Source of the DNA: Propionimicrobium sp. PCR01-08-3
Lineage (GTDB): Bacteria; Actinomycetota; Actinomycetes; Propionibacteriales; Propionibacteriaceae
Assembly: GCF_030286045.1 (NCBI RefSeq)
Contig: NZ_CP127390.1
Span: forward strand, 2,931,482 to 2,995,481
DNA length: 64,000 bases
Direction of reading: 5' to 3'
Shown here piece after piece: positions 1-64,000 of the stretch; positions within the stretch are counted from its first letter, which is position 1; each line of letters starts with the position of its first letter. The notes below the pieces were generated by a model, which worked only from the letters and a program-made list of their open reading frames with translations, had not been told where the DNA came from and searched no databases. A program made the translations under genes and the position numbers.

Positions 1-1
1 A

Positions 2-1066
2 CGCTGGGCGGGCATGATCGCCGACGAGGCCCAGAACGCGAAGAACCATGCCTCCAAGGTGTTCGCGGCCGTGAAAGGTGTCGGCGCGCCGGTTACCTAC
101 GCAGTCACCGGCACCCCGATGGAGAACAATCTGAACGAGCTATGGGCGATGTTCACCCTGACCGCGCCGGGTTTGCTGGGCAGCCCGAAGCAGTTCCGGG
201 AGAGCTTCCAGCGTCCGATCGAGAAGCAGGCGGACGAGGCTCGCGAGTTGATGTCGGTGCTGCGCCGCCGGATCGCGCCCTTCTTGTTGCGCCGGACGAA
301 GAGCCAGGTCGCGCTCGATCTGCCGCCGAAGCAGGAGCAGGTCATCTCGGTGGAGCTGACGCCCGCGCACCGGCGCATCTACGACCGGCAATTGCAGCGC
401 GAACGCCAGCGTGTGCTTCAGTTGACGGACGACATCGAGCACAACCAGATCGAGGTGCTGGCCGCTCTCACCCGGTTGCGCCAGCTGGCCATTGATCCGA
501 GCTTGGTCGATCAGGGGGACAAAGAGTCGAAGGCGCCTTCCTCGAAATTGGACGCCCTGGTGCCGCTGCTTCAGGAGGCGGCCGGTGAGGGCCACCGGGT
601 GCTGGTGTTCAGCCAATTCACCCGCTATCTGCGCAAGATCGCGGCGCGGCTCGATCACGAGAAGCTCGCCTATTCGTATCTGGACGGCACCACTCCGCAC
701 CGCCGCCAGGTGATCGATGGCTTCACCTCGGGCGACGATCCGGTCTTCTTGATCAGCCTGAAGGCCGGCGGCGCGGGCATCAACCTGACCCAGGCCGACT
801 ATGCGATTCTCGCCGACCCCTGGTGGAATCCGGCGGTCGAGAATCAGGCCGTCGACCGTACGCACCGGATCGGCCAGACCAAGCCGGTGCATGTCTACCG
901 GATGGTCTCCAAGGACACCATCGAGGAGAAAGTGGTCGCCCTGCAGGACGCGAAACGCGAACTCATTTCAGGAGTGCTGGGCTCGGACGACGACTTCGAG
1001 GCGACGCGAGGCAGAGAACGGGGCAACCGCCTGACCGCCGAGGACGTCCGTCTCCTGCTGGAGTGA
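2..1066 (+). CDS. SNF2-family DEAD/DEAH helicase, C-terminal part (5' end outside window)
   Basis: The reading frame is open from base 2, so the gene starts upstream of the window and only about 354 C-terminal residues are visible. The visible part begins just before motif II (DEAQ, followed by AKN), which identifies the SNF2/Rad54-like branch of superfamily 2 ATPases. It continues through motif III (VTGTPMEN) into the second RecA-like lobe. There VLVFSQFT, LDGTTPHRRQ, FLISLKAGGAGINLTQAD (motif V) and DRTHRIGQ (motif VI) are all present. Such proteins are ATP-driven double-stranded DNA translocases. In bacteria they act in transcription or repair (RapA/HepA-like), but the exact role cannot be told without the N-terminus, which may carry a SWIM zinc finger. 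It is followed by a 120-bp gap and a convergent gene. Confidence 0.93.
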   Translation, partial: RWAGMIADEAQNAKNHASKVFAAVKGVGAPVTYAVTGTPMENNLNELWAMFTLTAPGLLGSPKQFRESFQRPIEKQADEARELMSVLRRRIAPFLLRRTKSQVALDLPPKQEQVISVELTPAHRRIYDRQLQRERQRVLQLTDDIEHNQIEVLAALTRLRQLAIDPSLVDQGDKESKAPSSKLDALVPLLQEAAGEGHRVLVFSQFTRYLRKIAARLDHEKLAYSYLDGTTPHRRQVIDGFTSGDDPVFLISLKAGGAGINLTQADYAILADPWWNPAVENQAVDRTHRIGQTKPVHVYRMVSKDTIEEKVVALQDAKRELISGVLGSDDDFEATRGRERGNRLTAEDVRLLLE

Positions 1067-1190
1067 TGCAAACGGACGACTGCGTAGCTGGTTATCGACC
1101 TACACGTGCCCGTCGCATCCCGGCATCTTGGCCTCAGCTAGTCCAGAAGGACGTACCGGCCCGGTTTGGCGTCCTGGCAGGATCACCTGA

Positions 1191-1976
1191 CTAACCGACC
1201 AGCCAATCGCTGATTGCGTCAGCCAGCGGCTGGGGATCGACCATGAAGTCGTACTCTTCCCACGGCTGCTCCACGACCGTTGACACGGGCAACTCGCGAG
1301 CGAGGTACTTCACCTGCTCGCTCGGCGGCCGTCCCTCCGCGTCATGCGATAGCCAGATCGTGACAGTGCCTGGATTCGCCTCGCGTGCACTTGCCAGCCA
1401 ATCGAGTTCCTGGATCGATTCCGGAGTGGGCGTCCAACGCGCGTCATCGTACGGCTGACGTTTGCTTTCGCATTCTCGCCAGGCCTGCTCGATACGATCG
1501 CGAACGTCTTGCCTATCGCTCAGGCCACGAGCCAGGAGCTCGTAGGCCTCATCAGGAAAGACACCTTCAGCAATTCGAGGGTCCGTCCACACATCAACGT
1601 CTGCCTGCGCGGGCTCCGCCGGATTCGCCAGTCCATCGGCGATTCTCTCCAGTCGTCGGGTATCAGCATTGTTCACGACGTGAAACCCCTCGTCCCTCGT
1701 CGAGGTTGAAATCGGGTCAATCAGCAGAGCCTTGTTGACGTCGTGGTCGGCTGCGAATCGGGCTGCGACGCTGCACCCGGTACCGCGGGCAATCACTATT
1801 GCCGGGATTGATGGCAGTTCGGACTTGATCAGTTTGAGAGAGTCGGCCGCTTGGGCCAATGCAAGGATCGAGTTCACCGCCGCGACCGGAGCCACGATTG
1901 CGTCCGGTAGGTGTTCAGAAAGGACGCCCAGACCCCAGCGGCCCAATTGCGGATCGACAAGGAGTAGCGAGTTCAT
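1191..1976 (-). CDS. hypothetical protein, possible alpha/beta-hydrolase fold
   Basis: The predicted protein has 261 residues and no family I recognise with certainty. It begins with a hydrophobic strand (SLLLVDP). Around residues 60-70 it has VIARGTGCSVAARFA, which resembles the nucleophile elbow G-x-S-x-G of alpha/beta hydrolases but is degenerate (GTGCS). The middle has a LLIDPIST strand, and the C-terminus (EEYDFMVDPQPLADAISDWL) looks like the end of an alpha/beta hydrolase with a conserved Asp region. There is no signal peptide or membrane segment. The start is an ATG with a weak purine-rich upstream stretch. A catalytic function is unproven; it may be a non-catalytic hydrolase homologue. 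Confidence 0.6.
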   Translation of the reverse strand: MNSLLLVDPQLGRWGLGVLSEHLPDAIVAPVAAVNSILALAQAADSLKLIKSELPSIPAIVIARGTGCSVAARFAADHDVNKALLIDPISTSTRDEGFHVVNNADTRRLERIADGLANPAEPAQADVDVWTDPRIAEGVFPDEAYELLARGLSDRQDVRDRIEQAWRECESKRQPYDDARWTPTPESIQELDWLASAREANPGTVTIWLSHDAEGRPPSEQVKYLARELPVSTVVEQPWEEYDFMVDPQPLADAISDWLVG

Positions 1977-2135
1977 GCTCGCATCCTTACACGATGCGGC
2001 CGTGGCCGCTCGAACTCCAGCACGTTCGATATCTCCCGCGCCCGGCTCCGATCAGATGGCCCTCGCTGCCGAAGCGAGGCCGCGAATGCATATGCCGGAG
2101 GCGCGTCGAACCGTTTCCCGGGTACCGGCGATGAT

Positions 2136-2873
2136 TCAGTCCAGCACCTTCAGGGCACCAACCACCAGGTCGCGGGCGTAGGGGGCGGCGATCTTGCGCA
2201 GAAAGGCCGGGAAGTCGACGTTCGCATCCTGATCGGCGCGATCTGAGATTGTCCTGGCTACGGCAAATGGAATGCCTGCCATGGCGCACACTTGAGCGAC
2301 CGCGGCGCCTTCCATCTCGACCGCCAGGGCGTCCGGAAGTTCGCTGCGCAACTTCGCCGATCCTTCGGCAGTGTTCACGAAGACATCTCCGGAGATGATC
2401 AATCCCGGACGCACGGTGGGGTCGTCCAACCCGAGTGAAGCGAGCGCTGCCCTGTGACCGGCAACCGCGCCCACGGCGGCACCGGCGAGCGCCGCCGTCA
2501 GGTAGGCGTCCGCGGGGATGCGCGTCTTGCCGACCACCGGGGAAACCCAGCGATCCCACAGCGGACGCGCGTCCAGGTCGTGCTGCAGAAGCTCAGTGGC
2601 GATCACGATGTCGCCGGGGTTCACGTCTTTTCCGATACCCCCGGCGGTGCCGACATGAATCATGCCGGAGGCCCGCTCGGCGAGCACAGCTGCGGTAGTG
2701 GCTGCGGCAACCTTACCGACCCCCGACAGCGTGAGCAGCACGTCACGGCCGGCCAGCCGGGCGTGCAGCAGCGTGACGCCTGCCACCTTTTCGGAGCAGA
2801 TCTCGCCCTCGTCACGTGCGGCGGCCACGATCGCCGACAGCTCATCCTCCAACGCTGCGATGATCGCGAGCAT
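2136..2873 (-). CDS. mtnN: 5'-methylthioadenosine/S-adenosylhomocysteine nucleosidase
   Basis: This is a purine-nucleoside-phosphorylase-fold enzyme that hydrolyses methylthioadenosine and S-adenosylhomocysteine to adenine plus the thioribose product. It works in the cytoplasm in SAM salvage and AI-2 precursor formation. The 245-residue length fits the family (about 230-245). Diagnostic elements are the N-terminal IIAALEDEL, the substrate-site segment GTAGGI near residue 77, IISGDVFV in the middle, VEMEGAAVAQV (the Glu that contacts the ribose), and ISDRAD near the C-terminus, whose Asp is the catalytic acid. A purine-rich stretch precedes the ATG. The convergent spacing to its neighbours suggests a single-gene unit. 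Confidence 0.93.
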   Translation of the reverse strand: MLAIIAALEDELSAIVAAARDEGEICSEKVAGVTLLHARLAGRDVLLTLSGVGKVAAATTAAVLAERASGMIHVGTAGGIGKDVNPGDIVIATELLQHDLDARPLWDRWVSPVVGKTRIPADAYLTAALAGAAVGAVAGHRAALASLGLDDPTVRPGLIISGDVFVNTAEGSAKLRSELPDALAVEMEGAAVAQVCAMAGIPFAVARTISDRADQDANVDFPAFLRKIAAPYARDLVVGALKVLD

Positions 2874-2919
2874 CTCTCCAGCCTCCTCGGGTCAATTGGT
2901 ACATATCATCCCACGGCGA

Positions 2920-3312
2920 CTATGTGAGCAATCGCCAGCCGAGCTTCGCCGATGCTCGGCGATCGAAGGTCACGACCTCATCGCATCCGGCCCGTGCGGC
3001 AACGGACGCGATCAACGCGTCCGGAAAGTCCGCGCCCTTTCCGGCAGCCGCAATCGCCGATGCAACGGACGACGGATCTTCAGCACGGATCTCATCAGCC
3101 ATGGACAGCTCAGACAGCTGAGCCACGACGTCCAACCTCGCAAAACCATAGGCACGGGTCAGCACCCAATAGACCTCGGCCCAGACAACTGTCGCAATGA
3201 ATCCCGGTCTGATTTCGGTTAGCCGTTCGAAAACAGCCGTCGCACGTTGAGCCTGGGCGGCATCATCTTGGGTGAGAAAGCGCACGACGATATTGGTGTC
3301 AAGCCCTATCAC
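2920..3312 (-). CDS. vapC: VapC-family PIN-domain ribonuclease toxin
   Basis: This 130-residue PIN-domain protein matches the VapC toxin length. The acidic metal-binding set is complete: D5 in GLDTN, E46 in VWAEVYWV, D95/D98 in GADFPDALIA and D117 in VTFDRR. It should therefore be an active Mg2+-dependent endoribonuclease. Known VapCs cleave tRNA anticodon loops or rRNA; the target here cannot be read from sequence. It starts inside the stop of the upstream AbrB-type antitoxin (4-bp overlap), the usual translationally coupled toxin-antitoxin order. Confidence 0.93.
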   Translation of the reverse strand: MIGLDTNIVVRFLTQDDAAQAQRATAVFERLTEIRPGFIATVVWAEVYWVLTRAYGFARLDVVAQLSELSMADEIRAEDPSSVASAIAAAGKGADFPDALIASVAARAGCDEVVTFDRRASAKLGWRLLT

Positions 3313-3554
3313 TTCTGCGAATCCTCAGCCCCGCTGGCAATCGCCTGGTCCATCTCCTCGAGGGATTTCGCAGGTCCGGAATAACGAAGGGCACCTGCTA
3401 ACTTCTTGACCGGACGATGCTCCCGGCGCAGCTCGTATCCACCATCGGCAGTCTTCACAAATTGGACGCGGCTACCGGGTTTCAGATCGAGATCTTCGCG
3501 CACGCTTTTCGGGATTGTTATCTGACCTTTGCTGGTTATCGTTCCTGTCGCCAT
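3309..3554 (-). CDS. vapB: AbrB/MazE-type antitoxin of the VapBC pair
   Basis: The predicted 81-residue protein has an N-terminal swapped-hairpin DNA-binding domain (TGTITSKGQITIPKSVRE...GSRVQF, residues 3-32), as in AbrB/SpoVT antitoxins. Its flexible acidic C-terminus (SLEEMDQAIASGAED) is expected to wrap the PIN toxin. A strong ribosome site (AAGGAGG) sits 5-6 nt upstream of the ATG and lies inside a perfect inverted repeat. The stop overlaps the vapC start by 4 bp. The protein probably represses its own operon. Confidence 0.92.
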   Translation of the reverse strand: MATGTITSKGQITIPKSVREDLDLKPGSRVQFVKTADGGYELRREHRPVKKLAGALRYSGPAKSLEEMDQAIASGAEDSQK

Positions 3555-3558
3555 AATT

Positions 3559-3582
3559 CCTCCTTACTCAAGGGTAAGGAGG
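3559..3582. promoter_or_regulatory. 9-bp inverted repeat over the vapB ribosome site
   Basis: CCTCCTTAC at 3559-3567 and GTAAGGAGG at 3574-3582 are perfect inverted repeats separated by 6 bases. The arm nearest vapB is the ribosome-binding site itself when read on the minus strand. The element is either the AbrB-type autoregulatory operator, an RNA hairpin that hides the ribosome site, or both. Confidence 0.6.
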
Positions 3583-3779
3583 TCTCTATCGCATCGCAAG
3601 GTGGCCTTCTGACGGACCGCTCAACAGCCGATGCTGCCCGATATCCGCACTGGGCTCTGATGCAGTTCGTGATCTACGCAGTGATCGGCATCTTTGTGTT
3701 GCGGCGGGTCCCGGATTCGCGTCCGCGATAACAGCGATCGCCCTCTGTACCCTGAGGGGGTAGCCGAGCACAGGAGCAG

Positions 3780-4655
3780 ATGATGCCCGATATCCGCTTG
3801 ATCGCGTCCGATATGGACCACACGTTGCTTACCGAAGCCAGCGAACTGCCGCCGGACTTCCATAGTTACGTCGAGCGGTTGAATCAGGCTGGGATCGTTT
3901 TCGTCGCGGCAAGCGGGCGCCCCTACTTCACGCTGAAGTCGATGTTCCCCAAAGGCGGGCCGGGCATCGCCTACATCGGCGACAACGGCGGAACCGTCAC
4001 ATTTGACGGCAAGGTGCTTTTCGAGTCGTTGATGCCCACCACCGACTACCAGGCGATGATCGCCCTCACCCATGAGCAGACTCATGGCGTCCCGATCATC
4101 TGCGGCATCGAGACTGCCTATGTCGAATCCCACTTCCGGACGCACGAACAGTTTCTGCGCACCTTCTACTCCGAACTCACCTTCGTCGACGACCTCGGCA
4201 CGGTCAGCGCCAAAGCCGACAAGTTCACCGTCTATTGTCCCGATGCGGACGCGATCGAGCGCGCCGACCGCGTCTTTCGCCCGGCTTACGAGGGCGACTT
4301 CGCCGTCACCATCGGCGGCAGAGTCTGGGTCGACATCATGAATCCAGGTGTATCAAAGGGTCACGGACTACGGGTTTTGGCGTCCCATCTCGGTTTGACG
4401 CCCGAGCAGATGATGGCCTTCGGCGACACGTTCAACGACATCGAGATGCTGGACGAGGCCTACTACTCCTACGCAGTCGCCAACGCCGAGCAGGAGGTGC
4501 GCGACCGGGCACGCTTCCAGGCCGCATCGAACGACGAGTTCGGGGTGGTCGCGGTCATTCAAAAGGTCCTCGCCGAGGTCGCGCGGGGCGATTCCCTCGC
4601 GGCAGACGGGTCCCGCAGCCAAAGCGGCGCGGAGAGCCAGACAGCAGGGGCCTGA
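3780..4655 (+). CDS. Cof-type HAD-superfamily phosphatase
   Basis: The predicted protein has 291 residues and HAD motif I as IASDMDHTLL (nucleophile D11, acid/base D13), motif II as VAASGRPYF, a Lys in the VSKGHGLRVL region and motif IV as FGDTFNDIEML. The cap between motifs II and III and the length fit the type IIB (Cof/YidA) subfamily of sugar-phosphate or cofactor phosphatases. The substrate is not predictable. An AGGAG ribosome site lies 3-8 nt before tandem ATG codons at 3780 and 3783, so either start is possible. The last 30 residues are low-complexity polar and overlap the decayed toxin on the other strand. Confidence 0.88.
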   Translation: MMPDIRLIASDMDHTLLTEASELPPDFHSYVERLNQAGIVFVAASGRPYFTLKSMFPKGGPGIAYIGDNGGTVTFDGKVLFESLMPTTDYQAMIALTHEQTHGVPIICGIETAYVESHFRTHEQFLRTFYSELTFVDDLGTVSAKADKFTVYCPDADAIERADRVFRPAYEGDFAVTIGGRVWVDIMNPGVSKGHGLRVLASHLGLTPEQMMAFGDTFNDIEMLDEAYYSYAVANAEQEVRDRARFQAASNDEFGVVAVIQKVLAEVARGDSLAADGSRSQSGAESQTAGA

Positions 4656-4670
4656 TTCACCAATTCGGAC

Positions 4671-4768
4671 TCATGTCTCGAATGGATTGACGACCCGCAG
4701 CACATCAACACCGGATCGGAGCCGGTCTTCATGAACTCGGATACGGCATTCGTGTCGGCGAAGATCAC
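4671..4768 (-). pseudogene. truncated FitB/VapC-like PIN toxin remnant
   Basis: A GTG start at 4768 overlaps the antitoxin stop as GTGA. It is followed by VIFADTNAVSEFMKTGSDPV, a typical PIN-domain N-terminus with the first catalytic Asp. After about 20 codons the PIN similarity ends. The frame runs antisense into the HAD gene, or after a frame change reads VDVLRVVNPFET and stops at 4671. A functional toxin needs about 135 residues and three more acidic residues, so this copy is dead. Confidence 0.7.
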
Positions 4769-5001
4769 GGCAGGTCCACCTCCCGTGGCATGTCGGTGCG
4801 GCCGACGAGCGGAAGACCGACCTCGCCCGCGGTGCGCATCGCCTCATGGAGGGCCAACAAAAAGTTGTCTTGAGGTGTGTCCACGGCCGCGTCCAAGATG
4901 GCGCGGACTTCAGCCTCCACCGATCGTCCATGTTTGGCGGCGCGGGCCTGTAGCCGCTCGTACGTCTGATCCTTCACCTGCCGGATGATTAGTGTGCTCA
5001 C
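4765..5001 (-). CDS. FitA-like ribbon-helix-helix antitoxin
   Basis: This is a 78-residue protein. Residues 1-40 (STLIIRQVKDQTYERLQARAAKHGRSVEAEVR) form an Arc/FitA ribbon-helix-helix DNA-binding domain, and the C-terminal tail would bind the toxin. The GTG at 5001 is preferred over the upstream GTG at 5010 because AGGAGG lies 8 nt before 5001 but directly abuts 5010. Its cognate PIN toxin downstream is truncated, so it is an orphan antitoxin that may still repress its promoter or neutralise a related toxin. Confidence 0.8.
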   Translation of the reverse strand: MSTLIIRQVKDQTYERLQARAAKHGRSVEAEVRAILDAAVDTPQDNFLLALHEAMRTAGEVGLPLVGRTDMPREVDLP

Positions 5002-5131
5002 ATCAAACACCTCCTGACAGCAATGCTCGCACTGCTTGTGATTCCGAAGTCGCTCGCCTCGTCGCGGATGAAGAAGCGCGGCGCATCTGACTCAACATCT
5101 GAGCCCAATCGACTGCCCCTAGGCTGAGGAA

Positions 5132-5437
5132 ATGACACGTACTCTGACCGAACAACTCGATCGCCGTCCCATTGACGAACAAGTCGTTGAGCAGATCGCT
5201 GAGCACATGCGCAAGCGGGTGCGGGCTGCACGGCTCCGTGAGCTTCGCGACGAACAACACATCACTCAAAAAGAGCTCGCGAATCAGCTGAATGTTTCGC
5301 AGAACCGTGTTTCTCAGATCGAAATCGGAGAAGTTGATAAGGCACAGGTCGACACCTTGCGCCGCTATGTCGAAGCTCTCGGGGGAACCCTCACTCTAGA
5401 AGCCTCGTTCGGCGATACCCGCTATCTCATTGGTTGA
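5132..5437 (+). CDS. Xre-family helix-turn-helix regulator (HigA-like)
   Basis: The predicted protein has 101 residues. The HTH_3 domain spans residues 35-90: LRELRDEQHITQKELANQLNVSQNRVSQIE carries the QKELA and SQNRVSQIE recognition helices. This architecture, with an N-terminal helix and the tail GGTLTLEASFGD, matches HigA/MqsA-type antitoxins of HigBA modules. No intact toxin gene lies immediately upstream or downstream, so it is an orphan regulator next to a decayed FitAB pair. Confidence 0.82.
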   Translation: MTRTLTEQLDRRPIDEQVVEQIAEHMRKRVRAARLRELRDEQHITQKELANQLNVSQNRVSQIEIGEVDKAQVDTLRRYVEALGGTLTLEASFGDTRYLIG

Positions 5438-5491
5438 TTCCGGACGCATCAACGGCACCTGAACGCGGAGATCGAACCGGCACTGCGCCCG

Positions 5492-5520
5492 TGACAACTG
5501 TCATGGTGAGGTCGTGACAG
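5492..5520. promoter_or_regulatory. overlapping dyads upstream of the ABC/two-component operon
   Basis: TGACAACTGTCA (5492-5503) is a dyad, and its right half CTGTCA pairs again with TGACAG at 5515-5520. The cluster ends 42 bp before the ABC ATPase start. It is a candidate binding site for the NarL-type response regulator encoded in the same operon. Confidence 0.45.
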
Positions 5521-5562
5521 CGCCTATCGGCACCTGACGCCGATCCCGGTCACGATGGACGC

Positions 5563-6654
5563 ATGGACACCGTCATCGAGGCGCACAACCTCTCGAAAAC
5601 GTTCCGCGTCCGCTCGTCTTCTCCGGTGCACGCGGTGGCGGGCATCGACCTGGCCGTCGGTGAGGGTGAGCTCGTCGCCTTCCTCGGCCCGAACGGTGCG
5701 GGCAAGACCACGACCATCGACATGATCCTCGGTTTGACCCAGCCGACCTCGGGGACGCTCGCGGTTTGCGGGATGGCGCCCCGGCAGGCAATCATTCACA
5801 GCCACGTCTCCGCCGTGCTGCAAACTGGCGGGCTGTTGCGGGACATCACCGTGCAAGAGACGGTCGAGGTGATCGCCGCGCAGTATCCCAGCCACCTCGA
5901 AGTCGACGATGTGATGCAGCGCGCCGGCATCACCGACCTGGCCAAACGCCGAGTCTCCAAATGCTCGGGCGGCGAACAGCAGCGGCTGCGTTTCGCCCTG
6001 GCCCTGCTGCCCGACCCCGACCTGCTCATCCTCGACGAACCCACCGCCGGTATGGACGTCAATGCCCGGCACACGTTCTGGGACGCGATGCGCACCGAAT
6101 CTCACCGGACGGTGCTCTTCGCGACGCACTATCTCGAGGAGGCGCAGTCCTTCGCCGACCGGATCGTGCTGATGAACCGCGGCGAGATCATCGCCGACGG
6201 CACCACCCAGCAGATCCGCGCGCTCACCAACGTCCGAACGGTGACGTTCGTCCACGACGACCCAGCGTCCGTGAAACCGAGACTGGCTGCCCACCCGGGC
6301 GTGACACGAGTCGTCACCAACACTCGCGCCATCACGGCGGAAACCAGCGATTCGGACGCCCTGCTCGCCGACGTGCTCGCCTGGGGCGGGCACGACATCG
6401 AGGTGACCGCGCCCAGCCTGGAAGCGGCGTTCATGGCACTCACCCAATCCGATTCCGACGCTCACTCACGGCAACGACCCGCGCCAGATGCGGGAACCGC
6501 GTCCGATTTAGACGCTCACCCAGGACAGGGGCCGATGCCAGGTGCCGGGCCTGCGTCCGATTTCACCCCGGGAGACAGCCGCACGAGCGGCGACCACGGC
6601 GCACCCGCACCAGCCGCCGGAACCTCACCCGCACGCGGCACCGAGGAGGCCTGA
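5563..6654 (+). CDS. ABC transporter ATP-binding protein (drug/antibiotic-exporter type)
   Basis: This 363-residue nucleotide-binding subunit has Walker A GPNGAGKTT (residues 42-50), a Q-loop at Q87, the signature CSGGEQQ (134-140), Walker B LLILDEP (154-160) and the H-loop ATHYLEE. This is the DrrA/CcmA-like pattern of ABC-2 exporters. The family core ends near residue 300. An extra Pro/Ala/Asp-rich tail follows, encoded partly by two imperfect 54-bp tandem units. It is the first gene of a four-gene operon (ATPase, permease, sensor kinase, response regulator), 1 nt from the permease start, so it probably acts in sensing and exporting an envelope-active compound. Confidence 0.93.
   Translation: MDTVIEAHNLSKTFRVRSSSPVHAVAGIDLAVGEGELVAFLGPNGAGKTTTIDMILGLTQPTSGTLAVCGMAPRQAIIHSHVSAVLQTGGLLRDITVQETVEVIAAQYPSHLEVDDVMQRAGITDLAKRRVSKCSGGEQQRLRFALALLPDPDLLILDEPTAGMDVNARHTFWDAMRTESHRTVLFATHYLEEAQSFADRIVLMNRGEIIADGTTQQIRALTNVRTVTFVHDDPASVKPRLAAHPGVTRVVTNTRAITAETSDSDALLADVLAWGGHDIEVTAPSLEAAFMALTQSDSDAHSRQRPAPDAGTASDLDAHPGQGPMPGAGPASDFTPGDSRTSGDHGAPAPAAGTSPARGTEEA
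6457..6564 (+). repeat. two tandem imperfect 54-bp units in the ATPase tail
   Basis: Units at 6457-6510 and 6511-6564 both begin GACGCTCAC and end near GCGTCCGATTT. They encode an 18-residue repeat of the form DAH..Q.P.P.AG.ASD. The repeat lies after the ABC ATPase core and looks like a disordered extension made by internal duplication. Confidence 0.7.
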
Positions 6655-6655
6655 C

Positions 6656-7414
6656 ATGGGAACCTACTTCGCATTGGAACTCAAGCGGGCGCTGCGCGAC
6701 CCGTCCGCGCTGATGTTCACCATCGGCATCCCGGCCTTCATGTATTACATCTTCGGCGTCTCGATGGAGTGGGGCACCTACGACATCGGCAATGGCAACG
6801 TGTCGATGTACGTGATGATCAACATGGCCGCCTACGGTGCGGTGACCGCCACCACTTCGGTGGGCGGGCTGGCCGCGGTCGAGCGGATGCAGGGCTGGGG
6901 ACGCCAACTCGGGCTCACCCCGATGCCCGACAGCCGGTTCGTGATCACCAAGGCACTGGTCGGCACCGCGGTCGCCGCCCTGCCGATCGCGCTGATCTAC
7001 CTCATCGGCTACTTCTCCGACGCGCAAGCGATCGGATGGGTGTGGCCGGCCAGCGCAGGCCTGGTGCTGCTCGGCGCCATGCTGTTCTCGCTGTACGGCC
7101 TGATGGTCGGATTCCTGTTCCGTTCCGAGAACGCCGTCGGGATCGCCTCCGGCATGGTGGTGATCTTCGGATTCCTCGGCAACGTGTTCATGCCGCTGAG
7201 CGGGGCGATGCTGACCTTCTCCAAGTTCACGCCGCTGTACGGCCTGGCCGCGCTCGCCCGGCGTCCGCTCACCGAGGGCAACGACCTCGATCAGAGCACC
7301 GGCGAACTCATCGTCCAGCCGCTGTGGCAGATTCTCGCGAACGTCGGAGCCTGGCTGCTGATCTTCGGTGTCGCCGCGATTCTGCTGGTGCGCAGGTCAC
7401 GCGAGCGGCAGTGA
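6656..7414 (+). CDS. ABC-2 type transporter permease
   Basis: The predicted 252-residue integral membrane protein has six hydrophobic segments, for example LMFTIGIPAFMYYIFGV near the N-terminus, AVAALPIALIYLIGYF, GLVLLGAMLFSLYGLMVGFLF, GMVVIFGFLGNVFMPLSG and a C-terminal helix ending in ILLVRRSRERQ. The length and helix spacing fit ABC-2 permeases paired with DrrA-like ATPases. The ATG at 6656 is chosen over an upstream in-frame ATG because GAGGAGG lies 7-13 nt ahead and the longer form would add a Pro-rich antisense-like segment. Confidence 0.9.
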   Translation: MGTYFALELKRALRDPSALMFTIGIPAFMYYIFGVSMEWGTYDIGNGNVSMYVMINMAAYGAVTATTSVGGLAAVERMQGWGRQLGLTPMPDSRFVITKALVGTAVAALPIALIYLIGYFSDAQAIGWVWPASAGLVLLGAMLFSLYGLMVGFLFRSENAVGIASGMVVIFGFLGNVFMPLSGAMLTFSKFTPLYGLAALARRPLTEGNDLDQSTGELIVQPLWQILANVGAWLLIFGVAAILLVRRSRERQ

Positions 7415-7451
7415 TTCACCGATAATGGGAGGCATCGAACAAGGAGCGAGC

Positions 7452-8564
7452 GTGTCAGATCACGATGACCCAGCTGCACCACCCGCTCACGCCGCGCCCC
7501 AGACCATCGGCACGGACCCGTGGCCCAGGTGGGGCCGCATGCTCGGCGGCGCCTGGATCTTCTTCCTCGCCTACCCGATCATGTCTGCCCTGGAGGCCCC
7601 GGTGGCACCCTGGCTGCGCTACGCGTGCGTGGCGCTGCTCGTCGCTTTCGCGGTCATCTACGTGGTCTTCTTCACCTCGATAGCGGACGCGGACAGGTAC
7701 GCGCGGCAATGGGTCGTGCTCGGCGTCCTGATTCTCATCGCAGCCGTGGTGAGCCCGGTCATCGGCATCAACACGCTGGGCTGCGGCATCTTCATCATGG
7801 CCTTCTCGATCTTCCATCTGCCGCTGCGTACGGCGTTCGCAACCGCCGGAGCCGTGCTGGCGGTCATGGTGGCCGCGGCGTGGTTCAGCGGGCAGTTCGG
7901 ATACGCCTGGTCGATTCTGTTGATCGCCGCGATCGTCGGACTGTTCACCGGAGTCACCCGTTACGTGATCCAGGTGAGCACCACCCACGAAGAGACCGAA
8001 CGCCAACTACTCATCGCCCGCGAGCGAGAACGGGTCGCCCGTGACGTGCACGACATCCTCGGCCATTCGCTCACCGTCGTCTCGATGAAGGCGGAGCTCG
8101 CCGGCCGGCTGATCGACACCGACCCCGCACGCGCCAAGGACGAGGTCGCCCAGATCCAGGCTTTGTCCCGGGAGGCCATCGCCGAGTTGCGGTCGACCGT
8201 CGGCTCGCTCCGCGCCCGGCGGCTGGACGACGAGTTGCACGCCGCGCACGATGTGCTCACCGACGCCGGCGTCTCGGCCACCATCACCGGCGAGGTGGCC
8301 CAGGTGGATCCGCGATTCCGCGTGCTCTTCGCCTGGGTGGTGCGCGAAGCCGTCACCAATGTGGTGCGGCACTCCGGTGCCACCCGGTGCCGGGTTGAGG
8401 TCGGCGCGCGGCAGCTGGCAATCACCGACGATGGACGCGGGCTGGCCGGCACCCACGACGGCAACGGCCTGCGGGGTCTGCGGGAACGGGTCGAAGAGGC
8501 CGGTGGAACCGTCACTCTGGTCACACCAGCCGAGGGCGGCACCAAGCTCACGGTCGCGCTATAA
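7452..8564 (+). CDS. NarL-type sensor histidine kinase (HisKA_3, DesK-like)
   Basis: The predicted protein has 370 residues from a GTG with AAGGAG 5 nt upstream. It has four or five N-terminal membrane segments (residues 35-170), the HisKA_3 dimerisation/phosphoacceptor motif ERERVARDVHDILGHSL with His200, and a compact HATPase domain with DDGRGLAG and NGLRGLRERV. It probably senses a membrane or envelope signal, through its membrane segments, and phosphorylates the response regulator encoded 14 bp downstream. Genetic linkage to the ABC exporter suggests the pump is the regulated output. Confidence 0.92.
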   Translation: MSDHDDPAAPPAHAAPQTIGTDPWPRWGRMLGGAWIFFLAYPIMSALEAPVAPWLRYACVALLVAFAVIYVVFFTSIADADRYARQWVVLGVLILIAAVVSPVIGINTLGCGIFIMAFSIFHLPLRTAFATAGAVLAVMVAAAWFSGQFGYAWSILLIAAIVGLFTGVTRYVIQVSTTHEETERQLLIARERERVARDVHDILGHSLTVVSMKAELAGRLIDTDPARAKDEVAQIQALSREAIAELRSTVGSLRARRLDDELHAAHDVLTDAGVSATITGEVAQVDPRFRVLFAWVVREAVTNVVRHSGATRCRVEVGARQLAITDDGRGLAGTHDGNGLRGLRERVEEAGGTVTLVTPAEGGTKLTVAL

Positions 8565-8578
8565 AAAAAGGACGCAGC

Positions 8579-9184
8579 ATGATCCGGATCTTGTTGGCTG
8601 ACGACCAGGCACTGGTGCGCGGCGCGCTGGCCGCGCTACTCGACCTCGAGCCCGATATCGAGGTGGTGGCACAGGTGGGGCGTGGCGATCAGGTCGTTCA
8701 GGCCGCCCTCGAGTCGCGTCCCGATGTTGCGTTGCTCGACATCGAGATGCCGGGGCTGAGCGGTATCGAGACCACGGCCGAGCTACGTTCGGCGCTGCCG
8801 GATTGCCGGTGTCTGATCGTCACCACGTTCGGCAGGCCGGGCTATCTGCGCCGCGCACTGGACGCCGGGGCGCAAGGTTTCGTGGTGAAGGACACTCCCG
8901 CGTCCGAACTCGCGGACGCCGTGCGGAGGATTCACGCAGGACTTCGGGTGGTCGACCCCGAACTCGCCGTCGAGTCGCTGACGCATGGCGCCAATCCGCT
9001 CACCGACCGCGAGCAGGAGGTGTTGCGTGCCGCCAAGGACGGGGCACCCGCGTCCGCCCTCGCCAAACGCCTTTCGCTGTCGCAAGGCACCGTCCGCAAC
9101 CACCTATCGAGCGCCATCCGCAAGACCGGCTGCTCCACCAGCGCCGAGGCAGTCCGTCAGGCCGAGGCCAACGGCTGGCTCTGA
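8579..9184 (+). CDS. NarL/FixJ-family response regulator
   Basis: The predicted protein has 201 residues. The receiver domain (about 1-120) has the acidic pocket ADD (8-9), phospho-acceptor D54 in ALLDIEMP and K105 in VVKDTPAS. The LuxR-type HTH (about 137-195) reads LTDREQEVLRAA...SALAKRLSLSQGTVRNHLSSAIRKTG. It is the cognate partner of the sensor kinase just upstream and likely activates the exporter operon, possibly at the dyads at 5492-5520. AAAAAAAGGACG precedes the ATG. Confidence 0.93.
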   Translation: MIRILLADDQALVRGALAALLDLEPDIEVVAQVGRGDQVVQAALESRPDVALLDIEMPGLSGIETTAELRSALPDCRCLIVTTFGRPGYLRRALDAGAQGFVVKDTPASELADAVRRIHAGLRVVDPELAVESLTHGANPLTDREQEVLRAAKDGAPASALAKRLSLSQGTVRNHLSSAIRKTGCSTSAEAVRQAEANGWL

Positions 9185-9195
9185 GGCGGGCACGT

Positions 9196-9966
9196 TCAGG
9201 CAGCACGACCCAAGAGGACGACTCGGTCGAGGGCCGAGGTGAGCGGCTCGATCACCTCGATGCCGGTTCGTGCGCGCACCTGATCGGCAAGGCCGGACAT
9301 CGCCCCGCAACCGAGTAGCACCACCCTCACGCCAAGATCGGCGAACTGGTTCACCTCGCCGAGCAGCGACTCCAAGGCCACGGTGCTGCCCGACTCATAA
9401 TCGCGCCGGACAGCACCCCGGACGACCGCCTTGTCGATGGTCAACCCGTAACCGACGACCTGCTGCAGCTTGTCATCGGCGATATCGGCGCTGACGCAGA
9501 GCACACCCCAGAGTTGCTGCTCCGTCGCTGCGCCTGGTCCGCAAATCGACGTCTGATAGCTCGCATGAGAGTCCTTGTCCGGCACGCGGCTATCAGATGA
9601 TCCCGGCCGGAGATCACTCACAGCGGTGCACCGGGAGCTACCCGCCGCCTCGGTTATGGACGCCCAGCCCATCCCGACAACCGGACAGCCATCCGGGGTG
9701 ATCAACCAACCGGCCGGCAACCCCGGATCTCCGTGGCAAGCAACCACCATGGCATCGAATCCCTCGACCCCGAGCCGGTCACCTCGGCGCAAGATCTCAC
9801 CGGCAACCCGGTCGTTGTCAGCCTGGGTGATGAGCAATTCCGGAGCTTCTGGCAGGTACTCGGTCACCACCTGATGGCCCGCGACCCGCGCCCAGTTCTC
9901 GGCCACCCGAGCCAGCGCCCGGGTGGTCGCCGCGGACGAGTTCGGGTTCAGAACCAGGATTCTCAC
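9196..9966 (-). CDS. hyuE: hydantoin / Asp-Glu racemase family protein
   Basis: The predicted protein has 256 residues and the Asp/Glu racemase fold. Both catalytic cysteines are present: C77 in VVACHGDPGL and C220 in VVLLGCGAMSG. The N-terminus ILVLNPNSSAATT is diagnostic for the hydantoin racemase subgroup, which interconverts D- and L-5-substituted hydantoins. The GTG at 9966 is chosen because it overlaps the stop of the carbamoylase gene as GTGA; a longer in-frame start at 9993 would overlap more. It is the last gene of the ammonia-lyase / carbamoylase / racemase unit and would let both hydantoin enantiomers be used. Confidence 0.88.
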   Translation of the reverse strand: MRILVLNPNSSAATTRALARVAENWARVAGHQVVTEYLPEAPELLITQADNDRVAGEILRRGDRLGVEGFDAMVVACHGDPGLPAGWLITPDGCPVVGMGWASITEAAGSSRCTAVSDLRPGSSDSRVPDKDSHASYQTSICGPGAATEQQLWGVLCVSADIADDKLQQVVGYGLTIDKAVVRGAVRRDYESGSTVALESLLGEVNQFADLGVRVVLLGCGAMSGLADQVRARTGIEVIEPLTSALDRVVLLGRAA

Positions 9967-11240
9967 TCTTGATTCGCGAACGTCACCGCGCACTGCAGCA
10001 GCACATTGATGCCGTCGGCACAGGCCTTGGGCGTCGAGTACTCGCGCGGGTTGTGACTGATGCCGTCGTACCTGCCCGGCACGAACACCATGCCTGTCGG
10101 GCAGATCGCCGCCATCTCACCGGCATCGTGCCCGGCTCCCGACATGATCCGCCGATTGCTCAACCCGAACCGGTTCGCGACCTGCTCGACCTCGTCCATC
10201 ACCTCGTCGTAAAACTCCACCGGCGGGGTGTGCGCGGTGATCTCGGACGAGATGGTCACCCCGCACCGCTCCTCGACCTCCCAACAGTAGGCCAGCAGGT
10301 CGGCGCTGGCACGCTGGATGGCTTCCTCGTCGGGATTGCGGAAATCGACGGTGATGATTGCCTCGCTGGCCACGATGTTGACCAGATTGGGCGAGGTGTC
10401 GAAGCGTCCGACGTTGGCCAGCAGAGCCCCGTAGTCGCCCGACTTGACCATCTCGTCCAACTTCACGGTCACCAGGGACGCCGCCAGCACCGCCGAGTGC
10501 CGCAGCGCGTCCGGGGTGGTTCCCGCGTGGGCGGCGCGGCCGCGAATGGTCAGCCGATGCCACAAAATGGCCTGCACTCCGGTGACCACACCGATCTCAT
10601 ACCCTCCTGCTTCCAAGATCGGCCCCTGTTCGATGTGACATTCCACGTAGTGGGCGGGCGGTGCCACCGGAACGGGCCGATCACCGACCAGGCCATGCCG
10701 GTCCAATTCGGATCCCACTGAGATGCCCTGCGCATCGGTGAGCGCCCGGGCGTCCACCTCGCTGATTCGTCCGGCTGCGACCGCGCTGCCGAGCATGTCG
10801 GTGCCGAACCGGCAGCCCTCCTCCTCGGTCCAGATCGCCAACTCGATCGGACGCAGGGTCTCGACCTGGTGATCGTTGAGCGTCCGGATCACCTCGAGGC
10901 CACCCAGAACTCCGAGGCAGCCGTCAAATCTGCCGGCGGTGGCGACCGAATCGATGTGCGAGCCGATGACCACCGGCGCCAGCGTGTTATCCAGACCCGG
11001 ACGACGGGCCCGCACGTTACCGATCCGATCGAAGCTGACCTCGAGTCCGGCCTTCTCGAACCAGGGCACCACCAGATGTCGTCCGGCGATGTCCTCGTCC
11101 GACAACGCCAGCCGCCGTACCCCCATTAGCTCGGTCTCGGCGTCGAAGTAAGCGCCGACCTCACCTAGTTCGGTGAGAGAGGCCCACAGCCGCTCTTGGT
11201 CGATGCGCACGGTCTCGGTTCGCTGCTGTTCGATGGTCAT
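9963..11240 (-). CDS. hyuC: N-carbamoyl-L-amino-acid hydrolase (M20 hydantoinase/carbamoylase family)
   Basis: The predicted 425-residue cytoplasmic amidohydrolase belongs to the M20 HyuC/AllC/beta-ureidopropionase family. Zn ligands are visible as H95 in GSHIDSV, D106 in GRFDGCLG, E140-E141 in TEEEGCRF, a His in ECHIEQGP and a late His in SGAGHDAGEMA. RGRAAHAGTTP marks the lid/dimerisation domain. It should cleave carbamoyl-amino acids, releasing CO2, ammonia and an L-amino acid, the step after hydantoin ring opening. It is separated by 3 bp from the lyase gene and overlaps the racemase gene, so the three are co-translated. An allantoate or ureidopropionate substrate cannot be excluded. Confidence 0.92.
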   Translation of the reverse strand: MTIEQQRTETVRIDQERLWASLTELGEVGAYFDAETELMGVRRLALSDEDIAGRHLVVPWFEKAGLEVSFDRIGNVRARRPGLDNTLAPVVIGSHIDSVATAGRFDGCLGVLGGLEVIRTLNDHQVETLRPIELAIWTEEEGCRFGTDMLGSAVAAGRISEVDARALTDAQGISVGSELDRHGLVGDRPVPVAPPAHYVECHIEQGPILEAGGYEIGVVTGVQAILWHRLTIRGRAAHAGTTPDALRHSAVLAASLVTVKLDEMVKSGDYGALLANVGRFDTSPNLVNIVASEAIITVDFRNPDEEAIQRASADLLAYCWEVEERCGVTISSEITAHTPPVEFYDEVMDEVEQVANRFGLSNRRIMSGAGHDAGEMAAICPTGMVFVPGRYDGISHNPREYSTPKACADGINVLLQCAVTFANQE

Positions 11241-11243
11241 CGC

Positions 11244-12440
11244 TCATTCCTCCATCCCGCCGACAACTCGGCGATAGTTCCGGGCATCGGTCGGTCCTTC
11301 GGTGAGGAAGACGAGCACTGTGTCACTGCTTGTCAGGCCGAGGTCTCCGCGGTTGCCCAGCAACCCTGCCAGGCCGGCGGCACCTGATTCACCGGCGGCG
11401 ATACCGTCTTCAGCGAGCAGCCGCATCGCCTGTTCGGCGGATGCGTCGTCGATCACCGAGAAGGCGTCGAAGCCGGTACTGATATCCGGCCAGGCGATAT
11501 CCGAAGGGGTGCCGCAGTTCAGACCGGCCATCGCCGAACGCTGTTCACCGGGGAGCGAGATGATCCGCCCGACGGCCACGGATGCCGTCACACAGGCCGC
11601 ATCCAGTGGTTCGACCCCCACCATCAATCGGCCCGGACGATGGGCGAAGCCTCGGGCCACCGCCGCCGCGAATCCACCGACTCCGATCTGAGCGGCCACC
11701 ACGTCGGGTTCGGGCAGCGCCCCGGCAGCAATGAGATCGGTCACCTCGCCGACAACGGTCGCGTAGCCGTCGATCACATCTTGGGGTGCCCGGGTGTATT
11801 CGGGCCACGACGTATCCGAGATCACCGCGTGTGTATCGTCGGCCATCGCGGCGGCCATCCGGACGGTGTCGTCGTAGCCGAATTCGGTGACCCGGACTTC
11901 AGCCCCCTCAGCTGCGATGGCGTCGATCCGGTCCTGAGCCGTCCCGGCCGGCATCAAGACGACCGCGGGCAGCCCGAGCAAAGATGCCATGTGGGCGACG
12001 GCGCGTCCGTGATTGCCGTCGGTCGGCGCCACCAATGTCAACCCGGGGTGATCGACCGCTGCCCGCACCAGATCATCGAACCTCAACCCCGCGGCATCTC
12101 CGAGCCTCCAGCGCTCGGCCAGCTCCCTGCAGACCGCCCAGGCCGCGCCCAAGATCTTGAACGACGGCAGCCCGAGCCGGTCGGATTCGTCCTTGACCAG
12201 CACCTTCGCCACCCCGAGGGCCTCGGCCGTTGCCAGGGCTTCCCGTACCGGCGTCGCCGCGAAGCCGGGTAGCGACGCATGAAAGCCGCGGCACACGGCA
12301 TCCGGCAGACCGGCCGCGGTGCGATCTGCCAGAGGATTGCGCAGCACATAATTGGCCCCCGGAGCCGCTATCTGCCGGCTTTCAGCTAGGGCGCGCGCGG
12401 ATGGGTCGTGGCCAACTGCTTCATCAGCAATGGGAAGCAT
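11244..12440 (-). CDS. dpaL: diaminopropionate ammonia-lyase
   Basis: This 398-residue fold-type II PLP enzyme carries the PLP lysine K95 in LPSFKILGA. Further features are KDESDRLG upstream of it, the Asn of TDGNHGRAVAH, AAQIGVGGFA, and the C-terminal LTEGPTDARNYRR. This combination is specific for the YgeX/DpaL group, which degrades 2,3-diaminopropionate to pyruvate and ammonia. In Escherichia coli ygeX sits beside ygeZ (hyuA, a hydantoinase) and ygeY, so its presence with a hydantoinase here repeats a known association linked to purine-derived nitrogen use. It is the first gene of the minus-strand operon, opposite the GntR regulator. Confidence 0.9.
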   Translation of the reverse strand: MLPIADEAVGHDPSARALAESRQIAAPGANYVLRNPLADRTAAGLPDAVCRGFHASLPGFAATPVREALATAEALGVAKVLVKDESDRLGLPSFKILGAAWAVCRELAERWRLGDAAGLRFDDLVRAAVDHPGLTLVAPTDGNHGRAVAHMASLLGLPAVVLMPAGTAQDRIDAIAAEGAEVRVTEFGYDDTVRMAAAMADDTHAVISDTSWPEYTRAPQDVIDGYATVVGEVTDLIAAGALPEPDVVAAQIGVGGFAAAVARGFAHRPGRLMVGVEPLDAACVTASVAVGRIISLPGEQRSAMAGLNCGTPSDIAWPDISTGFDAFSVIDDASAEQAMRLLAEDGIAAGESGAAGLAGLLGNRGDLGLTSSDTVLVFLTEGPTDARNYRRVVGGMEE

Positions 12441-12690
12441 GCGCGGTCTCCTTTGTAGGACAACTAATAGCAGACTGATTATGGCGGTTTATGAGAGGAA
12501 TGACTAGGGTGGTGATGTCGGGCTGACAAGCGTGGTCGAGGTGTTCGGTGACTGCTTCGCAACGTACGTGTGGTGCAGACGATGTCTGCAGCATCTGATC
12601 GGCAGCATCGTCAATCGGACGCCCACACCCGACCGGGACACCCGCAACAACCCGGGCAGTACGGCTCGCGGTCCTGATATAAGGAGAACG
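12441..12690. promoter_or_regulatory. divergent dpaL / gntR control region with a 17-bp palindrome
   Basis: This 250-bp region separates the oppositely transcribed lyase operon and GntR gene. It contains the perfect palindrome TGCAGAC-GAT-GTCTGCA at 12574-12590 (7-bp arms). A palindrome of this size in the intergenic region next to a GntR gene is the expected form of its operator. Confidence 0.6.
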
Positions 12691-13455
12691 ATGGCCGCTC
12701 GTGGAACCAACGCCGCCAGGATCCGGCAACGAATGCCGCTGCAAACCGAGATCCGCAATGCGATCCTCGACGACCTGATTCTTTCCGGTGAGATTTCGGC
12801 AGGCGCCAAGCTTCCGTCGGAGGCCGAGTTGTGCGAGACCTACGCCGCGTCCCGGGTGACGGTGCGCTCGGCCCTGCAGTCGCTCGCTGAGCAGGGATTC
12901 ATCCAGACCCGCCGGGGCTCGGGCTCCATCGTGCTGCCCCGGGCGAAGACCATCGCCTCGCACCTGACCAGGCTCGTCTCGTTCGACAGCTATGCCGAGC
13001 AGGCCGGCGAGGCCTTCGACACCGTCGATCTGGTCATCGAGGATTGCCCGGACGACGACCCGGCACGCGAATCGTTCGCCTCCGACCAGCAGGAACACCT
13101 CACCAGGCTCTCCCGGTCGAAGGCCCGCGGCGGGCAGCGGGTCGCCTGGATCATCGACTATGTTCCCGCTCAGGTGCTTACCCGAGACGAGCTGTCCGAA
13201 GAGTTCGGACGCACCGGTTCGGTGCTCGACATCCTCATCGGACGCGACCTTGCCCAGTTCGCCGACTCCACACTGGAGCCGGTCATCATTGATGAGCAGC
13301 TCGCCGGCCACATTGATGCGGCGATCGGCAGTCCGACCCTGCAGATGAGCGAGATGACGTGTAGCCGCGCGGGCACCCTCATCGACCGCAGCGAATCGTG
13401 GCTGTTGCCCGGTGCCTTTGAGTTCTCGTTCCGCAGAAACCGGGATTCGTTCTGA
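12691..13455 (+). CDS. GntR-family (HutC-type) transcriptional regulator
   Basis: The predicted protein has 254 residues. The winged helix-turn-helix spans residues 10-80: PLQTEIRNAILDDLI, then LPSEAELCETYAASRVTVRSAL and a GSGSIV wing. It is followed by a UTRA-like effector domain. The ATG at 12691 is chosen over a longer in-frame ATG because AAGGAG lies 4-9 nt upstream. The gene is divergent from the ammonia-lyase operon and convergent with the hydantoinase/ECF operon, so it is the likely regulator of both, with an amino-acid or hydantoin derivative as effector (inference). Confidence 0.9.
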   Translation: MAARGTNAARIRQRMPLQTEIRNAILDDLILSGEISAGAKLPSEAELCETYAASRVTVRSALQSLAEQGFIQTRRGSGSIVLPRAKTIASHLTRLVSFDSYAEQAGEAFDTVDLVIEDCPDDDPARESFASDQQEHLTRLSRSKARGGQRVAWIIDYVPAQVLTRDELSEEFGRTGSVLDILIGRDLAQFADSTLEPVIIDEQLAGHIDAAIGSPTLQMSEMTCSRAGTLIDRSESWLLPGAFEFSFRRNRDSF

Positions 13456-13628
13456 ACTGAACCCGCCGATGTGCGCCGCAGCGGGCGGCGCGGCACAAGC
13501 CTCCGAGCGAACGAAATGCGACAACACCACTGGAACTTCGTGCCCGCCTTCACGTCTCGCGAATAGGAAGACCATGGCTTCCGGACCGATCGTCGACCCT
13601 GCCACGGCCTGGGCCAGAGATCGGGCGC

Positions 13629-15029
13629 TCACCGGATCCTCCCATCGCACGGGCCGCAGCCGATGAACTGGCCCGACTGGGAGCCCACCAGTGCGCCATC
13701 ACGCACCGCCTGCGAACCTCGGACGAAGACGTCGCGCACGCGACCAGTAATCGTCCAGTCCTCGTAGGGCGTGTAGTCGACGTTCTCGTCGAGATCGCTC
13801 TGGTGCACGACACGGATGCCGCGAGGATCATAGATCACCACGTCGGCATCCGAACCGGGTGCAAGAATCCCCTTGCGCGGGTAAACCCCGAAGTAGCGGG
13901 CCGCATTCGTGGCGTTCAATTCGACGTAACGTTCCAGCGAGATGCGTCCGGTCAGCACCCCGTAGGTGTAGAGCAACTCCATGCGCAACTGGATGCCCGG
14001 GGCGCCGTTGGGGATCGTCCGGAAGTCGTCGCCGCCGGCATCCTTTTGGCCGTGCACGTTGAAGGCGCAATGGTCGGTGCCGATGAATTGCACGGCACCG
14101 GTCGCCACCGCGTCCCACAGCTTGTCCTGATCCGAGACTTCTCGCAGCGGTGGGCTGATCACAAAGCCGGAAATCTCGTTCAGCTCACTGCCTTCGGCCG
14201 AGCCGTACGAGCCAGAGTCCAGCAACAAGTATTGCGGGCAGGTCTCCGCTCGCATCGCCACGCCGCGCCCGTTTGCACGCAGCACCTCGGTCAGCCCGGC
14301 CGCGCTGCTCAAGTGCACCGCATAGCAGGGCACATGGCCCGCCAGTTCGCTGATCGCCGCCAGTCGGCTGATGGCCTCGCGCTCGACCTCCACCGGGTGA
14401 GTGTGCTGGTGGTAGAAGGCACCCGTCTGCCCGGACGCCACCCTGGACTTGGTCAGCTCGTCGATCAGCCGCCCGTTCTCGGCGTGGAACCCGATCGTGC
14501 CACCAAAACTCGTGGTGGCCTGCAGGGCCTGGAAGATCTCGTCGTCCTCGACCATCATCGCCGGGCGGTATGCCATATACATCTTGAACGAGGTGACGCC
14601 CTGGGCGGCGATTGCCCGCATCTCATCGGCCCGGCCTTCCGGCCATTCCAGCATCGCCATGTGAAAGGCGTAGTCACACCAGGCCTTTCCGGCGGCTTTG
14701 GCGTTCCAGTTGGCCAGCCCGGTGGCCAGCGTCTCGCCCTTCTGCGCGGTCGCGAAATCCATCACGAGGGTGGTGCCACCGAGTACTGCGGCCCTGGTGC
14801 CGGTGTTGAAATCATCCACGGTGGTGGTGCCCTGAGTGGCCAGGTCGAGATGGGTGTGGGTGTCGATGCCACCGGGAAACACCAGGCATCCGGTGGCGTC
14901 GATCACCTGGTCGTCCGGGCTCTCGACGACCGAGCCCAGCGCGGTGATCTGCTCGCCGTCGATCCTCAGATCGGTGACGGACGAGCCATACGGCCCAACC
15001 ACGGTTCCGCTACGAATGATGGTGCTCAC
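13629..15029 (-). CDS. dihydropyrimidinase / hydantoinase
   Basis: The predicted 466-residue amidohydrolase starts at a GTG that overlaps the upstream stop (GTGA). The dinuclear metal site is complete: H58-x-H60 in GIDTHTHLDL, the carboxylated lysine K149 in VTSFKMYMAYR, H182 in GFHAENG, H239 in YAVHLSSAAG and D319 in GTDHCAFN. This set defines D-hydantoinase/dihydropyrimidinase, which opens cyclic ureides to N-carbamoyl amino acids. It is the last gene of the ECF-transporter operon, and its product would feed the carbamoylase at 9963-11240. Whether the natural substrate is a hydantoin, a dihydropyrimidine or a purine-derived ureide is not visible. Confidence 0.92.
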   Translation of the reverse strand: MSTIIRSGTVVGPYGSSVTDLRIDGEQITALGSVVESPDDQVIDATGCLVFPGGIDTHTHLDLATQGTTTVDDFNTGTRAAVLGGTTLVMDFATAQKGETLATGLANWNAKAAGKAWCDYAFHMAMLEWPEGRADEMRAIAAQGVTSFKMYMAYRPAMMVEDDEIFQALQATTSFGGTIGFHAENGRLIDELTKSRVASGQTGAFYHQHTHPVEVEREAISRLAAISELAGHVPCYAVHLSSAAGLTEVLRANGRGVAMRAETCPQYLLLDSGSYGSAEGSELNEISGFVISPPLREVSDQDKLWDAVATGAVQFIGTDHCAFNVHGQKDAGGDDFRTIPNGAPGIQLRMELLYTYGVLTGRISLERYVELNATNAARYFGVYPRKGILAPGSDADVVIYDPRGIRVVHQSDLDENVDYTPYEDWTITGRVRDVFVRGSQAVRDGALVGSQSGQFIGCGPCDGRIR

Positions 15030-16612
15030 AGTGTGTCTCCCTTTCCGATGCGGACGACGTGACCCGGCCTGGCTCCGGTCGGGGTGGCGCCGGTCCAGAC
15101 CTTTTGGCCCGCAACCCAGACCCCGTAGACGCCGGTGGTGTAACTGCACGGGTTCTCGAAGGAGGCAGTGTCGACGAACTCCTGCGGGTTCAACAGCACC
15201 AGATCCGCGCGCCGGCCTGGTGCGATGACCCCACGATCGGCCAGGCCCAGCATGGCTGCCGGACGAGCGGTCATCCGCTCGATGACCTCGGTCACCGGGG
15301 CGAGATTGCCGCGAATCGCGAAGCGTCCGAGGAACCGCCCGGTCGACCCATAGAGCCGGGGATGCGGTGACGGGTTGAACACGCCATCGCTGCCCAGCAT
15401 CGACCCCGACCTGCGGTAGATCTCGTGGACGACCCGTTCGCTCGAGTAGTGATCGATCATGGCGGCGTCGAGATCGGTGCGAGCGCAGATCTCGATGACG
15501 GCGGTGGCCGGGTCGCAGTGCAGGATGTCTGCGGCCTGCGCCACGGTGCATCCGACGACCTCGTCCAGGCCCCTGGCCTGGGTGATGGTGACCTGCTCCG
15601 GGCCGCACGAGCCGAACAGGTTCTCCCAGCCGGGCAAGCCATGGTTCATGTCAGCAGCGAGCTTTTTGCGTACGGCCCGATCGTTGACCCTCGCAAGCGC
15701 CGCCGAGGGTCCACCGTCCATCGCCCAGGGCGGCAGCAGCGCGGTGAGCAGCGTGGAGCCTGCCCCGTAGGGATATTGGTCGACGCTCAGATCGATCCTG
15801 GAAGCGGCCGTCTCCAAGAGACCCAGCAGTTCGTCCAACAAGGTCTCGTTGCCGATCAGCTTGAGGTGCGAGATATGCAGCCGGGCGCCCGTGCCGCGGC
15901 AGGCATCGATGAACTCGCTCATCGCCGCCAGTGATTCACCTGCCTCGTTGCGCACGTGCGGAATCAGCGCGACGCCGTGCTTGGCGGCAATTTGGGCGAG
16001 CGCCCGGAGTTCGCGTCCGTGCCCATACATTCCCGGTGCGTAGATCATGCCGAAGCTGATCGCCGCGCCGCCTGCCGAGAGGCAGACATCGGCCAGCTCC
16101 TGCATCGCCCGAAGCTCTCCGACGGTGGCGTCCCGGTCATCATCTCCCATCACGACCTGGCGCAGCGCGCTGTGCGGCACACAACTAACAAGGTCGGTGG
16201 CGGGCACCGTCGCGTCCAGCACACTGAGGTACTCGTCGAATGTTCGCCAGCTCCAGGTTCCCAGGGTGCTGGGTTCGAGCCCCGCCAGATAGTCGCGCCG
16301 ATCGTTCAGATGGGCGTCGTCCACCGGCGCCGGGCCGAGCCCGTCCGGGCAGATCAGCTGGGTGGTAAAGCCCTGCGACACCTTGGCCGCCATCTGGGGT
16401 TCGTCGAAGCTGCGCAATGCAGAATGGGCATGCAAATCGATGAATCCCGGGGTCAGCCAGCATCCGGCGCCAAGCACGGTCGCGGCGTCCGCCACGGTCT
16501 CGCCGGGCGACACCAGACCGTCGATGCGTCCATCTGCCACCACGACATCGGCGGGCACGAATCCTGCCGGGGTGTGAACCTTCGCGCCACGAATAACAAG
16601 ATCAGCCGACAT
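15026..16612 (-). CDS. N-acyl-D-amino-acid deacylase (D-aminoacylase family)
   Basis: The predicted protein has 528 residues and an amidohydrolase core. H61 and H63 in GFIDLHAHSAL start the metal site. The central segment has IPHVRNEAGES and HISHLKLIGN, followed by VDQYPYGAGSTLL, all typical of the D-aminoacylase family. GSDGVFN supplies the late Asp. The family hydrolyses N-acyl-D-amino acids to the D-amino acid and a carboxylate. The start at 16612 is chosen because it lies 1 base after the ATPase stop (TGAGATG); a longer in-frame ATG overlaps the ATPase. It is translationally coupled both upstream and to the hydantoinase downstream, which ties D-amino-acid derivatives to this operon. Confidence 0.88.
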   Translation of the reverse strand: MSADLVIRGAKVHTPAGFVPADVVVADGRIDGLVSPGETVADAATVLGAGCWLTPGFIDLHAHSALRSFDEPQMAAKVSQGFTTQLICPDGLGPAPVDDAHLNDRRDYLAGLEPSTLGTWSWRTFDEYLSVLDATVPATDLVSCVPHSALRQVVMGDDDRDATVGELRAMQELADVCLSAGGAAISFGMIYAPGMYGHGRELRALAQIAAKHGVALIPHVRNEAGESLAAMSEFIDACRGTGARLHISHLKLIGNETLLDELLGLLETAASRIDLSVDQYPYGAGSTLLTALLPPWAMDGGPSAALARVNDRAVRKKLAADMNHGLPGWENLFGSCGPEQVTITQARGLDEVVGCTVAQAADILHCDPATAVIEICARTDLDAAMIDHYSSERVVHEIYRRSGSMLGSDGVFNPSPHPRLYGSTGRFLGRFAIRGNLAPVTEVIERMTARPAAMLGLADRGVIAPGRRADLVLLNPQEFVDTASFENPCSYTTGVYGVWVAGQKVWTGATPTGARPGHVVRIGKGDTL

Positions 16613-16613
16613 C

Positions 16614-17456
16614 TCAGCGGTTCGCCCCCACCGATTCTCCTTGCCATTCGGCGACCAGCTCGTCCGGAAACAGCGCCCGACCACTGAAGCGGGCACCGGG
16701 CAACCGCTGCCCTAGCCGGGTGACCAACGGTGGCAGCAGATCGGCTTCGGCAATCACGTCGGTGGCCGACAGCACATCGCGGGTCGGCCCGTCCAAGATG
16801 ATCTTGCCGTGGGTCATCGCGATGACGCGGTCGGTGTATTCGGCAACGATGTCCATGTCATGGGTGATCACGATGATGGTGTGGCCGTTGGCATTCAGGT
16901 CGCGCAGAAACTCCATCACCTCGCGTGACTGCCGGTAGTCCTGGCCGGTGGTCGGCTCGTCGACGATGATCACCTTCGGGCGGAGGGACAGGATCGAGGC
17001 GATCGCGATGCGCTGCCGAATACCCTTGGTCTGAAAGAACGGGTGTTCGTCGAACAGGTCTTCCGAGATGCCTGCGATCTGCGCTGCTTCCCGCACTCGT
17101 CGGTCGACCTCATCGGCAGATAGCTTGAGGTTTTTCGGCGCATACGCGATCTCGTCGTAGATCTTGTTGTTGAACAGCTGATGGTCGGGATTTTGAAAGA
17201 CATAACCGATCGAGCTGATCAGCTTGGACGAGCGCAGGTTCGCGTCCACCGTGATCTGGTCGACCACGACCTTTCCCGAAGTCGCCTTGAGGATACCGTT
17301 CAGGCATTTCGACAGCGTGGTCTTGCCAGAGCCGTTCGTGCCGATGAGGCCGACCATCTCTTGGGGCCGGATCTCCAGCGAGATGCCCTCCAGCGCCTGG
17401 GTGCCGTCCGGATAGCGAAAACCCAGCCGGTCGACGCTGATGATCGGTTCACTCAT
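16614..17456 (-). CDS. ECF transporter energy-coupling ATPase (EcfA), degenerate signature
   Basis: This 280-residue ABC ATPase has Walker A GTNGSGKTT (residues 39-47), the Q-loop GYVFQNPDHQLF typical of EcfA subunits, and Walker B VIIVDEPTTGQD. The ABC signature reads TKGIRQR where LSGGQ(K/R)Q is usual, so the Ser that contacts the gamma-phosphate of the partner is not at its normal place. Asymmetric EcfA pairs often have one degenerate site; here the partner at 17516-18388 has a perfect signature. It lies next to the deacylase gene (1-bp gap). Confidence 0.9.
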   Translation of the reverse strand: MSEPIISVDRLGFRYPDGTQALEGISLEIRPQEMVGLIGTNGSGKTTLSKCLNGILKATSGKVVVDQITVDANLRSSKLISSIGYVFQNPDHQLFNNKIYDEIAYAPKNLKLSADEVDRRVREAAQIAGISEDLFDEHPFFQTKGIRQRIAIASILSLRPKVIIVDEPTTGQDYRQSREVMEFLRDLNANGHTIIVITHDMDIVAEYTDRVIAMTHGKIILDGPTRDVLSATDVIAEADLLPPLVTRLGQRLPGARFSGRALFPDELVAEWQGESVGANR

Positions 17457-17515
17457 GAAATCTCCAAAGTCACGTTTAAGAAGATGGATGGTTGGTCAAG
17501 CTAGACTCGGCCGGC

Positions 17516-18388
17516 TCATACGCCTGCCAGCATGCCCCCGCACACTCGCGCGACATCTGCGAATCGCACTGGGCGATGTGCGCTCTGGTCTTCCGGCGTG
17601 ATTTCACCGGACGGCTCGATCTGGTCAAAGAAGGTGACCGTGCCGGGCACTCGGATCGAGTCACGGGCCGAGGCAGGAATCTGCTGAAAAAACGTGCCGA
17701 GTGGCGCGTCGACCGCGATGGTGCCATGTTCCATCAGGATCATCCGGTCGCATACCTCGACGAGTTGCTCGAGGTTGTGTTCGATGACCACCACGGTCAA
17801 GTCGAGGCTGCGTTTCACCTCTGCCAGCAGCGAGAAGACGCCCTTCTTCGAGACCGGGTCGAGCATCGAGGTCGGTTCGTCCAAGATGATGATCTTGGGA
17901 CGCATAGCCAGCACGCCGGCGATCGCCACCCGCTGCTTTTGCCCGCCGGAGAGTTCGAACGGCGACTTTTGCAGCAGCCGTTCCAGCCCTGCCAGTTCGC
18001 AGGCCCAATGCAGGCGCTCCTGGATGACTTCGATCGGTGTGCCGATGTTTTCCAGGCCGAAGGTGATCTCTTCTTCGACGCTCATCGTGGTGAACTGGGC
18101 GTCCGGGTCGGAGAACACCAGGCCGACCAGGCTCGCGCATTCGGCGGCGTCGTAGTCGACGATCGGACGACCGAACAGGTCGACGGTGCCGAGATAGATG
18201 CCGTTGAAGCTTTGCGGGATGATGCCTTTCATCGCCGCGGCCAGCGTGGTCTTGCCGGCCTCGTTGGGCCCGACGATGCCGACGAATTCGCCCTGGTCGA
18301 GGGTGAGGTTAACCCCATCGAGGGCCTTATGTTCCGATTCGCCGTAGCTCCAGGTGAGATCCTTGATCTCTATCGCCGGCTGGTTCAC
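17516..18388 (-). CDS. ECF transporter energy-coupling ATPase (EcfA), canonical
   Basis: The predicted protein has 290 residues from a GTG that overlaps the EcfT stop (GTGA), with GGGAGG upstream. It has Walker A GPNEAGKTT (40-48), a Q-loop in GLVFSDPDAQF, the full signature ELSGGQKQR, Walker B IIILDEPTSMLDP and the H-loop VIEHNLE. The much longer open frame reaching 19357 is antisense-like read-through of the EcfT gene and is rejected. With the second ATPase it would form the heterodimeric motor of a four-subunit ECF importer. Confidence 0.92.
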   Translation of the reverse strand: MNQPAIEIKDLTWSYGESEHKALDGVNLTLDQGEFVGIVGPNEAGKTTLAAAMKGIIPQSFNGIYLGTVDLFGRPIVDYDAAECASLVGLVFSDPDAQFTTMSVEEEITFGLENIGTPIEVIQERLHWACELAGLERLLQKSPFELSGGQKQRVAIAGVLAMRPKIIILDEPTSMLDPVSKKGVFSLLAEVKRSLDLTVVVIEHNLEQLVEVCDRMILMEHGTIAVDAPLGTFFQQIPASARDSIRVPGTVTFFDQIEPSGEITPEDQSAHRPVRFADVARVCGGMLAGV

Positions 18389-19311
18389 GACAATCCTCCC
18401 GGAATGAGCAGGGCGAACACGGAGTCGCCGAGGCTGAGCAGCGGCGTAGCGAAGGCGATGACGGCCGCACCCAGCAAGAGTGCGACCAGCCCGATCGCGA
18501 GCGTCCAGTCGAATGGCTTCATCCGGAACTGAGTGCGCAGCCAATCGGGCCTGGACCGGCCGTTGACCTTGTTGGAGATGCGCACCCCTTTGGCGAACAG
18601 TCCCATCGAGATGTCTTCGCTGCGCCTGATCGACAGGGAGAACAACGGAATCAGGTTCATCGCGAAATGCTTGATCTTCCCGGTGAAGCTGAGATCCCGG
18701 GTGTCGAGGCCGCGAGCGATCTCGGCCTCCTTGATCACCTGGTAGTCCTCCATGAAGATGCCGACCGAACGCAATGCGAGTCCGACGAAATAGGAGACCA
18801 CGAACGGGACACGCAACGTCCGCATGCCGACCAGAATGTCCGACTCGCGGTTGGTGCTGAAGTAGAAGATGGACGCCAGCACCAACGCGGCGATTCGGCA
18901 ATAGGTGCAAAATGCCCAGAGCAGCGACTGTGCCCAGACCGTCACCGGACCGAACTGCCAGCTGGATCCCGAGACGTCTTCGCGGGGGAAGAAGATATAG
19001 GTCAGGTTGAGGATCACGAAGACTGTCACGAGCATCGGCAGGAACATCTTGAGCCTGCCCATCTTGACGTTTGCCACCGAGAACATCGCCAAGGTGAGGC
19101 CGATCACGACCAGATTGAACTCCGGGCGCTCGATGAACAACGGAACCAGCGAACTGACCAGGTAGATGACCAACCGGGTCGCCGGATGCAGCCGGTACAT
19201 CGGCGACTCCGATGGAACATAGCCCATGATGGTTTTCTGCATGGCCGGCTTGGTGCTGGCCGGTGTGACGACCAGTTTGGCCGGCGGACTGCTGACGACA
19301 ACCGAAGTCAT
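18385..19311 (-). CDS. ecfT: ECF transporter transmembrane component T
   Basis: The predicted protein has 308 residues with four to five membrane segments between residues 50 and 180 and another at the C-terminus. The coupling helices carry the EcfT motifs EAEIARGLD (canonical E-A-x-x-A-R-G) and a second, degenerate one in RRSEDISMGLFAKG. It bridges the two ATPases and the substrate-specific S component. The ATG at 19311 has GGGAG about 8 nt upstream; longer in-frame starts read into the S-component gene's 3' flank. All operon neighbours except the S component (120 bp upstream) overlap it or follow directly. Confidence 0.9.
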   Translation of the reverse strand: MTSVVVSSPPAKLVVTPASTKPAMQKTIMGYVPSESPMYRLHPATRLVIYLVSSLVPLFIERPEFNLVVIGLTLAMFSVANVKMGRLKMFLPMLVTVFVILNLTYIFFPREDVSGSSWQFGPVTVWAQSLLWAFCTYCRIAALVLASIFYFSTNRESDILVGMRTLRVPFVVSYFVGLALRSVGIFMEDYQVIKEAEIARGLDTRDLSFTGKIKHFAMNLIPLFSLSIRRSEDISMGLFAKGVRISNKVNGRSRPDWLRTQFRMKPFDWTLAIGLVALLLGAAVIAFATPLLSLGDSVFALLIPGGLS

Positions 19312-19433
19312 GATCTGCTCCCTGATTTTGGAAGGGTGTTTGAGATGCCCGGGGCATGCGGGCATATGTCCGCTTGAGATCTGGGTTTCCCGGCGCTGGC
19401 GACCCCGGGAGACCCAGACGGCTAGCGTTCCGA

Positions 19434-20093
19434 TCAAGCCCAGATGCCTTTGACGAAGGCCTTGGACTTCAACACGATCGGCGAGATGAACTTCAGCATG
19501 ACGGCGCCCAGCACCCAGGAGGCGATGGAGTTGCCGAGAAACCAGCCGATGAAGGTGACCAAGAAGGCACCCGGGGTGACCAGGTTGAACATGAGCAGCA
19601 CGACGCAGCCCCATCCGGCACCGATCAGGTTGGAGACGATGATGCCGAACACGGTGAAGACCATCCAGTCGCGTCCTGATTTCAGGCGCGGATCGGCCTT
19701 GAACGCACGGAAGGCGATGCCGCCGACGATGGCCTGGGCCAGGTTGCCGGGCAGGTACGCCAGCGATACCGGCAGCGGGGCGGAGCCTGCGATCGCATTG
19801 GAGATGATCGGGAAGACGGCCCCGGCGATGCCGCCCCAGCCGCCGTACCAGATGCCGCCGACGGTCTGAATGGCCTGGCCGGGCCAGAATGCGGTGATGT
19901 ATCCGAGCGGGATCGCCAGGCTGCCGAAGGTTCCGACGACGATACCGATGCCGGTGAACAGGGCCGCCATCACGAAGTGGTTGAGGCCGGATTTACGAAC
20001 CTCTCCCGGCCGGATGGCCCAGACGCTCTCGCGCCTCTTGGTGTCGGTGGCGGTGGCTTCGGGGGTGGCCTTTGATGCGGTGGTGGAGGTCAT
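19434..20093 (-). CDS. ECF transporter substrate-specificity (S) component
   Basis: The predicted protein has 219 residues: a polar 35-residue N-terminus, then six hydrophobic segments. The second helix region has PLGYITAFWPGQAIQTVGGIWYGGWGGIAGAVFPIISN, an arrangement seen in MtsT/HmpT/ThiW-like S components of unknown substrate. The gene heads an operon ending in a D-aminoacylase and a hydantoinase, so the substrate is most simply a cyclic ureide, an N-acyl amino acid or a related nitrogen compound. That assignment is inference; vitamins are the usual ECF cargo. Confidence 0.82.
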   Translation of the reverse strand: MTSTTASKATPEATATDTKRRESVWAIRPGEVRKSGLNHFVMAALFTGIGIVVGTFGSLAIPLGYITAFWPGQAIQTVGGIWYGGWGGIAGAVFPIISNAIAGSAPLPVSLAYLPGNLAQAIVGGIAFRAFKADPRLKSGRDWMVFTVFGIIVSNLIGAGWGCVVLLMFNLVTPGAFLVTFIGWFLGNSIASWVLGAVMLKFISPIVLKSKAFVKGIWA

Positions 20094-20184
20094 GTCACAC
20101 CTTTCTCGCTAGTTTCTCCGAGCCATCTCGGAACTTGTATGAGAACTAACAAGATAGAATCACGTGTCCGTGCGACAGGGGTTA

Positions 20185-20194
20185 CACAGCTGTG
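20185..20194. promoter_or_regulatory. CACAGCTGTG palindrome upstream of the ECF operon
   Basis: A perfect 10-bp palindrome, extended imperfectly as GTTACACAGCTGTGAC, lies 92 bp upstream of the S-component start and 142 bp upstream of the divergent YtrA-type gene. It is a possible operator for either side. It differs from the palindrome beside the GntR gene. Confidence 0.35.
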
Positions 20195-20301
20195 ACGATC
20201 AAGTAAAACCGTCAATCAGCATGATTTGAACGCTCCGCATGCCAGCAGTCGCCTTCGACCATCAACCGCCACCCCGCTCGAAACCGGCATTGCGATCCTG
20301 C

Positions 20302-20336
20302 TTGCACTTACTGTGCATACGCGATATAAACAGTAT
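20302..20336 (+). promoter_or_regulatory. sigma-70-type promoter for a leaderless YtrA-type gene
   Basis: TTGCAC at 20302-20307 and TATAAA at 20325-20330 are separated by exactly 17 bases. The GTG start lies 7 bases beyond the -10 box, where transcription should begin, so the mRNA would be leaderless. TGTGCATAC and GTATGTGCACA around the -10 form an imperfect dyad, suggesting autorepression. Confidence 0.6.
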
Positions 20337-20810
20337 GTGCACATCGTCCTATCGAACACCTCGGCGGAGCCGATGTATGAGCAGATCAAAGACCAGATCC
20401 GGTCGCAGATCTACTCCGGCGAGCTTCGCGAAGGGGACGCGCTGCCCTCGCTTCGGGAGCTCGCCCGCGACCTGCAGGTCAGCGTCATCACCACGACCCG
20501 CGCCTACAACGACCTGGCCGCCGAGGGCGTGATCGCGACCCGGCAAGGACGCGGAACTCTCGTGCTGCCGGTGAACGCGTCCCGGATGCAGGAAAGGCTC
20601 AATACCCGCATCACCACGGCCCTGCAAGATGCCATTGAGGCTGCTCGACTCGGCGATCTTTCGCTTGACCACCTCCAAACGACTCTTGCCGAACTCTGGA
20701 ATGGGTCTCCTCGTGAAATACCGGCCAGATCGCGGTCCCACGCCAAGGACCAGGGCGGCAGAGATCGGCACCCGACTGTCACCGAGCGACGGACGGCGGG
20801 GCATGGCTGA
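20337..20810 (+). CDS. YtrA-subfamily GntR regulator
   Basis: The predicted protein has 157 residues from GTG 20337. The wHTH covers residues 10-80: EPMYEQIKDQIRSQIYSGELREGDALPSLRELARDLQ, then a wing with RQGRGTLVL. A short C-terminal helical region replaces the large effector domain, as in YtrA repressors of ABC exporters. The start is set by the promoter, which leaves no room for a leader. The protein presumably represses the ABC exporter encoded 130 bp downstream, as known for YtrA-ytrBCDEF. Confidence 0.85.
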   Translation: MHIVLSNTSAEPMYEQIKDQIRSQIYSGELREGDALPSLRELARDLQVSVITTTRAYNDLAAEGVIATRQGRGTLVLPVNASRMQERLNTRITTALQDAIEAARLGDLSLDHLQTTLAELWNGSPREIPARSRSHAKDQGGRDRHPTVTERRTAGHG

Positions 20811-20941
20811 CCTTCAAACCACATCCGGTCGGCGCCATTGCAGGTGCCCCGTCATGACCATCGACCCGGAGGGGTCCCCAAGACGACGCGTCCGGCCCCT
20901 TCTCAATTGATCAGTGAACCCGGCATTCAGTCAGTATCCAG

Positions 20942-21901
20942 ATGAAAGTGACCGTCATGAATCCCGATGACCAAACCCTCGCAACTCAAGTTCCGGGCCC
21001 TCAGCCCAATTCGAAGGACGCATTCGCACCTTCGAGTTCGGCGATCCACACGCGTGGCCTACTCAAAGACCGCGGGCGATTCAGGCTCGGCCCGCTCGAC
21101 ATCGAATTGCCGACCGGCCAGGTGCTCGGGCTGGTGGGCCCGAACGGCTCGGGCAAAACCACCCTGATCAAGTTGCTGCTCGGCATGATCGCCTCGGACG
21201 CGGGCGAGACTGCCGTCCTCGGTTCGAGCCCTGGCACAGTCAAAGAACACGTCTGTGCTGCCCTCGACACCGACTACCTGCTCCCTGATTGGACAGTGCA
21301 GCAAGCCTGCGCGGCCGTGCGCCGCTTCTACCCGAGATGGAATCAGGTGCTCGCCGGCGAACTGCTGGAGCAATTCCACATTCCGGTCAAGGCCAAGGTG
21401 AAGGAGCTCTCCCGCGGCGAGACCAGCAAGCTGAAGCTACTGCTCGCGCTCGCCCCGGCGCCCGAATTGCTGATTCTGGACGAGCCGACTTCAGGTCTCG
21501 ACCCGCTGGCTCGCGAGGAGATTCTGCGGGTGATCAGGGAATTCATGCTGGATGAATCACACAGCGTGCTGCTGTCGACCCACATCCCCTCCGATTTGAG
21601 CACGATCGCCGACTCGATCCTGGTTCTGCGCGAAGGGTCCGTCGCGCATCAGGGCCCGATGGACGAATTCACCGAATCCTATTTCGCCGTGCACGGCGCC
21701 AATTCCGATCTGCCCGCCATCCAAGGCCACCTGATCGGGACGCGCACGACGGCGTCCAATTTCACTGCCGTGGTGCGCGCCGACCAGACCGCCGGGCTGC
21801 CCGCCTCGGTGGTCGTCGAGCAGGCGAATGTCGACGATATCGTCAAGGCCCTCGCCGTCACCACAGCCCAGGCCGCCGCACCCCAAGGAGCATCAAAATG
21901 A
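20942..21901 (+). CDS. ABC transporter ATP-binding protein (YtrB-like)
   Basis: The predicted protein has 319 residues. Walker A is GPNGSGKTT, the signature is LSRGETSKL (the short LSxGE type of YtrB/CcmA-like exporters), Walker B is LLILDEPTSGLD, and STHIPSD is the H-loop. The N-terminus has about 35 extra polar residues. A second ATG at 20957 is possible; neither start has a strong ribosome site. The stop overlaps the permease start by 4 bp. With the YtrA regulator it resembles bacitracin/cell-wall-antibiotic response exporters. Confidence 0.88.
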   Translation: MKVTVMNPDDQTLATQVPGPQPNSKDAFAPSSSAIHTRGLLKDRGRFRLGPLDIELPTGQVLGLVGPNGSGKTTLIKLLLGMIASDAGETAVLGSSPGTVKEHVCAALDTDYLLPDWTVQQACAAVRRFYPRWNQVLAGELLEQFHIPVKAKVKELSRGETSKLKLLLALAPAPELLILDEPTSGLDPLAREEILRVIREFMLDESHSVLLSTHIPSDLSTIADSILVLREGSVAHQGPMDEFTESYFAVHGANSDLPAIQGHLIGTRTTASNFTAVVRADQTAGLPASVVVEQANVDDIVKALAVTTAQAAAPQGASK

Positions 21902-22530
21902 CCAACTATCTGCGTTTTATCGGGCTCGACTTTCGAACTATGCGGCCCTATTGGCGGTCGTTCCTCGCTGTTCTTTTCATCCTGCTCGTCTTCACCGCGA
22001 CCTCCATGGTGCCCGAAACCCTCGTCGTCACCGGGGCTCTCATGGGCCCGATAACGGTGATGAGCTACCTCTTCTCGCAGGACGCCAGGCTCGACATTCT
22101 GTACGGCCTGTTACCCATCAGCCGGCGCGACGCGGTCATCGGACGCTACCTCGACACGCTCGGTTTCACCTTCGCCGGCACCATACTGGGCCTTGTCTTC
22201 GCTATCGCCTCCGGGCTGATCACCGGCAACTCGCTCGACGGAATAGGCTTCGGTGCCATCAGCGGCATCGCCTGCGCGCTCGTGCTGAACGCCATCCAAA
22301 TGCCGGTCTACTACCGCTTCGGATACACCAGGGCCCGCATCCTCAGCATCGCCATCATCGTCGTGGCCATGGCGCTGCTGGTAGGCATGGTCTCGCTCTT
22401 GGGATTCCAGATCGCCACCGTGCCGTGGGTATCAGCGGCGGCCCTCATCGCGTTGCCGGTGATCGCGGTGCTGCTCTATCTCGCCTCCGCAGCACTCTCG
22501 CTGAAGTGGTATCAAGCCCGCGAGTTCTAG
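21898..22530 (+). CDS. ABC-2 type membrane permease subunit
   Basis: The predicted protein has 210 residues and six hydrophobic segments, beginning with FLAVLFILLVFTATSMV and including TLGFTFAGTILGLVFAIASGLI and IAIIVVAMALLVGMVSLLGF. The cytoplasmic motif FSQDARLDILYGLLPISRRDAVIGRYL (about 60-86) is typical of YtrC/ABC-2_membrane_5 permeases. It is translationally coupled to the ATPase (ATGA). Confidence 0.85.
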   Translation: MTNYLRFIGLDFRTMRPYWRSFLAVLFILLVFTATSMVPETLVVTGALMGPITVMSYLFSQDARLDILYGLLPISRRDAVIGRYLDTLGFTFAGTILGLVFAIASGLITGNSLDGIGFGAISGIACALVLNAIQMPVYYRFGYTRARILSIAIIVVAMALLVGMVSLLGFQIATVPWVSAAALIALPVIAVLLYLASAALSLKWYQAREF

Positions 22531-22532
22531 CG

Positions 22533-22982
22533 TCATCCCAGATCGGGATGATCGATCTGAACGGGCACGTTGGCGCCGTGGCCCTGGGCCCGCAGGGTCT
22601 CGCGCAGCCGCTCGGTGGCCGCGGTCAGCTTGTCGGGCGGGGCGTCGTGATCGGCGTTGGCGAACGTCAACTCGGCCTCACCCCAGGCCGGCAGCACGTG
22701 CAGGTGCAGATGCGGCACATCGAACCCGGCGATGATCATCGCGGTCTGCGGAGCCTCGAACGCAACTTCCTGAGCACGTCCGATGATCGCGGCCACCTTC
22801 ATCAGATGGGCCAGCAAGTCGTCCGGAGCCTTGGTGAACGAGGGCACCTCTTCGCGAGGGACGACCAGCATGTGCCCATCGGTGATCGGCTCGATGGTGG
22901 CGAAGACCACACAGGTCTCGTCTGCCCAGGCGAACATTCCGGAAAACTCGCCACTGATGATCTTGCTGAAGACAGTCGACAT
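22533..22982 (-). CDS. HIT-family nucleotide hydrolase
   Basis: The predicted protein has 149 residues. The N-terminus FSKIISGEFSG and the histidine-triad motif HLHLHVLP (about 95-102) place it in the Hint/HinT-like branch, which hydrolyses nucleoside phosphoramidates or AMP-lysine type bonds. The C-terminal 40 residues are longer than a minimal HinT. It is convergent with the upstream permease (2-bp gap), and its own upstream region holds the DnaA-box palindrome. Confidence 0.92.
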   Translation of the reverse strand: MSTVFSKIISGEFSGMFAWADETCVVFATIEPITDGHMLVVPREEVPSFTKAPDDLLAHLMKVAAIIGRAQEVAFEAPQTAMIIAGFDVPHLHLHVLPAWGEAELTFANADHDAPPDKLTAATERLRETLRAQGHGANVPVQIDHPDLG

Positions 22983-23065
22983 GGCTCCATGGTTTCACAA
23001 CTGCTCCGGACGCACCGGCCTCTTTCCCCGGAGGCACCGGTTGCTTCAGCACGAGCCTCTCATCA

Positions 23066-23117
23066 CCTGCACGGTTATCCACACCCGATGTGGATAACCG
23101 TGCAGGGTTGTGGATAG
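23066..23117. promoter_or_regulatory. palindromic pair of perfect DnaA boxes plus a third box
   Basis: TTATCCACA at 23075-23083 and TGTGGATAA at 23089-23097 are perfect, inverted consensus DnaA boxes. They sit inside an 18-bp-armed palindrome (23066-23083 with 23089-23106, 5-base loop CCCGA). TGTGGATAG at 23109-23117 is a one-mismatch third box. The cluster lies between the HIT gene start and the DLW-39 gene. Confidence 0.75.
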
Positions 23118-23171
23118 CGCGCGGTTTCCTGCGCACAAGACCGTGTATAACCTGCCCGAAGCCGCGCAGAC

Positions 23172-23199
23172 CCACCCTGTAGAAACTCATCTAGGGTGG
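23172..23199 (+). promoter_or_regulatory. hairpin sequestering the DLW-39 ribosome site
   Basis: CCACCCT (23172-23178) pairs perfectly with AGGGTGG (23193-23199). The second arm is the only Shine-Dalgarno-like sequence for the ATG at 23204, so the 14-base-loop hairpin could limit translation. Confidence 0.5.
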
Positions 23200-23203
23200 A
23201 TTC

Positions 23204-23332
23204 ATGAGAAAACATCCGGTCCTCACCATTACCGCAATCATCGCCGTCATCGCTGGTGTCCTCGCCTGGCGCGGACACCAGCGTGCACAAGCGGAAGCCG
23301 ACCTGTGGGCGGCCGCAACCGACGAGGTCTGA
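23204..23332 (+). CDS. DLW-39 family small protein
   Basis: The predicted protein has 42 residues: a charged start (MRKHP), one hydrophobic helix (VLTITAIIAVIAGVLAW), a basic/polar stretch and the C-terminal motif AEADLWAAATDEV. A single membrane helix followed by DLW near the end of an approximately 40-residue protein is what defines the actinobacterial DLW-39 family, of unknown function. Family members are commonly found near gyrA and tRNA genes close to the replication origin. Here it lies 90 bp from three DnaA boxes. The ATG has AGGGTGG 4 nt upstream. Confidence 0.85.
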   Translation: MRKHPVLTITAIIAVIAGVLAWRGHQRAQAEADLWAAATDEV

Positions 23333-23342
23333 ACCGAGCGAG

Positions 23343-25169
23343 TCAGCCGGCAGTCGAGATGCGCTTTCCGGTCGACCAGTCGAGGCGCAGCCGGTGCCGT
23401 GTGCCGCGCACGGTCATCTCGGTGGGGTTACGCGGAACTTGTACGCCGGGCGCGTCGTAGCGCGGGTAGTCACTCTCCACGATGCGGCCATTGACACGAA
23501 ACTCTTTGCACCAGGTGAGTTCGAAGCGTCCGAATGGGCTGCTCAATGTCAACCGGTCGCCACTCAGCCGCAACCGGTATTGCCGAAGCTGCTGCAAGAA
23601 ATCGGCGAACGAGGCATATTCTTCGTCGTCGCCGACCATCACCGCATAGCCGGTGTGCTGACCACGCTGCACGATCTCGGATTCGCTGACCAGCTCGAAA
23701 GTGTGCGTCCCCAAAATGCCGATAAAGCTGTTCTCGCGGCGTCCGGCCACCCAGCTCGGGCCGAGCCGGGTCTGATCGAAGAGGACGAACGGAAAGTGGA
23801 TGTGCGCCATCTCTTGGCGCGGCCCCTCGAAGTAGCCGCGCCGCATACGCAGGTTGTGCTGAACGAGCAGCACGTTGTGGTGCTGAGCGGCGTCCGGGTT
23901 GACGCCGTTGCCCACCCACCTGGACGGGGTCGGCGGACGATGGTCCTGGCTCAGCTGGGACGATCCCGGATGGGTTCCGAAAACCTCGATCTCGCCGGGC
24001 AACGAGGCGTGCCAAATATGCTGCTGGTCGCCGAAGCAACCAGGCTGGTAGCGCTGCACGCTACTGAGCAGATAGTTGCCGGTGGTGACGGTCTGCACAT
24101 TGGCCCGGTTCAGCGCCTTGCCGGTGGTGATCGGGTTGATGGTGCGCAAGGTGGAGACGAGCACCGGGTTCGGCAGCTTGACATAGCGGCGCAGCGGAGC
24201 GAGCACTCGCGAATCCTGCAATTCGAGGACGCGCATCGCCCGCGCCGTGTCGACGATGGTTTCCGGTGTGGTGATGGCCTGCTGCCCCCACCAGAACCGG
24301 ATCAGGTCGAGGCTCTGGCTGCGCGGGTGAAAGGGCTGATTCCGTAGCTCATCGCGAACCTCGTTGACATCGAGCCCCTGCGAGCTGAGTACCCGGCGCA
24401 CCGGCTGCTCGGTTGCCAATTCGGTGATCGCCGCGGGCACCCGGTACCGCTCGCGCACCACAAAAAGGCTGGTCAGCTTGTCGATGTCCACCTCGGGATT
24501 CCCGCCGAACGCGCTGTGCCACACCGGCATGATCTCGGCGGCATCCGGATGCAGGATCTGTTCCGAATGCGCACGCCCCATCGACGGCGCGACGCGTCCA
24601 CCGAAGCTGTTCAAGGCAAGATCGAGCAAGGCAAGATCGATGACCATCTCGGCGCGTTCTGCCATGCCCGGATCGTCGGCGTGGTCGGCGAGCATCGCCA
24701 GCGCGGCGATGTCATAGGCGTAGTAGGTGTTGGACAGCCACTCGCTGAATCCGAACCGGAATCGGTCCGACATCCAGATCATCAGTTGTGCCCGGGCGGC
24801 ACGCTGGTGACGGACGCCCGAGCGTCCATCGTTGGTGAAAATCCGGTCGGGAAACACCTGCCCGGCAAGGTACTCGGCCACGGCGGCGGTGACCTGATGG
24901 TTCTCCGTCCACAACGTCATCGAATCGGTCCCGGCCTCCAGCATCGAGAACCGGAACCCGAGGATGGCGTCGACCGCCTGATCATTGAGCCGGGGCGGTA
25001 GATCGCCGGCGATCATGCATTTGAGAAGCAGCAACGCCCGGTGGTCGGCCATATAGAGCCGGGCGTTCACGAAGTCGATCAGGCGTTTGACGTAAGGGGC
25101 CTCCAAGCCACCCGAACCGAACTTCGGCCACGGCGTCAACTGACGCTGATCAGCGGACGAGGTGGCCAT
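23343..25169 (-). CDS. large uncharacterised cytoplasmic protein, possible (alpha/alpha) toroid plus beta domain
   Basis: The predicted protein has 608 residues, no signal peptide and no membrane segment. The N-terminal 300 residues are helical and rich in aromatic and acidic residues. The stretch FSEWLSNTYYAYDIAALAMLADHA (about 137-160) followed by regular helices resembles the (alpha/alpha) toroid of polysaccharide lyases and heparinase II/III-like proteins. The C-terminal 250 residues are beta-rich (VLLVQHNLRMRRGYFEGPRQEMAHIHFPF, then RFELTWCKEFRVNGRI), like the beta-sandwich of the same enzymes. This is a fold guess from pattern only. Without a secretion signal, a lyase role is doubtful. 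Confidence 0.6.
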   Translation of the reverse strand: MATSSADQRQLTPWPKFGSGGLEAPYVKRLIDFVNARLYMADHRALLLLKCMIAGDLPPRLNDQAVDAILGFRFSMLEAGTDSMTLWTENHQVTAAVAEYLAGQVFPDRIFTNDGRSGVRHQRAARAQLMIWMSDRFRFGFSEWLSNTYYAYDIAALAMLADHADDPGMAERAEMVIDLALLDLALNSFGGRVAPSMGRAHSEQILHPDAAEIMPVWHSAFGGNPEVDIDKLTSLFVVRERYRVPAAITELATEQPVRRVLSSQGLDVNEVRDELRNQPFHPRSQSLDLIRFWWGQQAITTPETIVDTARAMRVLELQDSRVLAPLRRYVKLPNPVLVSTLRTINPITTGKALNRANVQTVTTGNYLLSSVQRYQPGCFGDQQHIWHASLPGEIEVFGTHPGSSQLSQDHRPPTPSRWVGNGVNPDAAQHHNVLLVQHNLRMRRGYFEGPRQEMAHIHFPFVLFDQTRLGPSWVAGRRENSFIGILGTHTFELVSESEIVQRGQHTGYAVMVGDDEEYASFADFLQQLRQYRLRLSGDRLTLSSPFGRFELTWCKEFRVNGRIVESDYPRYDAPGVQVPRNPTEMTVRGTRHRLRLDWSTGKRISTAG

Positions 25170-25328
25170 GAATAAGTCCTTAACAACGGTGGAGGTGACC
25201 CACGAACATGCTACCTGACCTCACCGGCCATCAGCCGCAGGCCAAAGCGCCGGTTACCAGATCTTGACCTGTCCGAATGCCCGCCGGCGCGGCACTGCGG
25301 GCATTGGCGCGGTCCCTATTCTGGAGGA

Positions 25329-26651
25329 GTGCAGTCAGATCGAACCGGTGGCGCCCAGACCGCCTTCGAGGACGGCCCCGTCGACTCCTCCAACGGGTCG
25401 ATCTGGCGGATAGATCTGGCCGTCGCGATCGTGCTCACCGGGTGCACGTCGTTTTGGGGAGACCTGGTCGGCAGCGGGGCGCGAGCGCCCTTCTATCTGC
25501 CCTCGGTGCTCACCTCGATCGCGATCGTGCTGCCGCTGGCACTGCGCCGCACACATCCGCTGATCATGACGGGCCTGATCTCACTGGGCGGGTTGCTCCA
25601 GGTCCTCCTCGTCCCCACCCCCACCTGGGCGCTGATCGCCGTCCCGATCGCCAGCTACTCGGTGGCGCGCTGGGTCGCCGGTCACGAATCGCGGCTCATC
25701 GTCATCTCCGGTGGCATAGGCTCGCTGCTCGGTCCCATCCGCTGGTCGGTGGACGATCCCCTGGCGCTGCCCGGCTCCGATCTGCTCTCACTGGCCGCAC
25801 CCCTGATCGCGTTCTGCCTGGCCTGGACGGTCACCCCCTATCTGCTCGGACGCCGGGACCGCGAGACCGTGGTCGCCCGCCACGAGCGCGAGCTCGCCGC
25901 CCGGGAACGCTACGAATCTGAGCTCGTCAAACGCGAGCAGCAGACCCGGATGATCGAGGCACGGGTGCGCAACGACATCGCCCGCGAGTTGCACGATGTG
26001 GTGGCGCACTCGTTGAGCGTGATCATCGTGCAGGCCGACGGCGGCAAGGCCGTGGCGCGCAAACGTCCCGAAACCGCCATCGAAGCACTCGACACGATTT
26101 CCGAGACCGGACGCGAGGCCCTCGGCGAGATGCGCCGCATCGTCGGCGTGCTGCGATCCGACCCCGATTCGGAGCAGCAACCGGCCGAGTTCCGGCCCGC
26201 TCCCGGGCTGGCGGACATTCCGGCGATGGTCGCGAAGGCGGGCGACCGCGTCCAACTGTCGATCACCGGCAGTGAGCCGACCGTGACCCCTGCGATCGGG
26301 GTGACCGCCTACCGGATCGTCCAAGAGGGGCTGACGAACTTCCTCAAGCACGCCGGCCCCACCTCGCACGCGCATGTCACCCTGATCTACCAGCCGACCA
26401 CGATCAGCATCGAGGTCTCCAACGACGCACCCCCGGCCGAGACGACCGCCGAGAGCAAGGCCGCCATTCCGGTGGAGGGTTCCGGCTACGGGCTGCAGGG
26501 CATGCATGAGCGGGTCGCCGCGATGGGCGGAAAGCTCTCGGCCAAACCGCGCCGCTCCGGCGGGTGGGAGGTGCGCGCCACGCTGCCGCTCACCGGCCCG
26601 GCGAAAGCAAAACCGGCAGCGTTCGATAACCACCGCAGTCAGCGGCAGTAG
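25329..26651 (+). CDS. NarL-type sensor histidine kinase
   Basis: The predicted protein has 440 residues. Four to five N-terminal membrane segments lie in residues 28-175, then a coiled linker (RHERELAARERYESELVKREQQTR), the HisKA_3 motif VRNDIARELHDVVAHSLSVI with H222, and an HATPase_c domain ending GYGLQGMHERVAAMGG. The GTG start has GGAGG only 2 nt upstream, too close for a normal Shine-Dalgarno contact, and no better in-frame start exists, so translation may be weak or leaderless. Its partner regulator is 130 bp downstream. Confidence 0.9.
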   Translation: MQSDRTGGAQTAFEDGPVDSSNGSIWRIDLAVAIVLTGCTSFWGDLVGSGARAPFYLPSVLTSIAIVLPLALRRTHPLIMTGLISLGGLLQVLLVPTPTWALIAVPIASYSVARWVAGHESRLIVISGGIGSLLGPIRWSVDDPLALPGSDLLSLAAPLIAFCLAWTVTPYLLGRRDRETVVARHERELAARERYESELVKREQQTRMIEARVRNDIARELHDVVAHSLSVIIVQADGGKAVARKRPETAIEALDTISETGREALGEMRRIVGVLRSDPDSEQQPAEFRPAPGLADIPAMVAKAGDRVQLSITGSEPTVTPAIGVTAYRIVQEGLTNFLKHAGPTSHAHVTLIYQPTTISIEVSNDAPPAETTAESKAAIPVEGSGYGLQGMHERVAAMGGKLSAKPRRSGGWEVRATLPLTGPAKAKPAAFDNHRSQRQ

Positions 26652-26780
26652 GGGCACCGGGCACGGTCAGCGGCGAGCAACCTCGGCGATGGGGAACAAT
26701 GGACGAAGGGTGCGACCACGAGTTAGCGGTGCGCTGGTTCTAAAGGCACGCCCTGACGTCCAACAGAATGGTGAGCCGAT

Positions 26781-27440
26781 ATGACCGAACCTCTCAAGAT
26801 TTTCCTGGCCGACGACCAGTCGCTGGTGCGCAGCGGATTCCGGATGCTGATCGACGCCGAAGACGACATGACGGTGGTCGGCGAAGCCACCAATGGTTTG
26901 GGCACGGTGAAGGCGCTGAGCGCGAACCCGGCCGATGTGGTGCTGATGGATATCCGGATGCCCGAGATGGATGGCGTCGAGGCGACCCGCCGCATCGTCG
27001 AGGCCGGCCTCGCCACCAAGGTGCTGGTGCTCACCACCTTCGATCTGGACGAGTACGTCTTCGCGGCGCTCAAGGCGGGCGCAGCCGGTTTCATGCTGAA
27101 GGATGCGCGCCCGGACGACCTGCTGAGCGCCATCCGCTCGGTGGCCCGGGGGGACGCCGTGGTGGCTCCGAGCGCCACCCGCAGATTGCTGGAGCAGGTC
27201 GTGCCCCGGCTGCCGGACACCCCCGGACGCGAGGATCCCCGCCTCGACGTGCTGACCGATCGCGAGCGCGAGGTGCTGGTCGAGATCGCGAAGGGCGCCA
27301 CGAACGCCGAGATCGCGGCGAACCTGTTCATGGCCGAAGGCACCGTGAAGACCCACGTCGGACGCCTGCTGTCGAAACTCGGGGCGCGCGACCGGGTCAA
27401 TCTCGTCCTGATCGCATTCGAGACCGGCCTGGTCGACTGA
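26781..27440 (+). CDS. NarL/LuxR-family response regulator
   Basis: The predicted protein has 219 residues. The receiver has ADDQ, phospho-Asp D57 in VLMDIRMPEMDG and Lys in FMLKDARP. The HTH has LTDREREVLVEIAKGATNAEIAANLFMAEGTVKTHVGRLLSKLGARDR, the canonical GerE recognition region. It is separated from its kinase by a 129-bp gap, unusually large for such pairs, which could hold its own promoter. Regulatory targets are not apparent. Confidence 0.93.
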   Translation: MTEPLKIFLADDQSLVRSGFRMLIDAEDDMTVVGEATNGLGTVKALSANPADVVLMDIRMPEMDGVEATRRIVEAGLATKVLVLTTFDLDEYVFAALKAGAAGFMLKDARPDDLLSAIRSVARGDAVVAPSATRRLLEQVVPRLPDTPGREDPRLDVLTDREREVLVEIAKGATNAEIAANLFMAEGTVKTHVGRLLSKLGARDRVNLVLIAFETGLVD

Positions 27441-27527
27441 GCTGCCTGGGAGTTCGCCCGCTCACCTGCGGAGTCCGCTCACCGAAAACCACAGACGCCC
27501 GGCACCGTGCAGAAAGCCCACCGAAAA

Positions 27528-27561
27528 CAAGTCCGCTCGTGTTTCAACAGCAGCGGACTTG
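27528..27561. terminator. hairpin between convergent response regulator and GlxR genes
   Basis: CAAGTCCGCT (27528-27537) and AGCGGACTTG (27552-27561) form a perfect 10-bp stem with a 14-base loop, between two convergent genes. There is no U tract, as is common in high-GC actinobacteria. The flanking GTTTCAACAGC and GCTGCTGAAAC could form an alternative stem. Confidence 0.5.
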
Positions 27562-27629
27562 CCTGGCGCGAGCTGCTGAAACCTACGGCGAGCGTTCTTC
27601 CCCGGGGCACGCTTCTGCCGCCTGCCACT

Positions 27630-28511
27630 TCAGCAGTTCTGCTCCAGGTACTTGTGGACGACGGCCAGGTCGTCGTCCCCCAAGCCGGCTTCGGTGAGGT
27701 TCTGGTAGATCTTCAAGGCGGCCGAGCTGATCGGCAGCGTCCGGCCGGACGAGGCCGCCTCGCCGAGCGCAATTGTGAGATCTTTCACCATGAATTTCGC
27801 GGCACCGGTATTCGAGTAGTCGCGATTCTCGACCTTCTCGTGCTTCGCATTCAGTACCGCACTGCCGCCCCAGCCTTTGGCGAGCATCGCATACATCAGC
27901 GCGACGTCGACGCCGGCTCCCTCGGCCAGCAGCGCCGCCTCTGACAGCGCCGCCATGGTGACCCCGACGATCATCTGGTTGCAGGCCTTCACCACCTCGC
28001 CGGCCCCCAGCGGACCGCACAGCACCGGTGTGCCGCAAGCCTTCAGCACCTCGATCGCGGCCTGCGCGGGAGCTTCATCGCCACCCACCATGATCGACAG
28101 GGTGCCCGCCTGCGCGCCCGCCTCGCCACCGGAAACCGGGGCGTCCACCACCTGCAGCAAGCCATCGGTCTGCTTGCCGACACGGGTGGCCAGTTCTCGG
28201 ACATCGCCCGGCGCCACCGTCGAGCTGACGACCAGGACGGTCGGTGAGGCGATGCCGGCGAGCAGGCCGTCGGGACCCTCCAGTAACGGAATCAGCTGGG
28301 TGAGGTCTTGCAGCATGTCGATGATGACGTCGCAGGTTTCGCCGATCGCCCGAGGGGTCGGCTCGAATGCCGCACCCCGCGCAACCAGTGGCTCAGCCGA
28401 TTGCGGACGCCTGGCCCACACCGTGAGCCGGTGCCCGGCCTCGATCAATTGAAGTCCCATCGGGGCGCCCATCTTGCCCGGGCCCAGCAGCGCAACGCGA
28501 GTAGTCGTCAT
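27630..28511 (-). CDS. 3-hydroxyisobutyrate dehydrogenase-family reductase (GlxR-like)
   Basis: The predicted 293-residue beta-hydroxyacid dehydrogenase has Rossmann motif GPGKMGAPMG at the N-terminus and the substrate motif DAPVSGGEAGAQAGTLSIMVGG. The catalytic lysine lies in GAGEVVKACNQMI, and the C-terminal helix block is present. The family reduces tartronate semialdehyde to glycerate or oxidises 3-hydroxyisobutyrate. Beside KduD and a sugar-acid dehydrogenase, a tartronate-semialdehyde or related aldonate role is likely. The ATG at 28511 is preferred; another ATG two codons earlier (28517) is possible. It is divergent from the SDR gene. Confidence 0.88.
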   Translation of the reverse strand: MTTTRVALLGPGKMGAPMGLQLIEAGHRLTVWARRPQSAEPLVARGAAFEPTPRAIGETCDVIIDMLQDLTQLIPLLEGPDGLLAGIASPTVLVVSSTVAPGDVRELATRVGKQTDGLLQVVDAPVSGGEAGAQAGTLSIMVGGDEAPAQAAIEVLKACGTPVLCGPLGAGEVVKACNQMIVGVTMAALSEAALLAEGAGVDVALMYAMLAKGWGGSAVLNAKHEKVENRDYSNTGAAKFMVKDLTIALGEAASSGRTLPISSAALKIYQNLTEAGLGDDDLAVVHKYLEQNC

Positions 28512-28591
28512 GCCCATAGAATATGGGACCAGCGACCTCATGGACGATGCGAATGGACCGGCGAGCCATGGGGATTCGCGGAGGAGAAGAG

Positions 28592-29347
28592 ATGGCATCG
28601 GCATTCGACGTTTCGGGGCTCACAGCGGTGGTCACCGGCGGCGGACGAGGGCTCGGGCTGGGCATCACCAGCGCGCTGTTGGACGCCGGGGTCGATGTGC
28701 ACGTGATCAGCCGGCGTCCGCCTCTCGACGAGGTGATCGATCAGGCGGCCGAGGCCGGACGCCGGCTCATCCATCACGAGGCCGATCTCGGCGACCGGGA
28801 AGTGCTCGACCGGCTCGCCGATGAGATTCTCGCCGAGGACCGGATCGACATTCTGATCAACAATGCCGGTACTCAGGAGCGTCATCCGGCTGTCGAATTC
28901 CCGCTCGATTCCTTCGACCGGGTGATCGACATCAACCTGCGCTCGGTCTTTCAGGCCTGCCAGCTGTTCGGGGCTCCGATGCTGGAGCGCGGCCGCGGCA
29001 AGATCATCAACATCGCGTCCATGCTGAGCTTTCAGGGCGGGCTGAACGTGCCGGCCTACGCTGCGTCCAAGGGCGGAGTCGCGCAACTGACCAAGGCGCT
29101 GTGCAACGAGTGGGCGCCGCGCGGGGTCAATGTGAACGCGATCGCGCCCGGCTATATGGACACCGAGATGAACACGGCGCTGATCGCCGACCCGGTGCGC
29201 AGCGAGCAGATCATGGTGCGCATTCCGGCCGGACGCTGGGGCAACGGCGACGACATCGGCAACGTCGCCGTCTTTCTGGCCTCGGCCGCGTCCGACTACA
29301 TTCACGGCCAGATCATCCCGGTCGACGGCGGCTGGCTGGCCCGCTAG
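28592..29347 (+). CDS. kduD: 2-dehydro-3-deoxy-D-gluconate 5-dehydrogenase (KduD-like SDR)
   Basis: The predicted 251-residue short-chain dehydrogenase has cofactor motif TGGGRGLGLG and active site NNAG, Ser in IASMLSFQGG, and YAASK (Tyr and Lys). KduD-specific segments are IINIASMLSFQGGLNVPAYA and the late IPAGRWG..DDIGNVAVFLASAASDYIHGQIIPVDGGWLAR. KduD interconverts 2,5-diketo-3-deoxygluconate and KDG; relatives reduce 5-ketogluconate (IdnO). The ATG at 28592 follows GAGGAGAAGAG; the longer frame upstream runs into the divergent GlxR promoter. The stop overlaps the convergent IclR stop by 4 bp. Confidence 0.88.
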   Translation: MASAFDVSGLTAVVTGGGRGLGLGITSALLDAGVDVHVISRRPPLDEVIDQAAEAGRRLIHHEADLGDREVLDRLADEILAEDRIDILINNAGTQERHPAVEFPLDSFDRVIDINLRSVFQACQLFGAPMLERGRGKIINIASMLSFQGGLNVPAYAASKGGVAQLTKALCNEWAPRGVNVNAIAPGYMDTEMNTALIADPVRSEQIMVRIPAGRWGNGDDIGNVAVFLASAASDYIHGQIIPVDGGWLAR

Positions 29348-30126
29348 CGCAGGTCGTTGCCGGCCTCCAGCGCGTCCCTCACGCCCATCAATTCTTCGAG
29401 CGCTTGGGCCTTTCGCTTGGCGGTCGTCTGATCGCGCAGCATAGAGACGCTCATCGAGAAGTCCTGGGCATGGTTGCCGACCCGATGCACCACGAGGCCG
29501 TAGGCGAAGACGTTGTGATAGGTCTCGCCGTCGTCCACCGAATAGCCCTGCTCGCGGGTGCGGGCCAGCTTGTCGAGCAGCCCTGGCAGGTCACGGGTCG
29601 ACTTGGCCGACCACCGCGGCATCGGGTCGGGCCCGCGGTACAGCCGGGCGATCGTCTCGTTGCTCAGCTGGGCGAGCAATGCCACCCCCACAGCCGTGAT
29701 GGACGCCGGAAACCGGTCTCCCACCCCGGCGGTGACCGGCAAAGGTTCGCGTCCGACATGGCGGGCGATATAGGTCACATCCGATCCGGCGAGCACCGCC
29801 AGATGGGCCAACTCGCCCGACAGCAGGGGCGCGGCCGCCACTTCCCGCTTGAACTGGCTGATCGAATCGGTCCCGCGCAGAAACCCTCCTGCCGGGGTCA
29901 GGACGCCGATGTCCAGTTCGTAAAAGTTGTCGGTCCGGCTGACCATGCCGGCTGCTTCCAGCGAAGTGAGGATGGTCAGCACGGACGACTTCGCCAACCC
30001 GAGGCTGGAGGAGATCTGGGTCAGTGACCATCCTCCCGGCCGGCCGGCGATCAAGTTCAGAACCGCCACCGCGCGGGTCACCGATGGCGACCCGCGCGGT
30101 GGGACTTCTATCGAGGAGGCGCGCAT
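29344..30126 (-). CDS. IclR-family transcriptional regulator
   Basis: The predicted protein has 260 residues. The winged HTH lies at about 15-80 (SVTRAVAVLNLIAGRPGGWSLTQISSSLGLAKSSVLTILTSLEAAGMV), followed by an IclR effector domain with RHVGREPLPVTAGVGDRFPASITAVGVALLA and a C-terminal GYSVDDGETYHNVFAYGLVVH. IclR proteins usually bind carboxylates or sugar acids and control adjacent catabolic genes, here the TRAP, dehydrogenase and KduD set. Confidence 0.92.
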   Translation of the reverse strand: MRASSIEVPPRGSPSVTRAVAVLNLIAGRPGGWSLTQISSSLGLAKSSVLTILTSLEAAGMVSRTDNFYELDIGVLTPAGGFLRGTDSISQFKREVAAAPLLSGELAHLAVLAGSDVTYIARHVGREPLPVTAGVGDRFPASITAVGVALLAQLSNETIARLYRGPDPMPRWSAKSTRDLPGLLDKLARTREQGYSVDDGETYHNVFAYGLVVHRVGNHAQDFSMSVSMLRDQTTAKRKAQALEELMGVRDALEAGNDLR

Positions 30127-30168
30127 CGCGGCGGCTTCACTCTCGTGATCGTCCGGCGCGATGGACGA

Positions 30169-31188
30169 TCATGCCTGTGCGCCGTCCAGCGCGACCAGCA
30201 CCTTGCCGGAGATCTCCGAGTTCTTGCCCGTTGTGAAGGCCTCGGTTGCCTGGTCGACGGGCAACACATGCGTGACGACGTCGGCCACCGACGGGGCAGC
30301 GGCGATCATCTCGATGGCTTCGTCCACCTCGTTGTCGAAGCGGAAGGTACCGACCCAGGTGATCTCCTTCTGCCCGAGAGCCGCCAGCTCCACCGACACC
30401 GGAGTGCCGGGGAACATACCGATCTGGGCGAGGGTGCCGCGCGGCTTGATCGCCTTCATGCAGCCGTTGACCGCGGGAGCGGCGGCGGAGCATTCCAGGA
30501 TCACGTCGTAGGTGTTCTCCGGCAGGGCGTCCTTGGCCACATTGATGACTTCGTCTGCACCGACCTGCTTGGCGCGGGCGAGCGGCCCGTCCAGCACATC
30601 GGACGAGGTGACCTTGCTGGCACCGCGATGCTTGGCGGCGAAGGCGGCCAGCAAACCGATCGGGCCCGAACCCGACACCAGCACGTTCTTGCCGGTCAGG
30701 TCACCGGCCATGTTGATGCCGTGCAGCACCACTCCGAGTGGCTCGGCCAGTGCCGCGTTCTTGACCGAGACGGAATCCGGGAGCACGCGCACCATGTCGC
30801 GTCCGACCAGCATGTACTGGGCCATCGCGCCCTGGGTGTGCGGCCAGGTGGACGCGCTGCCCAGGTAGGAGCCGCCCGGGCGAAGGTGACGCAGGTTCTC
30901 CATGCCGGGCACATCGGGGCCGAAGGTGGCCGGATGCACGGTCACCGGAGTGCCCTGCTTCCATTCGCCCTGAGGATCCAGATCGATGTAGCCGGACATC
31001 TCGTGTCCGGGAATCAGCGGTTCGCGCACCACGAAGGTGCCGTTGGCGCCGTTGAAGTAGTAATGCAGATCCGACCCGCAGATGCCCACATAGGCCACCT
31101 TGAGCCGAACCTGATCGGGACCCGGCTCGGGTACCGGCACGTCCGCGATCTCGAGATCTTCTTTACCTTTGATGTATACGGCCTTCAT
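30169..31188 (-). CDS. L-idonate 5-dehydrogenase-like medium-chain dehydrogenase
   Basis: The predicted protein has 339 residues. The catalytic Zn site is intact: C37 in GICGSDLHYY, H62-E63 in IPGHEMSG and the later AEPLGVVLHG. The Rossmann motif is SGSGPIGLL. The loop that normally holds four structural-zinc cysteines is replaced by HPATFGPDVPGMENLRHLRPG with no cysteines. The closest activity by motif order is L-idonate or sorbitol-type dehydrogenase (idonate to 5-ketogluconate). AAGGAGGAC lies upstream of the ATG. It follows the TRAP permease genes after a 100-bp spacer with a hairpin. Confidence 0.85.
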   Translation of the reverse strand: MKAVYIKGKEDLEIADVPVPEPGPDQVRLKVAYVGICGSDLHYYFNGANGTFVVREPLIPGHEMSGYIDLDPQGEWKQGTPVTVHPATFGPDVPGMENLRHLRPGGSYLGSASTWPHTQGAMAQYMLVGRDMVRVLPDSVSVKNAALAEPLGVVLHGINMAGDLTGKNVLVSGSGPIGLLAAFAAKHRGASKVTSSDVLDGPLARAKQVGADEVINVAKDALPENTYDVILECSAAAPAVNGCMKAIKPRGTLAQIGMFPGTPVSVELAALGQKEITWVGTFRFDNEVDEAIEMIAAAPSVADVVTHVLPVDQATEAFTTGKNSEISGKVLVALDGAQA

Positions 31189-31218
31189 CGCCGTCCTCCT
31201 TGATTGGGGTTAGATCGA

Positions 31219-31276
31219 AAGCCCGGATCCACCGGGGGAACGCGGTGTGCGTGTCCTCATTGATGGATCCGGGCTT
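31219..31276. terminator. 13-bp inverted repeat between TRAP and dehydrogenase genes
   Basis: AAGCCCGGATCCA (31219-31231) and TGGATCCGGGCTT (31264-31276) are perfect inverted repeats with a 32-base spacer. They lie between the DctM stop and the dehydrogenase start on the minus strand. The element may be a partial terminator or an mRNA-stability element. Confidence 0.5.
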
Positions 31277-31290
31277 ATCACAGGGCCAGG

Positions 31291-32607
31291 TTACGCCGGG
31301 GCGACGATCATGCCGGCCGCGGTTGGCAGCCACAGCGACAGCGCCGGAACGTACTGGACGACCAGCAGCATCACGATCAGGGCGATGAAGAACGGCATCA
31401 GCGGGCCGATGACGTCTTCGACCTTCTTGCCTGCCACTCGGGCACCGACGAACAGCACCGGCGCCGATGGCGGCGAGATGATCGCCAAGCCCATGTTGAA
31501 CATCATCATCATGCCCAGGTGAACCGGGTGCACACCGTACTCGACGGCGATCGGCAGGAAGATCGGAGTGAAGATCAACACGGCCGGGGTGGCGTCCAGC
31601 GGGATACCGATGATCAGCAGAATGATCGCCATGATCAGCAAGAACACGATCTTGGACGAGGTGAATCCGGTCAGCCAGTCCGCGATCAGCACGGGGATGT
31701 TCGCGAACACCATCGCGTAGCTCATGATCGACGACAAGGCGATCAAGAACACCACGACCGATGCGGTACGGGTAGCGGTCAGCAGCAGCTGCGGGATGTC
31801 CTGGACGCGCACCGTGCGGTAGATCAGCGACAACACCAACGCGTAGACCACGGCGATGCCGGCACCCTCGGTCGCGGTGAACACGCCGATGGTGATACCA
31901 CCGATGACCACGACGATCAGGCCCAGGCTGGGCAGTGCCCGCAAGAACGCCTTCAGGCCGTCCTTGAATGGGGGGAAGCCCTTGCCCTTCAGCTCGGGAC
32001 GCTTACGCGCGTAAATGTGCACCAGCACCATACAGGTCAGAATCCACAAGATGCCCGGAATGTAGCCGGCCAGGAACAGCGCGCCGACCGACGCCTGCGA
32101 TACCAGCGCGTACACGATCACCGTGTTCGACGGCGGAATCATCATGCCGGCCGGGGCCGAGGCGATGTTGACCGCAGCAGCGAAACGCATGTCGTAGCCA
32201 TCTTTTTCCATCTCGGGGCTCATGATCGCGCCGACTGCGGACGCGCAGGCGAGCGACGAACCAGAAATGGTCGAGAACAACATGTTGGTCACGCAGTTGG
32301 TTTGCGCGAGCGCGCCCGGCATCGGGCCGACGATCGCCTTGGCGAAATCGATCAGCCGGGACGCGATACCGCCCTGGTTCATGATCGCTCCGGCGAGCAC
32401 GAACAGTGGAATAGCCAACAATGCGAACGAGTCGACGCCGTTATAGATCTTTTGAGCAGAAGTAAAGATTCCGGACTCGTGACCCATCAGGATCACCAAA
32501 CAAATAGCCGACGGCAAACCGATCGAAACCGACACCGACACGCCGATAGCCATCAAGCCGAACATGCCCACCACAAGGATGAGAGCAACAAGTCCTGCAT
32601 CACCCAT
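31291..32607 (-). CDS. dctM: TRAP transporter large permease subunit
   Basis: The predicted 438-residue membrane protein has about 12 helices. DctM signatures include the N-terminal LVALILVVGMFGLMAIGV, FALLAIPLFVLAGAIMNQGG, AIMSPEMEKDGYD, PPSNTVIVYALVSQ and the late MMMMFNMGLAIISPPSAPVLFVGARVAG. It carries the Na+-coupled transport function. It starts 2 bp after the small-subunit stop. Cargo is set by the DctP proteins encoded upstream, here probably a sugar acid. Confidence 0.94.
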   Translation of the reverse strand: MGDAGLVALILVVGMFGLMAIGVSVSVSIGLPSAICLVILMGHESGIFTSAQKIYNGVDSFALLAIPLFVLAGAIMNQGGIASRLIDFAKAIVGPMPGALAQTNCVTNMLFSTISGSSLACASAVGAIMSPEMEKDGYDMRFAAAVNIASAPAGMMIPPSNTVIVYALVSQASVGALFLAGYIPGILWILTCMVLVHIYARKRPELKGKGFPPFKDGLKAFLRALPSLGLIVVVIGGITIGVFTATEGAGIAVVYALVLSLIYRTVRVQDIPQLLLTATRTASVVVFLIALSSIMSYAMVFANIPVLIADWLTGFTSSKIVFLLIMAIILLIIGIPLDATPAVLIFTPIFLPIAVEYGVHPVHLGMMMMFNMGLAIISPPSAPVLFVGARVAGKKVEDVIGPLMPFFIALIVMLLVVQYVPALSLWLPTAAGMIVAPA

Positions 32608-32609
32608 AA

Positions 32610-33143
32610 TCAGATGCCCTCTTCCTGCAACGTTGCGATATCGATCTCTTCCTCGGGAACGATCTCCTTCACCTCACCAGTGATCGTGGTGACGATATGC
32701 AAGAGGCAGTAGATCGTGATGAGGAGGCCGGCGACCGGCAGAATCAGATAGATCTGACCCTGAGAGAACGGCAACAACTCGACGGTCTGATCGAATGCGG
32801 ACGACGCCAGTTCCCAGCCGCCCCAGATCATGACCCAAATGGCGAAGCCGGCCACGATGGAATGAGCGAGCACCTCGAACAGCTTGACGACCGCGGCCGG
32901 GAACTTCCGGACCAGGAAGTCGATCGCCACATCGTCATTCTCACCGATGACATAAGCGGCACCGATGATGCCCTGCCAGATGAAGACGATCCGGGCCAAT
33001 GCCTCGGTCCAAGCGTTACCGCCGCCGAACGATCGGATAACCACCTGGTACACCACCAGGATGACCAACGCCGCGAACAACAAGATACAGATCCATCTCA
33101 GTATCACGTCCATCACGCGTTGAAATGCATTTAATGCTTTCAT
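32610..33143 (-). CDS. dctQ: TRAP transporter small permease subunit
   Basis: The predicted 177-residue protein has four hydrophobic segments, beginning with ICILLFAALVILVVYQVVIRSF and followed by the family motif WTEALARIVFIWQGIIGAAYVIGENDDVAIDFLVRKFP. The C-terminus is acidic. It partners with DctM. A 179-bp spacer holding a strong GC-rich hairpin separates it from the nearest binding-protein gene. Confidence 0.92.
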   Translation of the reverse strand: MKALNAFQRVMDVILRWICILLFAALVILVVYQVVIRSFGGGNAWTEALARIVFIWQGIIGAAYVIGENDDVAIDFLVRKFPAAVVKLFEVLAHSIVAGFAIWVMIWGGWELASSAFDQTVELLPFSQGQIYLILPVAGLLITIYCLLHIVTTITGEVKEIVPEEEIDIATLQEEGI

Positions 33144-33242
33144 GCCGTGAGCCTTTTTGATTGTCGGTTACTTTCGAAGACTGCCCGCAGGCGACCGAAT
33201 CAGATCCGTCACTGAATCGGGTCCGGAATCTTCACTTGTGAG

Positions 33243-33281
33243 CCGCGGGGCGGGGCGATTCGGCCCTGCCCGGCCCCGCGG
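33243..33281. terminator. GC-rich intercistronic hairpin between dctP and dctQ
   Basis: CCGCGGGGC (33243-33251) and GCCCCGCGG (33273-33281) form a perfect stem, with further GGGGC/GCCC pairing inside. The position after a binding-protein gene and before its permease genes fits an element that makes binding protein exceed permease. Confidence 0.55.
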
Positions 33282-33322
33282 AACACGTTATTTATTTCCC
33301 ATATTTCGGCGGGAAATTTGAC

Positions 33323-34357
33323 CTATGCCGGGTTGGCCTCGTTGGCTGCCTGGATGGCGTCGTAGAGGGTCTTGCGGACGTCGTTCTCGGCAACGGCCGC
33401 GTCCACTACCGGTTGCGTGAGTTCCTTGAAAGCGGCGGTGTCGACATCCTCGTTGAACTCTGCCCCGATGCCCTCGGCCTCGGTGCGGGATTCGTCCTCG
33501 AACTCCAAGAACCCGGAGTTGGCCTCTTCGCGAGTCTCGGGGATCAGGGCGAGGAAGGCCTCGCGATCGGCATCGTCCATACCGGCCAGCACATCGGAGT
33601 TGATCAGCAGATAGTCGGGAATCATCAGGTGCTTGGTGTACGAGTAGTACTTCGAGACCTCGTCGTGCTTCAGCTGATGGAAGACGGTCGTGTTGTTCTC
33701 GGCACCGTCGAGCACGCCGGTCTGCAAGGCAGAGTAGACATCGCCCTGACCCATCGGGGAAGCGATACCGCCCATGGCCTCGATCATCTGCACCTGCGAA
33801 TCGGACTGCTGCACCCGGATCTTCAAACCCTGCAGATCTTCGGGAGTCTGGATCGGCTGCTTGGAGTTGTAGATATTGCGAACACCCGCGTAGAGCGCAG
33901 TCAGCACGTCAATGTTCTTGGAGTCTTCGAGCGAGGCGAACAGATCGGCGTTGAGCTCGTCGTCGTTGAAGATCTGCTGCTGGGCTTCGTAGGTGTCGAA
34001 CATGTACGGCAGGTTGTAGACGATGAAGTCGGAGTTGAATCCCTCCATCACCGGGCCTCCGATGTACATCATCTCGACGGTGCCGTCGGAGAGGTTCTGA
34101 ACGACGTCGGACTGGGTGCCCAGCTGCTCGTTCGGGTACACCTTGATCGAATAGCGGCCATCGGTCGCCTCTTCGAGCTTTTCACTGAGGGACACGGCCG
34201 CCTTGTATTGCGGATGCTCTTCGGTTTGGTTGAAGGCCAGTTTGAAGACGGTTTGGCTGCCACCACCGCCACCCTCGCCCGAGCCGCCACCACATGCGGC
34301 CAGGCCGAGCGACAGAAGCCCGACCGTGCCGGTCAGTAGTACCTTGGACAACTTCAT
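33323..34357 (-). CDS. dctP: TRAP transporter substrate-binding lipoprotein (copy 1)
   Basis: The predicted protein has 344 residues. It starts with a lipoprotein signal (MKLSKVLLTG, hydrophobic core, lipobox LAAC with Cys at about residue 22), then a Gly/Ser linker. The mature DctP domain has HPQYKAAVSLSEKLEEATDGR, IQTPEDLQGLKIRVQQSDSQ (the Arg that binds the substrate carboxylate) and VYSALQTGVLDGAENN. The ATG at 34357 is preferred over an upstream in-frame ATG because it begins the signal peptide and has AAAGGA upstream. It is very similar to the second copy just upstream but differs at many pocket-adjacent sites. Confidence 0.93.
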   Translation of the reverse strand: MKLSKVLLTGTVGLLSLGLAACGGGSGEGGGGGSQTVFKLAFNQTEEHPQYKAAVSLSEKLEEATDGRYSIKVYPNEQLGTQSDVVQNLSDGTVEMMYIGGPVMEGFNSDFIVYNLPYMFDTYEAQQQIFNDDELNADLFASLEDSKNIDVLTALYAGVRNIYNSKQPIQTPEDLQGLKIRVQQSDSQVQMIEAMGGIASPMGQGDVYSALQTGVLDGAENNTTVFHQLKHDEVSKYYSYTKHLMIPDYLLINSDVLAGMDDADREAFLALIPETREEANSGFLEFEDESRTEAEGIGAEFNEDVDTAAFKELTQPVVDAAVAENDVRKTLYDAIQAANEANPA

Positions 34358-34538
34358 TGTTGAAGTCCTTTCTTGGAGAACAAGCAATGCAACCTTGCGG
34401 AGATGACTGCCACCCGAACACTCACGGACCTTCGTCAGTCTCGTGTGGACAATCTTGACGGTGTTCGTCAAACCAAACACAGTTCAGCCCGACGAAAAGG
34501 AGTCTAAGAAGCGGGAATATTCAGGGTCAAGACGTCGT

Positions 34539-34552
34539 GGCAACCTGGCAAC
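34539..34552. repeat. 8-bp-phased GGCAAC pair upstream of dctP copy 1
   Basis: GGCAAC occurs at 34539-34544 and 34547-34552, inside GTGGCAACCTGGCAACA. The first unit is 182 bp from the dctP copy 1 start. The same pair with the same phasing lies upstream of copy 2. Confidence 0.55.
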
Positions 34553-34703
34553 AATTAGCACCAAATCGTGATCTGACAGGCATGAATTGTCGCACCCGAA
34601 CTATGCCGGCGAAAGCCGGATGCCGGTGCTTTTGTCAAGCGAAATACATCTGCGGACCCGCTCACCGTGCGGTATTTCCCGGACGTCCGGCATGCCGGAC
34701 GCC

Positions 34704-34747
34704 ACAGAGGGCTTGAATCCCCATATTCGGGGACCCAAGCCCTCTGT
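34704..34747. terminator. long hairpin terminator after dctP copy 2
   Basis: ACAGAGGGCTTG (34704-34715) and CAAGCCCTCTGT (34736-34747) form a perfect 12-bp stem, continued inside by TCCCC/GGGGA around an ATATTC loop. It lies 48 bp after the dctP copy 2 stop on the minus strand. Confidence 0.75.
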
Positions 34748-34794
34748 CTCAACTCAACTACCAGCACATCCGAACCGGTTGGATGAGCGTCTGG

Positions 34795-35832
34795 CTACTT
34801 GGCTGGATTCGCGGCGTTGGCGTCCTGAACCAGCTGGTAGAGCTCCTGACGAGTCTCGCTCTCGGCGACGGTGGCCTCGACCAACGGCTGGACGGTGGCC
34901 TTGAACGCGTCGATGTCGACATCGTCGTTGAACTCTGCGCCGATCTCGGTGGCGTGATCGATCGACTTCTGAGTGAAGTCGGCGAATCCGTCATTGGCGA
35001 TCTGCTGAACCTCGGGGATGATCTCGAGCAGCGCGGCCTGATCCTCTTCGCTCATCTTGTCGAGCGCCTTGGTGCTCATGATCAGGTAGTCGGGGAGCAT
35101 CAGGTGACGGGTGTAGGAGTAGTACTTCGCGACCTCGCTCTGCTTCAGAGCATCCCAGGTCACCTCGTTGTTCTCGGCACCGTCAAGCACACCGGTCTGC
35201 AGCGCGGAGTAGACATCACCGTTGCTCATCGGGGACGAGATGGCGCCCATGTCCTCGATCATCTGCACCTGCGAGTCGGACTGCTGCACGCGGATCTTCA
35301 GACCCTGCAGGTCGGCAGGAGTGGTGATCGGGTGCTTGCTGTTGTAGATGTTGCGGGTGCCGGCATTCACACCGGTCAGCACGGTGAACGACTTGGACTC
35401 CTCCATCGAGGTGTACAGGTCTTGCAGTGCGTCGGTATTCGACAGCACGGCATTCTGCGCTTCGGTCGAATCGAACATGTACGGCAGGTTGAAGACCACG
35501 AAATCGGGGTTGTAGCTCTCCAGCGTCGGAGCGCCGGTCCAGGTCAGTTCGACGGTGCCGTCCGAGACGTTCTGCAAAACGTCGGCCTGGCTACCCAGCT
35601 GCTCGTTCGGGTAGACCTTCACCGAGTAGCGGCCGTCGGTGGCCTCTTCGAGCTTCTCGCCCAGCGCGACACCGGCGGCGTACTGCGGGTGCTCCTCGGT
35701 CTGGTTGAAAGCCAGCTTGAAAACGGTCTGTCCGGCGTTGCCGCCGCCGTCACCATCGCCGCCACCGCAGGCGGCGAGGCTCAGTGACATCAGGCCGACG
35801 GCGCCGGTCAAAATCACCTTGGACAACTTCAT
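34795..35832 (-). CDS. dctP: TRAP transporter substrate-binding lipoprotein (copy 2)
   Basis: The predicted protein has 345 residues and the same signal and lipobox (LSLAAC) as copy 1. The conserved blocks VFKLAFNQTEEHPQY and LKIRVQQSDSQVQMIE are shared, so the two genes arose by tandem duplication. Differences cluster in segments such as VELTWTGAPTLESYNP versus VEMMYIGGPVMEGFNS, which line the DctP ligand cleft, so they may bind different sugar acids for one permease. AAGGAGGAAC precedes the ATG. It ends in a strong terminator and is thus likely expressed separately. Confidence 0.93.
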   Translation of the reverse strand: MKLSKVILTGAVGLMSLSLAACGGGDGDGGGNAGQTVFKLAFNQTEEHPQYAAGVALGEKLEEATDGRYSVKVYPNEQLGSQADVLQNVSDGTVELTWTGAPTLESYNPDFVVFNLPYMFDSTEAQNAVLSNTDALQDLYTSMEESKSFTVLTGVNAGTRNIYNSKHPITTPADLQGLKIRVQQSDSQVQMIEDMGAISSPMSNGDVYSALQTGVLDGAENNEVTWDALKQSEVAKYYSYTRHLMLPDYLIMSTKALDKMSEEDQAALLEIIPEVQQIANDGFADFTQKSIDHATEIGAEFNDDVDIDAFKATVQPLVEATVAESETRQELYQLVQDANAANPAK

Positions 35833-36491
35833 GTTGTTCCTCCTTGGAACTGTTCTTCCAGTGACACTGCGACCTGGCCGGATTTACCGTTCGGGCGCTC
35901 GGCTTCGAGGCCGATGGTCAATGTCTCTACCATGAGTTCCGCGATCCAGACACGAACTCACTCGATGTTTGGAGTGTATGAACGTGCTAATCAAGCGGTC
36001 AACCAAAGCTGGCAACACGGCAACCTGGTTGATCGAATCGTTATCTCGCCGGGTTCGCCGCACTCACGCTGCATCGGCTATCAGGAGCCCTTCAGGCGCC
36101 TCCGCCCGGGCTTCTCTTCTGGTCGCCTCAGCGGTACGTTCTGTGCGCCCCATGCGGCTCCACTCGGTGCTTCGTCTGCGTCCGGCGGTCTTCGGGGCGT
36201 TCGTTTTTTGGGGTCCGGCCGGTCCGGGTGAGCCACCCGAATCACGTCACGGTTTGATAACCATGCTGCAACTATCCGGCAACCTCAGCCACCCGATTTC
36301 TGCATCATCGTCGCACGAAGCTATATTCATCTCCCAGATAGCCTAGGGGGTTGGTAGGGGTGACTATCAGCCCCCTAGTGCTAAGCCAATCGCTTGATCT
36401 GCCACCGTCGGCGGAGTCTGGTGCATATTCGGGCTCTCACCCGCGGTTCCCATACTTTGTCTGCGGGTAGCCGCGGCGGTCGCTGGCGGAC
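35833..36491. other. 659-bp gene-free region upstream of dctP copy 2
   Basis: I see no credible coding frame here. It contains the GGCAAC pair (36011-36024) framed by TCAACCA (35999-36005) and TGGTTGA (36026-36032), a GGTTTGATAACC dyad near 36252, and CTAGGGGG / CCCCCTAG arms (36343-36350 and 36371-36378). The last may end transcription of the unknown gene read leftward from 36941. The remainder is unexplained. Confidence 0.5.
36011..36024. repeat. 8-bp-phased GGCAAC pair upstream of dctP copy 2
   Basis: GGCAAC at 36011-36016 and 36019-36024 is the same motif and phasing as upstream of copy 1, 179 bp from the start codon. It is enclosed by 7-bp inverted repeats TCAACCA and TGGTTGA. It is a candidate activator or IclR-type site. 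Confidence 0.55.
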
Positions 36492-36941
36492 TCATCTGGG
36501 TTCGTCATAACCGGAATCGGCCAGTCTCCTGGTCAGGAAGTCGGCAAGCTCACCGGATTCACCGTCGCGTCCGCCTTTGTTCACCTGCATGCTGGGCTGG
36601 TTCGGCTTGAGTTTCACCCCAGAAAGGCGCTCGCGCAGGCCGCCGGGCATCGACAGCAGGTAGTACCCGCCGTCATTGCCGATGGCCACGGTCTGATCGA
36701 TCTTGATGTACCAGCCGAGTTTGTCGGTACGGGCCGTGCCGCCGCCCGATAGATGCATGCGCAAGGGTTCCGGCTCGATGCCGCTGCTTCTTGCGTCCGC
36801 GATGAATTGATCGATGAGTCTTTGAGCCTCTCCCGCCTCTCGTTGTGCGGCGGCAGCAGCCATCGCCTCGCGTAGTAACGCCTGTTCACGGCGATGAGTA
36901 TCTCGGCGAGGTGGAGGGGCGGTCACATCATCGTGACTCAT
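36492..36941 (-). CDS. hypothetical protein
   Basis: The predicted protein has 149 residues and matches no family I recognise. The N-terminus is polar and basic with an alpha-helical region (REQALLREAMAAAAAQREAGEAQRLIDQFIADARSSG). The second half looks like beta-strands (LGWYIKIDQTVAIGNDGGYYLLSMPGGL). The C-terminus ELADFLTRRLADSG is helical. There is no signal or membrane helix. The ATG at 36941 is chosen because the longer frame to 37139 overlaps the divergent promoter of the MFS gene and looks non-coding. Confidence 0.65.
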   Translation of the reverse strand: MSHDDVTAPPPRRDTHRREQALLREAMAAAAAQREAGEAQRLIDQFIADARSSGIEPEPLRMHLSGGGTARTDKLGWYIKIDQTVAIGNDGGYYLLSMPGGLRERLSGVKLKPNQPSMQVNKGGRDGESGELADFLTRRLADSGYDEPR

Positions 36942-37165
36942 CTCGGGCACTCTTCGACCATACCCTGTTGCCACCAACCATGGGCCAGGTAGAAGTTCAT
37001 TCACCCCGGCCGCGAGGGCGACTTCCAGTTCGGCTTCATGACACAGCCGCCGGCGCGCGAAAGCAGCCGAACGTGGTCGACTCGCCGGAACAGGAATATG
37101 TGCCCGGTTCCGGAGAGCCGCCCGACCGGCCCGCGGCAATCGACCCTGACCTACGATGGGTCGTC

Positions 37166-38482
37166 ATGTACACCCTGCGTCGCCTGAAGCGGCTGCTTCG
37201 CCACCCCGGCTTCCGGCGACTGGTGATCGTCCGCACCTTTTCCCAAGGCGGGGACGCGGTCGTCCAGGTCGGGATGGCGACATACCTGCTTTTCAGCCCG
37301 CAATCCCAGCCCAATGCGTGGGCCGTCGCCGCAGTCATCGCCCTGGTCATGCTGCCCTTCTCGGTCGTCGGACCATTTGTCAGCCCCATCCTCGACCGAC
37401 ATGACAGGCGCCGCGTCGTGGTGATCAGCGACCTCACCAGGATGACGCTCGCCGCCGGCATGACCGTGCTGGTGGTGACCGGACGCACCGGGGCGAGCTG
37501 GCAGGCACTCTTGATGGTCCTGCTGCTTGTCGCGCTGAGCCTCAACCGGCTGCAGATCGCCGGGCTCAGCGCCGGCATGCCGCTCACCGTCGACGACGAC
37601 GAATATCTCGACGCGGCTGCCCTGATGCCCGTTCTCGGACCGCTGTCCGGAATCATCGGCGGCGCGTTCGCCGGCCTTGCCCGGCTGGCGTCGGGACGGT
37701 TGCTGGCCACCCAGTGGGCCGATGGCTTGGTCTTCCTGCTGGCTTCGCTGCTCTTCACCGCGGCAGCCGGCACCGCTCTCGGATTCAAGCGCGGCCAACT
37801 CGGTCCCGCAGGCGGCACGACGGCAAGCACCTGGGCAAAGGTGTTCGCCGAATTGGCCGATGCCGGACGCGAGATCCGCCAACAGGTGCCCGCCGCGGTT
37901 TCGATGATCATGGTGTTCTTCGCACGGCTCGGCTATGGCGCGCTGATGACGGCCATCATCGTGCTCTACCGGCATTACTTCGGGTCGGACGCCGACCTGG
38001 AGTCCGTGATGGTGCAGATGGGTAGTTGGTTCTTGGTTTCTGGGGCAGGGTTTGCGCTATCCGGTGCAGTCGCCACTCCTGCGTCCGGACGCATAGGCGT
38101 GCGCCGAACTTTGATCGCAGCATTCGCGGTGGCGGCGGTGGTTCAGCTGGTTCCGGGCAGTCTGCTGACCCGGCCCAGTTTGCTCGTCTCCGGGTTCGTG
38201 CTCGGTTTGTGCCTGCAGTCGGTCAAGATCTGCGCGGACACCGTGGTGCAGGCCCATATCGTCGACGAGTTGCGCGGCCGCGTGATGGTCATCTACGACA
38301 TCATCAACAATCTCGGCTATGTCGTGGGCGCGGTGATTGCCGCGGCCCTGTTGCCCTTCGACGGGCACCGGGTTCCGTTCTTCGTCGGGTTGGCAATACT
38401 GTTCGCGGTCTGCGCGGCAGTTTTCGCCCTGGTCAGCAGCGACAAGGACGACTACCAGAAGGGCACTGTCAGGCGTGCCTGA
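37166..38482 (+). CDS. MFS transporter
   Basis: The predicted 438-residue protein has about 12 membrane segments. It starts with MYTLRRLKRLLRHPGFRRLVIVRTFSQGGDAVVQVGMATYLL, typical of drug-exporter MFS members of the MFS_1/DHA3 type, with the loop motif SPILDRHDRRRVVVISDLTRM between helices 2 and 3. A TACGAT box 8 bp before the ATG suggests a leaderless message; earlier in-frame ATG codons read through an antisense-like region. Its stop overlaps the end of the convergent LysM/BTAD gene by 14 bp. The cargo is unknown. Confidence 0.88.
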   Translation: MYTLRRLKRLLRHPGFRRLVIVRTFSQGGDAVVQVGMATYLLFSPQSQPNAWAVAAVIALVMLPFSVVGPFVSPILDRHDRRRVVVISDLTRMTLAAGMTVLVVTGRTGASWQALLMVLLLVALSLNRLQIAGLSAGMPLTVDDDEYLDAAALMPVLGPLSGIIGGAFAGLARLASGRLLATQWADGLVFLLASLLFTAAAGTALGFKRGQLGPAGGTTASTWAKVFAELADAGREIRQQVPAAVSMIMVFFARLGYGALMTAIIVLYRHYFGSDADLESVMVQMGSWFLVSGAGFALSGAVATPASGRIGVRRTLIAAFAVAAVVQLVPGSLLTRPSLLVSGFVLGLCLQSVKICADTVVQAHIVDELRGRVMVIYDIINNLGYVVGAVIAAALLPFDGHRVPFFVGLAILFAVCAAVFALVSSDKDDYQKGTVRRA

Positions 38483-41252
38483 GACGAACCCGCCCTTCTG
38501 CCACCTCCTGCAGCAGTGCCACGGTCTCGTCCTCGAGATCGACGCCCAGGCTACGGGCAGACCTGGTGAGCTGCAGGATCAACTGGTCGGCCGACGCGTC
38601 ATCGCCCTGCAGATGTGCGAGCCGGATTCGCGCGGCCGCCAGCAACTCGTCGTCGGCGCCGGCCAGCACCGCCTGGTCGATCGCCCATTGTGCGGAATCC
38701 AGATCGCCGGCCTGCATCGCCCGGCGTGACAGCACCACCGCGATGTCGCTGATCATCGCCGCGATGTCGTGCCGCAATTGTTCGGCCCAGTACCACTGCC
38801 CGGGTGCTGCGTCCGCCAGTGGTTCCCCTCGCACCAGCGAAAGAGCCTGCACCAACGAGGCGTTGGCAACCCTGTTCACGCCTCCGCTGACCAAGGTCTG
38901 AAGTTCTTCCCAATCGGACGTGATGCCGGGATGCAGGCAAATATGTCCCGAGTAGGCCTCGGGAAGATAGGCGGCGCCGTTCGCATCGGCGCCCAGCCAG
39001 CCTCGCAACCGGCTCATATTGGAGCGGCGGGTGGGCTCGGCGACCATCAGGTCCTTCGACATCGACAATGATGTCCCACCGGGGTGCTCCAGCAACCAGG
39101 CGCAGTATTCGATGCATTGCTTGATCGCGCGCGACGGTGGCGCACCGCGAGCGCCAACCAATTCGATCGTGCCCAAGATTCGCACCACAGGATGCTCGGG
39201 CAGGACTGCCATCGTGCCTCCCTTTGCCGATTCGGGCCGGGGAATCGTAGGCAGGACGATCGGCAGGCCTGCCGGCTCATATGTGGCCCACCATGGGGCC
39301 AGTGGATAATCCGTACTCGTCGCCACCTCGAAGAGCTCCTGTAATGCTTCGCGGACCGGGGGTTTCACTTGATATGGCCGGAATTGTTCGCCGGTCGGCA
39401 GATATTCGGCCCGGCCGTCGTCCACCTGAATGACCACGGAGCCCTCCGGCGGTTCGGTTTCGGCGCAGCAGATGACCATCGACAATCCGAGGCCGGCCAG
39501 CCGACGGGGCATCCGGGCGGGGGCCTCATCGAGAATGACCACCACGGGCGCCCAGGCCTCCGACCGGAGCGGATCGTCGCGCAACTGCATCAACGAGACC
39601 TCGTCACCACGGTTGCCGGCCCGCTGGTTCGCCAACGTGTCCAGCCACTCCACGGCAGACCGGCTGTCGGGATAGCTCTCGATATGTGGTTCGTCGATGC
39701 TGGCCAGCCACGCGAACTCCGCACCCGCCACGACGACCTGGCTGAGCGGAGAGGCACTGAGCTCGACCGCCATGGCCGCAGCCATCGCTTGACAGGCAGC
39801 GGCCGGGCCCCTCAGCCAGGTGACCTGCTCAAGCTCCACATCGCACCACAGTTGCTCGCGGGCGGCCGAGTCGGCCAGTGTTCCCAACGGAATCTCGGTC
39901 GCGCTGCCGACCGGGTCTTCCGGCAGCGGCATGATCGTCGCGCCGTCGGTCGGATCCGTATCGGTGCTGTCACGGTGTATCGGGACCATTCCCGGACTCG
40001 CCTCCGGATCGTCGGGCTCGTCTGCGCTCTCGATGAGCTGGCCGGGCAGTGCCGTCAGATCGGGCTTCGCTGCCGGTGGGTTGGCCTCGGCGAGGTGAGC
40101 GAGTTCGATACCGGCGGCGCGCGCCACTGAGCCCAAGGAAGGCAGCACGGTACTGAGCGGACGCTTGACTCGCTGCCTGCGTCGGTGCGCCGTGAAAGCC
40201 GCCGCCAAGGTGCTGGTCACCAAAGCACCCAATGCCACAAACGGGCTGGTCTGAGCAGCGTTAATCTCGACGGTGTTCGTCTCAACGAACCTCTGGTGCG
40301 AGTGGTCGGATACCGGCCCGGGCGTGCGGTTGGTACTCGCCGCCGCGGACGGGCCGGGATCGGTATCTGCTGGGATGGGGCAGAGTTCCCATTCCAGTTC
40401 GGGCTCGGCTTGTGGCACAACCGGCTCCGCGGTCCAGGCATCGGCATCCGAGGCCGGCAGCTTCAGCACATCGTTCGCATGGATGAGATCGGGATCGATG
40501 ATCTGCGGGTTGAGCGCTGCGATCTCGGGCCAGCGGCCGGGATCGCCGAGGTGTTCGTCTGCCAGGTCGCTGAGTGTCTGGCCCGGCCCGACGACGACGT
40601 GCTCGCCGGGCTGATCGTCCTCGAGGACCCCAAGATCCGGGATTACCAGCAGCATGCCGGGTTCGAGGTGATCGGTGGAGATGAGCAACTGCGAATCGTT
40701 TGCTTCGGCTATCTGGCGCCACAGCGTTCCGTCGTGGTAGTAGCGCTCGGCCAACGACCACAGATCATCGCCGGGTTGCACCAGATGGGTGGCCATGACG
40801 GGGGATTGCTGCTCCTCATCGGCTTGCTTGTCGTGGGCGTTCACCGTGGTCATCTGGGGCGGCTCGGGTGGCAGCGGGGGTTGCGCGTGGGTCTTGGTAG
40901 CTCCCACATCGACGGCATTGCCGGCCGTCATGGCGATGATCGCGGTGATGAGGATTGCACTGGCCGGAGCCAACACCTGCCAGCCGGGGAACCTCAATCG
41001 GCGGCGGCCACCGGTGACGGCGGCAAGGCATTCACCTGCGAACGAGGCAACCGCCATCCCCCAGGCGATCCAGCCGACCAGAGTAATGATGGCCAACAGC
41101 AGGCTGCCGTCGTCGGGCGTCGTGACGATTTGGCTCCAGCTGGTCGTCCACAACGCCTCCGGCCTGCCGAATCGGACGAGGGTCCAGGCGCCGCCCGCGA
41201 CGACGGCCAGCACCACCAGGAGGGCCGCTATGCCTTTCATGATCTTTTTCAT
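38469..41252 (-). CDS. membrane LysM-BTAD protein of the Tad locus
   Basis: The predicted protein has 927 residues. Three N-terminal membrane segments (IAALLVVLAVVAGGAWTLV; LLLAIITLVGWIAWGMAVAS; ILITAIIAMTAG) lead to two LysM modules (about 160-225, HLVQPGDDLWSLAERYY, and about 230-285, VVVGPGQTLSDLADEHLGD). A further membrane segment follows (FVALGALVTSTLAAAFTAH), then a long region, and a C-terminal winged helix plus BTAD helical repeat domain (about 680-927, VRILGTIELVGARGAPPS onward). Peptidoglycan-binding modules joined to a SARP-like domain occur in actinobacterial Tad clusters, with unknown function. It is the last gene of the pilus operon. Confidence 0.85.
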   Translation of the reverse strand: MKKIMKGIAALLVVLAVVAGGAWTLVRFGRPEALWTTSWSQIVTTPDDGSLLLAIITLVGWIAWGMAVASFAGECLAAVTGGRRRLRFPGWQVLAPASAILITAIIAMTAGNAVDVGATKTHAQPPLPPEPPQMTTVNAHDKQADEEQQSPVMATHLVQPGDDLWSLAERYYHDGTLWRQIAEANDSQLLISTDHLEPGMLLVIPDLGVLEDDQPGEHVVVGPGQTLSDLADEHLGDPGRWPEIAALNPQIIDPDLIHANDVLKLPASDADAWTAEPVVPQAEPELEWELCPIPADTDPGPSAAASTNRTPGPVSDHSHQRFVETNTVEINAAQTSPFVALGALVTSTLAAAFTAHRRRQRVKRPLSTVLPSLGSVARAAGIELAHLAEANPPAAKPDLTALPGQLIESADEPDDPEASPGMVPIHRDSTDTDPTDGATIMPLPEDPVGSATEIPLGTLADSAAREQLWCDVELEQVTWLRGPAAACQAMAAAMAVELSASPLSQVVVAGAEFAWLASIDEPHIESYPDSRSAVEWLDTLANQRAGNRGDEVSLMQLRDDPLRSEAWAPVVVILDEAPARMPRRLAGLGLSMVICCAETEPPEGSVVIQVDDGRAEYLPTGEQFRPYQVKPPVREALQELFEVATSTDYPLAPWWATYEPAGLPIVLPTIPRPESAKGGTMAVLPEHPVVRILGTIELVGARGAPPSRAIKQCIEYCAWLLEHPGGTSLSMSKDLMVAEPTRRSNMSRLRGWLGADANGAAYLPEAYSGHICLHPGITSDWEELQTLVSGGVNRVANASLVQALSLVRGEPLADAAPGQWYWAEQLRHDIAAMISDIAVVLSRRAMQAGDLDSAQWAIDQAVLAGADDELLAAARIRLAHLQGDDASADQLILQLTRSARSLGVDLEDETVALLQEVAEGRVRLRHA

Positions 41253-41689
41253 GGTGTGCGCTCCCTCAATACGTCGAGAGCCTCGCTTGCTTCGGCGTCC
41301 AGCCACAGTGAACCGGGCAGCCCGGGAACCATGACATCTGCCAAGTCGAGCCGGCAGCCGAGTCGGACGATGACCGATCCGTGTTGTCCGGGTGGGTTGA
41401 GGAATGCAGCGGTATCCACGTCGACCACAAGGTCGGAGCACGCTACGTTTACCGTTGCCAGATCAAATTCGATGGTGCTGACCGCCTGTTCGACGGCGGC
41501 CGGGGCCGAGGTGGCCAGTGTCGCTGCCCGGGCGCCGGCAGCAGCGGCCTCATGCAGCTGGGTTCGGGCCCATCCGATTCGCCAGGCTCCGGCGAGACCG
41601 AGCACGAGCACCACCAGCAGGGGCACGATCAAGGCCACCTCGACGACTGCGGCGCCGCGTTGGTCGGCAGGGTGCGGGTTCGGGCGCAT
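41249..41689 (-). CDS. TadE-like pseudopilin (second copy)
   Basis: The predicted protein has 146 residues. The N-terminal prepilin-like segment DQRGAAVVEVALIVPLLVVLVLGLAGAWRIG has the conserved Glu and one membrane helix, the mark of TadE/TadF minor pilins. The remainder would be extracytoplasmic. Tandem ATGs at 41692 and 41689 follow GGAGG; 41689 has the better spacing. It overlaps both neighbours (ATGA). Confidence 0.85.
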   Translation of the reverse strand: MRPNPHPADQRGAAVVEVALIVPLLVVLVLGLAGAWRIGWARTQLHEAAAAGARAATLATSAPAAVEQAVSTIEFDLATVNVACSDLVVDVDTAAFLNPPGQHGSVIVRLGCRLDLADVMVPGLPGSLWLDAEASEALDVLRERTP

Positions 41690-42081
41690 CATGCCTCCTT
41701 TACCCGGGCAGCGGAGGCTTCGACCGTTGACCACGGCCCCGGCAACAATGCCGGCACGCTGGCTACGATGTTCACCTGAATCGTGTCGGCCAGCTGAGCG
41801 AAGCCGATATCGACCTGCTGCAATCCGCCACGTTCGGCGACCTCGGCACTGACCTGGTAGGCATCGTCCGCAAGCCCGGACGCATAGGCGGCGCGCTCGG
41901 CACCGGCCATGGCCGCCTGCTGCGCGCACGAGCGCCCGGCAAACCAGATGCTGGCCTGAATGATGGCGAAGATCACCGCCAGCACCAGGGGCATGAGCAT
42001 CGCCAACTGCACCGAGCCGGTCATTCCGCGCTCGGTACCCGGCCTCGGATCACGCGAGTTCCCCGAGCTTCGTGGCCACAT
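41689..42081 (-). CDS. TadE/TadG-like pseudopilin (first copy)
   Basis: The predicted protein has 130 residues. TERGMTGSVQLAMLMPLVLAVIFAIIQASIWFAG is a pilin-type hydrophobic N-terminus. The following region (AQQAAMAGAERAAYASGLADDAYQVSAEVAERGG) is the helical stalk seen in TadE proteins. The ATG at 42081 gives the full RG-containing leader but overlaps the pilin gene by 32 bp; a shorter start at 42024 is possible. Confidence 0.78.
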   Translation of the reverse strand: MWPRSSGNSRDPRPGTERGMTGSVQLAMLMPLVLAVIFAIIQASIWFAGRSCAQQAAMAGAERAAYASGLADDAYQVSAEVAERGGLQQVDIGFAQLADTIQVNIVASVPALLPGPWSTVEASAARVKEA

Positions 42082-42343
42082 AATTTCCCACCAATCCGAT
42101 GACTGTCAGCGCGATTGCGACTGCTCCGGTGAGCAGCACGGCGTTTTCGGTCGATTGCGACAAGCCGCGTTGATTGCCCTGCCGCATCGCATTACGCAGC
42201 ACCAGGGCTGTGCCGAGCGTCCGATGCATGATGCGTTGCGGCCCGCCGGCGAGCGCCGGTGCCTCGGGTAGTAGTGACCCGGACCGGTCGGCAGTCGCGC
42301 TGGAGGCGTCGTCTGCGGAGATCGAAGGTTGAATATCGTTCAT
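42050..42343 (-). CDS. Flp-type pilin-like protein
   Basis: The predicted 97-residue protein has a long polar N-terminus ending in RNAMRQGNQRGLSQSTENAV, followed by one hydrophobic helix (LLTGAVAIALTVIGLVGNYV) and a short tail. The RG..STEN + hydrophobic stretch resembles class IVb (Flp) pilins with Glu near position +5. The position between tadC and the tadE genes is where the pilin lies in many actinobacterial loci. The ATG at 42343 has AAAGGGAAA upstream; an earlier ATG at 42442 that overlaps the tadC stop (ATGA) is an alternative. Confidence 0.72.
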   Translation of the reverse strand: MNDIQPSISADDASSATADRSGSLLPEAPALAGGPQRIMHRTLGTALVLRNAMRQGNQRGLSQSTENAVLLTGAVAIALTVIGLVGNYVATKLGELA

Positions 42344-42438
42344 CGGATTTCCCTTTCTGCCGGGAGTCGGTGCCTGCTGATCGGTGATTCGGCTGTCGAC
42401 GGGCCCGGACGCAGTGCGCGGGCCGCAAATCTGGTTCG

Positions 42439-43350
42439 TCATGGCGCCCCCGAGATGGTGAGGAGGGGCGGCACCAGGAATATGAGTGCGAAGATGATCA
42501 CCGGTATCGACATCCACAAGGTCATTCGCTCGCTCGTCTGGTGGGCACGGGTGCGTTCGTCGGTCAGATGCGCGTCCCGCAGTTCCTTCGCCCTGGAACC
42601 GAGCACATCGGCCAGCGCCGCTCCCTGATCGTCGAGCCGCATGACGTCGGCCATGTCGGCGATGGCCGGCAGTTCGAGTTCACGTGACAGTCGGTAGAGA
42701 TCGTTCCACGGTGGTCTCTGTTCAAGTCTTGCTTGCTCTAGGGCTCCTGCTATACGAACGAATACGGGGGTATCGGACAGGACCGCGGCGGATTCCAGCG
42801 ATTGTGTTGCCGATAGATTCGCCAGTCTTTCCAAGATGACCAGATCGAAGTAGGTGTTGACCGCTTCCGCCGCGTCGGCGTTGGTCTGGTTTTGGTGCGA
42901 TCTCATCGCAAGGTCGGGCCAGAACCAGCCGAGTACGGCAGCGATGAGACCGAACGCCATCGGCATCATGGTGATGGCGCCGGTCAGGGGCCGCAACGCC
43001 AGCGCCAGCAGCCACGGCATGACCAGTCCCGCGCCGGCCAGAATGAGCTTGTTGCAGAAGTAGTCGCCAACGGTCCGGCCCTGCAGCACGAGAGCGCGAG
43101 CGGTTCTGGCCGGCAGCGGTAGCCGGGCGTGCTGGTAGCACCAGGCACCGAACAGTTCGAGTTTCGAGGTGGCATCGTCCACCAGCCGTGGACCGGGGTC
43201 ACCGAGGTTGCCCGGCTGAGGTGCGTCCAGGAGGGCGAGTGCATCGTCCAATCGAATCGGACGCGGCAGCACCGCGCAGGTCACCACCCAGATTCCCACT
43301 GCGGCCAGCGCGGCACCGGCCAAGGCGCCGGCGAACAACGGATCAGGCAT
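42439..43350 (-). CDS. tadC: TadC, type IV-like pilus inner-membrane platform protein
   Basis: The predicted 303-residue T2SSF-domain protein has membrane segments at the N-terminus (LFAGALAGAALAAVGIWVVTC), middle (LILAGAGLVMPWLLALALRPL, MAFGLIAAVLGWFWP) and C-terminus (MTLWMSIPVIIFALIFLVPPLLTI). The cytoplasmic part has the helical bundle of GspF-like platforms (LEQARLEQRPPWNDLYRLSRELELPAIADM). It overlaps tadB by 8 bp. It pairs with TadB to form the platform for Flp pilus assembly. Confidence 0.9.
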   Translation of the reverse strand: MPDPLFAGALAGAALAAVGIWVVTCAVLPRPIRLDDALALLDAPQPGNLGDPGPRLVDDATSKLELFGAWCYQHARLPLPARTARALVLQGRTVGDYFCNKLILAGAGLVMPWLLALALRPLTGAITMMPMAFGLIAAVLGWFWPDLAMRSHQNQTNADAAEAVNTYFDLVILERLANLSATQSLESAAVLSDTPVFVRIAGALEQARLEQRPPWNDLYRLSRELELPAIADMADVMRLDDQGAALADVLGSRAKELRDAHLTDERTRAHQTSERMTLWMSIPVIIFALIFLVPPLLTISGAP

Positions 43351-44221
43351 CGGCCATCACCTCCTGGCCGGCTCGCCTGACCAGGATGCGTTCCCGGCGT
43401 GGCGGGATGGCGATCTTGCGCAAGACATACAGAGAGCCGAGATAGCAGCCGCCCAACACGAGCAGCAGTACCTGGCCCAGCGGAGTCGAGAACGGGCGGA
43501 AGTAGTCGGGCGCGAAGACCATGCCGAGACCGACCGCCGCCAGGGTGATCACGCTCACCTGGCGCACCACGAACTGCGGTTTGGCCCGTTCGGTCGCGAT
43601 CTCGCGGGCCGCCCGGAGGCGGTCTTGGAGGCTGTCGCTGAGTGCCTGCAAGGTGCCGGTCGCGCCGACGCCGCCGCGCTCGCCGACCAGCACGAGTGCG
43701 GCCAGCACGGCGTCCGCGTCTGCCGAATCGAGATCGTCGGCCATCTGCTGAAGACCGTCGCGCAGCGCCCACCTGTCGTCCAGCCGCCTGATCAGGCCAG
43801 CCAGGGGATCGGCGAGCAGGGCGGGAGCCTGATGCTGCGTCGATCGCAGAGCTTGATTGACAGATTTGCCGGTGCGCACCGAGGCAGTCAACACCCGGAT
43901 CCAGCGGTCGAGAGCCTCCATGATCTCGATCTCGGGTTGTGGTTGGGCTCGCAGCAGTTCGGGCAGGATCACGACCAGGGCAGGCACCAGCACCAGCGCA
44001 GGAATGAACCCGGTGAAGGCCAGCACGACGATCCCGGCGGCCAGCCCGCCTGCCAGCCTCCAGCGCAGTCGGGTGGGAACGCCCCGCCAGCGCGTTCTCG
44101 TACGGTTGCGCCATCCCCCAGAGCCGGACTCGTTGACCGCCCCCGGACGCAGCCCTCGAATCGTCATGAAGATGCCACCGACGATCATCGCTGCGGCCAA
44201 CGCGACATAGCCGGTGCTCAT
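43343..44221 (-). CDS. tadB: TadB, type IV-like pilus inner-membrane platform protein
   Basis: The predicted 292-residue T2SSF protein has N-terminal membrane segments (ALAAAMIVGGIFMTIRGL; AGGLAAGIVVLAFTGFIPALVLVPALVVILPELL) and the cytoplasmic bundle with IMEALDRWIRVLTASVRTGKSVNQALRSTQ, typical of TadB. C-terminal helices end SLYVLRKIAIPPR. The ATG at 44221 overlaps the tadA stop (ATGA). Confidence 0.9.
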   Translation of the reverse strand: MSTGYVALAAAMIVGGIFMTIRGLRPGAVNESGSGGWRNRTRTRWRGVPTRLRWRLAGGLAAGIVVLAFTGFIPALVLVPALVVILPELLRAQPQPEIEIMEALDRWIRVLTASVRTGKSVNQALRSTQHQAPALLADPLAGLIRRLDDRWALRDGLQQMADDLDSADADAVLAALVLVGERGGVGATGTLQALSDSLQDRLRAAREIATERAKPQFVVRQVSVITLAAVGLGMVFAPDYFRPFSTPLGQVLLLVLGGCYLGSLYVLRKIAIPPRRERILVRRAGQEVMADA

Positions 44222-45678
44222 GGCCGCCTCCGGAAGCCCCGCAGTTCGGCGAGGAGCTCTGCGCTGGGCTGCCAACGGAGCGGATGGCCTTGGGCATCGG
44301 CCTGGTAGGCCAGGTGGGTGACCGGACGATCGTTTTCGACCGCTCCGATGAGCTCGCGTATCTCGCTGATGAAACGCTTGCGGACGCCGCCGCGCCAGGT
44401 GTCGTCGGTCAGCGTGACGTGAATGAGCAGGTGCAGATTGAGCGCGATTTGCCGGTAGGCCTCGTTCACACCGAGGACGCCGCCCTGAGCTACTCGCGCA
44501 GCCAGCCTGTCCATGGTGGACGCTGCGGAATGCGAGTGGGTGGTCGACATCGTGCCCGCGCCGGCCTGCATGGCCTCGAACATGGCGCCCGCCTCACCGC
44601 CACGGACCTCACCGACGATCAGCCGCGAGAGATTCTGCCGCAGAGCCTCCGGAATGAGGTCGGCGATCGTGTACTCGCCGACGTTGCGTCCATCGTGGTA
44701 TTCGCCCAATCCGGTCTTTGCCTGCAACGCCAGCATGTTGCGGCGCCCGGGGAGCAGGTGGGTCAGCAATTCATAATCGGTTTCCAGTGTGCCGATGCGT
44801 TCGCTCTCGGGAACCGACGCGACCAGAGCCCGTAGCAGCGTCGTCTTCCCCGCTCCCTGATCGCCGGAGATCACCATCGACTTGCGGGCCAGCACACTGG
44901 CATCCAAGAAATCGGCGACCTCGCCCGGCATCATGCCCGTGTCGGCGAGTTGGCCGAGCGTCACATCGGTCAGCAGATGCTGACGGATCACGACCGAGGG
45001 ACGATAGCTCAATCCGAATCCGATGGCATGCAGCCGGAAACGATCCCCAAGGGCCAAGGTCATCGTGGGATGAGCATCATCGAACGCGCGGGCCGGACCG
45101 GCGCTCGATCCCAGGAAACGGATGGCCTCGACGAGCTCGGCATCGCTGTCGGCCACCGGCGCCAAGTCCTCGCGATGGCCGTCCGAATGCTGCACGACCA
45201 CCGATTCCCAGCCATGGATCTCAACGTTCTCGGCGGTGGGTATCTCGAACAGCGGTTGCAGGCGTCCGTAGCCGAATATCGCGTTCTCCACTGCCTGCGC
45301 ATACGCGTGCTCGGTCGACAGCTCCCACAGCTGGTCACCCGATTGACTCAGATTTCCGGCGTAGTCACGCACGAGCGTGCCGATCACCGACCGCCCCATC
45401 ATGCGGCGATCCTCACCCGACATGGTGTGGCCATGCTCGGTCGACCAATGCTGCGAGTTTTCTGCGATGATCTCGGACGCCTGCCGCCGCAGTTGGACGA
45501 CCAGCTGCCAGTCCACCGGTTCGTGTTTCTCCGCTCGCCTGGCGCCGCGTCTGCTTCCGGAGCTGATCTGGGGCGATAGCGGGGGCCGGTCGTTCGGCGG
45601 GCCGAGCGCCACCAGCGCGTCGGCAAGTTCCAGCGGCGGTGGTCCGGCAGCGGCGGGAAGCGGATTACGCATATTCAT
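44218..45678 (-). CDS. tadA: TadA/CpaF secretion ATPase
   Basis: This is an approximately 486-residue type II/IV secretion ATPase. The N-terminal domain includes FGYGRLQPLFE...ENVEIHGWESV, followed by Walker A GDQGAGKTTLL, the Asp-box region GTLETDYELLTHLL, Walker B RLIVGEVRGGEAGAMFEAMQAG and the His box TTHSHSA. This hexameric motor powers Tad pilus extension. The ATG at 45678 is chosen near the end of the upstream gene (GATGAATATG). Confidence 0.93.
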   Translation of the reverse strand: MNMRNPLPAAAGPPPLELADALVALGPPNDRPPLSPQISSGSRRGARRAEKHEPVDWQLVVQLRRQASEIIAENSQHWSTEHGHTMSGEDRRMMGRSVIGTLVRDYAGNLSQSGDQLWELSTEHAYAQAVENAIFGYGRLQPLFEIPTAENVEIHGWESVVVQHSDGHREDLAPVADSDAELVEAIRFLGSSAGPARAFDDAHPTMTLALGDRFRLHAIGFGLSYRPSVVIRQHLLTDVTLGQLADTGMMPGEVADFLDASVLARKSMVISGDQGAGKTTLLRALVASVPESERIGTLETDYELLTHLLPGRRNMLALQAKTGLGEYHDGRNVGEYTIADLIPEALRQNLSRLIVGEVRGGEAGAMFEAMQAGAGTMSTTHSHSAASTMDRLAARVAQGGVLGVNEAYRQIALNLHLLIHVTLTDDTWRGGVRKRFISEIRELIGAVENDRPVTHLAYQADAQGHPLRWQPSAELLAELRGFRRRP

Positions 45679-46483
45679 CGCCGCCGCCCGGTCCGGTTCG
45701 ATGCCGGCCACTCGGCTGCAGTCTTCGGGCTTCGGTTTGCCCGTTCAGTTGCATTGACAAGCTCCGGAATGCCCGCCACAAAGGCTGCTCGGTGAGTTTG
45801 CGGCCGGGTAGATCGCCGTCGCTGAGCACCCCGGCGGTTGCCGGATCCCAGGGCAGCTCGGCGAGCAGCGGCAACCCGAGTTGAGTGGCGATCTCGGACG
45901 CCGAGTAGGGCCGTCCGGCACCGGCAACCAGCAGGGCAAGCTTTGCGGAGCCGGGCGAGATCGCCTGCACGAGGTCGGGCAGAGCAAGTTTCAGCATCGC
46001 CAATGCCGGCAGATTCGAGTGCGTGACGAGCAGAATCAATCGTGCTCGTTCGATGAGCCCGGTGGCGAGCCCGGCAGCATCCAGGCGTCCGACATCGAGA
46101 ATCACATCGGTCCCGGACGCCTGCAGATCGTCGAGTTGAGCGCCCAGCTGATCCCAATAGCCGACGAAAAGCGGTGCTTGACGCGGATGGGTGAAACCGG
46201 GCAGGAAGCGCCGGGAGATGGACGCGGAGGCGTCCAAAGCAATGGTCTGTTCGAGGAGGGCGTCGAGAGCGTGCGCGGTGCCCGCCCGATAGTTCTCGGT
46301 CAAGGTACCCAGCCCGCGGCCGCCGCTGGATATTCCCCGTAGATAGCCGGCCAGTACCGCCTGATTCGGATGCGGATCGCAGTCGGCGAGCAGCACATCT
46401 CGTGGCCAGGTGAGGGCCAGCCCGAGAGCAGTGGTCGTGACACCGGGAGATCCACCGGCCGAGGCACAGATGATCAGCATCAC
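45665..46483 (-). CDS. CpaE/TadZ-like MinD-family protein with atypical P-loop
   Basis: The predicted protein has 272 residues. The deviant Walker A reads ASAGGSPGVTTTALGLAL: the lysine of the MinD motif (KGGxGKTT) is replaced, giving GSPGVTTT. The switch region LLADCDPHPNQAVL and VILDVGRLD keep the MinD pattern. Similar Lys-less forms occur in other actinobacterial Tad loci, suggesting a localisation role (TadZ) rather than fast ATP hydrolysis. It overlaps both the SAF-protein and tadA genes. Confidence 0.85.
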   Translation of the reverse strand: MMLIICASAGGSPGVTTTALGLALTWPRDVLLADCDPHPNQAVLAGYLRGISSGGRGLGTLTENYRAGTAHALDALLEQTIALDASASISRRFLPGFTHPRQAPLFVGYWDQLGAQLDDLQASGTDVILDVGRLDAAGLATGLIERARLILLVTHSNLPALAMLKLALPDLVQAISPGSAKLALLVAGAGRPYSASEIATQLGLPLLAELPWDPATAGVLSDGDLPGRKLTEQPLWRAFRSLSMQLNGQTEARRLQPSGRHRTGPGGGDEYA

Positions 46484-47151
46484 GCCTCACCTCGGCGCAC
46501 CAGCGCGATCTGGTCGACCGCGGCCAACGCTGCGACTTCACCGGCCGACGATTCGTCCACCTCGACGTCGACGAGCCAAGCAGCGCCATCGCTGGATTGC
46601 TGAACCGCGCTCACGATGATCGCCGCATACTGGCTGCCCGGCTCGGTTTCCCCGTTCACGGCGCTGGGGACGGCTACCAGCCAAACCTTGGTGCCGGCGG
46701 GCATCGGCTGTGTGGGCAATCGGCCCGCGGTGAGTCTCAACCCGACGTGCGCCATGCCCGGCTGCACGACATGCTGCCCAGCCGATTGCGGGCCCGGCAG
46801 TGAACCCGCGGGAAGATCCACCAGTGCATGCTTGCCAACCAACTCCGAGGCCTGCTCTGCGGGTATCACCATGACTCCGTCGGCCCGGCCGAGTGTCGTG
46901 CTACCGAGATCGGACGCCTCGATCTGTTCACCCCTGGCCACATCGGCGGCCATCACCACGACGGTTTGGGACTGCTGGGTGCTGGTCCACACCCAGGCCA
47001 TGATGAGGGCACCCAGGCAGGCGCACAGGACACCGAGGACGACCAGGCGGTTGCTGCGACGGGCGCGCAACTGAACCGCGGCCGGGCGCGTCGGCGCCTC
47101 AGGTAAGTCCGCCGGCAACGATGCCGAGGGACGAGATCCTAGCCGGAGCAT
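46480..47151 (-). CDS. SAF-domain RcpC/CpaB-like protein
   Basis: The predicted protein has 223 residues: a basic cytoplasmic N-terminus, one membrane helix (RLVVLGVLCACLGALIMAWVW), then an SAF domain (VVVMAADVARGEQIEASDLGSTTLGRADGVMVIPAEQASELVGKHAL). It is the first gene of the Tad operon, where RcpC/CpaB usually resides. The ATG at 47151 has AAAGGG upstream; the ribosome site abuts a 10-bp inverted repeat. Confidence 0.85.
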   Translation of the reverse strand: MLRLGSRPSASLPADLPEAPTRPAAVQLRARRSNRLVVLGVLCACLGALIMAWVWTSTQQSQTVVVMAADVARGEQIEASDLGSTTLGRADGVMVIPAEQASELVGKHALVDLPAGSLPGPQSAGQHVVQPGMAHVGLRLTAGRLPTQPMPAGTKVWLVAVPSAVNGETEPGSQYAAIIVSAVQQSSDGAAWLVDVEVDESSAGEVAALAAVDQIALVRRGEA

Positions 47152-47160
47152 CGTTGTCCC

Positions 47161-47194
47161 TTTCACCGCGGCAGGGTGTGGGGTCGCGGTGAAA
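47161..47194. promoter_or_regulatory. inverted repeat in the Tad operon leader
   Basis: TTTCACCGCG (47161-47170) and CGCGGTGAAA (47185-47194) are perfect 10-bp arms around a 14-base loop. The arm nearest the gene overlaps the ribosome-binding AAAGGG of the SAF gene. The element could be an operator or an RNA switch controlling pilus expression. Confidence 0.5.
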
Positions 47195-47242
47195 AGCACC
47201 CTATGCTACAGCACTCCCCTTTGACTAGGCCTAGAAAAAATC

Positions 47243-47251
47243 TGTGGATAA
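47243..47251 (-). promoter_or_regulatory. perfect DnaA box upstream of the Tad operon
   Basis: TGTGGATAA, the complement of the consensus TTATCCACA, lies 92 bp upstream of the Tad operon start and 87 bp beyond the stop of the unknown gene at 47338. Confidence 0.55.
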
Positions 47252-47337
47252 CTCGGCTCGTTGGTGAGTTGGCGCCTGGTCTGCGGTCTCGTCGTCTTCG
47301 ACTGGGCCAGCCCGCCTCTCGACGTGACCGATTGCGT

Positions 47338-48033
47338 CTATCGCGGCAGTTCCCTCTCGGCCGACATGAAGTTGAACGACCGGGTGCCGAAGATGGCGCG
47401 GTACTTTTCGAACCAGGCAGGTATCAGCCAAATGCGTTGACGCAGCTGTGCGTGCTGGGGCACTTGCGCACTCGCCCACAAGGCAAAGACCAACTCGGCC
47501 GCGTCCGAGTCGATGACATAGTTGACGCGTCCGCGATTGCCGGCATCGCCGAGCATTGCAAACTGCCGCGGGGCGATCATTTGTGCCTCGGCGATCGATG
47601 CCCAGTTCCACCACAGCAGGTTCACCGGCGTCCGCAGATAGAAGCCATATTGATTGACGAAGATGAATCCGGTGTCGATCGGATGCCAGGTGGGAGTGGC
47701 TGCCTGCGCCGCAGCATTGCGGCGATTGGCATTTCCAATGGCTCTGCCCACCATGTAGGCACCGGTCAGCGCCAGCCCGACACCACCGGTTGCGAAAAAG
47801 AAGCCCGAATTGTGTTGATAGCTGCCGTCTCCGGTCGCTTCGAATGAATACAGCGTGAACGGGGCGTTGAGAACGATCTTGTTATCGGGGTAGCTTCCCC
47901 CGACCGCAAAGCTCACGGACAGCGGATCGATTCGGTCGTACTCACCGCGCCCCAGGGCGTACATGATCTGCGCAGTTCTCAGCAAAGTCTGATCCCGTGC
48001 CGTCCATTCACTTGACTGGTCCGGGTGATTCAT
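47338..48033 (-). CDS. uncharacterised membrane-associated protein
   Basis: The predicted protein has 231 residues and no recognised family. It has a helical N-terminus (WTARDQTLLRTAQIMYALGRGEYDRI), a beta-rich middle (NKIVLNAPFTLYSFEATGDGSY) and one hydrophobic segment (GFFFATGGVGLALTGAYMVGRAIG). The C-terminal part, FVNQYGFYLRTPVNLLWWNWASI and LPxWFEKYR-like, resembles bacterial PH-like domains. The start at 48033 avoids a non-coding-looking extension. It lies beside the Tad locus but is probably a separate unit. Confidence 0.65.
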   Translation of the reverse strand: MNHPDQSSEWTARDQTLLRTAQIMYALGRGEYDRIDPLSVSFAVGGSYPDNKIVLNAPFTLYSFEATGDGSYQHNSGFFFATGGVGLALTGAYMVGRAIGNANRRNAAAQAATPTWHPIDTGFIFVNQYGFYLRTPVNLLWWNWASIAEAQMIAPRQFAMLGDAGNRGRVNYVIDSDAAELVFALWASAQVPQHAQLRQRIWLIPAWFEKYRAIFGTRSFNFMSAERELPR

Positions 48034-48129
48034 GGATCTCAGCCTAGGCCGAATCGGCCGGCTGCAATCCGCTGACCACAACCACGGGGCCGGGCAACAT
48101 CCCTGTGACTAAGCCATTGTGCACAACTA

Positions 48130-48166
48130 TGTGGATAACCCACCGATCTCAGAGAAGTTATCCACA
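48130..48166. promoter_or_regulatory. inverted pair of perfect DnaA boxes
   Basis: TGTGGATAA (48130-48138) and TTATCCACA (48158-48166) are both perfect consensus DnaA boxes in inverted order, 19 bases apart. They lie between the unknown gene starting at 48033 and the antiporter gene. Confidence 0.7.
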
Positions 48167-48291
48167 ACCCTGCCGTAGGACGACAGATCGGGAGGCCCTA
48201 GGATGTAGGCGCTCGCATCGTTCGGGTTGATCCGACTCTTGATCGCGCCTTGGCCGAGGGTGACCTGCCCTCATCTCATGGGGGAGTACGT

Positions 48292-49713
48292 ATGGAGGCA
48301 GTTGTCCCTTGGTGGGGGATTGTGCCGTTCGCTGTGATGTTGTTGTGTATCGCGTTGATGCCGTTGATACCGGCGACGGCGCGGCATTGGGAGAATTGGA
48401 AGTTTCAGCTCGGGATTGCCGGGGTTTTGGGTGTGCCGGTCGCGGTGTGGATCGGGTTCTTGTTGAGTTGGGCGCGGGTCGGGCATGCGGTATTCGAGTA
48501 CGTCCAGTTCATTTTGTTGTTGTTCGCGTTGTTCGTGGTCTCTGGTGGGCTGTTCCTGGCGGGCGATATTCGTGCCACTCCGAAGAACAACACGATCGTG
48601 TTGGCGATCGGGGCGGTGGTCGCGTCGTTTGTCGGGACGACCGGTGCCGCGATGTTGCTGATCCGTCCGTTGTTGAACATCAACTCGGAGCGTAAGAACA
48701 AAGTCCACACGGTTATTTTCACGATTCTGATCGTGGCGAACAATGGTGGCTTGTTGACTCCGTTGGGTGATCCGCCGCTGTTCATGGGTTTCCTGCGGGG
48801 AGTGCCGTTCACTTGGACGTTCCATCTGCTGCCGATGTGGGCGTTCATCAACGCGATGTTGTTGATGATCTTTTTTGCGCTCGATACCCGGGCGTACGCC
48901 GCCGAAGACATCGCTGATCTGGTGCATGATGACACCGAGACCGTGCCGGTGAAGCTGATGGGTTTGGTCAATATCGGCTGGTTCGCGCTGGTGATCGTGG
49001 CGGTCGCGTTGGTTCCCTCGATGGACCTGGAGTTGATCGAAGAAGGCCATGCGGCCTGGCATGACTTTGTTCCGTGGCGGGAGATCGTGTTCTTGATCGC
49101 GGCTGCCGGATCGTATCTGACCAGTTCGAAGAGGATCCGCTTCGAGTACAACCAGTTCCATTGGGGGCCGATCCGCGAGGTCGCGGTGCTGTTCATCGGT
49201 ATTTTCCTGACCATGATCCCCGCGCTGGAGTTTTTGTCGCAGGTCGCCGACAGGATGCCTCTCACCACGATCACGTTCTTCGTGTTCACCGGCGTGCTGT
49301 CGGCTTTCTTGGACAACGCGCCCACCTATGCGACCTTCTTCGAGATGGCCCACACCCTGGGCGCCGATCCCGCGGTGCTGCCCGAAATGGCCCGGGTGGC
49401 CGGCGTGCCCTGGGTGTGGTTGGAGACCATCTCGCTGGGTGCGGTCACCTGTGGCGCGATCACCTACATCGGTAACGGCCCGAACTTCATGGTGAAATCG
49501 GTCGCCGAGTCACGCGGGGTCGAGATGCCCTCGTTCGGCGGCTACATCGTGTGGACCGTCCGGTACCTGATCCCGACCCTCGCGGCGATGGTCTGCCTGT
49601 TCTTTGTGGAGCCTTGGTGGGGCAAAACGATCGGAGCAGCCATCACCGGCGCCCTGATCATCGAAGCCGCCGTGATCTGGCACAAACACCGCCACGTCAT
49701 CACCGAGCTCTGA
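48292..49713 (+). CDS. NhaD-type sodium:proton antiporter (ArsB/NhaD superfamily)
   Basis: The predicted 473-residue ion-transporter-superfamily protein has about 12 helices. NhaD-like motifs are SFVGTTGAAMLLIRPLL, VANNGGLLTPLGDPPLFMGFLRG and, in the second half, LSAFLDNAPTYATFFEMA and GAVTCGAITYIGNGPNFMVKSVAE. It would exchange Na+ or Li+ for protons. GGGGGAG precedes the ATG at 48292; an upstream in-frame start lacks a ribosome site. About the first 950 bp prefer TTG and GTG/GTT codons, while the last 450 bp use CTG and C-ending codons like the neighbours, a sign of mosaic origin. Confidence 0.9.
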   Translation: MEAVVPWWGIVPFAVMLLCIALMPLIPATARHWENWKFQLGIAGVLGVPVAVWIGFLLSWARVGHAVFEYVQFILLLFALFVVSGGLFLAGDIRATPKNNTIVLAIGAVVASFVGTTGAAMLLIRPLLNINSERKNKVHTVIFTILIVANNGGLLTPLGDPPLFMGFLRGVPFTWTFHLLPMWAFINAMLLMIFFALDTRAYAAEDIADLVHDDTETVPVKLMGLVNIGWFALVIVAVALVPSMDLELIEEGHAAWHDFVPWREIVFLIAAAGSYLTSSKRIRFEYNQFHWGPIREVAVLFIGIFLTMIPALEFLSQVADRMPLTTITFFVFTGVLSAFLDNAPTYATFFEMAHTLGADPAVLPEMARVAGVPWVWLETISLGAVTCGAITYIGNGPNFMVKSVAESRGVEMPSFGGYIVWTVRYLIPTLAAMVCLFFVEPWWGKTIGAAITGALIIEAAVIWHKHRHVITEL

Positions 49714-49934
49714 TCGGACGCTCGGGCGTGGGCGCCCCACGGGCGGCAGCGGCCGGTTTCGCATGCTCCGGTCAGGGTCTTCGGGCGCCGCGCTCGCCGC
49801 AGATTCCAGACGCTCGCGCCGAGCAAGATTGCCGCTGTCGCAACGGAAGCGAACTTACTTTGGGCGAGCGGCCTGCACGAGGGCGAGCGTCCATCAAGAA
49901 CGGAGAGCGGATCTGCAGAATCGCAGAGCATCAC

Positions 49935-50285
49935 TCACCGGTAACCGAGTTCGTCCAGCGCGTCGTCGTCGATGCCGAAGTGGTGGGCGATTTCGTGCAC
50001 CACTGTGACGTGGATTTCGCGGACGACGTCCTCGAGGGAGCCGCAGTTCCGCTCGTGCGGGCCCCGGAAGATCACGATCCGGTCGGGTAGCACGCCACCG
50101 TAGTCGAATCCGCGTTCGGTGAGTGGAATGCCGTCGTAGTAGCCGAAGAGCTCCTCGCCGTCCGGCGGCTCATCTTCGACCAGCACGACGCAATTGTCGA
50201 TCAGCGAGAGCAACTCGTCCGGAATGGAGTCGAGCGCCTCGTCGACGCACCGTTCGAACTCGGACGAGTTCAGCTGTACGGGCAT
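49935..50285 (-). CDS. zincin-like metallopeptidase family protein
   Basis: The predicted protein has 116 residues. The metal motif is HEIAHHFGIDDDALDELGY, the HExxHxxGxxD/E form of the minimal zincin family (DUF1025), with the Asp-rich tail. It has an N-terminal helical cap and a central beta hairpin (RIVIFRGPHERNC). Members are cytoplasmic proteins of unknown substrate. The length is typical. It is not linked to an evident operon. Confidence 0.9.
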   Translation of the reverse strand: MPVQLNSSEFERCVDEALDSIPDELLSLIDNCVVLVEDEPPDGEELFGYYDGIPLTERGFDYGGVLPDRIVIFRGPHERNCGSLEDVVREIHVTVVHEIAHHFGIDDDALDELGYR

Positions 50286-50455
50286 GCCCCGAGTGTAGAG
50301 CGTCGGTACATAGGCTCCCGAGACGCGGTGGACAACCGTCCGGCGTTCTCAAGCTGCTGCTCGGCACTGCATCCGGCAGCGGCTGCAAAGACTACCGTTA
50401 GACCGTGTTCGAGACTCGTCCGATAAGATCGGACCAGCCGTACGAAGGGAGAGCG

Positions 50456-50659
50456 ATGATGACTCACGCGACAGCCGCAGCTCGCTCGTTATCGACCGAC
50501 GCAGACGAGGCCATGGCATTCGCCAATGCGGCGCTGGCGTTAGCCGGTCACGAGATCGCTGATCCGTACCTCAACGAACTGTTCGCCCGCCAGGCGCGTG
50601 GCGAGATCTCCGGTGACGTGGCACGTGAGCTGGGCCGGAAGCACATCCTCGGCCGCTGA
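50456..50659 (+). CDS. VbhA-family antitoxin of a Fic toxin
   Basis: The predicted protein has 67 residues: a helical VbhA domain, AMAFANAALALAGHEIADPY followed by LNELFARQARGEISGDVARELGRKH. The family motif S/T-x-x-x-E-G, whose Glu blocks ATP binding in the Fic partner, aligns with A-L-A-L-A-G here, so both key residues are Ala. AGGGAG lies upstream of tandem ATGs at 50456 and 50459. It is followed after 2 bp by the fic gene, in the usual antitoxin-toxin order. Confidence 0.82.
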   Translation: MMTHATAAARSLSTDADEAMAFANAALALAGHEIADPYLNELFARQARGEISGDVARELGRKHILGR

Positions 50660-50661
50660 GG

Positions 50662-51381
50662 ATGGCACGCAAGAACACTTTCCGTACCTGGGATGACTAC
50701 TTCATCCCAGGTACGTCCGTGCTGAGGAACAAGTTCACCGAGCCTGGCAAACCCTACGGAGAAACCGACCAGGACAAGCTCACGGCTCTGGAGGAGTATC
50801 ACACGAGGGCTCGGCTGATCGACCTGTGGGCGCACCCGATCGCCGGCCGGTTCGATTACGAACACATGAAGGCGGTCCACGCCTATATCTTTCAGGACGT
50901 GTACGAGTGGGCTGGACAGCCACGCGTCGGGCCGGTCTGGCCAGACCGGATGACGAAGAGCGGACCGAATGTGCTCGATCCGAGCGATCCTGAACCGGCC
51001 GTGTACGGGTACTATCCAGGCGACGAAACGATGATCGCCGCGGCTGAGGCAGAGTATCAGCGGCTCGCTGACCACGATCTGCTGCGCGGACTGAATCAAG
51101 ATGAGTTTGTCGCCGAGCTGGCGGAGAGTTGGGGCGAACTGAACGTCATTCACAGCTTCCGTGAGGGAAACACCCGATCCCAGTTTGTGTTCTTCGGCCA
51201 GCTCGCGGAGCAGGCCGGCTATCAGATCGACGCCGCCCACTTCATCATGGGCGGACCGCTGCGTGATGAGTTTGTGTTTGCACGGTTCTACAGCCAGGCG
51301 ACCGGTAATAATGAGCGCCTCAGCGCTGTGCTGGGAAAGGCGATCGCGCCTTTCTATCGCGGGCCCAACGGCGCCGATTAA
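50662..51381 (+). CDS. Fic-domain protein (VbhT-like toxin) with altered Fic motif
   Basis: The predicted protein has 239 residues. The Fic core (about 60-200) has the flap region YEWAGQPRVG and the active-site motif HSFREGNTRSQF at 164-175, where the canonical form is H-P-F-x-D/E-G-N-G-R-x-x-R. The catalytic His and Glu/Gly/Asn are present, but the second Gly is Thr and the terminal Arg is Phe. Fic proteins normally AMPylate targets such as gyrase or other proteins. The ATG at 50662 follows GAGG overlapping the antitoxin stop region. It forms a toxin-antitoxin pair with the VbhA-like gene. Confidence 0.88.
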   Translation: MARKNTFRTWDDYFIPGTSVLRNKFTEPGKPYGETDQDKLTALEEYHTRARLIDLWAHPIAGRFDYEHMKAVHAYIFQDVYEWAGQPRVGPVWPDRMTKSGPNVLDPSDPEPAVYGYYPGDETMIAAAEAEYQRLADHDLLRGLNQDEFVAELAESWGELNVIHSFREGNTRSQFVFFGQLAEQAGYQIDAAHFIMGGPLRDEFVFARFYSQATGNNERLSAVLGKAIAPFYRGPNGAD

Positions 51382-51771
51382 GGCGCCGCGACTACCAGAC
51401 CCAGACCAGAAGAAGGTAACACGGAGCACCCCTGGCCGGTTTTCTCAAAGTGCTGTTCCGCATGGCGTCCGGCGGGGGAACCGGCAACGGCCATCTGCCC
51501 CGCGCTCTGCCGCGGTTCGGGGCAGCAAACGCAAAAGTTCCCGCGTCCGACCTCGCCAAATAAGGCGGGGGACGCGGGAACTGACGCTTCGGGCTGGTCT
51601 CCATCAGCTGCATAAGCTGCCGAGATCACGCTACCGGCAATACAGCTTCGATGGCCTACCCGTGCGCCCGGCTCCGGCGATCATGGTCGGTGCTTTGTGA
51701 CACCCACCCATCGACAGATCCGGGCCAAAGTCTGTGAATAGCTCGCAGCATCGGCTACGAGTGGAAACACC
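51382..51771. other. gene-free region between fic and yceI with a strong hairpin
   Basis: This 390-bp convergent spacer has no credible gene. It contains the hairpin at 51536-51582, with the run GGCAACGGCC...CCGCGCTCTGCCGCGG before it. I see nothing else that I can name. Confidence 0.5.
51536..51582. terminator. bidirectional hairpin terminator
   Basis: AGTTCCCGCGTCC (51536-51548) and GGACGCGGGAACT (51570-51582) are perfect 13-bp arms. An inner stem CCTCGCC / GGCGGGG surrounds an AAATAA loop. It lies between the convergent fic and yceI genes. Confidence 0.7.
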
Positions 51772-52329
51772 TCACTCGGCGTCGGGAACCTTGATAGCCG
51801 AGATCTCGATGTCGATGTTGACGTTATCGCTGACCAGAACGCCTCCGGTCTCCAGCGCGGCGTTGAATGCCACACCGTAATCCTGGCGGTTGATCGAGGT
51901 CGAGCCCTCGAAGCCCATCCGGGTGTTACCGAACGGGTCCTGAGCAACGCCACCGAATTCGAAGTCGATGCTGACCTGCTTCGTGGTGGCCTTGATGGTC
52001 AGGTCACCGGTGATGCGAACGTGCTCATCGTCCAGCTTCTCGACGCCGGTCGACTTGAAGGTGACGGTGGGGTACTTTTCGATCTCCAGGAAGTCGTTGG
52101 TGCGCAGGTGCTGATCGCGCGCCTCGTTGTTGGTGTTGATCGAGTCGGCCTGAATGGTGACCTCGACGTGCGAATTGCCGGGATTCGTGGCGTCGGTGTA
52201 AGCGGTTCCTTCGAAGCTATCGAAGTTTCCGCGGACCTTCGTCACCATCGCGTGACGGGCCGAGAAGCCCAGGCGGCTATGTGCGGGGTCCAGCGTCCAG
52301 TTACCGGTCAAAGCTGCGGCGTCTACCAT
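51772..52329 (-). CDS. YceI-family lipocalin-like protein
   Basis: The predicted protein has 185 residues and the YceI beta-barrel: TGNWTLDPAHSRLGFSARHAMVTKVRG at the N-terminus, DQHLRTNDFLEIEKYPTVTFKS in the middle, and ITGDLTIKATTKQVSIDFEF. The family binds isoprenoid lipids such as polyprenyl quinones. No signal peptide is present, so this is the cytoplasmic type common in actinobacteria. GGAGAG lies 8 nt before the ATG. Confidence 0.93.
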   Translation of the reverse strand: MVDAAALTGNWTLDPAHSRLGFSARHAMVTKVRGNFDSFEGTAYTDATNPGNSHVEVTIQADSINTNNEARDQHLRTNDFLEIEKYPTVTFKSTGVEKLDDEHVRITGDLTIKATTKQVSIDFEFGGVAQDPFGNTRMGFEGSTSINRQDYGVAFNAALETGGVLVSDNVNIDIEISAIKVPDAE

Positions 52330-52577
52330 GATGATCTCTCCTCTCGGGCGCCTGCGGCGTTTCCGTAGCGCTCACGATAGACACAACCTAGTTGAACCCT
52401 AAACTATTTCCGCTCTGCAAAATTTCTGCCAGGCTGGCGATGCGATCGGACGCGTTCCGGTGCTAGCTGATCTGCCACTAGGCCTGGTCGGCTGCAATAG
52501 CCGAGCCTGTTCGCGAAGTCCCCACCCGTGTCTTCTTGTGTCGCTTGAACTTTCACCAGGTCGAACCCGATGTTTCG

Positions 52578-53597
52578 TTATTCGTTGAAAGCCACCAACG
52601 TCTTGATGACCTTTTCCGGCTCTTCGGACGCTTCGCGGAATGCCTCGGGCGCCTCATCGATGTCGGCCACCCGGGTGATCAGTTTGCTCAGATCGACCCT
52701 GCCCTGATCTACGTGGTCGATGAGCTCGAGGAAGTCGTTCTTCAGCGCATTGCGCGAGCCGAAGATGTCGAGTTCCTTGGTCTGAATCATGGCGTAAGCG
52801 AAATCCAGGTTCTGCTTGCCGATGCCGATCATCACCACGCGTCCGCGGAATGCCACCGCCTCCATGCAGTTCAAGAAGGTGTTCGGACGCCCGGCGCACT
52901 CGAACGCGGCATCGAAGCCGTTGCCACCGGTCAGTTCTTTACAAGCCTCATCGAAATCTTGGACGCCGGAGTTGATGATGTGGTCGGCGCCCAGCTCGAG
53001 TGCCTTGTCAAGCCTGGGCTGAGTGATGTCCGCGATCGTCACCTCGGCGCCCTTGAGCTTGGCCGCCAGCAACGCCATCAGCCCGATCGGACCGGCACCA
53101 ATGACCAGCACGTGCTCGCCTGATTGCACTCTCGCTCGCTGAACACCGTGGTAGCTGATGCAGAACGGCTCGATCGCCGCAAGAACCTGGGCGTCCAGCC
53201 CCTTTCCTGAATAGATACGTTCGACAGGCATCGCGAAGTACTCGCGGAAGATGCCGTCACGCTGCGCACCCAGGGTCTGATTCGAGGTACAGCAGTTCAC
53301 GAAGCCCCGCGCACATGAATAGCAGTGGCCGCAGTTGTAATACGGATTACCCGTGACCAGCATGCCCGGGGCGAGCCCTTGATCGTTGTCGCCGATCTCC
53401 ACGATCTCCGCAGAGAACTCATGCCCGGGAATGCGTGGATAGGACGCATAAATGAACGTGCCGCGTTAGGTGTTGACGTCCGAACCGCAGATTCCGCCGT
53501 AGCGCACTTTGAGCAGTGCCTCACCCGGCCCAGGCGTGGGCATATCCATCTCCCGGACAGAAACCTTCCCTGGTTCATCGATCGAGACATATCTCAT
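52578..53597 (-). pseudogene. zinc-dependent medium-chain dehydrogenase gene with one in-frame stop
   Basis: Reading from ATG 53597 gives RYVSIDEPGKVSVREMDMPT, GGICGSDVNT, then TAA at 53468-53466 (codon 44). The same frame continues RGTFIYASYPRIPGHEFSAE without interruption to 52578. The normal residue at codon 44 would be Tyr in GSDVNTYRGTF, so a single TAC-to-TAA change explains the break. The rest is intact: structural-zinc cysteines in NCGHCYSCARGFVNCC, and VIGAGPIGLMALLAAK. The full length of 339 codons matches sorbitol/L-idonate-type dehydrogenases. It is probably a recent pseudogene, unless the stop is a sequencing error or read through. Confidence 0.85.
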
Positions 53598-53683
53598 GAG
53601 CTGTGTTCTCCTTCGAACGATTGCCTGTGGTGTGAGCTTACTGACGTGTCCATCGTCCGGTCAGCTGAACCGGCACACAGAAA

Positions 53684-53725
53684 GCCGGCTCCCCGGCAGG
53701 AAAAGATTCCCACCAGGGAGCCGGC
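53684..53725. terminator. terminator after the GAPDH gene
   Basis: GCCGGCTCCC (53684-53693) and GGGAGCCGGC (53716-53725) form a perfect 10-bp stem 21 bp downstream of the gap stop on the minus strand. TTTC follows on that strand and GTTTT on the other. Confidence 0.72.
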
Positions 53726-53745
53726 GTTTTGGGATGACCGACGTA

Positions 53746-54750
53746 TCAGAGCGCGTCGCCTATCCGTTCGGAGAATTCGACGAGCCGGTTCGAGAAGCCC
53801 CACTCGTTGTCGTACCAGCCGAGTACCTTGGCCTGGCGCCCGAGCACCTCGGTCAGTGGCGCATCGTAGATCGACGAGTATGGATTGCCCACGATGTCCG
53901 TCGAGACCAGGGGTGCCGTCGAGTACTGGAGGTACTTCTGAAGCGGGCCCGAAGATGCAGCCGCGGAAAATGCAGCGTTAATTTCATCGACACTTGCTCC
54001 CTTGTTCAGATTCACTGTCAGATCGGTGACCGAGCCGACGGGGACGGGGACGCGCAGCGCAAAGCCGGTGAGCTTGCCGTCCAACTCCGGAATCACCTTG
54101 CCAATGGCCTTCGCGGCACCGGAACTGGTCGGGATCGTCGACAAGGCGGCGGCTCGCGCACGACGAAGATCCTTGTGCGGGGCATCGTGCAAGCGTTGAT
54201 CACCGGTATAGGCATGCACGGTTGTCATCAGTCCGGTCTCGATCCCGAAGGCGTCATTGAGCACCTTGGCAAGCGGAGCAAGCGAGTTCGTCGTGCACGA
54301 ACCATTGGAGAACACGTCAGACGAGCTGGGATCGAGTTTGTCGTCATTCACGCCGAGCACGAAGGTCGGCACGTCACCCTTGGCCGGGGCCGAGATGATG
54401 ACCTTCTTCGCGCCACCTTTCAGATGGGCGAGAGCCTTGGCACCGTCCGTAAAGCGGCCGGTCGATTCGATGACGACATCGGCTCCCTGCTCGCCCCAGG
54501 CGATGGACGCCGGGTCGGGCTCGGAGAGCACTTTGATAGCTCGATCACCGATCTTGATGACGTCGCCGTCGACCGAGACCCCGTCCAGATGCCCGGAGAT
54601 GGAATCCCACTCGAGCAGCGTCGCCAACGTTGAAGCATCGGTCAGATCGTTCACTGCGACGACCTCGACGTCTGCCTGGTTCGCGAGCGCGGCGCGCAGA
54701 TAGCTGCGTCCGATGCGCCCGAAACCATTAATACCAATTCGTACTGTCAT
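53746..54750 (-). CDS. gap: type I glyceraldehyde-3-phosphate dehydrogenase
   Basis: The predicted protein has 334 residues. The NAD site is VRIGINGFGRIGRSYLRA with Asn-Asp (VAVNDLTD) at the ribose pocket, the catalytic Cys152 is in SNGSCTTNSLAPL, and His179 is in TTVHAYTGDQ. GGAAGGGA lies 8 nt before ATG 54750; a longer form from 54768 would start at that site itself. The active-site segment SNGSCTTNS differs slightly from the usual SNASCTTNC. This may be one of several gap copies, since it is not next to pgk or tpi. Confidence 0.94.
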   Translation of the reverse strand: MTVRIGINGFGRIGRSYLRAALANQADVEVVAVNDLTDASTLATLLEWDSISGHLDGVSVDGDVIKIGDRAIKVLSEPDPASIAWGEQGADVVIESTGRFTDGAKALAHLKGGAKKVIISAPAKGDVPTFVLGVNDDKLDPSSSDVFSNGSCTTNSLAPLAKVLNDAFGIETGLMTTVHAYTGDQRLHDAPHKDLRRARAAALSTIPTSSGAAKAIGKVIPELDGKLTGFALRVPVPVGSVTDLTVNLNKGASVDEINAAFSAAASSGPLQKYLQYSTAPLVSTDIVGNPYSSIYDAPLTEVLGRQAKVLGWYDNEWGFSNRLVEFSERIGDAL

Positions 54751-55104
54751 TTCATGCGTCCCTTCCAAAAAGATGGGCCTTGTGTGAGTTGACTCCTGAG
54801 TTGGCGAGTTCGCTCCAACCGGTGCGCTTTCGGGGTTGTAGCATCGGCGCCGTTTCGTACTGCGACCAGCTTCACCGGTGAGCGCTGAAGCTCACCTCGC
54901 GTGATCACGGCTGGAGGCTCAATTCGTGTCTTTCAAGCCTAACCACGATCGATCGATGTGAAAGCGGCCGGGAAACTTTCGTTCTGTGGCCTTTCCCGAC
55001 GCCGGTCACATCGGTCGAGCCTGGCGGCGTCTCCGGCACTCGTCAGCTGGACGCATCGGCTCCGCCATCTGGACTGATCGCCTGAAAGCCGGGACACTAC
55101 TCTC
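54751..55104. other. divergent gap / tetR upstream region
   Basis: These 354 bp carry no gene. AGCTTCA (54868-54874) and TGAAGCT (54886-54892) form a 7-bp inverted repeat about 120 bp upstream of gap. No clear ribosome site precedes the TetR start, which may be leaderless. Confidence 0.4.
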
Positions 55105-55824
55105 ATGGCCGCTGAGAGTAAGTCCGCAACGAAACCCCGCAAGGGCACGCGCGGTCTAGACCGCGAGATGGTCATCCAGGCCGCGCTGCAATCGATCGAC
55201 CTGCAGGGCGCCCAGGGTTTGACGATGCGAGGGTTGGGCAAGGAGCTCGGCGTCGAAGCCATGTCCTTGTATCACTACGCGACCGGACGGGAGGACGTCC
55301 TTGAGGGCGTGGTTGCCCTGCTTCTCCAAGATGTGCCGAAGCAACTGAGCGGAGAACTCTGCCAGAGCTGGCAGGGCTATCTCCAGGCGCTTGCTCATGC
55401 CATTCGGAAGGTGGCCGTCGAGCACCCGTTGGCCTTCCCGCTGGTAGCCACGCGCCATCCGGCCGCACCGTGGCTGCGCCCTCCGCTACGCAGTTTGGAA
55501 ATCGTCGAGCATTTCCTGGGCACGCTCGAAGGGTTCGCCTTCTCCGAGGATCAGACCGCGAGAACCTACCGGTCATTCAGCAGCTTCCTCCTGGGCCACC
55601 TGCTCCTCGAGGCGACCATGCGCGGTGCGGAGACCTCTCCGATCGAGGAGCCTCTCGACGAAGGCGAGGCCACCGTCCCCAATGGAGACGGCGACCTCGT
55701 CCTGCCGCCGGATAGCCCACTCCTGCGGTTCCGCTCGAAGCTGAGCGAAGACCACGAAGCCGAGGAGTTCGAGGCGGCGCTTGAGACGCTCTTGGAGCGC
55801 ATCGAGATGGAGATCAGCCAGTAG
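55105..55824 (+). CDS. TetR/AcrR-family regulator
   Basis: The predicted protein has 239 residues. The N-terminal HTH (about 18-66) reads LDREMVIQAALQSIDLQGAQGLTMRGLGKELGVEAMSLYHYATGREDVLEG. The C-terminal ligand domain (TetR_C_1-like) contains HPLAFPLVATRHPAAPWLRPP. The gene is convergent with the envelope operon ending at 55831 (6-bp gap), so it may control that operon or the divergent gap gene. No Shine-Dalgarno sequence is visible. Confidence 0.9.
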   Translation: MAAESKSATKPRKGTRGLDREMVIQAALQSIDLQGAQGLTMRGLGKELGVEAMSLYHYATGREDVLEGVVALLLQDVPKQLSGELCQSWQGYLQALAHAIRKVAVEHPLAFPLVATRHPAAPWLRPPLRSLEIVEHFLGTLEGFAFSEDQTARTYRSFSSFLLGHLLLEATMRGAETSPIEEPLDEGEATVPNGDGDLVLPPDSPLLRFRSKLSEDHEAEEFEAALETLLERIEMEISQ

Positions 55825-55830
55825 CCTCGC

Positions 55831-56436
55831 TCAGCGAGCAGCCTCGCCCCTGACGTTCTCCGCCGAGTCCTGCGCCTGAGCTTGGACCTGGTCCTTGGCC
55901 GCTATCCCCTCGTTCTTGACCTCCTGTGCTGCGCCGGCGGCAGTGGAACGCACGGACTGAGCCGCCTCGCGAGCGGGCTCACGCAAATTCTGCGCGATCT
56001 CCTGGGCCATACCGCTTGCTTGCTCCTTGAGTGGCTCGATGCTGTCCTGCAGGTCCGAGACCGCCTCCCGCTCCGGTTTCGAAGCAGGAAAGAGCGAGGA
56101 GAGCAGCATGCCCGCACCGAAGGCGATCAATCCCGCCGCGAGCGGGTTGCCGCGAGTTTGCTCTTTGGCCGTTGTCGGAGCATCGGAGACTGCGTCGCTC
56201 ACCTGAGACACGGCATCGCGGGCGTCGCCCATACGACCCTCGTCGTACGGATCGTCCGGAGCGCCCATGATCTTGTCTCGCACGGATCGCGCAGCACCGG
56301 AAACCCTGTCCAGCTGTCGGCCGGCAATATTCTTGGGGTTCGCCGTGTCGGTCAGGTTGTCGATGTTGTCGCTGAGCTCGGCACGCGTCCTGTCGATCTC
56401 CGCGCGAATCGCATCGGGGTCTTCGCTTTCAGTCAT
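55831..56436 (-). CDS. DUF3618-domain membrane protein
   Basis: The predicted protein has 201 residues. IRAEIDRTRAELSDNIDNLTDTANPKNIAGRQLDRVSGAARSV at the N-terminus is the DUF3618 signature. One hydrophobic segment (NPLAAGLIAFGAGMLLSSLFPASK) follows, then a long polar amphipathic tail. The family is an envelope-associated actinobacterial protein, of unknown role, usually encoded with a holin-like protein. ATG 56436 overlaps the upstream stop (ATGA). Confidence 0.88.
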   Translation of the reverse strand: MTESEDPDAIRAEIDRTRAELSDNIDNLTDTANPKNIAGRQLDRVSGAARSVRDKIMGAPDDPYDEGRMGDARDAVSQVSDAVSDAPTTAKEQTRGNPLAAGLIAFGAGMLLSSLFPASKPEREAVSDLQDSIEPLKEQASGMAQEIAQNLREPAREAAQSVRSTAAGAAQEVKNEGIAAKDQVQAQAQDSAENVRGEAAR

Positions 56437-56909
56437 CGGTTGTCCTCCTCGTGTCCTTGGGCCGCTTTGGGCAGCTTGCTCAATGTGTCGGTGGTGCGGT
56501 CGAGGCCGCGAATGCGCTCGAGCTCCTTCTTCCCTACCAGCCCCAGGACTATGGCGATGATCGCCCAGACGCCTGCGACAATGAGCGCAGACCATCCGTT
56601 ACCCACGATCATGCCCAGGGCCCACCATCCGCTGGTGGAAAGGAACAATAGGACGAAAAACGCGCCGATGGCGGCACCCGCCATAAGGCCGATGCCCTTG
56701 CCGGCCCGCTTGACCGATTCCCGCAATTCGGCCTTGGCGAGTGCCAATTCCTGCTGCATGAGTGAGGAAATGTTGGAGCTCACGTCGGCCAGCAGCTGTC
56801 CGATCGAGCGGCCGTCCTCGGCCTCGAGCGCACCGCGCCGTTCCTCAGGCAGCTGCCTTCGCTGAGGCTCCGGCGAGCGCGGCTCGAGGTTCTGCGACCT
56901 GCTGCTCAT
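56433..56909 (-). CDS. phage-holin-superfamily (DUF1469) membrane protein
   Basis: The predicted protein has 158 residues. RSIGQLLADVSSNISSLMQQELALAKAELRESVKRAGKG is the conserved amphipathic helix, followed by two membrane helices (LMAGAAIGAFFVLLFLSTSGWWAL; ALIVAGVWAIIAIVLGLVG). The family is named after phage holins but is generally a chromosomal envelope-stress protein. It is the middle gene of a three-gene overlapping operon. Confidence 0.88.
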   Translation of the reverse strand: MSSRSQNLEPRSPEPQRRQLPEERRGALEAEDGRSIGQLLADVSSNISSLMQQELALAKAELRESVKRAGKGIGLMAGAAIGAFFVLLFLSTSGWWALGMIVGNGWSALIVAGVWAIIAIVLGLVGKKELERIRGLDRTTDTLSKLPKAAQGHEEDNR

Positions 56910-57679
56910 CGTGCCTCACCCGTCCGGGGCGGCAGGTCCGTCCGACCTGTGGCCTCCTCCACTGCCTCGCTGACGACAGCTTCGTCGGCTGCTCGCAAAC
57001 CGCCGGCCTCCGGGGCATAAGACGTGCCCGTCGTAGCCTGCCGATGGCTCTCCGGTACCTCGCGGCGGACGGGCGAGCGGGAGCCACGGGCCGGAGAACC
57101 GTCACTGGCGGCAATTGCCCGGCTGAGCCTGCCGGCTACGACTCCGGCGGCCCCGCACGCGGCGAGAAATGCCACTGGCCTGCGTCGGGCGAAGGACCGA
57201 ACCTCGCGCAGCAGATCGCGCGGTTCATGGTCCTGAAGCCAATCGGCGATCTCACCACCCTTTGTCGCGCCCTGGCGTGCCGCCTGCGTAAGCGGACCGT
57301 TCTGGGTGGAGTTCGTTGCCATGCCCTCGAGCTCTTGCACGAGCGAATGCAGGGTGCCGGCCATGTTCTGCTGCTGGGCGCCGGCCTGCGTCTCGACCTC
57401 GTCCCTCACGAGCGCCAGCAGATTCCCCGCCTGCTGGCGGGTCTCCGCCACGACGTCCTGGGTCGCACTCTTGGCGGAGTCGGCGACATCCGTCGCGCTG
57501 TCGGCCACGGTGTCCTTCATCGCCTCGGCCTCTCCCTTGGAGGCATCGGAGGCAGATGAGTTCTCCCGAGAGCTCGGTTTGACATCCGTGGAGTCGTAGA
57601 GGCCGTGCTGCGGTGCAGGAGTCGCAGGTGAACCGTGACGGCCCAGTTCGTCATACTCGTAAGGGGGACTTGTCATCAT
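56906..57679 (-). CDS. hypothetical protein of the DUF3618/holin operon
   Basis: The predicted protein has 257 residues. A long polar N-terminus leads into heptad-rich helices (MKDTVADSATDVADSAKSATQDVVAETRQQAGNLLALVRDEVETQ, apolipoprotein-like). A short hydrophobic patch (RRPVAFLAACGAAGVVAGRLSRA) and a basic tail follow. It resembles LEA/apolipoprotein-type stress proteins that coat membranes. The first gene of the operon starts at tandem ATGs (57679, 57676) after GAGGAGA. It overlaps the next gene by 4 bp. Confidence 0.78.
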   Translation of the reverse strand: MMTSPPYEYDELGRHGSPATPAPQHGLYDSTDVKPSSRENSSASDASKGEAEAMKDTVADSATDVADSAKSATQDVVAETRQQAGNLLALVRDEVETQAGAQQQNMAGTLHSLVQELEGMATNSTQNGPLTQAARQGATKGGEIADWLQDHEPRDLLREVRSFARRRPVAFLAACGAAGVVAGRLSRAIAASDGSPARGSRSPVRREVPESHRQATTGTSYAPEAGGLRAADEAVVSEAVEEATGRTDLPPRTGEAR

Positions 57680-57726
57680 TCGATCTCCTCAGCTAAAAGA
57701 GTGGCCGGCAAGTCCTGCCGGTCTGC

Positions 57727-57760
57727 CTTACAGCATAAGGACAGTGGCTTACGCTGTAAA
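57727..57760. promoter_or_regulatory. imperfect palindrome in the divergent envelope-operon / brkB promoter
   Basis: CTTACAGCATAAG (57727-57739) and CTTACGCTGTAAA (57748-57760) match as inverted repeats at 11 of 13 positions around an 8-base spacer. The core TTACAGC ... GCTGTAA is perfect. This is the size and form of a TetR-type operator, between two genes expected to be co-regulated. Confidence 0.6.
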
Positions 57761-57797
57761 GAACTATCGAACGACGACCCTGAGAGGGACACCACGC

Positions 57798-58919
57798 ATG
57801 GACACACAGAACCCCGCGGCTAATCGGAGGCACCCAGCCCAAGCCCCCGATCCGGAGGATGACCGCAAGCCCGATTCTCCAACGGAGATCACCGCACCCT
57901 CATGGAAATATGTGCTGCGCACCACCGTCCGGGAGTTCACAGCCGACAAGTGCCTTGATCTGGCCGGCAACCTCACATACCGCACAGTGCTGGCACTGTT
58001 CCCGGCGCTGATCGCCCTGGTTTCGATCCTCAGCCTCTTCGGCCAGAGCGGCTCGGTCTCCGACGTCATGACGCAAGCCGAAGAGCTCATTCCCGCCGAT
58101 GTCTGGGAAACGGTGGAAGGCCCGCTCGAGGCCGTGCTCACCGCGCCCGCTCCGGGCATCGGTCTCATCCTCGGTCTGCTCACCGCTTTGTGGACGGCCT
58201 CGGGCTACATCAAGGCCTTCGGACGCGCGATGAACACCATCCACGACGTGCCCGAGGGGCGCGGCTTCATCAAACTCAATGTGCAGATGTACCTGCTCAC
58301 CGCGCTCGTACTGCTGCTGGCAGCGGTGGCGCTCATGATCTTCGTGCTCTCCGGGCCCGTCGCCCAAGCCGTGGGCCAGGCGCTGGGCCTGGGCAATACA
58401 GCGATCGTCGTCTGGGACATCGTGAAGTGGGTAGTGCTCGCAGGCATCGTCATCTTCGTCGTCGCTCTGCTCTACTATGCAACGCCCAATGTTCGGCAAC
58501 CGAAGTTCCGCTGGATGAGCATTGGTGCAGCGATCGCCATCGTGTTGGCGATACTTGCATCGGCCGCCTTCTTCTTCTATGTGGCAAACTTCGGCAGCTA
58601 TAACGCCACCTACGGGACGCTGGCCGGTGTGATCATCCTGCTGCTGTGGATCTTCATCATCAATACGGTCCTCTTGTTCGGCGCGGAGGTGGACAGCGAA
58701 GTGGAGCGAGGCCGGGAACTGCAGGCCGGAATGCCGGCGGAGGTTGACCTTCAGCTACCTGCACGCGACACGAAGGCCAGCGACAAGAAGGCGGAAAGGC
58801 TCGCCGAGGACGTCGAACGTGCCAAGAATCTCAGGATGACTGCCGGCTCCAGTCAGGAGCGTCCTACAGAACAGGCTGCCGACACCGAACGGCCGCGCCG
58901 CCGTCGCGACGGTCGATGA
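57798..58919 (+). CDS. YihY/BrkB-family membrane protein
   Basis: The predicted 373-residue membrane protein has six helices. The hallmark segment is DLAGNLTYRTVLALFPALIALVSILSLFG, followed by LGLLTALWTASGYIKAFGRAMNTIHDVPEGRGF and, late, FGSYNATYGTLAGVIILLLWIFIINTVLLFGAEVDSEVE. The C-terminal 80 residues are polar and charged. The family was once thought to be RNase BN and is now an inner-membrane protein of unknown transport role. ATG 57798 has GAGAGGG upstream. It is divergent from the envelope-stress operon. Confidence 0.9.
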   Translation: MDTQNPAANRRHPAQAPDPEDDRKPDSPTEITAPSWKYVLRTTVREFTADKCLDLAGNLTYRTVLALFPALIALVSILSLFGQSGSVSDVMTQAEELIPADVWETVEGPLEAVLTAPAPGIGLILGLLTALWTASGYIKAFGRAMNTIHDVPEGRGFIKLNVQMYLLTALVLLLAAVALMIFVLSGPVAQAVGQALGLGNTAIVVWDIVKWVVLAGIVIFVVALLYYATPNVRQPKFRWMSIGAAIAIVLAILASAAFFFYVANFGSYNATYGTLAGVIILLLWIFIINTVLLFGAEVDSEVERGRELQAGMPAEVDLQLPARDTKASDKKAERLAEDVERAKNLRMTAGSSQERPTEQAADTERPRRRRDGR

Positions 58920-59076
58920 GCCTCGGTCTCCTGGCCCATTCCCCGACCTCAGGCCGATGGGGCATCGCGATGCTGGCCCACCGGCTGCTGCCTACTCACA
59001 GCTTCGGGCGGCACCGTTTCGACCGGTGGGTCGACTCTCTGAGTCACCCCCGCGACGGTTACGGACCCGAGAAGAA

Positions 59077-59126
59077 GAGCGGTCGCCCAGTGTTCGGCAT
59101 TTCGTGCCTTCACCAGACGACCGCTC
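59077..59126. terminator. hairpin between brkB and cysK 3' ends
   Basis: GAGCGGTCG (59077-59085) and CGACCGCTC (59118-59126) form a perfect 9-bp stem with a 32-base loop, downstream of the convergent brkB and cysK genes. Confidence 0.5.
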
Positions 59127-59159
59127 CCGCATTCGGGGTGGGGTGCGTGACGAGACGGA

Positions 59160-60092
59160 TCAGTCGAGCAGGCCCTCGAACAGCGGGGTGGACAGGTAGC
59201 GCTCGCCCCAATCGGGGATGATCGCCACGATGGTCTTGCCCGCATTGGCCGGATCAGCAGCCAGATCGGCCGCCGCGCGCAGAGCCGCACCCGAAGAGAT
59301 GCCCACCAGCAGGCCCTCTTCGGTGGCTGCGCGGCGGGCCCACGCGATGGCGTCGTCCCCGGTCACCTGGATGATGCCACCGACCACGCTGCTGTCGTAG
59401 ATAGCGGGGACGAATCCCGGGCTGATGCCCTGGATGCGGTGCGGTGCCTTCTGGCCACCGGACAGCACGGGGGACTCGGCGGCCTCGACGGCATAGATCT
59501 GCACCTCAGGCTTGCGCTCTTTCAGCACCTGCCCGATACCGCTCACCGTGCCGCCGGTGCCGACACCGGAAACAACGATGTCGACCGCGCCGTCCGTGTC
59601 TGCCCAGATCTCCTCGGCGGTGGTCTTGCGGTGAATCTCGACGTTGGCGGGATTGTCGAACTGACGAGCAAGGATGGCGCCGGGTGTGCTCGCCGCGATC
59701 TCCTCGGCGCGCTTGTTGGCACCCGGGACCCCATCGGCAGCAGGAGTCAACACCAGCTCAGCACCGTAGGCGCGAAGCACGGCGCGGCGCTCCTTCGAGA
59801 AACTCTCGGGAAGCGTGATGATCACCTTGTAGCCGCGGGCAGCGCCCACCCAGGCGAGCGCAATGCCGGTGTTGCCTGACGTGCCTTCGACGATGGTGCC
59901 ACCAGGCTTCAGGTCTCCGGACGCCTCCGCCGCGTCAATGATGGCAACACCGATGCGGTCCTTCACCGAGTTGGCCGGATTGTAGAACTCCAGCTTTGCC
60001 AGCACCGTCGCCTGGGAATCACCGTAGAGCCGGTTGATCTTCACCAACGGCGTGCGTCCGATCAGCTTGGTTGCATCTTCGAAATAGGCCAT
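59160..60092 (-). CDS. cysK: cysteine synthase A (O-acetylserine sulfhydrylase)
   Basis: The predicted 310-residue fold-type II PLP enzyme has K44 in [13 protein letters not shown], the substrate loop [14 protein letters not shown], the phosphate cup [15 protein letters not shown] and SSGAAL near the C-terminus. It makes cysteine from O-acetylserine and sulfide. AAGGA precedes the ATG. CGGG-aaaatta-CCCG, about 50 bp upstream (near 60143-60157), may be a control dyad. No cysE lies next to it in the window. Confidence 0.95.
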
Positions 60093-60482
60093 TTCTTCAT
60101 CCTTATCGTGTTCGATTCGTTAATTCGGATTCTGCTGCCAATACGGGAAAATTACCCGCAGTGATGGTTTGAGGGCTCTCTCAATAGCGAAGAGAAGCCC
60201 GGTAAGAGAATTAAAAGTTACTCGACTGCCGCTGTGCCTTGCGTCGCCGCTACCGGTCTTGGTCCTTGTGACAAGCAAGGTCAGCAGAGTCAGTCAAGGA
60301 TGTGCGAGCCATATTCGCACGATGACCGATGCCAACGAGAGAAGATCAACAGGCGCAACAGCACATGGACGCACAACAACAGGACATCAATGCCTGGCGC
60401 GTCGTAATCATGAGACGTACGCTACAGCCACAGTTGGCGAGAATTCAATTGCGTCCACGAACTGAACAGGAGGTTCACGAAC
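60093..60482. other. cysK upstream and element-junction region
   Basis: These 390 bp show no convincing gene. They include the CGGG-aaaatta-CCCG dyad near cysK. The remainder has unusually many A and CA-rich runs compared with the window. The likely edge of chromosomal sequence before the integrated element begins close to 60600. Confidence 0.4.
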
Positions 60483-60599
60483 ATGACTTCCGTAAATGTG
60501 GGGACGCTCGGCACTCGTCCGGCCCAAAGAGACGCACTCATTGCCCACCTCACACAACGCAGCGATCTGCTTGCGAAGCTTGGTTGTCTCGCCTATTGA
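60483..60599 (+). pseudogene. truncated antibiotic-biosynthesis-monooxygenase-like gene
   Basis: ATG 60483, with AGGAGG 8-13 nt upstream, opens a frame of 38 codons: TSVNVGTLGTRPAQRDALIA, then HLTQRSDLLAKLGCLAY and stop. This matches the first strand and helix of ABM-fold quinol monooxygenases (about 95-100 residues), where the next residues would be EV. The stop lies at the TTGACTAGGTG repeat beside the att site, so the gene was probably cut by the insertion or an earlier rearrangement. Confidence 0.65.
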
Positions 60600-60757
60600 C
60601 TAGGTGATCTACTGGTGGGCCTTACTGGACTTGAACCAGCATCCCAGCTCACTCGCGATTCGATGATGAATCCACGGTCTGACAAGCATTGATAGGTAGT
60701 TGACTAGGTGCATCGTTGTTGTGTTGTTGACTGAAACTATATCAGCTTGCTTGACTA
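60596..60757. repeat. TTGACT(AGGTG) repeats, candidate integrase arm sites
   Basis: TTGACTAGGTG occurs at 60596-60606 and 60700-60710, with shorter copies TTGACT at 60727-60732 and TTGACTA at 60751-60757. They surround the tRNA fragment and lead into the integrase gene, as integrase arm-binding repeats do. Confidence 0.55.
60613..60640 (-). mobile_element. attL: 3' end of a tRNA-Ile-like gene (T-arm and acceptor only)
   Basis: On the minus strand the sequence is GCTGGTTCAAGTCCAGT (5-bp T-stem with TTCAAGT loop), followed by AAGGCCC, A and CCA, ending at 60613. No matching 5' half (expected to begin GGGCCTT) lies next to it, so this is a partial tRNA. Its T-arm and acceptor resemble tRNA-Ile(GAU). 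The orientation predicts the intact tRNA at the right end of the element, beyond the window. Confidence 0.75.
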
Positions 60758-60826
60758 ATGTCGGCTAGAATGGCGCTAGAACTCCCCCTATTCTCCCCCT
60801 CAGGGAGCGGGTCAGGAAGGCAAAAG

Positions 60827-62290
60827 ATGGCCGCGAGACGCAAGGCACCAGGCACGATAGAACTCAAGCCGTCGGGAAGGTACCGGGCCTACTACGAGCA
60901 CAAGGGCAACAGGCATACGCCCGGACACACCTTCACTGATCGCAAGGCCGCCGAGACCTGGCTGAATAGTGAACGGACTCTCATCGACCGAGACGAGTGG
61001 ACGCCGCCGGCGCAGCGACGCGACGACCAGGCGATGGCCGCGCAAGCCGAGATCCGAGACCAGACCACGTTAGGCGATTATGCCCGCACATGGATCGCGG
61101 GCCGGACAACGAAGAAGGGCACGCCGCTGGCACCCCGGACGATCGACGAGTACAACGGCTACCTGGACGGGCGCCTATCCGAGCTCGCAGCAACCCCCAT
61201 CGTTGCGATCGATCGGCAGATGATTGACGCTTGGTGGCTGACCAACAAGGACGCCCCGACGTTGCGGCACCACGCCTACGCGTTCCTCAAATCGGTGATG
61301 GCAGACGCGGTCGACCGTGAGCGCATTCCCGTGGACCCGTGCAAAGTGAAGAACGCTTCGAGCCGTACTACCGGGCGCCCGAGGGCTGTTCAGAACGACC
61401 TCATCACCGGTCTGAGCCCGCTTGAGGTCGCTACCCTTGCCGACGGTACGAAACCCGAGCAATGGCGCGTCCTGGTGCTGCTGCTGGCCTATTCGGGGCT
61501 ACGCCCGGCCGAGGCCCTCGCACTGACCCGCAACGACATAGCAAAGGGCGCGGCAGACGACGGGACGCCACAGTGGACGGTGAAAGTCACCAAGGCGATA
61601 TCGAGAACCGAGGACGGCAAGCTTGGGCCGCAACCGCCGAAGACACCCGAGTCGATCCGGTTCGTGCCGTTGCCGCCGCACGTGGCAGGGGAGCTCGCCG
61701 CGCACATCGATCGCTACGCCGCGCCCGGCCCGGACGGTCTGCTGTTCCCTTCCACGAACCCGGTCAACCCGTGGCCCACCATTCAGCAGGTGATCGGCAC
61801 CAGCGCCAAGCAACGCACTGGCAAGGGACGCAAGACGAAGCTACGGACGCCTACCGGATTCAACGCTGCCCGTATCGCCATCGGACGCCCAGAGTTACGG
61901 CTGTACGACCTCCGCAGGTGGGCAAGGCACATGTGGCGCAAGGCGGGCATCGGGGACGCTGATTGTGAGCAACTGCTTGGACACGTACTCGATCCGGTGA
62001 TGGGCGCCTACGTCACCTTGGACCGCGACGGGCTGTGGCCGTACATGGTCCGCCTATCCGAGTTGGCCGGCTGGACGAGAACTATCGACCCGCGCACGCT
62101 ACCGGACGCCCCCATAATTAACCCCCGGCTGTTGGCTGCCATGACGCCCGAGCAACTGAGCATCACCCTGGCAGGCATGACGGACGCCCAGCTGGCCGGG
62201 GTCGTGCCGTTGCTGAGCCCCGACGTGATAGCGCGGGCATTCAGCGCCAGAACTAACCAATCAACCCCCGAGAGTGAAGCCACGAAATGA
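60827..62290 (+). CDS. tyrosine recombinase (phage-type integrase)
   Basis: The predicted protein has 487 residues. The N-terminal arm-binding domain (KPSGRYRAYYEHKGNRHTPGHTF) is followed by a SAM-like core-binding domain (TTLGDYARTWIAGRTT). The catalytic domain has the first Arg in YSGLRPAEALAL, then LYDLRRWARHMW (Tyr in place of the usual His of HxLR), LLGHVLDPVMGAYV with the second His, and the nucleophile Tyr in GAYV. ATG 60827 has AGGAAGG upstream; the in-frame ATG at 60758 is weaker. It lies 187 bp from the tRNA fragment, as expected for an element integrated in a tRNA gene. Confidence 0.93.
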   Translation: MAARRKAPGTIELKPSGRYRAYYEHKGNRHTPGHTFTDRKAAETWLNSERTLIDRDEWTPPAQRRDDQAMAAQAEIRDQTTLGDYARTWIAGRTTKKGTPLAPRTIDEYNGYLDGRLSELAATPIVAIDRQMIDAWWLTNKDAPTLRHHAYAFLKSVMADAVDRERIPVDPCKVKNASSRTTGRPRAVQNDLITGLSPLEVATLADGTKPEQWRVLVLLLAYSGLRPAEALALTRNDIAKGAADDGTPQWTVKVTKAISRTEDGKLGPQPPKTPESIRFVPLPPHVAGELAAHIDRYAAPGPDGLLFPSTNPVNPWPTIQQVIGTSAKQRTGKGRKTKLRTPTGFNAARIAIGRPELRLYDLRRWARHMWRKAGIGDADCEQLLGHVLDPVMGAYVTLDRDGLWPYMVRLSELAGWTRTIDPRTLPDAPIINPRLLAAMTPEQLSITLAGMTDAQLAGVVPLLSPDVIARAFSARTNQSTPESEATK

Positions 62291-62718
62291 CCAAGAGCTT
62301 TGACGAAGAGATCCGTAGTGCCGCACGCCACTTGGACGAACGAACCGCACGCGCTGAGCAGGCTTATGCCGTACTCGAAAAGGAGGGGCAAGCACTCAAG
62401 CGCGCCGACGTTCAATACCGCTGCCCGAATAGGCGGGGCTGTATTTTGGCGACCGTCTACCGGACATCGGAGGGCGTACTGATTCACACGAACCCATACA
62501 AATTCAGCCCCTCAGTCAACACCCAGTCGAGTAATGAATCTGGCCGAGCTCGCAGCACTGTTGACGGTGATCGTCATTGGAAGGCGCGGACCTTCTTCCT
62601 GGATCAAGGGATGAATATTCAAGTGACTTGTGACCATCTCACAGCTCGAGTGCGCACAAACAAGCAGATTGAGCAAGATCTTAAGGCGCGCAAGAAGGTA
62701 GTAATTATCCACGGCTGA
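62287..62718 (+). CDS. hypothetical mobile-element protein with CPxxRGC motif
   Basis: The predicted protein has 143 residues and overlaps the integrase stop (ATGA). An N-terminal helix (FDEEIRSAARHLDERTARAEQAYAVLEKEGQ) is followed by YRCPNRRGCILATVYRT, which could be a metal-binding or beta-hairpin segment. A C-terminal DHLTARVRTNKQIEQDLKARKK region is basic. I do not recognise a family. Its GC content is lower toward its 3' end than in the neighbouring chromosomal genes. Confidence 0.7.
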   Translation: MTKSFDEEIRSAARHLDERTARAEQAYAVLEKEGQALKRADVQYRCPNRRGCILATVYRTSEGVLIHTNPYKFSPSVNTQSSNESGRARSTVDGDRHWKARTFFLDQGMNIQVTCDHLTARVRTNKQIEQDLKARKKVVIIHG

Positions 62719-62823
62719 TATGGCGTGTGGTAGCCTGAATGGCAGTTAAGTATTCAGCCCGTCATGGATATGACGGCCCCGGGACATGGGCAATCCGGCG
62801 AACACCTGAAAGAGGTGTGGCTG

Positions 62824-63060
62824 ATGATGCCCAAGCCCATTCATTGCGCCTACTCGAACCAAGAGATCCAAGATCTTATTGGCGAGCACGGACGATTCAT
62901 CACCGAGAAGACCGCGCTCGAAATCGCCGGCGGCATCTCGGCTCGCTCACTTGACCGGATGGTCAGCGCCGGGCAGGTGACCCGCTACTACCCCGGTGGA
63001 TCACGTGCCAGACGCTACAAGACCGCCGAAGTCGCCCGGCTACTGAGGGCCGAGGCCTGA
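62824..63060 (+). CDS. excisionase-like helix-turn-helix protein
   Basis: The predicted protein has 78 residues. A MerR-type/excisionase winged helix appears as FITEKTALEIAGGISARSLDRMVSAGQVTRYYPGGSRARRYKTAEVARLL. A protein of this size and fold next to an integrase usually directs excision or regulates the element. ATG 62824 has AGAGGTG 6 nt upstream; the longer frame from 62764 lacks one. Confidence 0.78.
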   Translation: MMPKPIHCAYSNQEIQDLIGEHGRFITEKTALEIAGGISARSLDRMVSAGQVTRYYPGGSRARRYKTAEVARLLRAEA

Positions 63061-63064
63061 CCTG

Positions 63065-63415
63065 ATGGCGACACGAGAAAGCCGCCCGGGCGTGGACTCC
63101 CGAGCGGCTCGCAAAGCGTTTGACGGCGCTGAGTCCAGTATAGACGCCGTCGATTCCGATAACTGGCGTGCCGACGCCGAGGAAGTCGTGCTGATGCTCG
63201 CCGCGTCCGGGCAGGTGTTCGACGCCGAGCGGGTGCGTGCTGCCGGTGTGCGTGAGCCTGCAGCCCCGAATCAGTGGGGCGCTCTATTCGCGAGCCTGCG
63301 GAAGGCCGGCTACATCGAACCGATCGGCACCACGACTTCCGGCCGAAGGCAACGCCACGCCGGGCTGAACCGTCTGTGGATCGGCACCGAGTTCGTGACT
63401 GGTGATGCCGAGTGA
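63065..63415 (+). CDS. hypothetical mobile-element protein
   Basis: The predicted protein has 116 residues. A C-terminal part reading VFDAERVRAAGVREPAAPNQWGALFASLRKAGYIEPIG looks like a small winged-helix domain of the kind found in actinobacterial integrated plasmids and phage satellites. The N-terminal 35 residues are polar. The stop overlaps the next start (ATGA). I assign no function. Confidence 0.7.
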   Translation: MATRESRPGVDSRAARKAFDGAESSIDAVDSDNWRADAEEVVLMLAASGQVFDAERVRAAGVREPAAPNQWGALFASLRKAGYIEPIGTTTSGRRQRHAGLNRLWIGTEFVTGDAE

Positions 63416-63720
63416 GTACCCCTATCGAATCCGCCCACGACTTCGGCCGTGGCATCGCTACAGCCCCGTCACGGCCTGCTGTGCAGACGCTCGCGTCCTT
63501 GCCTGACCTGGCCTACCGGTTGTCTCTGTCGGTGCTGGTGGACGCGCTCAGGGAGGCGACGCCGGCCTACTGGGTGCGCAGGGCCGAGGCGCTTGAAGCC
63601 GTGGGCACACCGTCAGCCGACGGTGCTGCCCGGGAGTGCAGGCGTCACGCCTGGCTGCTCGCCCAGATGACCGCCGACCAGGTGGCCAGCTCCTTCGACC
63701 TGGAAGGAGTAGCGGCGTGA
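63412..63720 (+). CDS. hypothetical mobile-element protein
   Basis: The predicted protein has 102 residues. It is mostly helical and Ala-rich (LASLPDLAYRLSLSVLVDALREATPAYWVRRAEALEAVG), with a second helix pair including ARECRRHAWLLAQM. I do not recognise it. It lies between two overlapping genes, the last of which is the RepA-like ATPase, so a replication or accessory role is possible. Confidence 0.68.
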   Translation: MSTPIESAHDFGRGIATAPSRPAVQTLASLPDLAYRLSLSVLVDALREATPAYWVRRAEALEAVGTPSADGAARECRRHAWLLAQMTADQVASSFDLEGVAA

Positions 63721-64000
63721 CGATAGATCCTGAACGGGCATCGCAGCTGCTGGCCCGTATCCACACTGGCGCATGGTTGGATCGGCAAACGTTCCCGCCG
63801 TTGCAATGGATCGTGCCCAGCCTGGTGGCCGAAGGGTTCGGGCTGCTGGTCGGTGCTCCGAAGCTCGGCAAGTCGTGGCTCGCCCTGAACCTCGGATTGG
63901 CTGCTGCCGCCGGTGGTTATGCGCTGGGCAAGATACCGGTGGACGAACGCCCGGTGCTCTACGCTGCGCTCGAAGACGGCAACCGCAGGATGCAGACCCG
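63717..64000 (+). CDS. RepA/DnaB-like AAA ATPase, N-terminal part (3' end outside window)
   Basis: GTG 63717 overlaps the previous stop (GTGA). The visible 94 residues contain LARIHTGAWLDRQTFPPLQW, Walker A VGAPKLGKSWLALNLGLAAA and VLYAALEDGNRRMQTR. This is the opening of an AAA_25/RepA-like hexameric helicase typical of integrative plasmids and satellites, suggesting that the element replicates. It runs off the right edge. Confidence 0.82.
   Translation, partial: MTIDPERASQLLARIHTGAWLDRQTFPPLQWIVPSLVAEGFGLLVGAPKLGKSWLALNLGLAAAAGGYALGKIPVDERPVLYAALEDGNRRMQT

Follow-up and report, generated by a model that had tools for sequence, protein, structure and literature searches.

Organization of the locus

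Two operons with a gene for a GntR/UTRA regulator between them occupy positions 9196 to 20093 of the window, by which we mean the whole 64 kb stretch of DNA that was analysed. The first operon encodes the S, T and two ATPase components of an energy-coupling factor (ECF) importer, a D-aminoacylase-like amidohydrolase (DAA) and a D-hydantoinase. The second encodes a diaminopropionate ammonia-lyase (DAL), an M20 carbamoylase and a racemase. The features are listed below.

9196..9993, minus strand: racemase of the Asp/Glu/hydantoin racemase family (PF01177, E 5e-23; no NCBIfam match)
9963..11240, minus strand: M20 hydantoinase/carbamoylase-family amidase, proposed 3-ureido hydrolase (TIGR01879, 369 bits, cut-off 204)
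11244..12440, minus strand: diaminopropionate ammonia-lyase, YgeX-like (PRK08206, 304.2 bits, cut-off 276)
12453..12467, minus strand: candidate GntR operator 5′ of the DAL operon, TTAGTTGTCCTACAA, with the perfect core TTGTCCTACAA
12532..13455, plus strand: GntR/UTRA regulator (Pfam GntR and UTRA matches)
13629..15029, minus strand: D-hydantoinase/dihydropyrimidinase, HyuA-like (TIGR02033, 523 bits, cut-off 393)
15026..16612, minus strand: DAA, proposed UacY-like 2-ureido hydrolase (Amidohydro_3)
16614..17456, minus strand: EcfA ATPase with an unusual signature (TIGR04521, 246 bits, below the cut-off of 330)
17516..18388, minus strand: EcfA′ ATPase with a canonical LSGGQ signature (TIGR04520, 228 bits, below the cut-off of 315)
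18385..19311, minus strand: EcfT, transmembrane component of the CbiQ family (PF02361, E 3.3e-22)
19434..20093, minus strand: putative S component EcfS, 219 residues, MASE1-related (Pfam MASE1, 33.1 bits)
20135..20149, minus strand: candidate GntR operator 5′ of the ECF operon, TTAGTTCTCATACAA, its core one mismatch from TTGTCMTACAA

The original prediction named these genes, and open reading frames for all of them are present in this two-operon arrangement. It also described the transporter as translationally coupled to the enzymes, which is true of part of the operon. T and A′, and likewise DAA and the hydantoinase, overlap by 4 nt and a single nucleotide separates A from DAA, but the spacings between S and T (122 nt) and between A′ and A (59 nt) are ordinary same-strand gaps. 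In the second operon DAL and the carbamoylase are 3 nt apart. The regulator gene is divergent with respect to the DAL operon and convergent with respect to the ECF operon, and its true start is probably near position 12691 because the alignments with relatives begin only at residue 51-58. The window contains no tRNA genes and no Rfam families at their gathering scores.

The ECF importer and its putative S component

The T component and the two ABC ATPases are of ECF type, identified by the CbiQ match in Pfam and by TIGR04520 and TIGR04521, the best ATPase families although both score below the curated cut-offs. EcfA carries QTKGIRQR at the position of LSGGQKQR in its partner, and KGIRQR or KGMRQR occurs in six of the seven ECF loci described below. 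Four-component ECF transporters (S, T, A and A′) are known for vitamins, nickel and cobalt, queuosine precursors and heme. The island resembles these in having the four-component gene set within one operon. It differs in the linked catabolic genes, in the conserved unusual signature of one ATPase and in an S component that is related to MASE1 and reaches the threshold of no vitamin S family.

The S gene is so designated on the basis of place and size, and we treat the protein as a putative S component. Its sole Pfam match is MASE1 (PF05231), at 33.1 bits against a gathering score of 29.8. Comparison with MASE1 domains in hhalign gives a probability of 95.5, the MASE1 sequences compared having themselves been found using S. 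A similar value, 95.1, is obtained with a distant protein, L025, whose gene adjoins T and A genes; L025 itself matches MASE1, QueT and ECF_trnsprt, all below gathering scores. MASE1 is a sensory domain of histidine kinases and diguanylate cyclases, and while homology to it is detectable in the sequence of S, the island protein is a stand-alone polypeptide of 219 residues adjoining EcfT and two EcfA genes and not a receptor. The word MASE1 is absent from the main text of an article that deals with receptors having the S-component fold (PMC11109136), and is not mentioned among the matches listed for S-component and ECF in the open-licence PMC literature. An AlphaFold2 model of S, built from three sequences, has a pLDDT of 46 and is too poor for use. 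Searching the PDB with a six-row S profile gives no match at E values up to 10.

The original prediction required S to lie outside the clades of known vitamin specificity, and in agreement with it the window protein matches no vitamin S family in Pfam or NCBIfam at an E limit of 10.

Conservation and predicted regulation of the gene set

A genome search identified close homologues of S in six of 197 sampled family genomes, the window's own included, and in one Bacillota metagenome-assembled genome (MAG). The expectation that transporter and enzymes are conserved together is upheld at all seven loci, a count taken over loci picked by their close S homologue. At each, S-T-A′-A is accompanied by genes for DAA, hydantoinase, DAL and a GntR-family protein. 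The association exceeds chance since the enzymes adjoin S in the six Propionibacteriaceae genomes and the MAG despite altered gene order. Beyond these, a sample of 396 genomes from the phylum gave only weak matches to S apart from the window itself, most of them in long frames. Relatives of DAA on plasmids (40 records) all fall below 60% identity, and the DAA profile, applied in the search for further orthologous clusters, recovered one genome of the 171 in the family to which genome G414 belongs and two of 246 in the class, with no new locus.

Could the transporter simply import a vitamin, its place beside the enzymes reflecting chance or common regulation? ECF importers are described, in abstracts, as importers of micronutrients or vitamins, and the S homologue from the Bacillota MAG has a weak match to the riboflavin family (E 0.016, below the gathering score). 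We nonetheless consider this very improbable given the lack of any such match for the window S, the co-conservation at seven loci in two phyla with rearranged gene order, and a further locus, L131, in which a sodium:solute symporter (SSF) takes the place of the ECF genes between operator-bearing genes.

L131 encodes DAA, YgeY, a carbamoylase and DAL. Its YgeY scores 330.8 against PRK13004 (cut-off 321) and 211.6 against TIGR03526, below the cut-off of 321.5. No ECF gene was matched at this locus, nor a hydantoinase or racemase within its 19.9-kb stretch. At one of the ECF loci, L028, an N-carbamoylputrescine-amidase-like CN hydrolase is found where the M20 carbamoylase is unmatched, and no racemase was matched. 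The enzyme replacements in L028 and L131 would appear to keep the chemistry. Hydantoinases of the seven ECF loci fall into groups with 73-86%, 38-40% and 33% identity to the window copy.

The palindrome TTGTCMTACAA, allowing one mismatch, precedes both operons in all seven loci with a GntR/UTRA gene, and the candidate operators lie at the same place in the relatives. Within the 64 kb window TTAGTTNTCNTACAA has two matches with up to two mismatches, against 0.08 expected. We suggest that the GntR protein would repress both operons through this palindrome until an inducer binds.

The enzymes

The best-scoring solved structures for DAA include D-aminoacylase and N-acyl-D-glutamate deacylase. Alignment with D-aminoacylase (1m7j) places an Asp at the Cys of the GNCG motif, which we take to be a zinc ligand, and UacY likewise has Asp. 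The substitution is present in all eight distinct genes of the DAA clade and also in 11 of 48 other homologues. In the tree the DAA and UacY clades are separate, each with support of 100/100, and UacY is not placed closer to the DAA clade than to the Cys-type sequences; direct orthology of DAA to UacY is thereby rejected. The locus had been described as one for hydantoin and D-amino-acid derivatives, and in view of this Asp, shared with UacY, the D-amino-acid half of that description is the weaker.

The hydantoinases of the window and of a uricolytic locus, L119, share 47% identity, and DAA shares 34% with the D-aminoacylase homologue of L119. The M20 carbamoylase belongs with the HyuC/allantoate type rather than with YgeY, and its PDB relatives include the N-carbamoyl-beta-alanine amidohydrolase 8c46. 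DAL meets the cut-off of the equivalog PRK08206, falls below those of TIGR03528 (247.5 against 532.25) and TIGR01747 (238.5 against 274), and has the diaminopropionate ammonia-lyases 4d9g and 5ygr as its nearest solved structures. Ergothioneine-type hydantoin breakdown by ErtD and ErtE was considered and rejected, the NCBIfam equivalogs scoring far under their cut-offs (193 against 650 and 310 against 520 bits).

D-hydantoinase, carbamoylase and racemase are the three enzymes of classical hydantoin utilisation, to which the island adds DAL, the UacY-like enzyme and the ECF importer. The substrates might then be N-acyl- or N-carbamoyl-D-amino acids and 5-substituted hydantoins in general, with DAL serving for free diaminopropionate or other D-amino acids. 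The D-aminoacylase and D-hydantoinase families and the racemase agree with such a role, as does the equal activity of DAL on L- and D-diaminopropionate reported in passages of PMC12507026. The Asp of the DAA clade argues against it, and DAL is present at all seven ECF loci and at L131, the latter lacking a hydantoinase or racemase match; therefore diaminopropionate, not general hydantoins, is the common denominator. We regard this alternative as somewhat unlikely.

Comparison with reductive urate degradation

A connection with the Escherichia coli yge cluster was part of the original prediction and has gained in substance. Passages of PMC12507026 (2025) present the yge/xdhD-ygfK-ssnA cluster as a reductive uric acid pathway, with a uac variant in Clostridioides difficile. 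As given there, the lower half proceeds from 5-ureidomethyl-hydantoin (UMH) through 2,3-diureidopropionate (DUPA), albizziin and diaminopropionate to pyruvate, using HyuA, a D-aminoacylase homologue, an M20 enzyme and YgeX; UacY of C. difficile is reported to cleave the 2-ureido group. By homology to the set in these passages, the island brings together hydantoinase, 2-ureido hydrolase, 3-ureido hydrolase and diaminopropionate lyase, so that every island enzyme but the racemase has a counterpart. It differs in that extra racemase, in an M20 enzyme of another subfamily and in a D-aminoacylase homologue of another clade. At L119 the lower-half members lie together beside SsnA, a UacX-like DHO_dh/4Fe-4S protein and an XdhD relative, with a XanQ-like permease where the island has its ECF importer.

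The upper half comprises SsnA, YgfK/UacX and XdhD, and our searches covered SsnA, YgfK and the XDH-type molybdoenzyme domain PF02738. Neither SsnA nor YgfK exceeds its cut-off in any of the seven cluster genomes, one control genome doing so in each search, and no PF02738 match was found in the six Propionibacteriaceae cluster genomes. On these markers full urate degradation in the host is rejected. The Bacillota MAG has nine PF02738 matches and the upper purine route may be present there. With the SsnA, YgfK and XDH-type markers missing, what the importer takes up is likely to be the ring-opened ureide as such.

A proposed route

We hold with middling confidence that the island forms a self-contained regulon serving to scavenge and catabolise a ring-opened purine ureide. 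Gene content, co-conservation, the shared operator-like palindrome and the missing SsnA, YgfK and XDH-type markers in the Propionibacteriaceae cluster genomes are direct observations, from which we infer every reaction and substrate, the transport and the regulation. The imported compound is most likely UMH, its isomer 5-ureido-dihydrouracil or DUPA. EcfS-T-A-A′ would import the ureide at low concentration, the racemase would supply the D(R)-hydantoin and the D-hydantoinase would open it to DUPA. DAA, acting like C. difficile UacY, would hydrolyse the 2-ureido group to give albizziin, the M20 carbamoylase would take off the 3-ureido group to leave 2,3-diaminopropionate, and DAL would convert this to pyruvate and ammonia. 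The D-type hydantoinase and aminoacylase and the racemase fit the R/D configuration that passages of PMC12990295 propose for the ureido intermediates; ureido cleavage order and stereochemistry are described there as open.

The regulon may instead serve other diaminopropionate derivatives, such as plant albizziin or natural products containing diaminopropionate, with the hydantoinase as a side branch for cyclised forms. According to the same passages (PMC12990295) albizziin is among the known amino acids of plants, and L131 has DAA, YgeY, carbamoylase and DAL with the hydantoinase unmatched, yet retention of the hydantoinase at all seven ECF loci, despite divergent forms, and the poor match of plant L-albizziin to a D-type pathway make this unlikely.

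Returning to the ring-opened ureide, we make the more tentative proposal that UMH or DUPA, released by neighbours that degrade urate reductively, is captured by a dedicated ECF importer whose S component represents a new class related to MASE1, and so enters a lower urate pathway that stands alone. In the open-licence PMC literature energy-coupling factor was not found together with hydantoinase and transporter or with D-aminoacylase, nor diaminopropionate ammonia-lyase or ygeX together with hydantoinase and uric acid; passages of one paper that names both ECF transporters and allantoin do not deal with ureide import by ECF. The terms diureidopropion- and transporter do co-occur in this literature.

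If correct, the proposal would define a niche of cross-feeding in which the nutrient is half-degraded uric acid, and it would bring ECF transport into carbon and nitrogen catabolism. By this reading a ring-opened intermediate should leak from uricolytic bacteria and be harvested by others. An ECF importer tied to a catabolic regulon would broaden the known range of these transporters and offer a new ligand class, and a lower half that stands alone and brings its own racemase would be a clean system in which to address cleavage order and stereochemistry. The sequence link between S and MASE1 offers a handle on possible ligands of MASE1 receptors, which, like the S component, would then bind related amino-acid- or ureide-like molecules.

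Organization of the island

The island (9196-20093) comprises two minus-strand operons and one plus-strand regulator gene in a host genome of 3.29 Mb. We infer all the functions listed from homology, genomic context and a published pathway.

Genes of the island
20093-19434, minus, S component (EcfS), first gene of operon 1; MASE1 is the only Pfam match
19311-18385, minus, T (EcfT), operon 1; Pfam supports family, NCBIfam match below cut-off
18388-17516, minus, A' (EcfA'), operon 1; Pfam supports family, NCBIfam match below cut-off
17456-16614, minus, A (EcfA), operon 1; Pfam supports family, NCBIfam match below cut-off
16612-15026, minus, D-aminoacylase-like amidohydrolase (DAA), operon 1; Pfam supports family, NCBIfam match below cut-off
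15029-13629, minus, hydantoinase, last gene of operon 1; Pfam supports family, NCBIfam TIGR02033 cut-off reached
12532-13455, plus, GntR/UTRA regulator, between the operons and divergent from operon 2; Pfam supports family, NCBIfam match below cut-off
12440-11244, minus, diaminopropionate ammonia-lyase (DAL), first gene of operon 2; Pfam supports family, PRK08206 cut-off reached
11240-9963, minus, M20 carbamoylase, operon 2; Pfam supports family, TIGR01879 cut-off reached
9993-9196, minus, racemase, last gene of operon 2; Pfam supports family, no NCBIfam match

The GC content over three 4-kb steps of the island is 66.8, 65.2 and 61.9%, and with values from 58.6 to 65.9% in the remaining steps of the window the island is not set apart by composition. 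The A ATPase (16614-17456) displays a non-canonical ABC signature, KGIRQR or KGMRQR, found in 6 of 7 ECF loci including that of a Bacillota MAG, the partner ATPase having GGQKQR; an asymmetric motor is possible. Elsewhere in the window TRAP transporter genes (DctM, DctP; 27630-34480) lie near alcohol- and hydroxyisobutyrate-type dehydrogenases, and genes with T2SSE and T2SSF domains (43343-45711) resemble part of a Tad-type pilus cluster.

Conservation of transporter and enzymes

Genomes of the family, order and phylum were sampled by even draws, each a subset of its group. A close S homologue occurs in 6 of 197 family genomes, the window's own counted in, and G096, of the same genus, carries the S gene. 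A homologue with 57% identity is present in the Bacillota MAG (locus L028). Matches number 8 in the order sample of 293 and 10 in the phylum sample of 396, those beyond the close set being weak (E 4e-7 or worse).

The S-T-A'-A genes adjoin DAA, hydantoinase, DAL, carbamoylase and GntR genes in all five other family loci (L020-L024). Two of these, L022 and L024 from another genus, have a rearranged gene order and a divergent hydantoinase (its identity to the window copy is 38-40%, whereas DAA reaches 54-55% and S 78-79%). All six family loci also contain a racemase-family gene; Pfam assigns it in L022, L024 and the window, and in L020, L021 and L023 the assignment comes from similarity. In L028 the order is DAL, an FCD-type GntR, a carbon-nitrogen hydrolase, S, T, A', A, hydantoinase and DAA; the last two share 33% and 44% identity with the window copies, and neither a racemase nor an M20 carbamoylase was matched in the locus. 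Hydantoinase, DAA, DAL and a GntR-family gene are therefore kept in 7/7 ECF loci, counting the window.

Between hydantoinase and racemase, L024 (2684-4328) carries genes for a SnoaL-like protein and a 2-oxoglutarate/Fe(II) oxygenase, identified by Pfam, possibly an added upstream step. At about 10820 in L021, a MAG locus, EcfA is matched as two segments that differ in frame, which may reflect an assembly error.

A shared operator candidate and a replaced transporter

The pattern TTAGTTNTCNTACAA, allowing two mismatches, has two matches in the window, one ahead of each operon, against 0.08 expected. With at most one mismatch the core palindrome TTGTCNTACAA gives exactly two sites, one ahead of each operon, in each of the six other loci where GntR and UTRA domains are both confirmed (L020-L024 and L131, a related locus with a symporter). 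The window has its two operon sites and a further one-mismatch match at 53807, in line with the approximately 1.15 expected per 64 kb from 20 mononucleotide shuffles. L028, with its FCD-type regulator, has no exact match; a single one-mismatch match at 9959, near the S gene, is taken for chance.

L131, from a genome of the same class, retains DAA (54% identity), GntR (47%), DAL (53%) and carbamoylase (65%). The 19.9-kb stretch contains a sodium:solute symporter gene and yielded no match to S, T, A, hydantoinase or racemase. That the regulon stays whilst the transporter changes makes the strongest case that the ECF genes would serve the enzyme pathway, a case that rests on this one locus. Upstream of the symporter-type cluster a gene (L131:4391-5356) resembles, by eye, a class A beta-lactamase.

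Comparison with the reductive urate pathway

Ureido or N-acyl groups are the targets of the M20 carbamoylase, YgeY and CN-hydrolase-type families. In the lower half of the reductive urate pathway, as outlined in PMC12507026, ureidomethyl-hydantoin (UMH) is converted by HyuA to 2,3-diureidopropionate (DUPA), by UacY or YgeW to albizziin, by YgeY to diaminopropionate and by YgeX to pyruvate. Like the window DAA, UacY belongs to PF07969 and is homologous to D-aminoacylases. Among 30 SsnA-centred loci read, only the UacY-type cluster L119 has a DAA match above 60 bits; it encodes YgeX, YgeY, UacY, SsnA, a XanQ-like permease, a DHO_dh/4Fe-4S protein, HyuA and an XdhD-like protein. The window hydantoinase shares 47% identity with its HyuA, and DAA 34% with its UacY. 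The window-DAA and UacY clades are separate and each fully supported in the tree, on which ground direct orthology is rejected.

The enzyme at the predicted 3-ureido step is open to replacement across loci. The slot holds the M20 carbamoylase in the window, carbamoylase and YgeY side by side in L131, and in L028 an N-carbamoylputrescine-amidase-like enzyme (228 bits against a cut-off of 410). The extra M20 enzyme of L131 exceeds the YgeY cut-off of PRK13004 (330.8 against 321) and falls below that of TIGR03526 (211.6 against 321.5).

Aligned with 1m7j, the window DAA and UacY have aspartate at the position of the D-aminoacylase GNCG cysteine, a zinc ligand. Of 60 aligned rows, aspartate occupies this position in 9/9 of the DAA clade (eight distinct genes), 3/3 UacY and 11/48 others; 35 of these 48 have cysteine and two a gap. 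The cysteine-plus-gap rows are one side of a weakly supported branch (73/89), so the aspartate-type rows are not established as one clade. Given this, and the aspartate in 11 other rows, the residue is consistent with a ureido substrate and no proof of one.

The S component and its probable substrate

With the window S, searches of Pfam and NCBIfam to E 10 return no vitamin-specific S family; a six-member S profile finds no PDB sequence to the same value. The predicted S structure (pLDDT 46) is unusable. MASE1 scores over gathering in the S proteins of the window, L022 and L024; the sole Pfam match of the L028 protein is a weak riboflavin-S hit (E 0.016, below gathering). Comparison of the S profile with eight MASE1-like domains gives a probability of 95.5 (E 1.5e-8, 139 columns), which is not an independent test since those domains were themselves found with S. 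A distant 196-residue S-like protein encoded beside T and A genes (L025) gives 95.1, and its matches to MASE1, QueT and ECF_trnsprt stay under the gathering scores. ECF S components and MASE1 sensory domains appear related by sequence (window 19434-20093, L025:7618-8208 and L007-L019). A published paper already connects the S-component fold with receptors (PMC11109136); MASE1 is not mentioned in its main text.

The upper half of the urate pathway involves SsnA, YgfK/UacX and XdhD. SsnA is over cut-off in 0/7 cluster genomes (weaker matches in four), in 1/14 controls and in 69/299 genomes of the Bacillota MAG's phylum; at a stricter E-value E. coli and one archaeon remain among the controls, one of them over cut-off. 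YgfK is over cut-off in none of the seven, matches being confined to positions 433-936 of 1012. The XDH-type domain PF02738 is absent from all six Propionibacteriaceae cluster genomes, and the Bacillota MAG has nine matches. On this basis the substrate of the Propionibacteriaceae importer is probably already ring-opened on import, with UMH, 5-ureido-dihydrouracil, DUPA and albizziin as candidate ligands.
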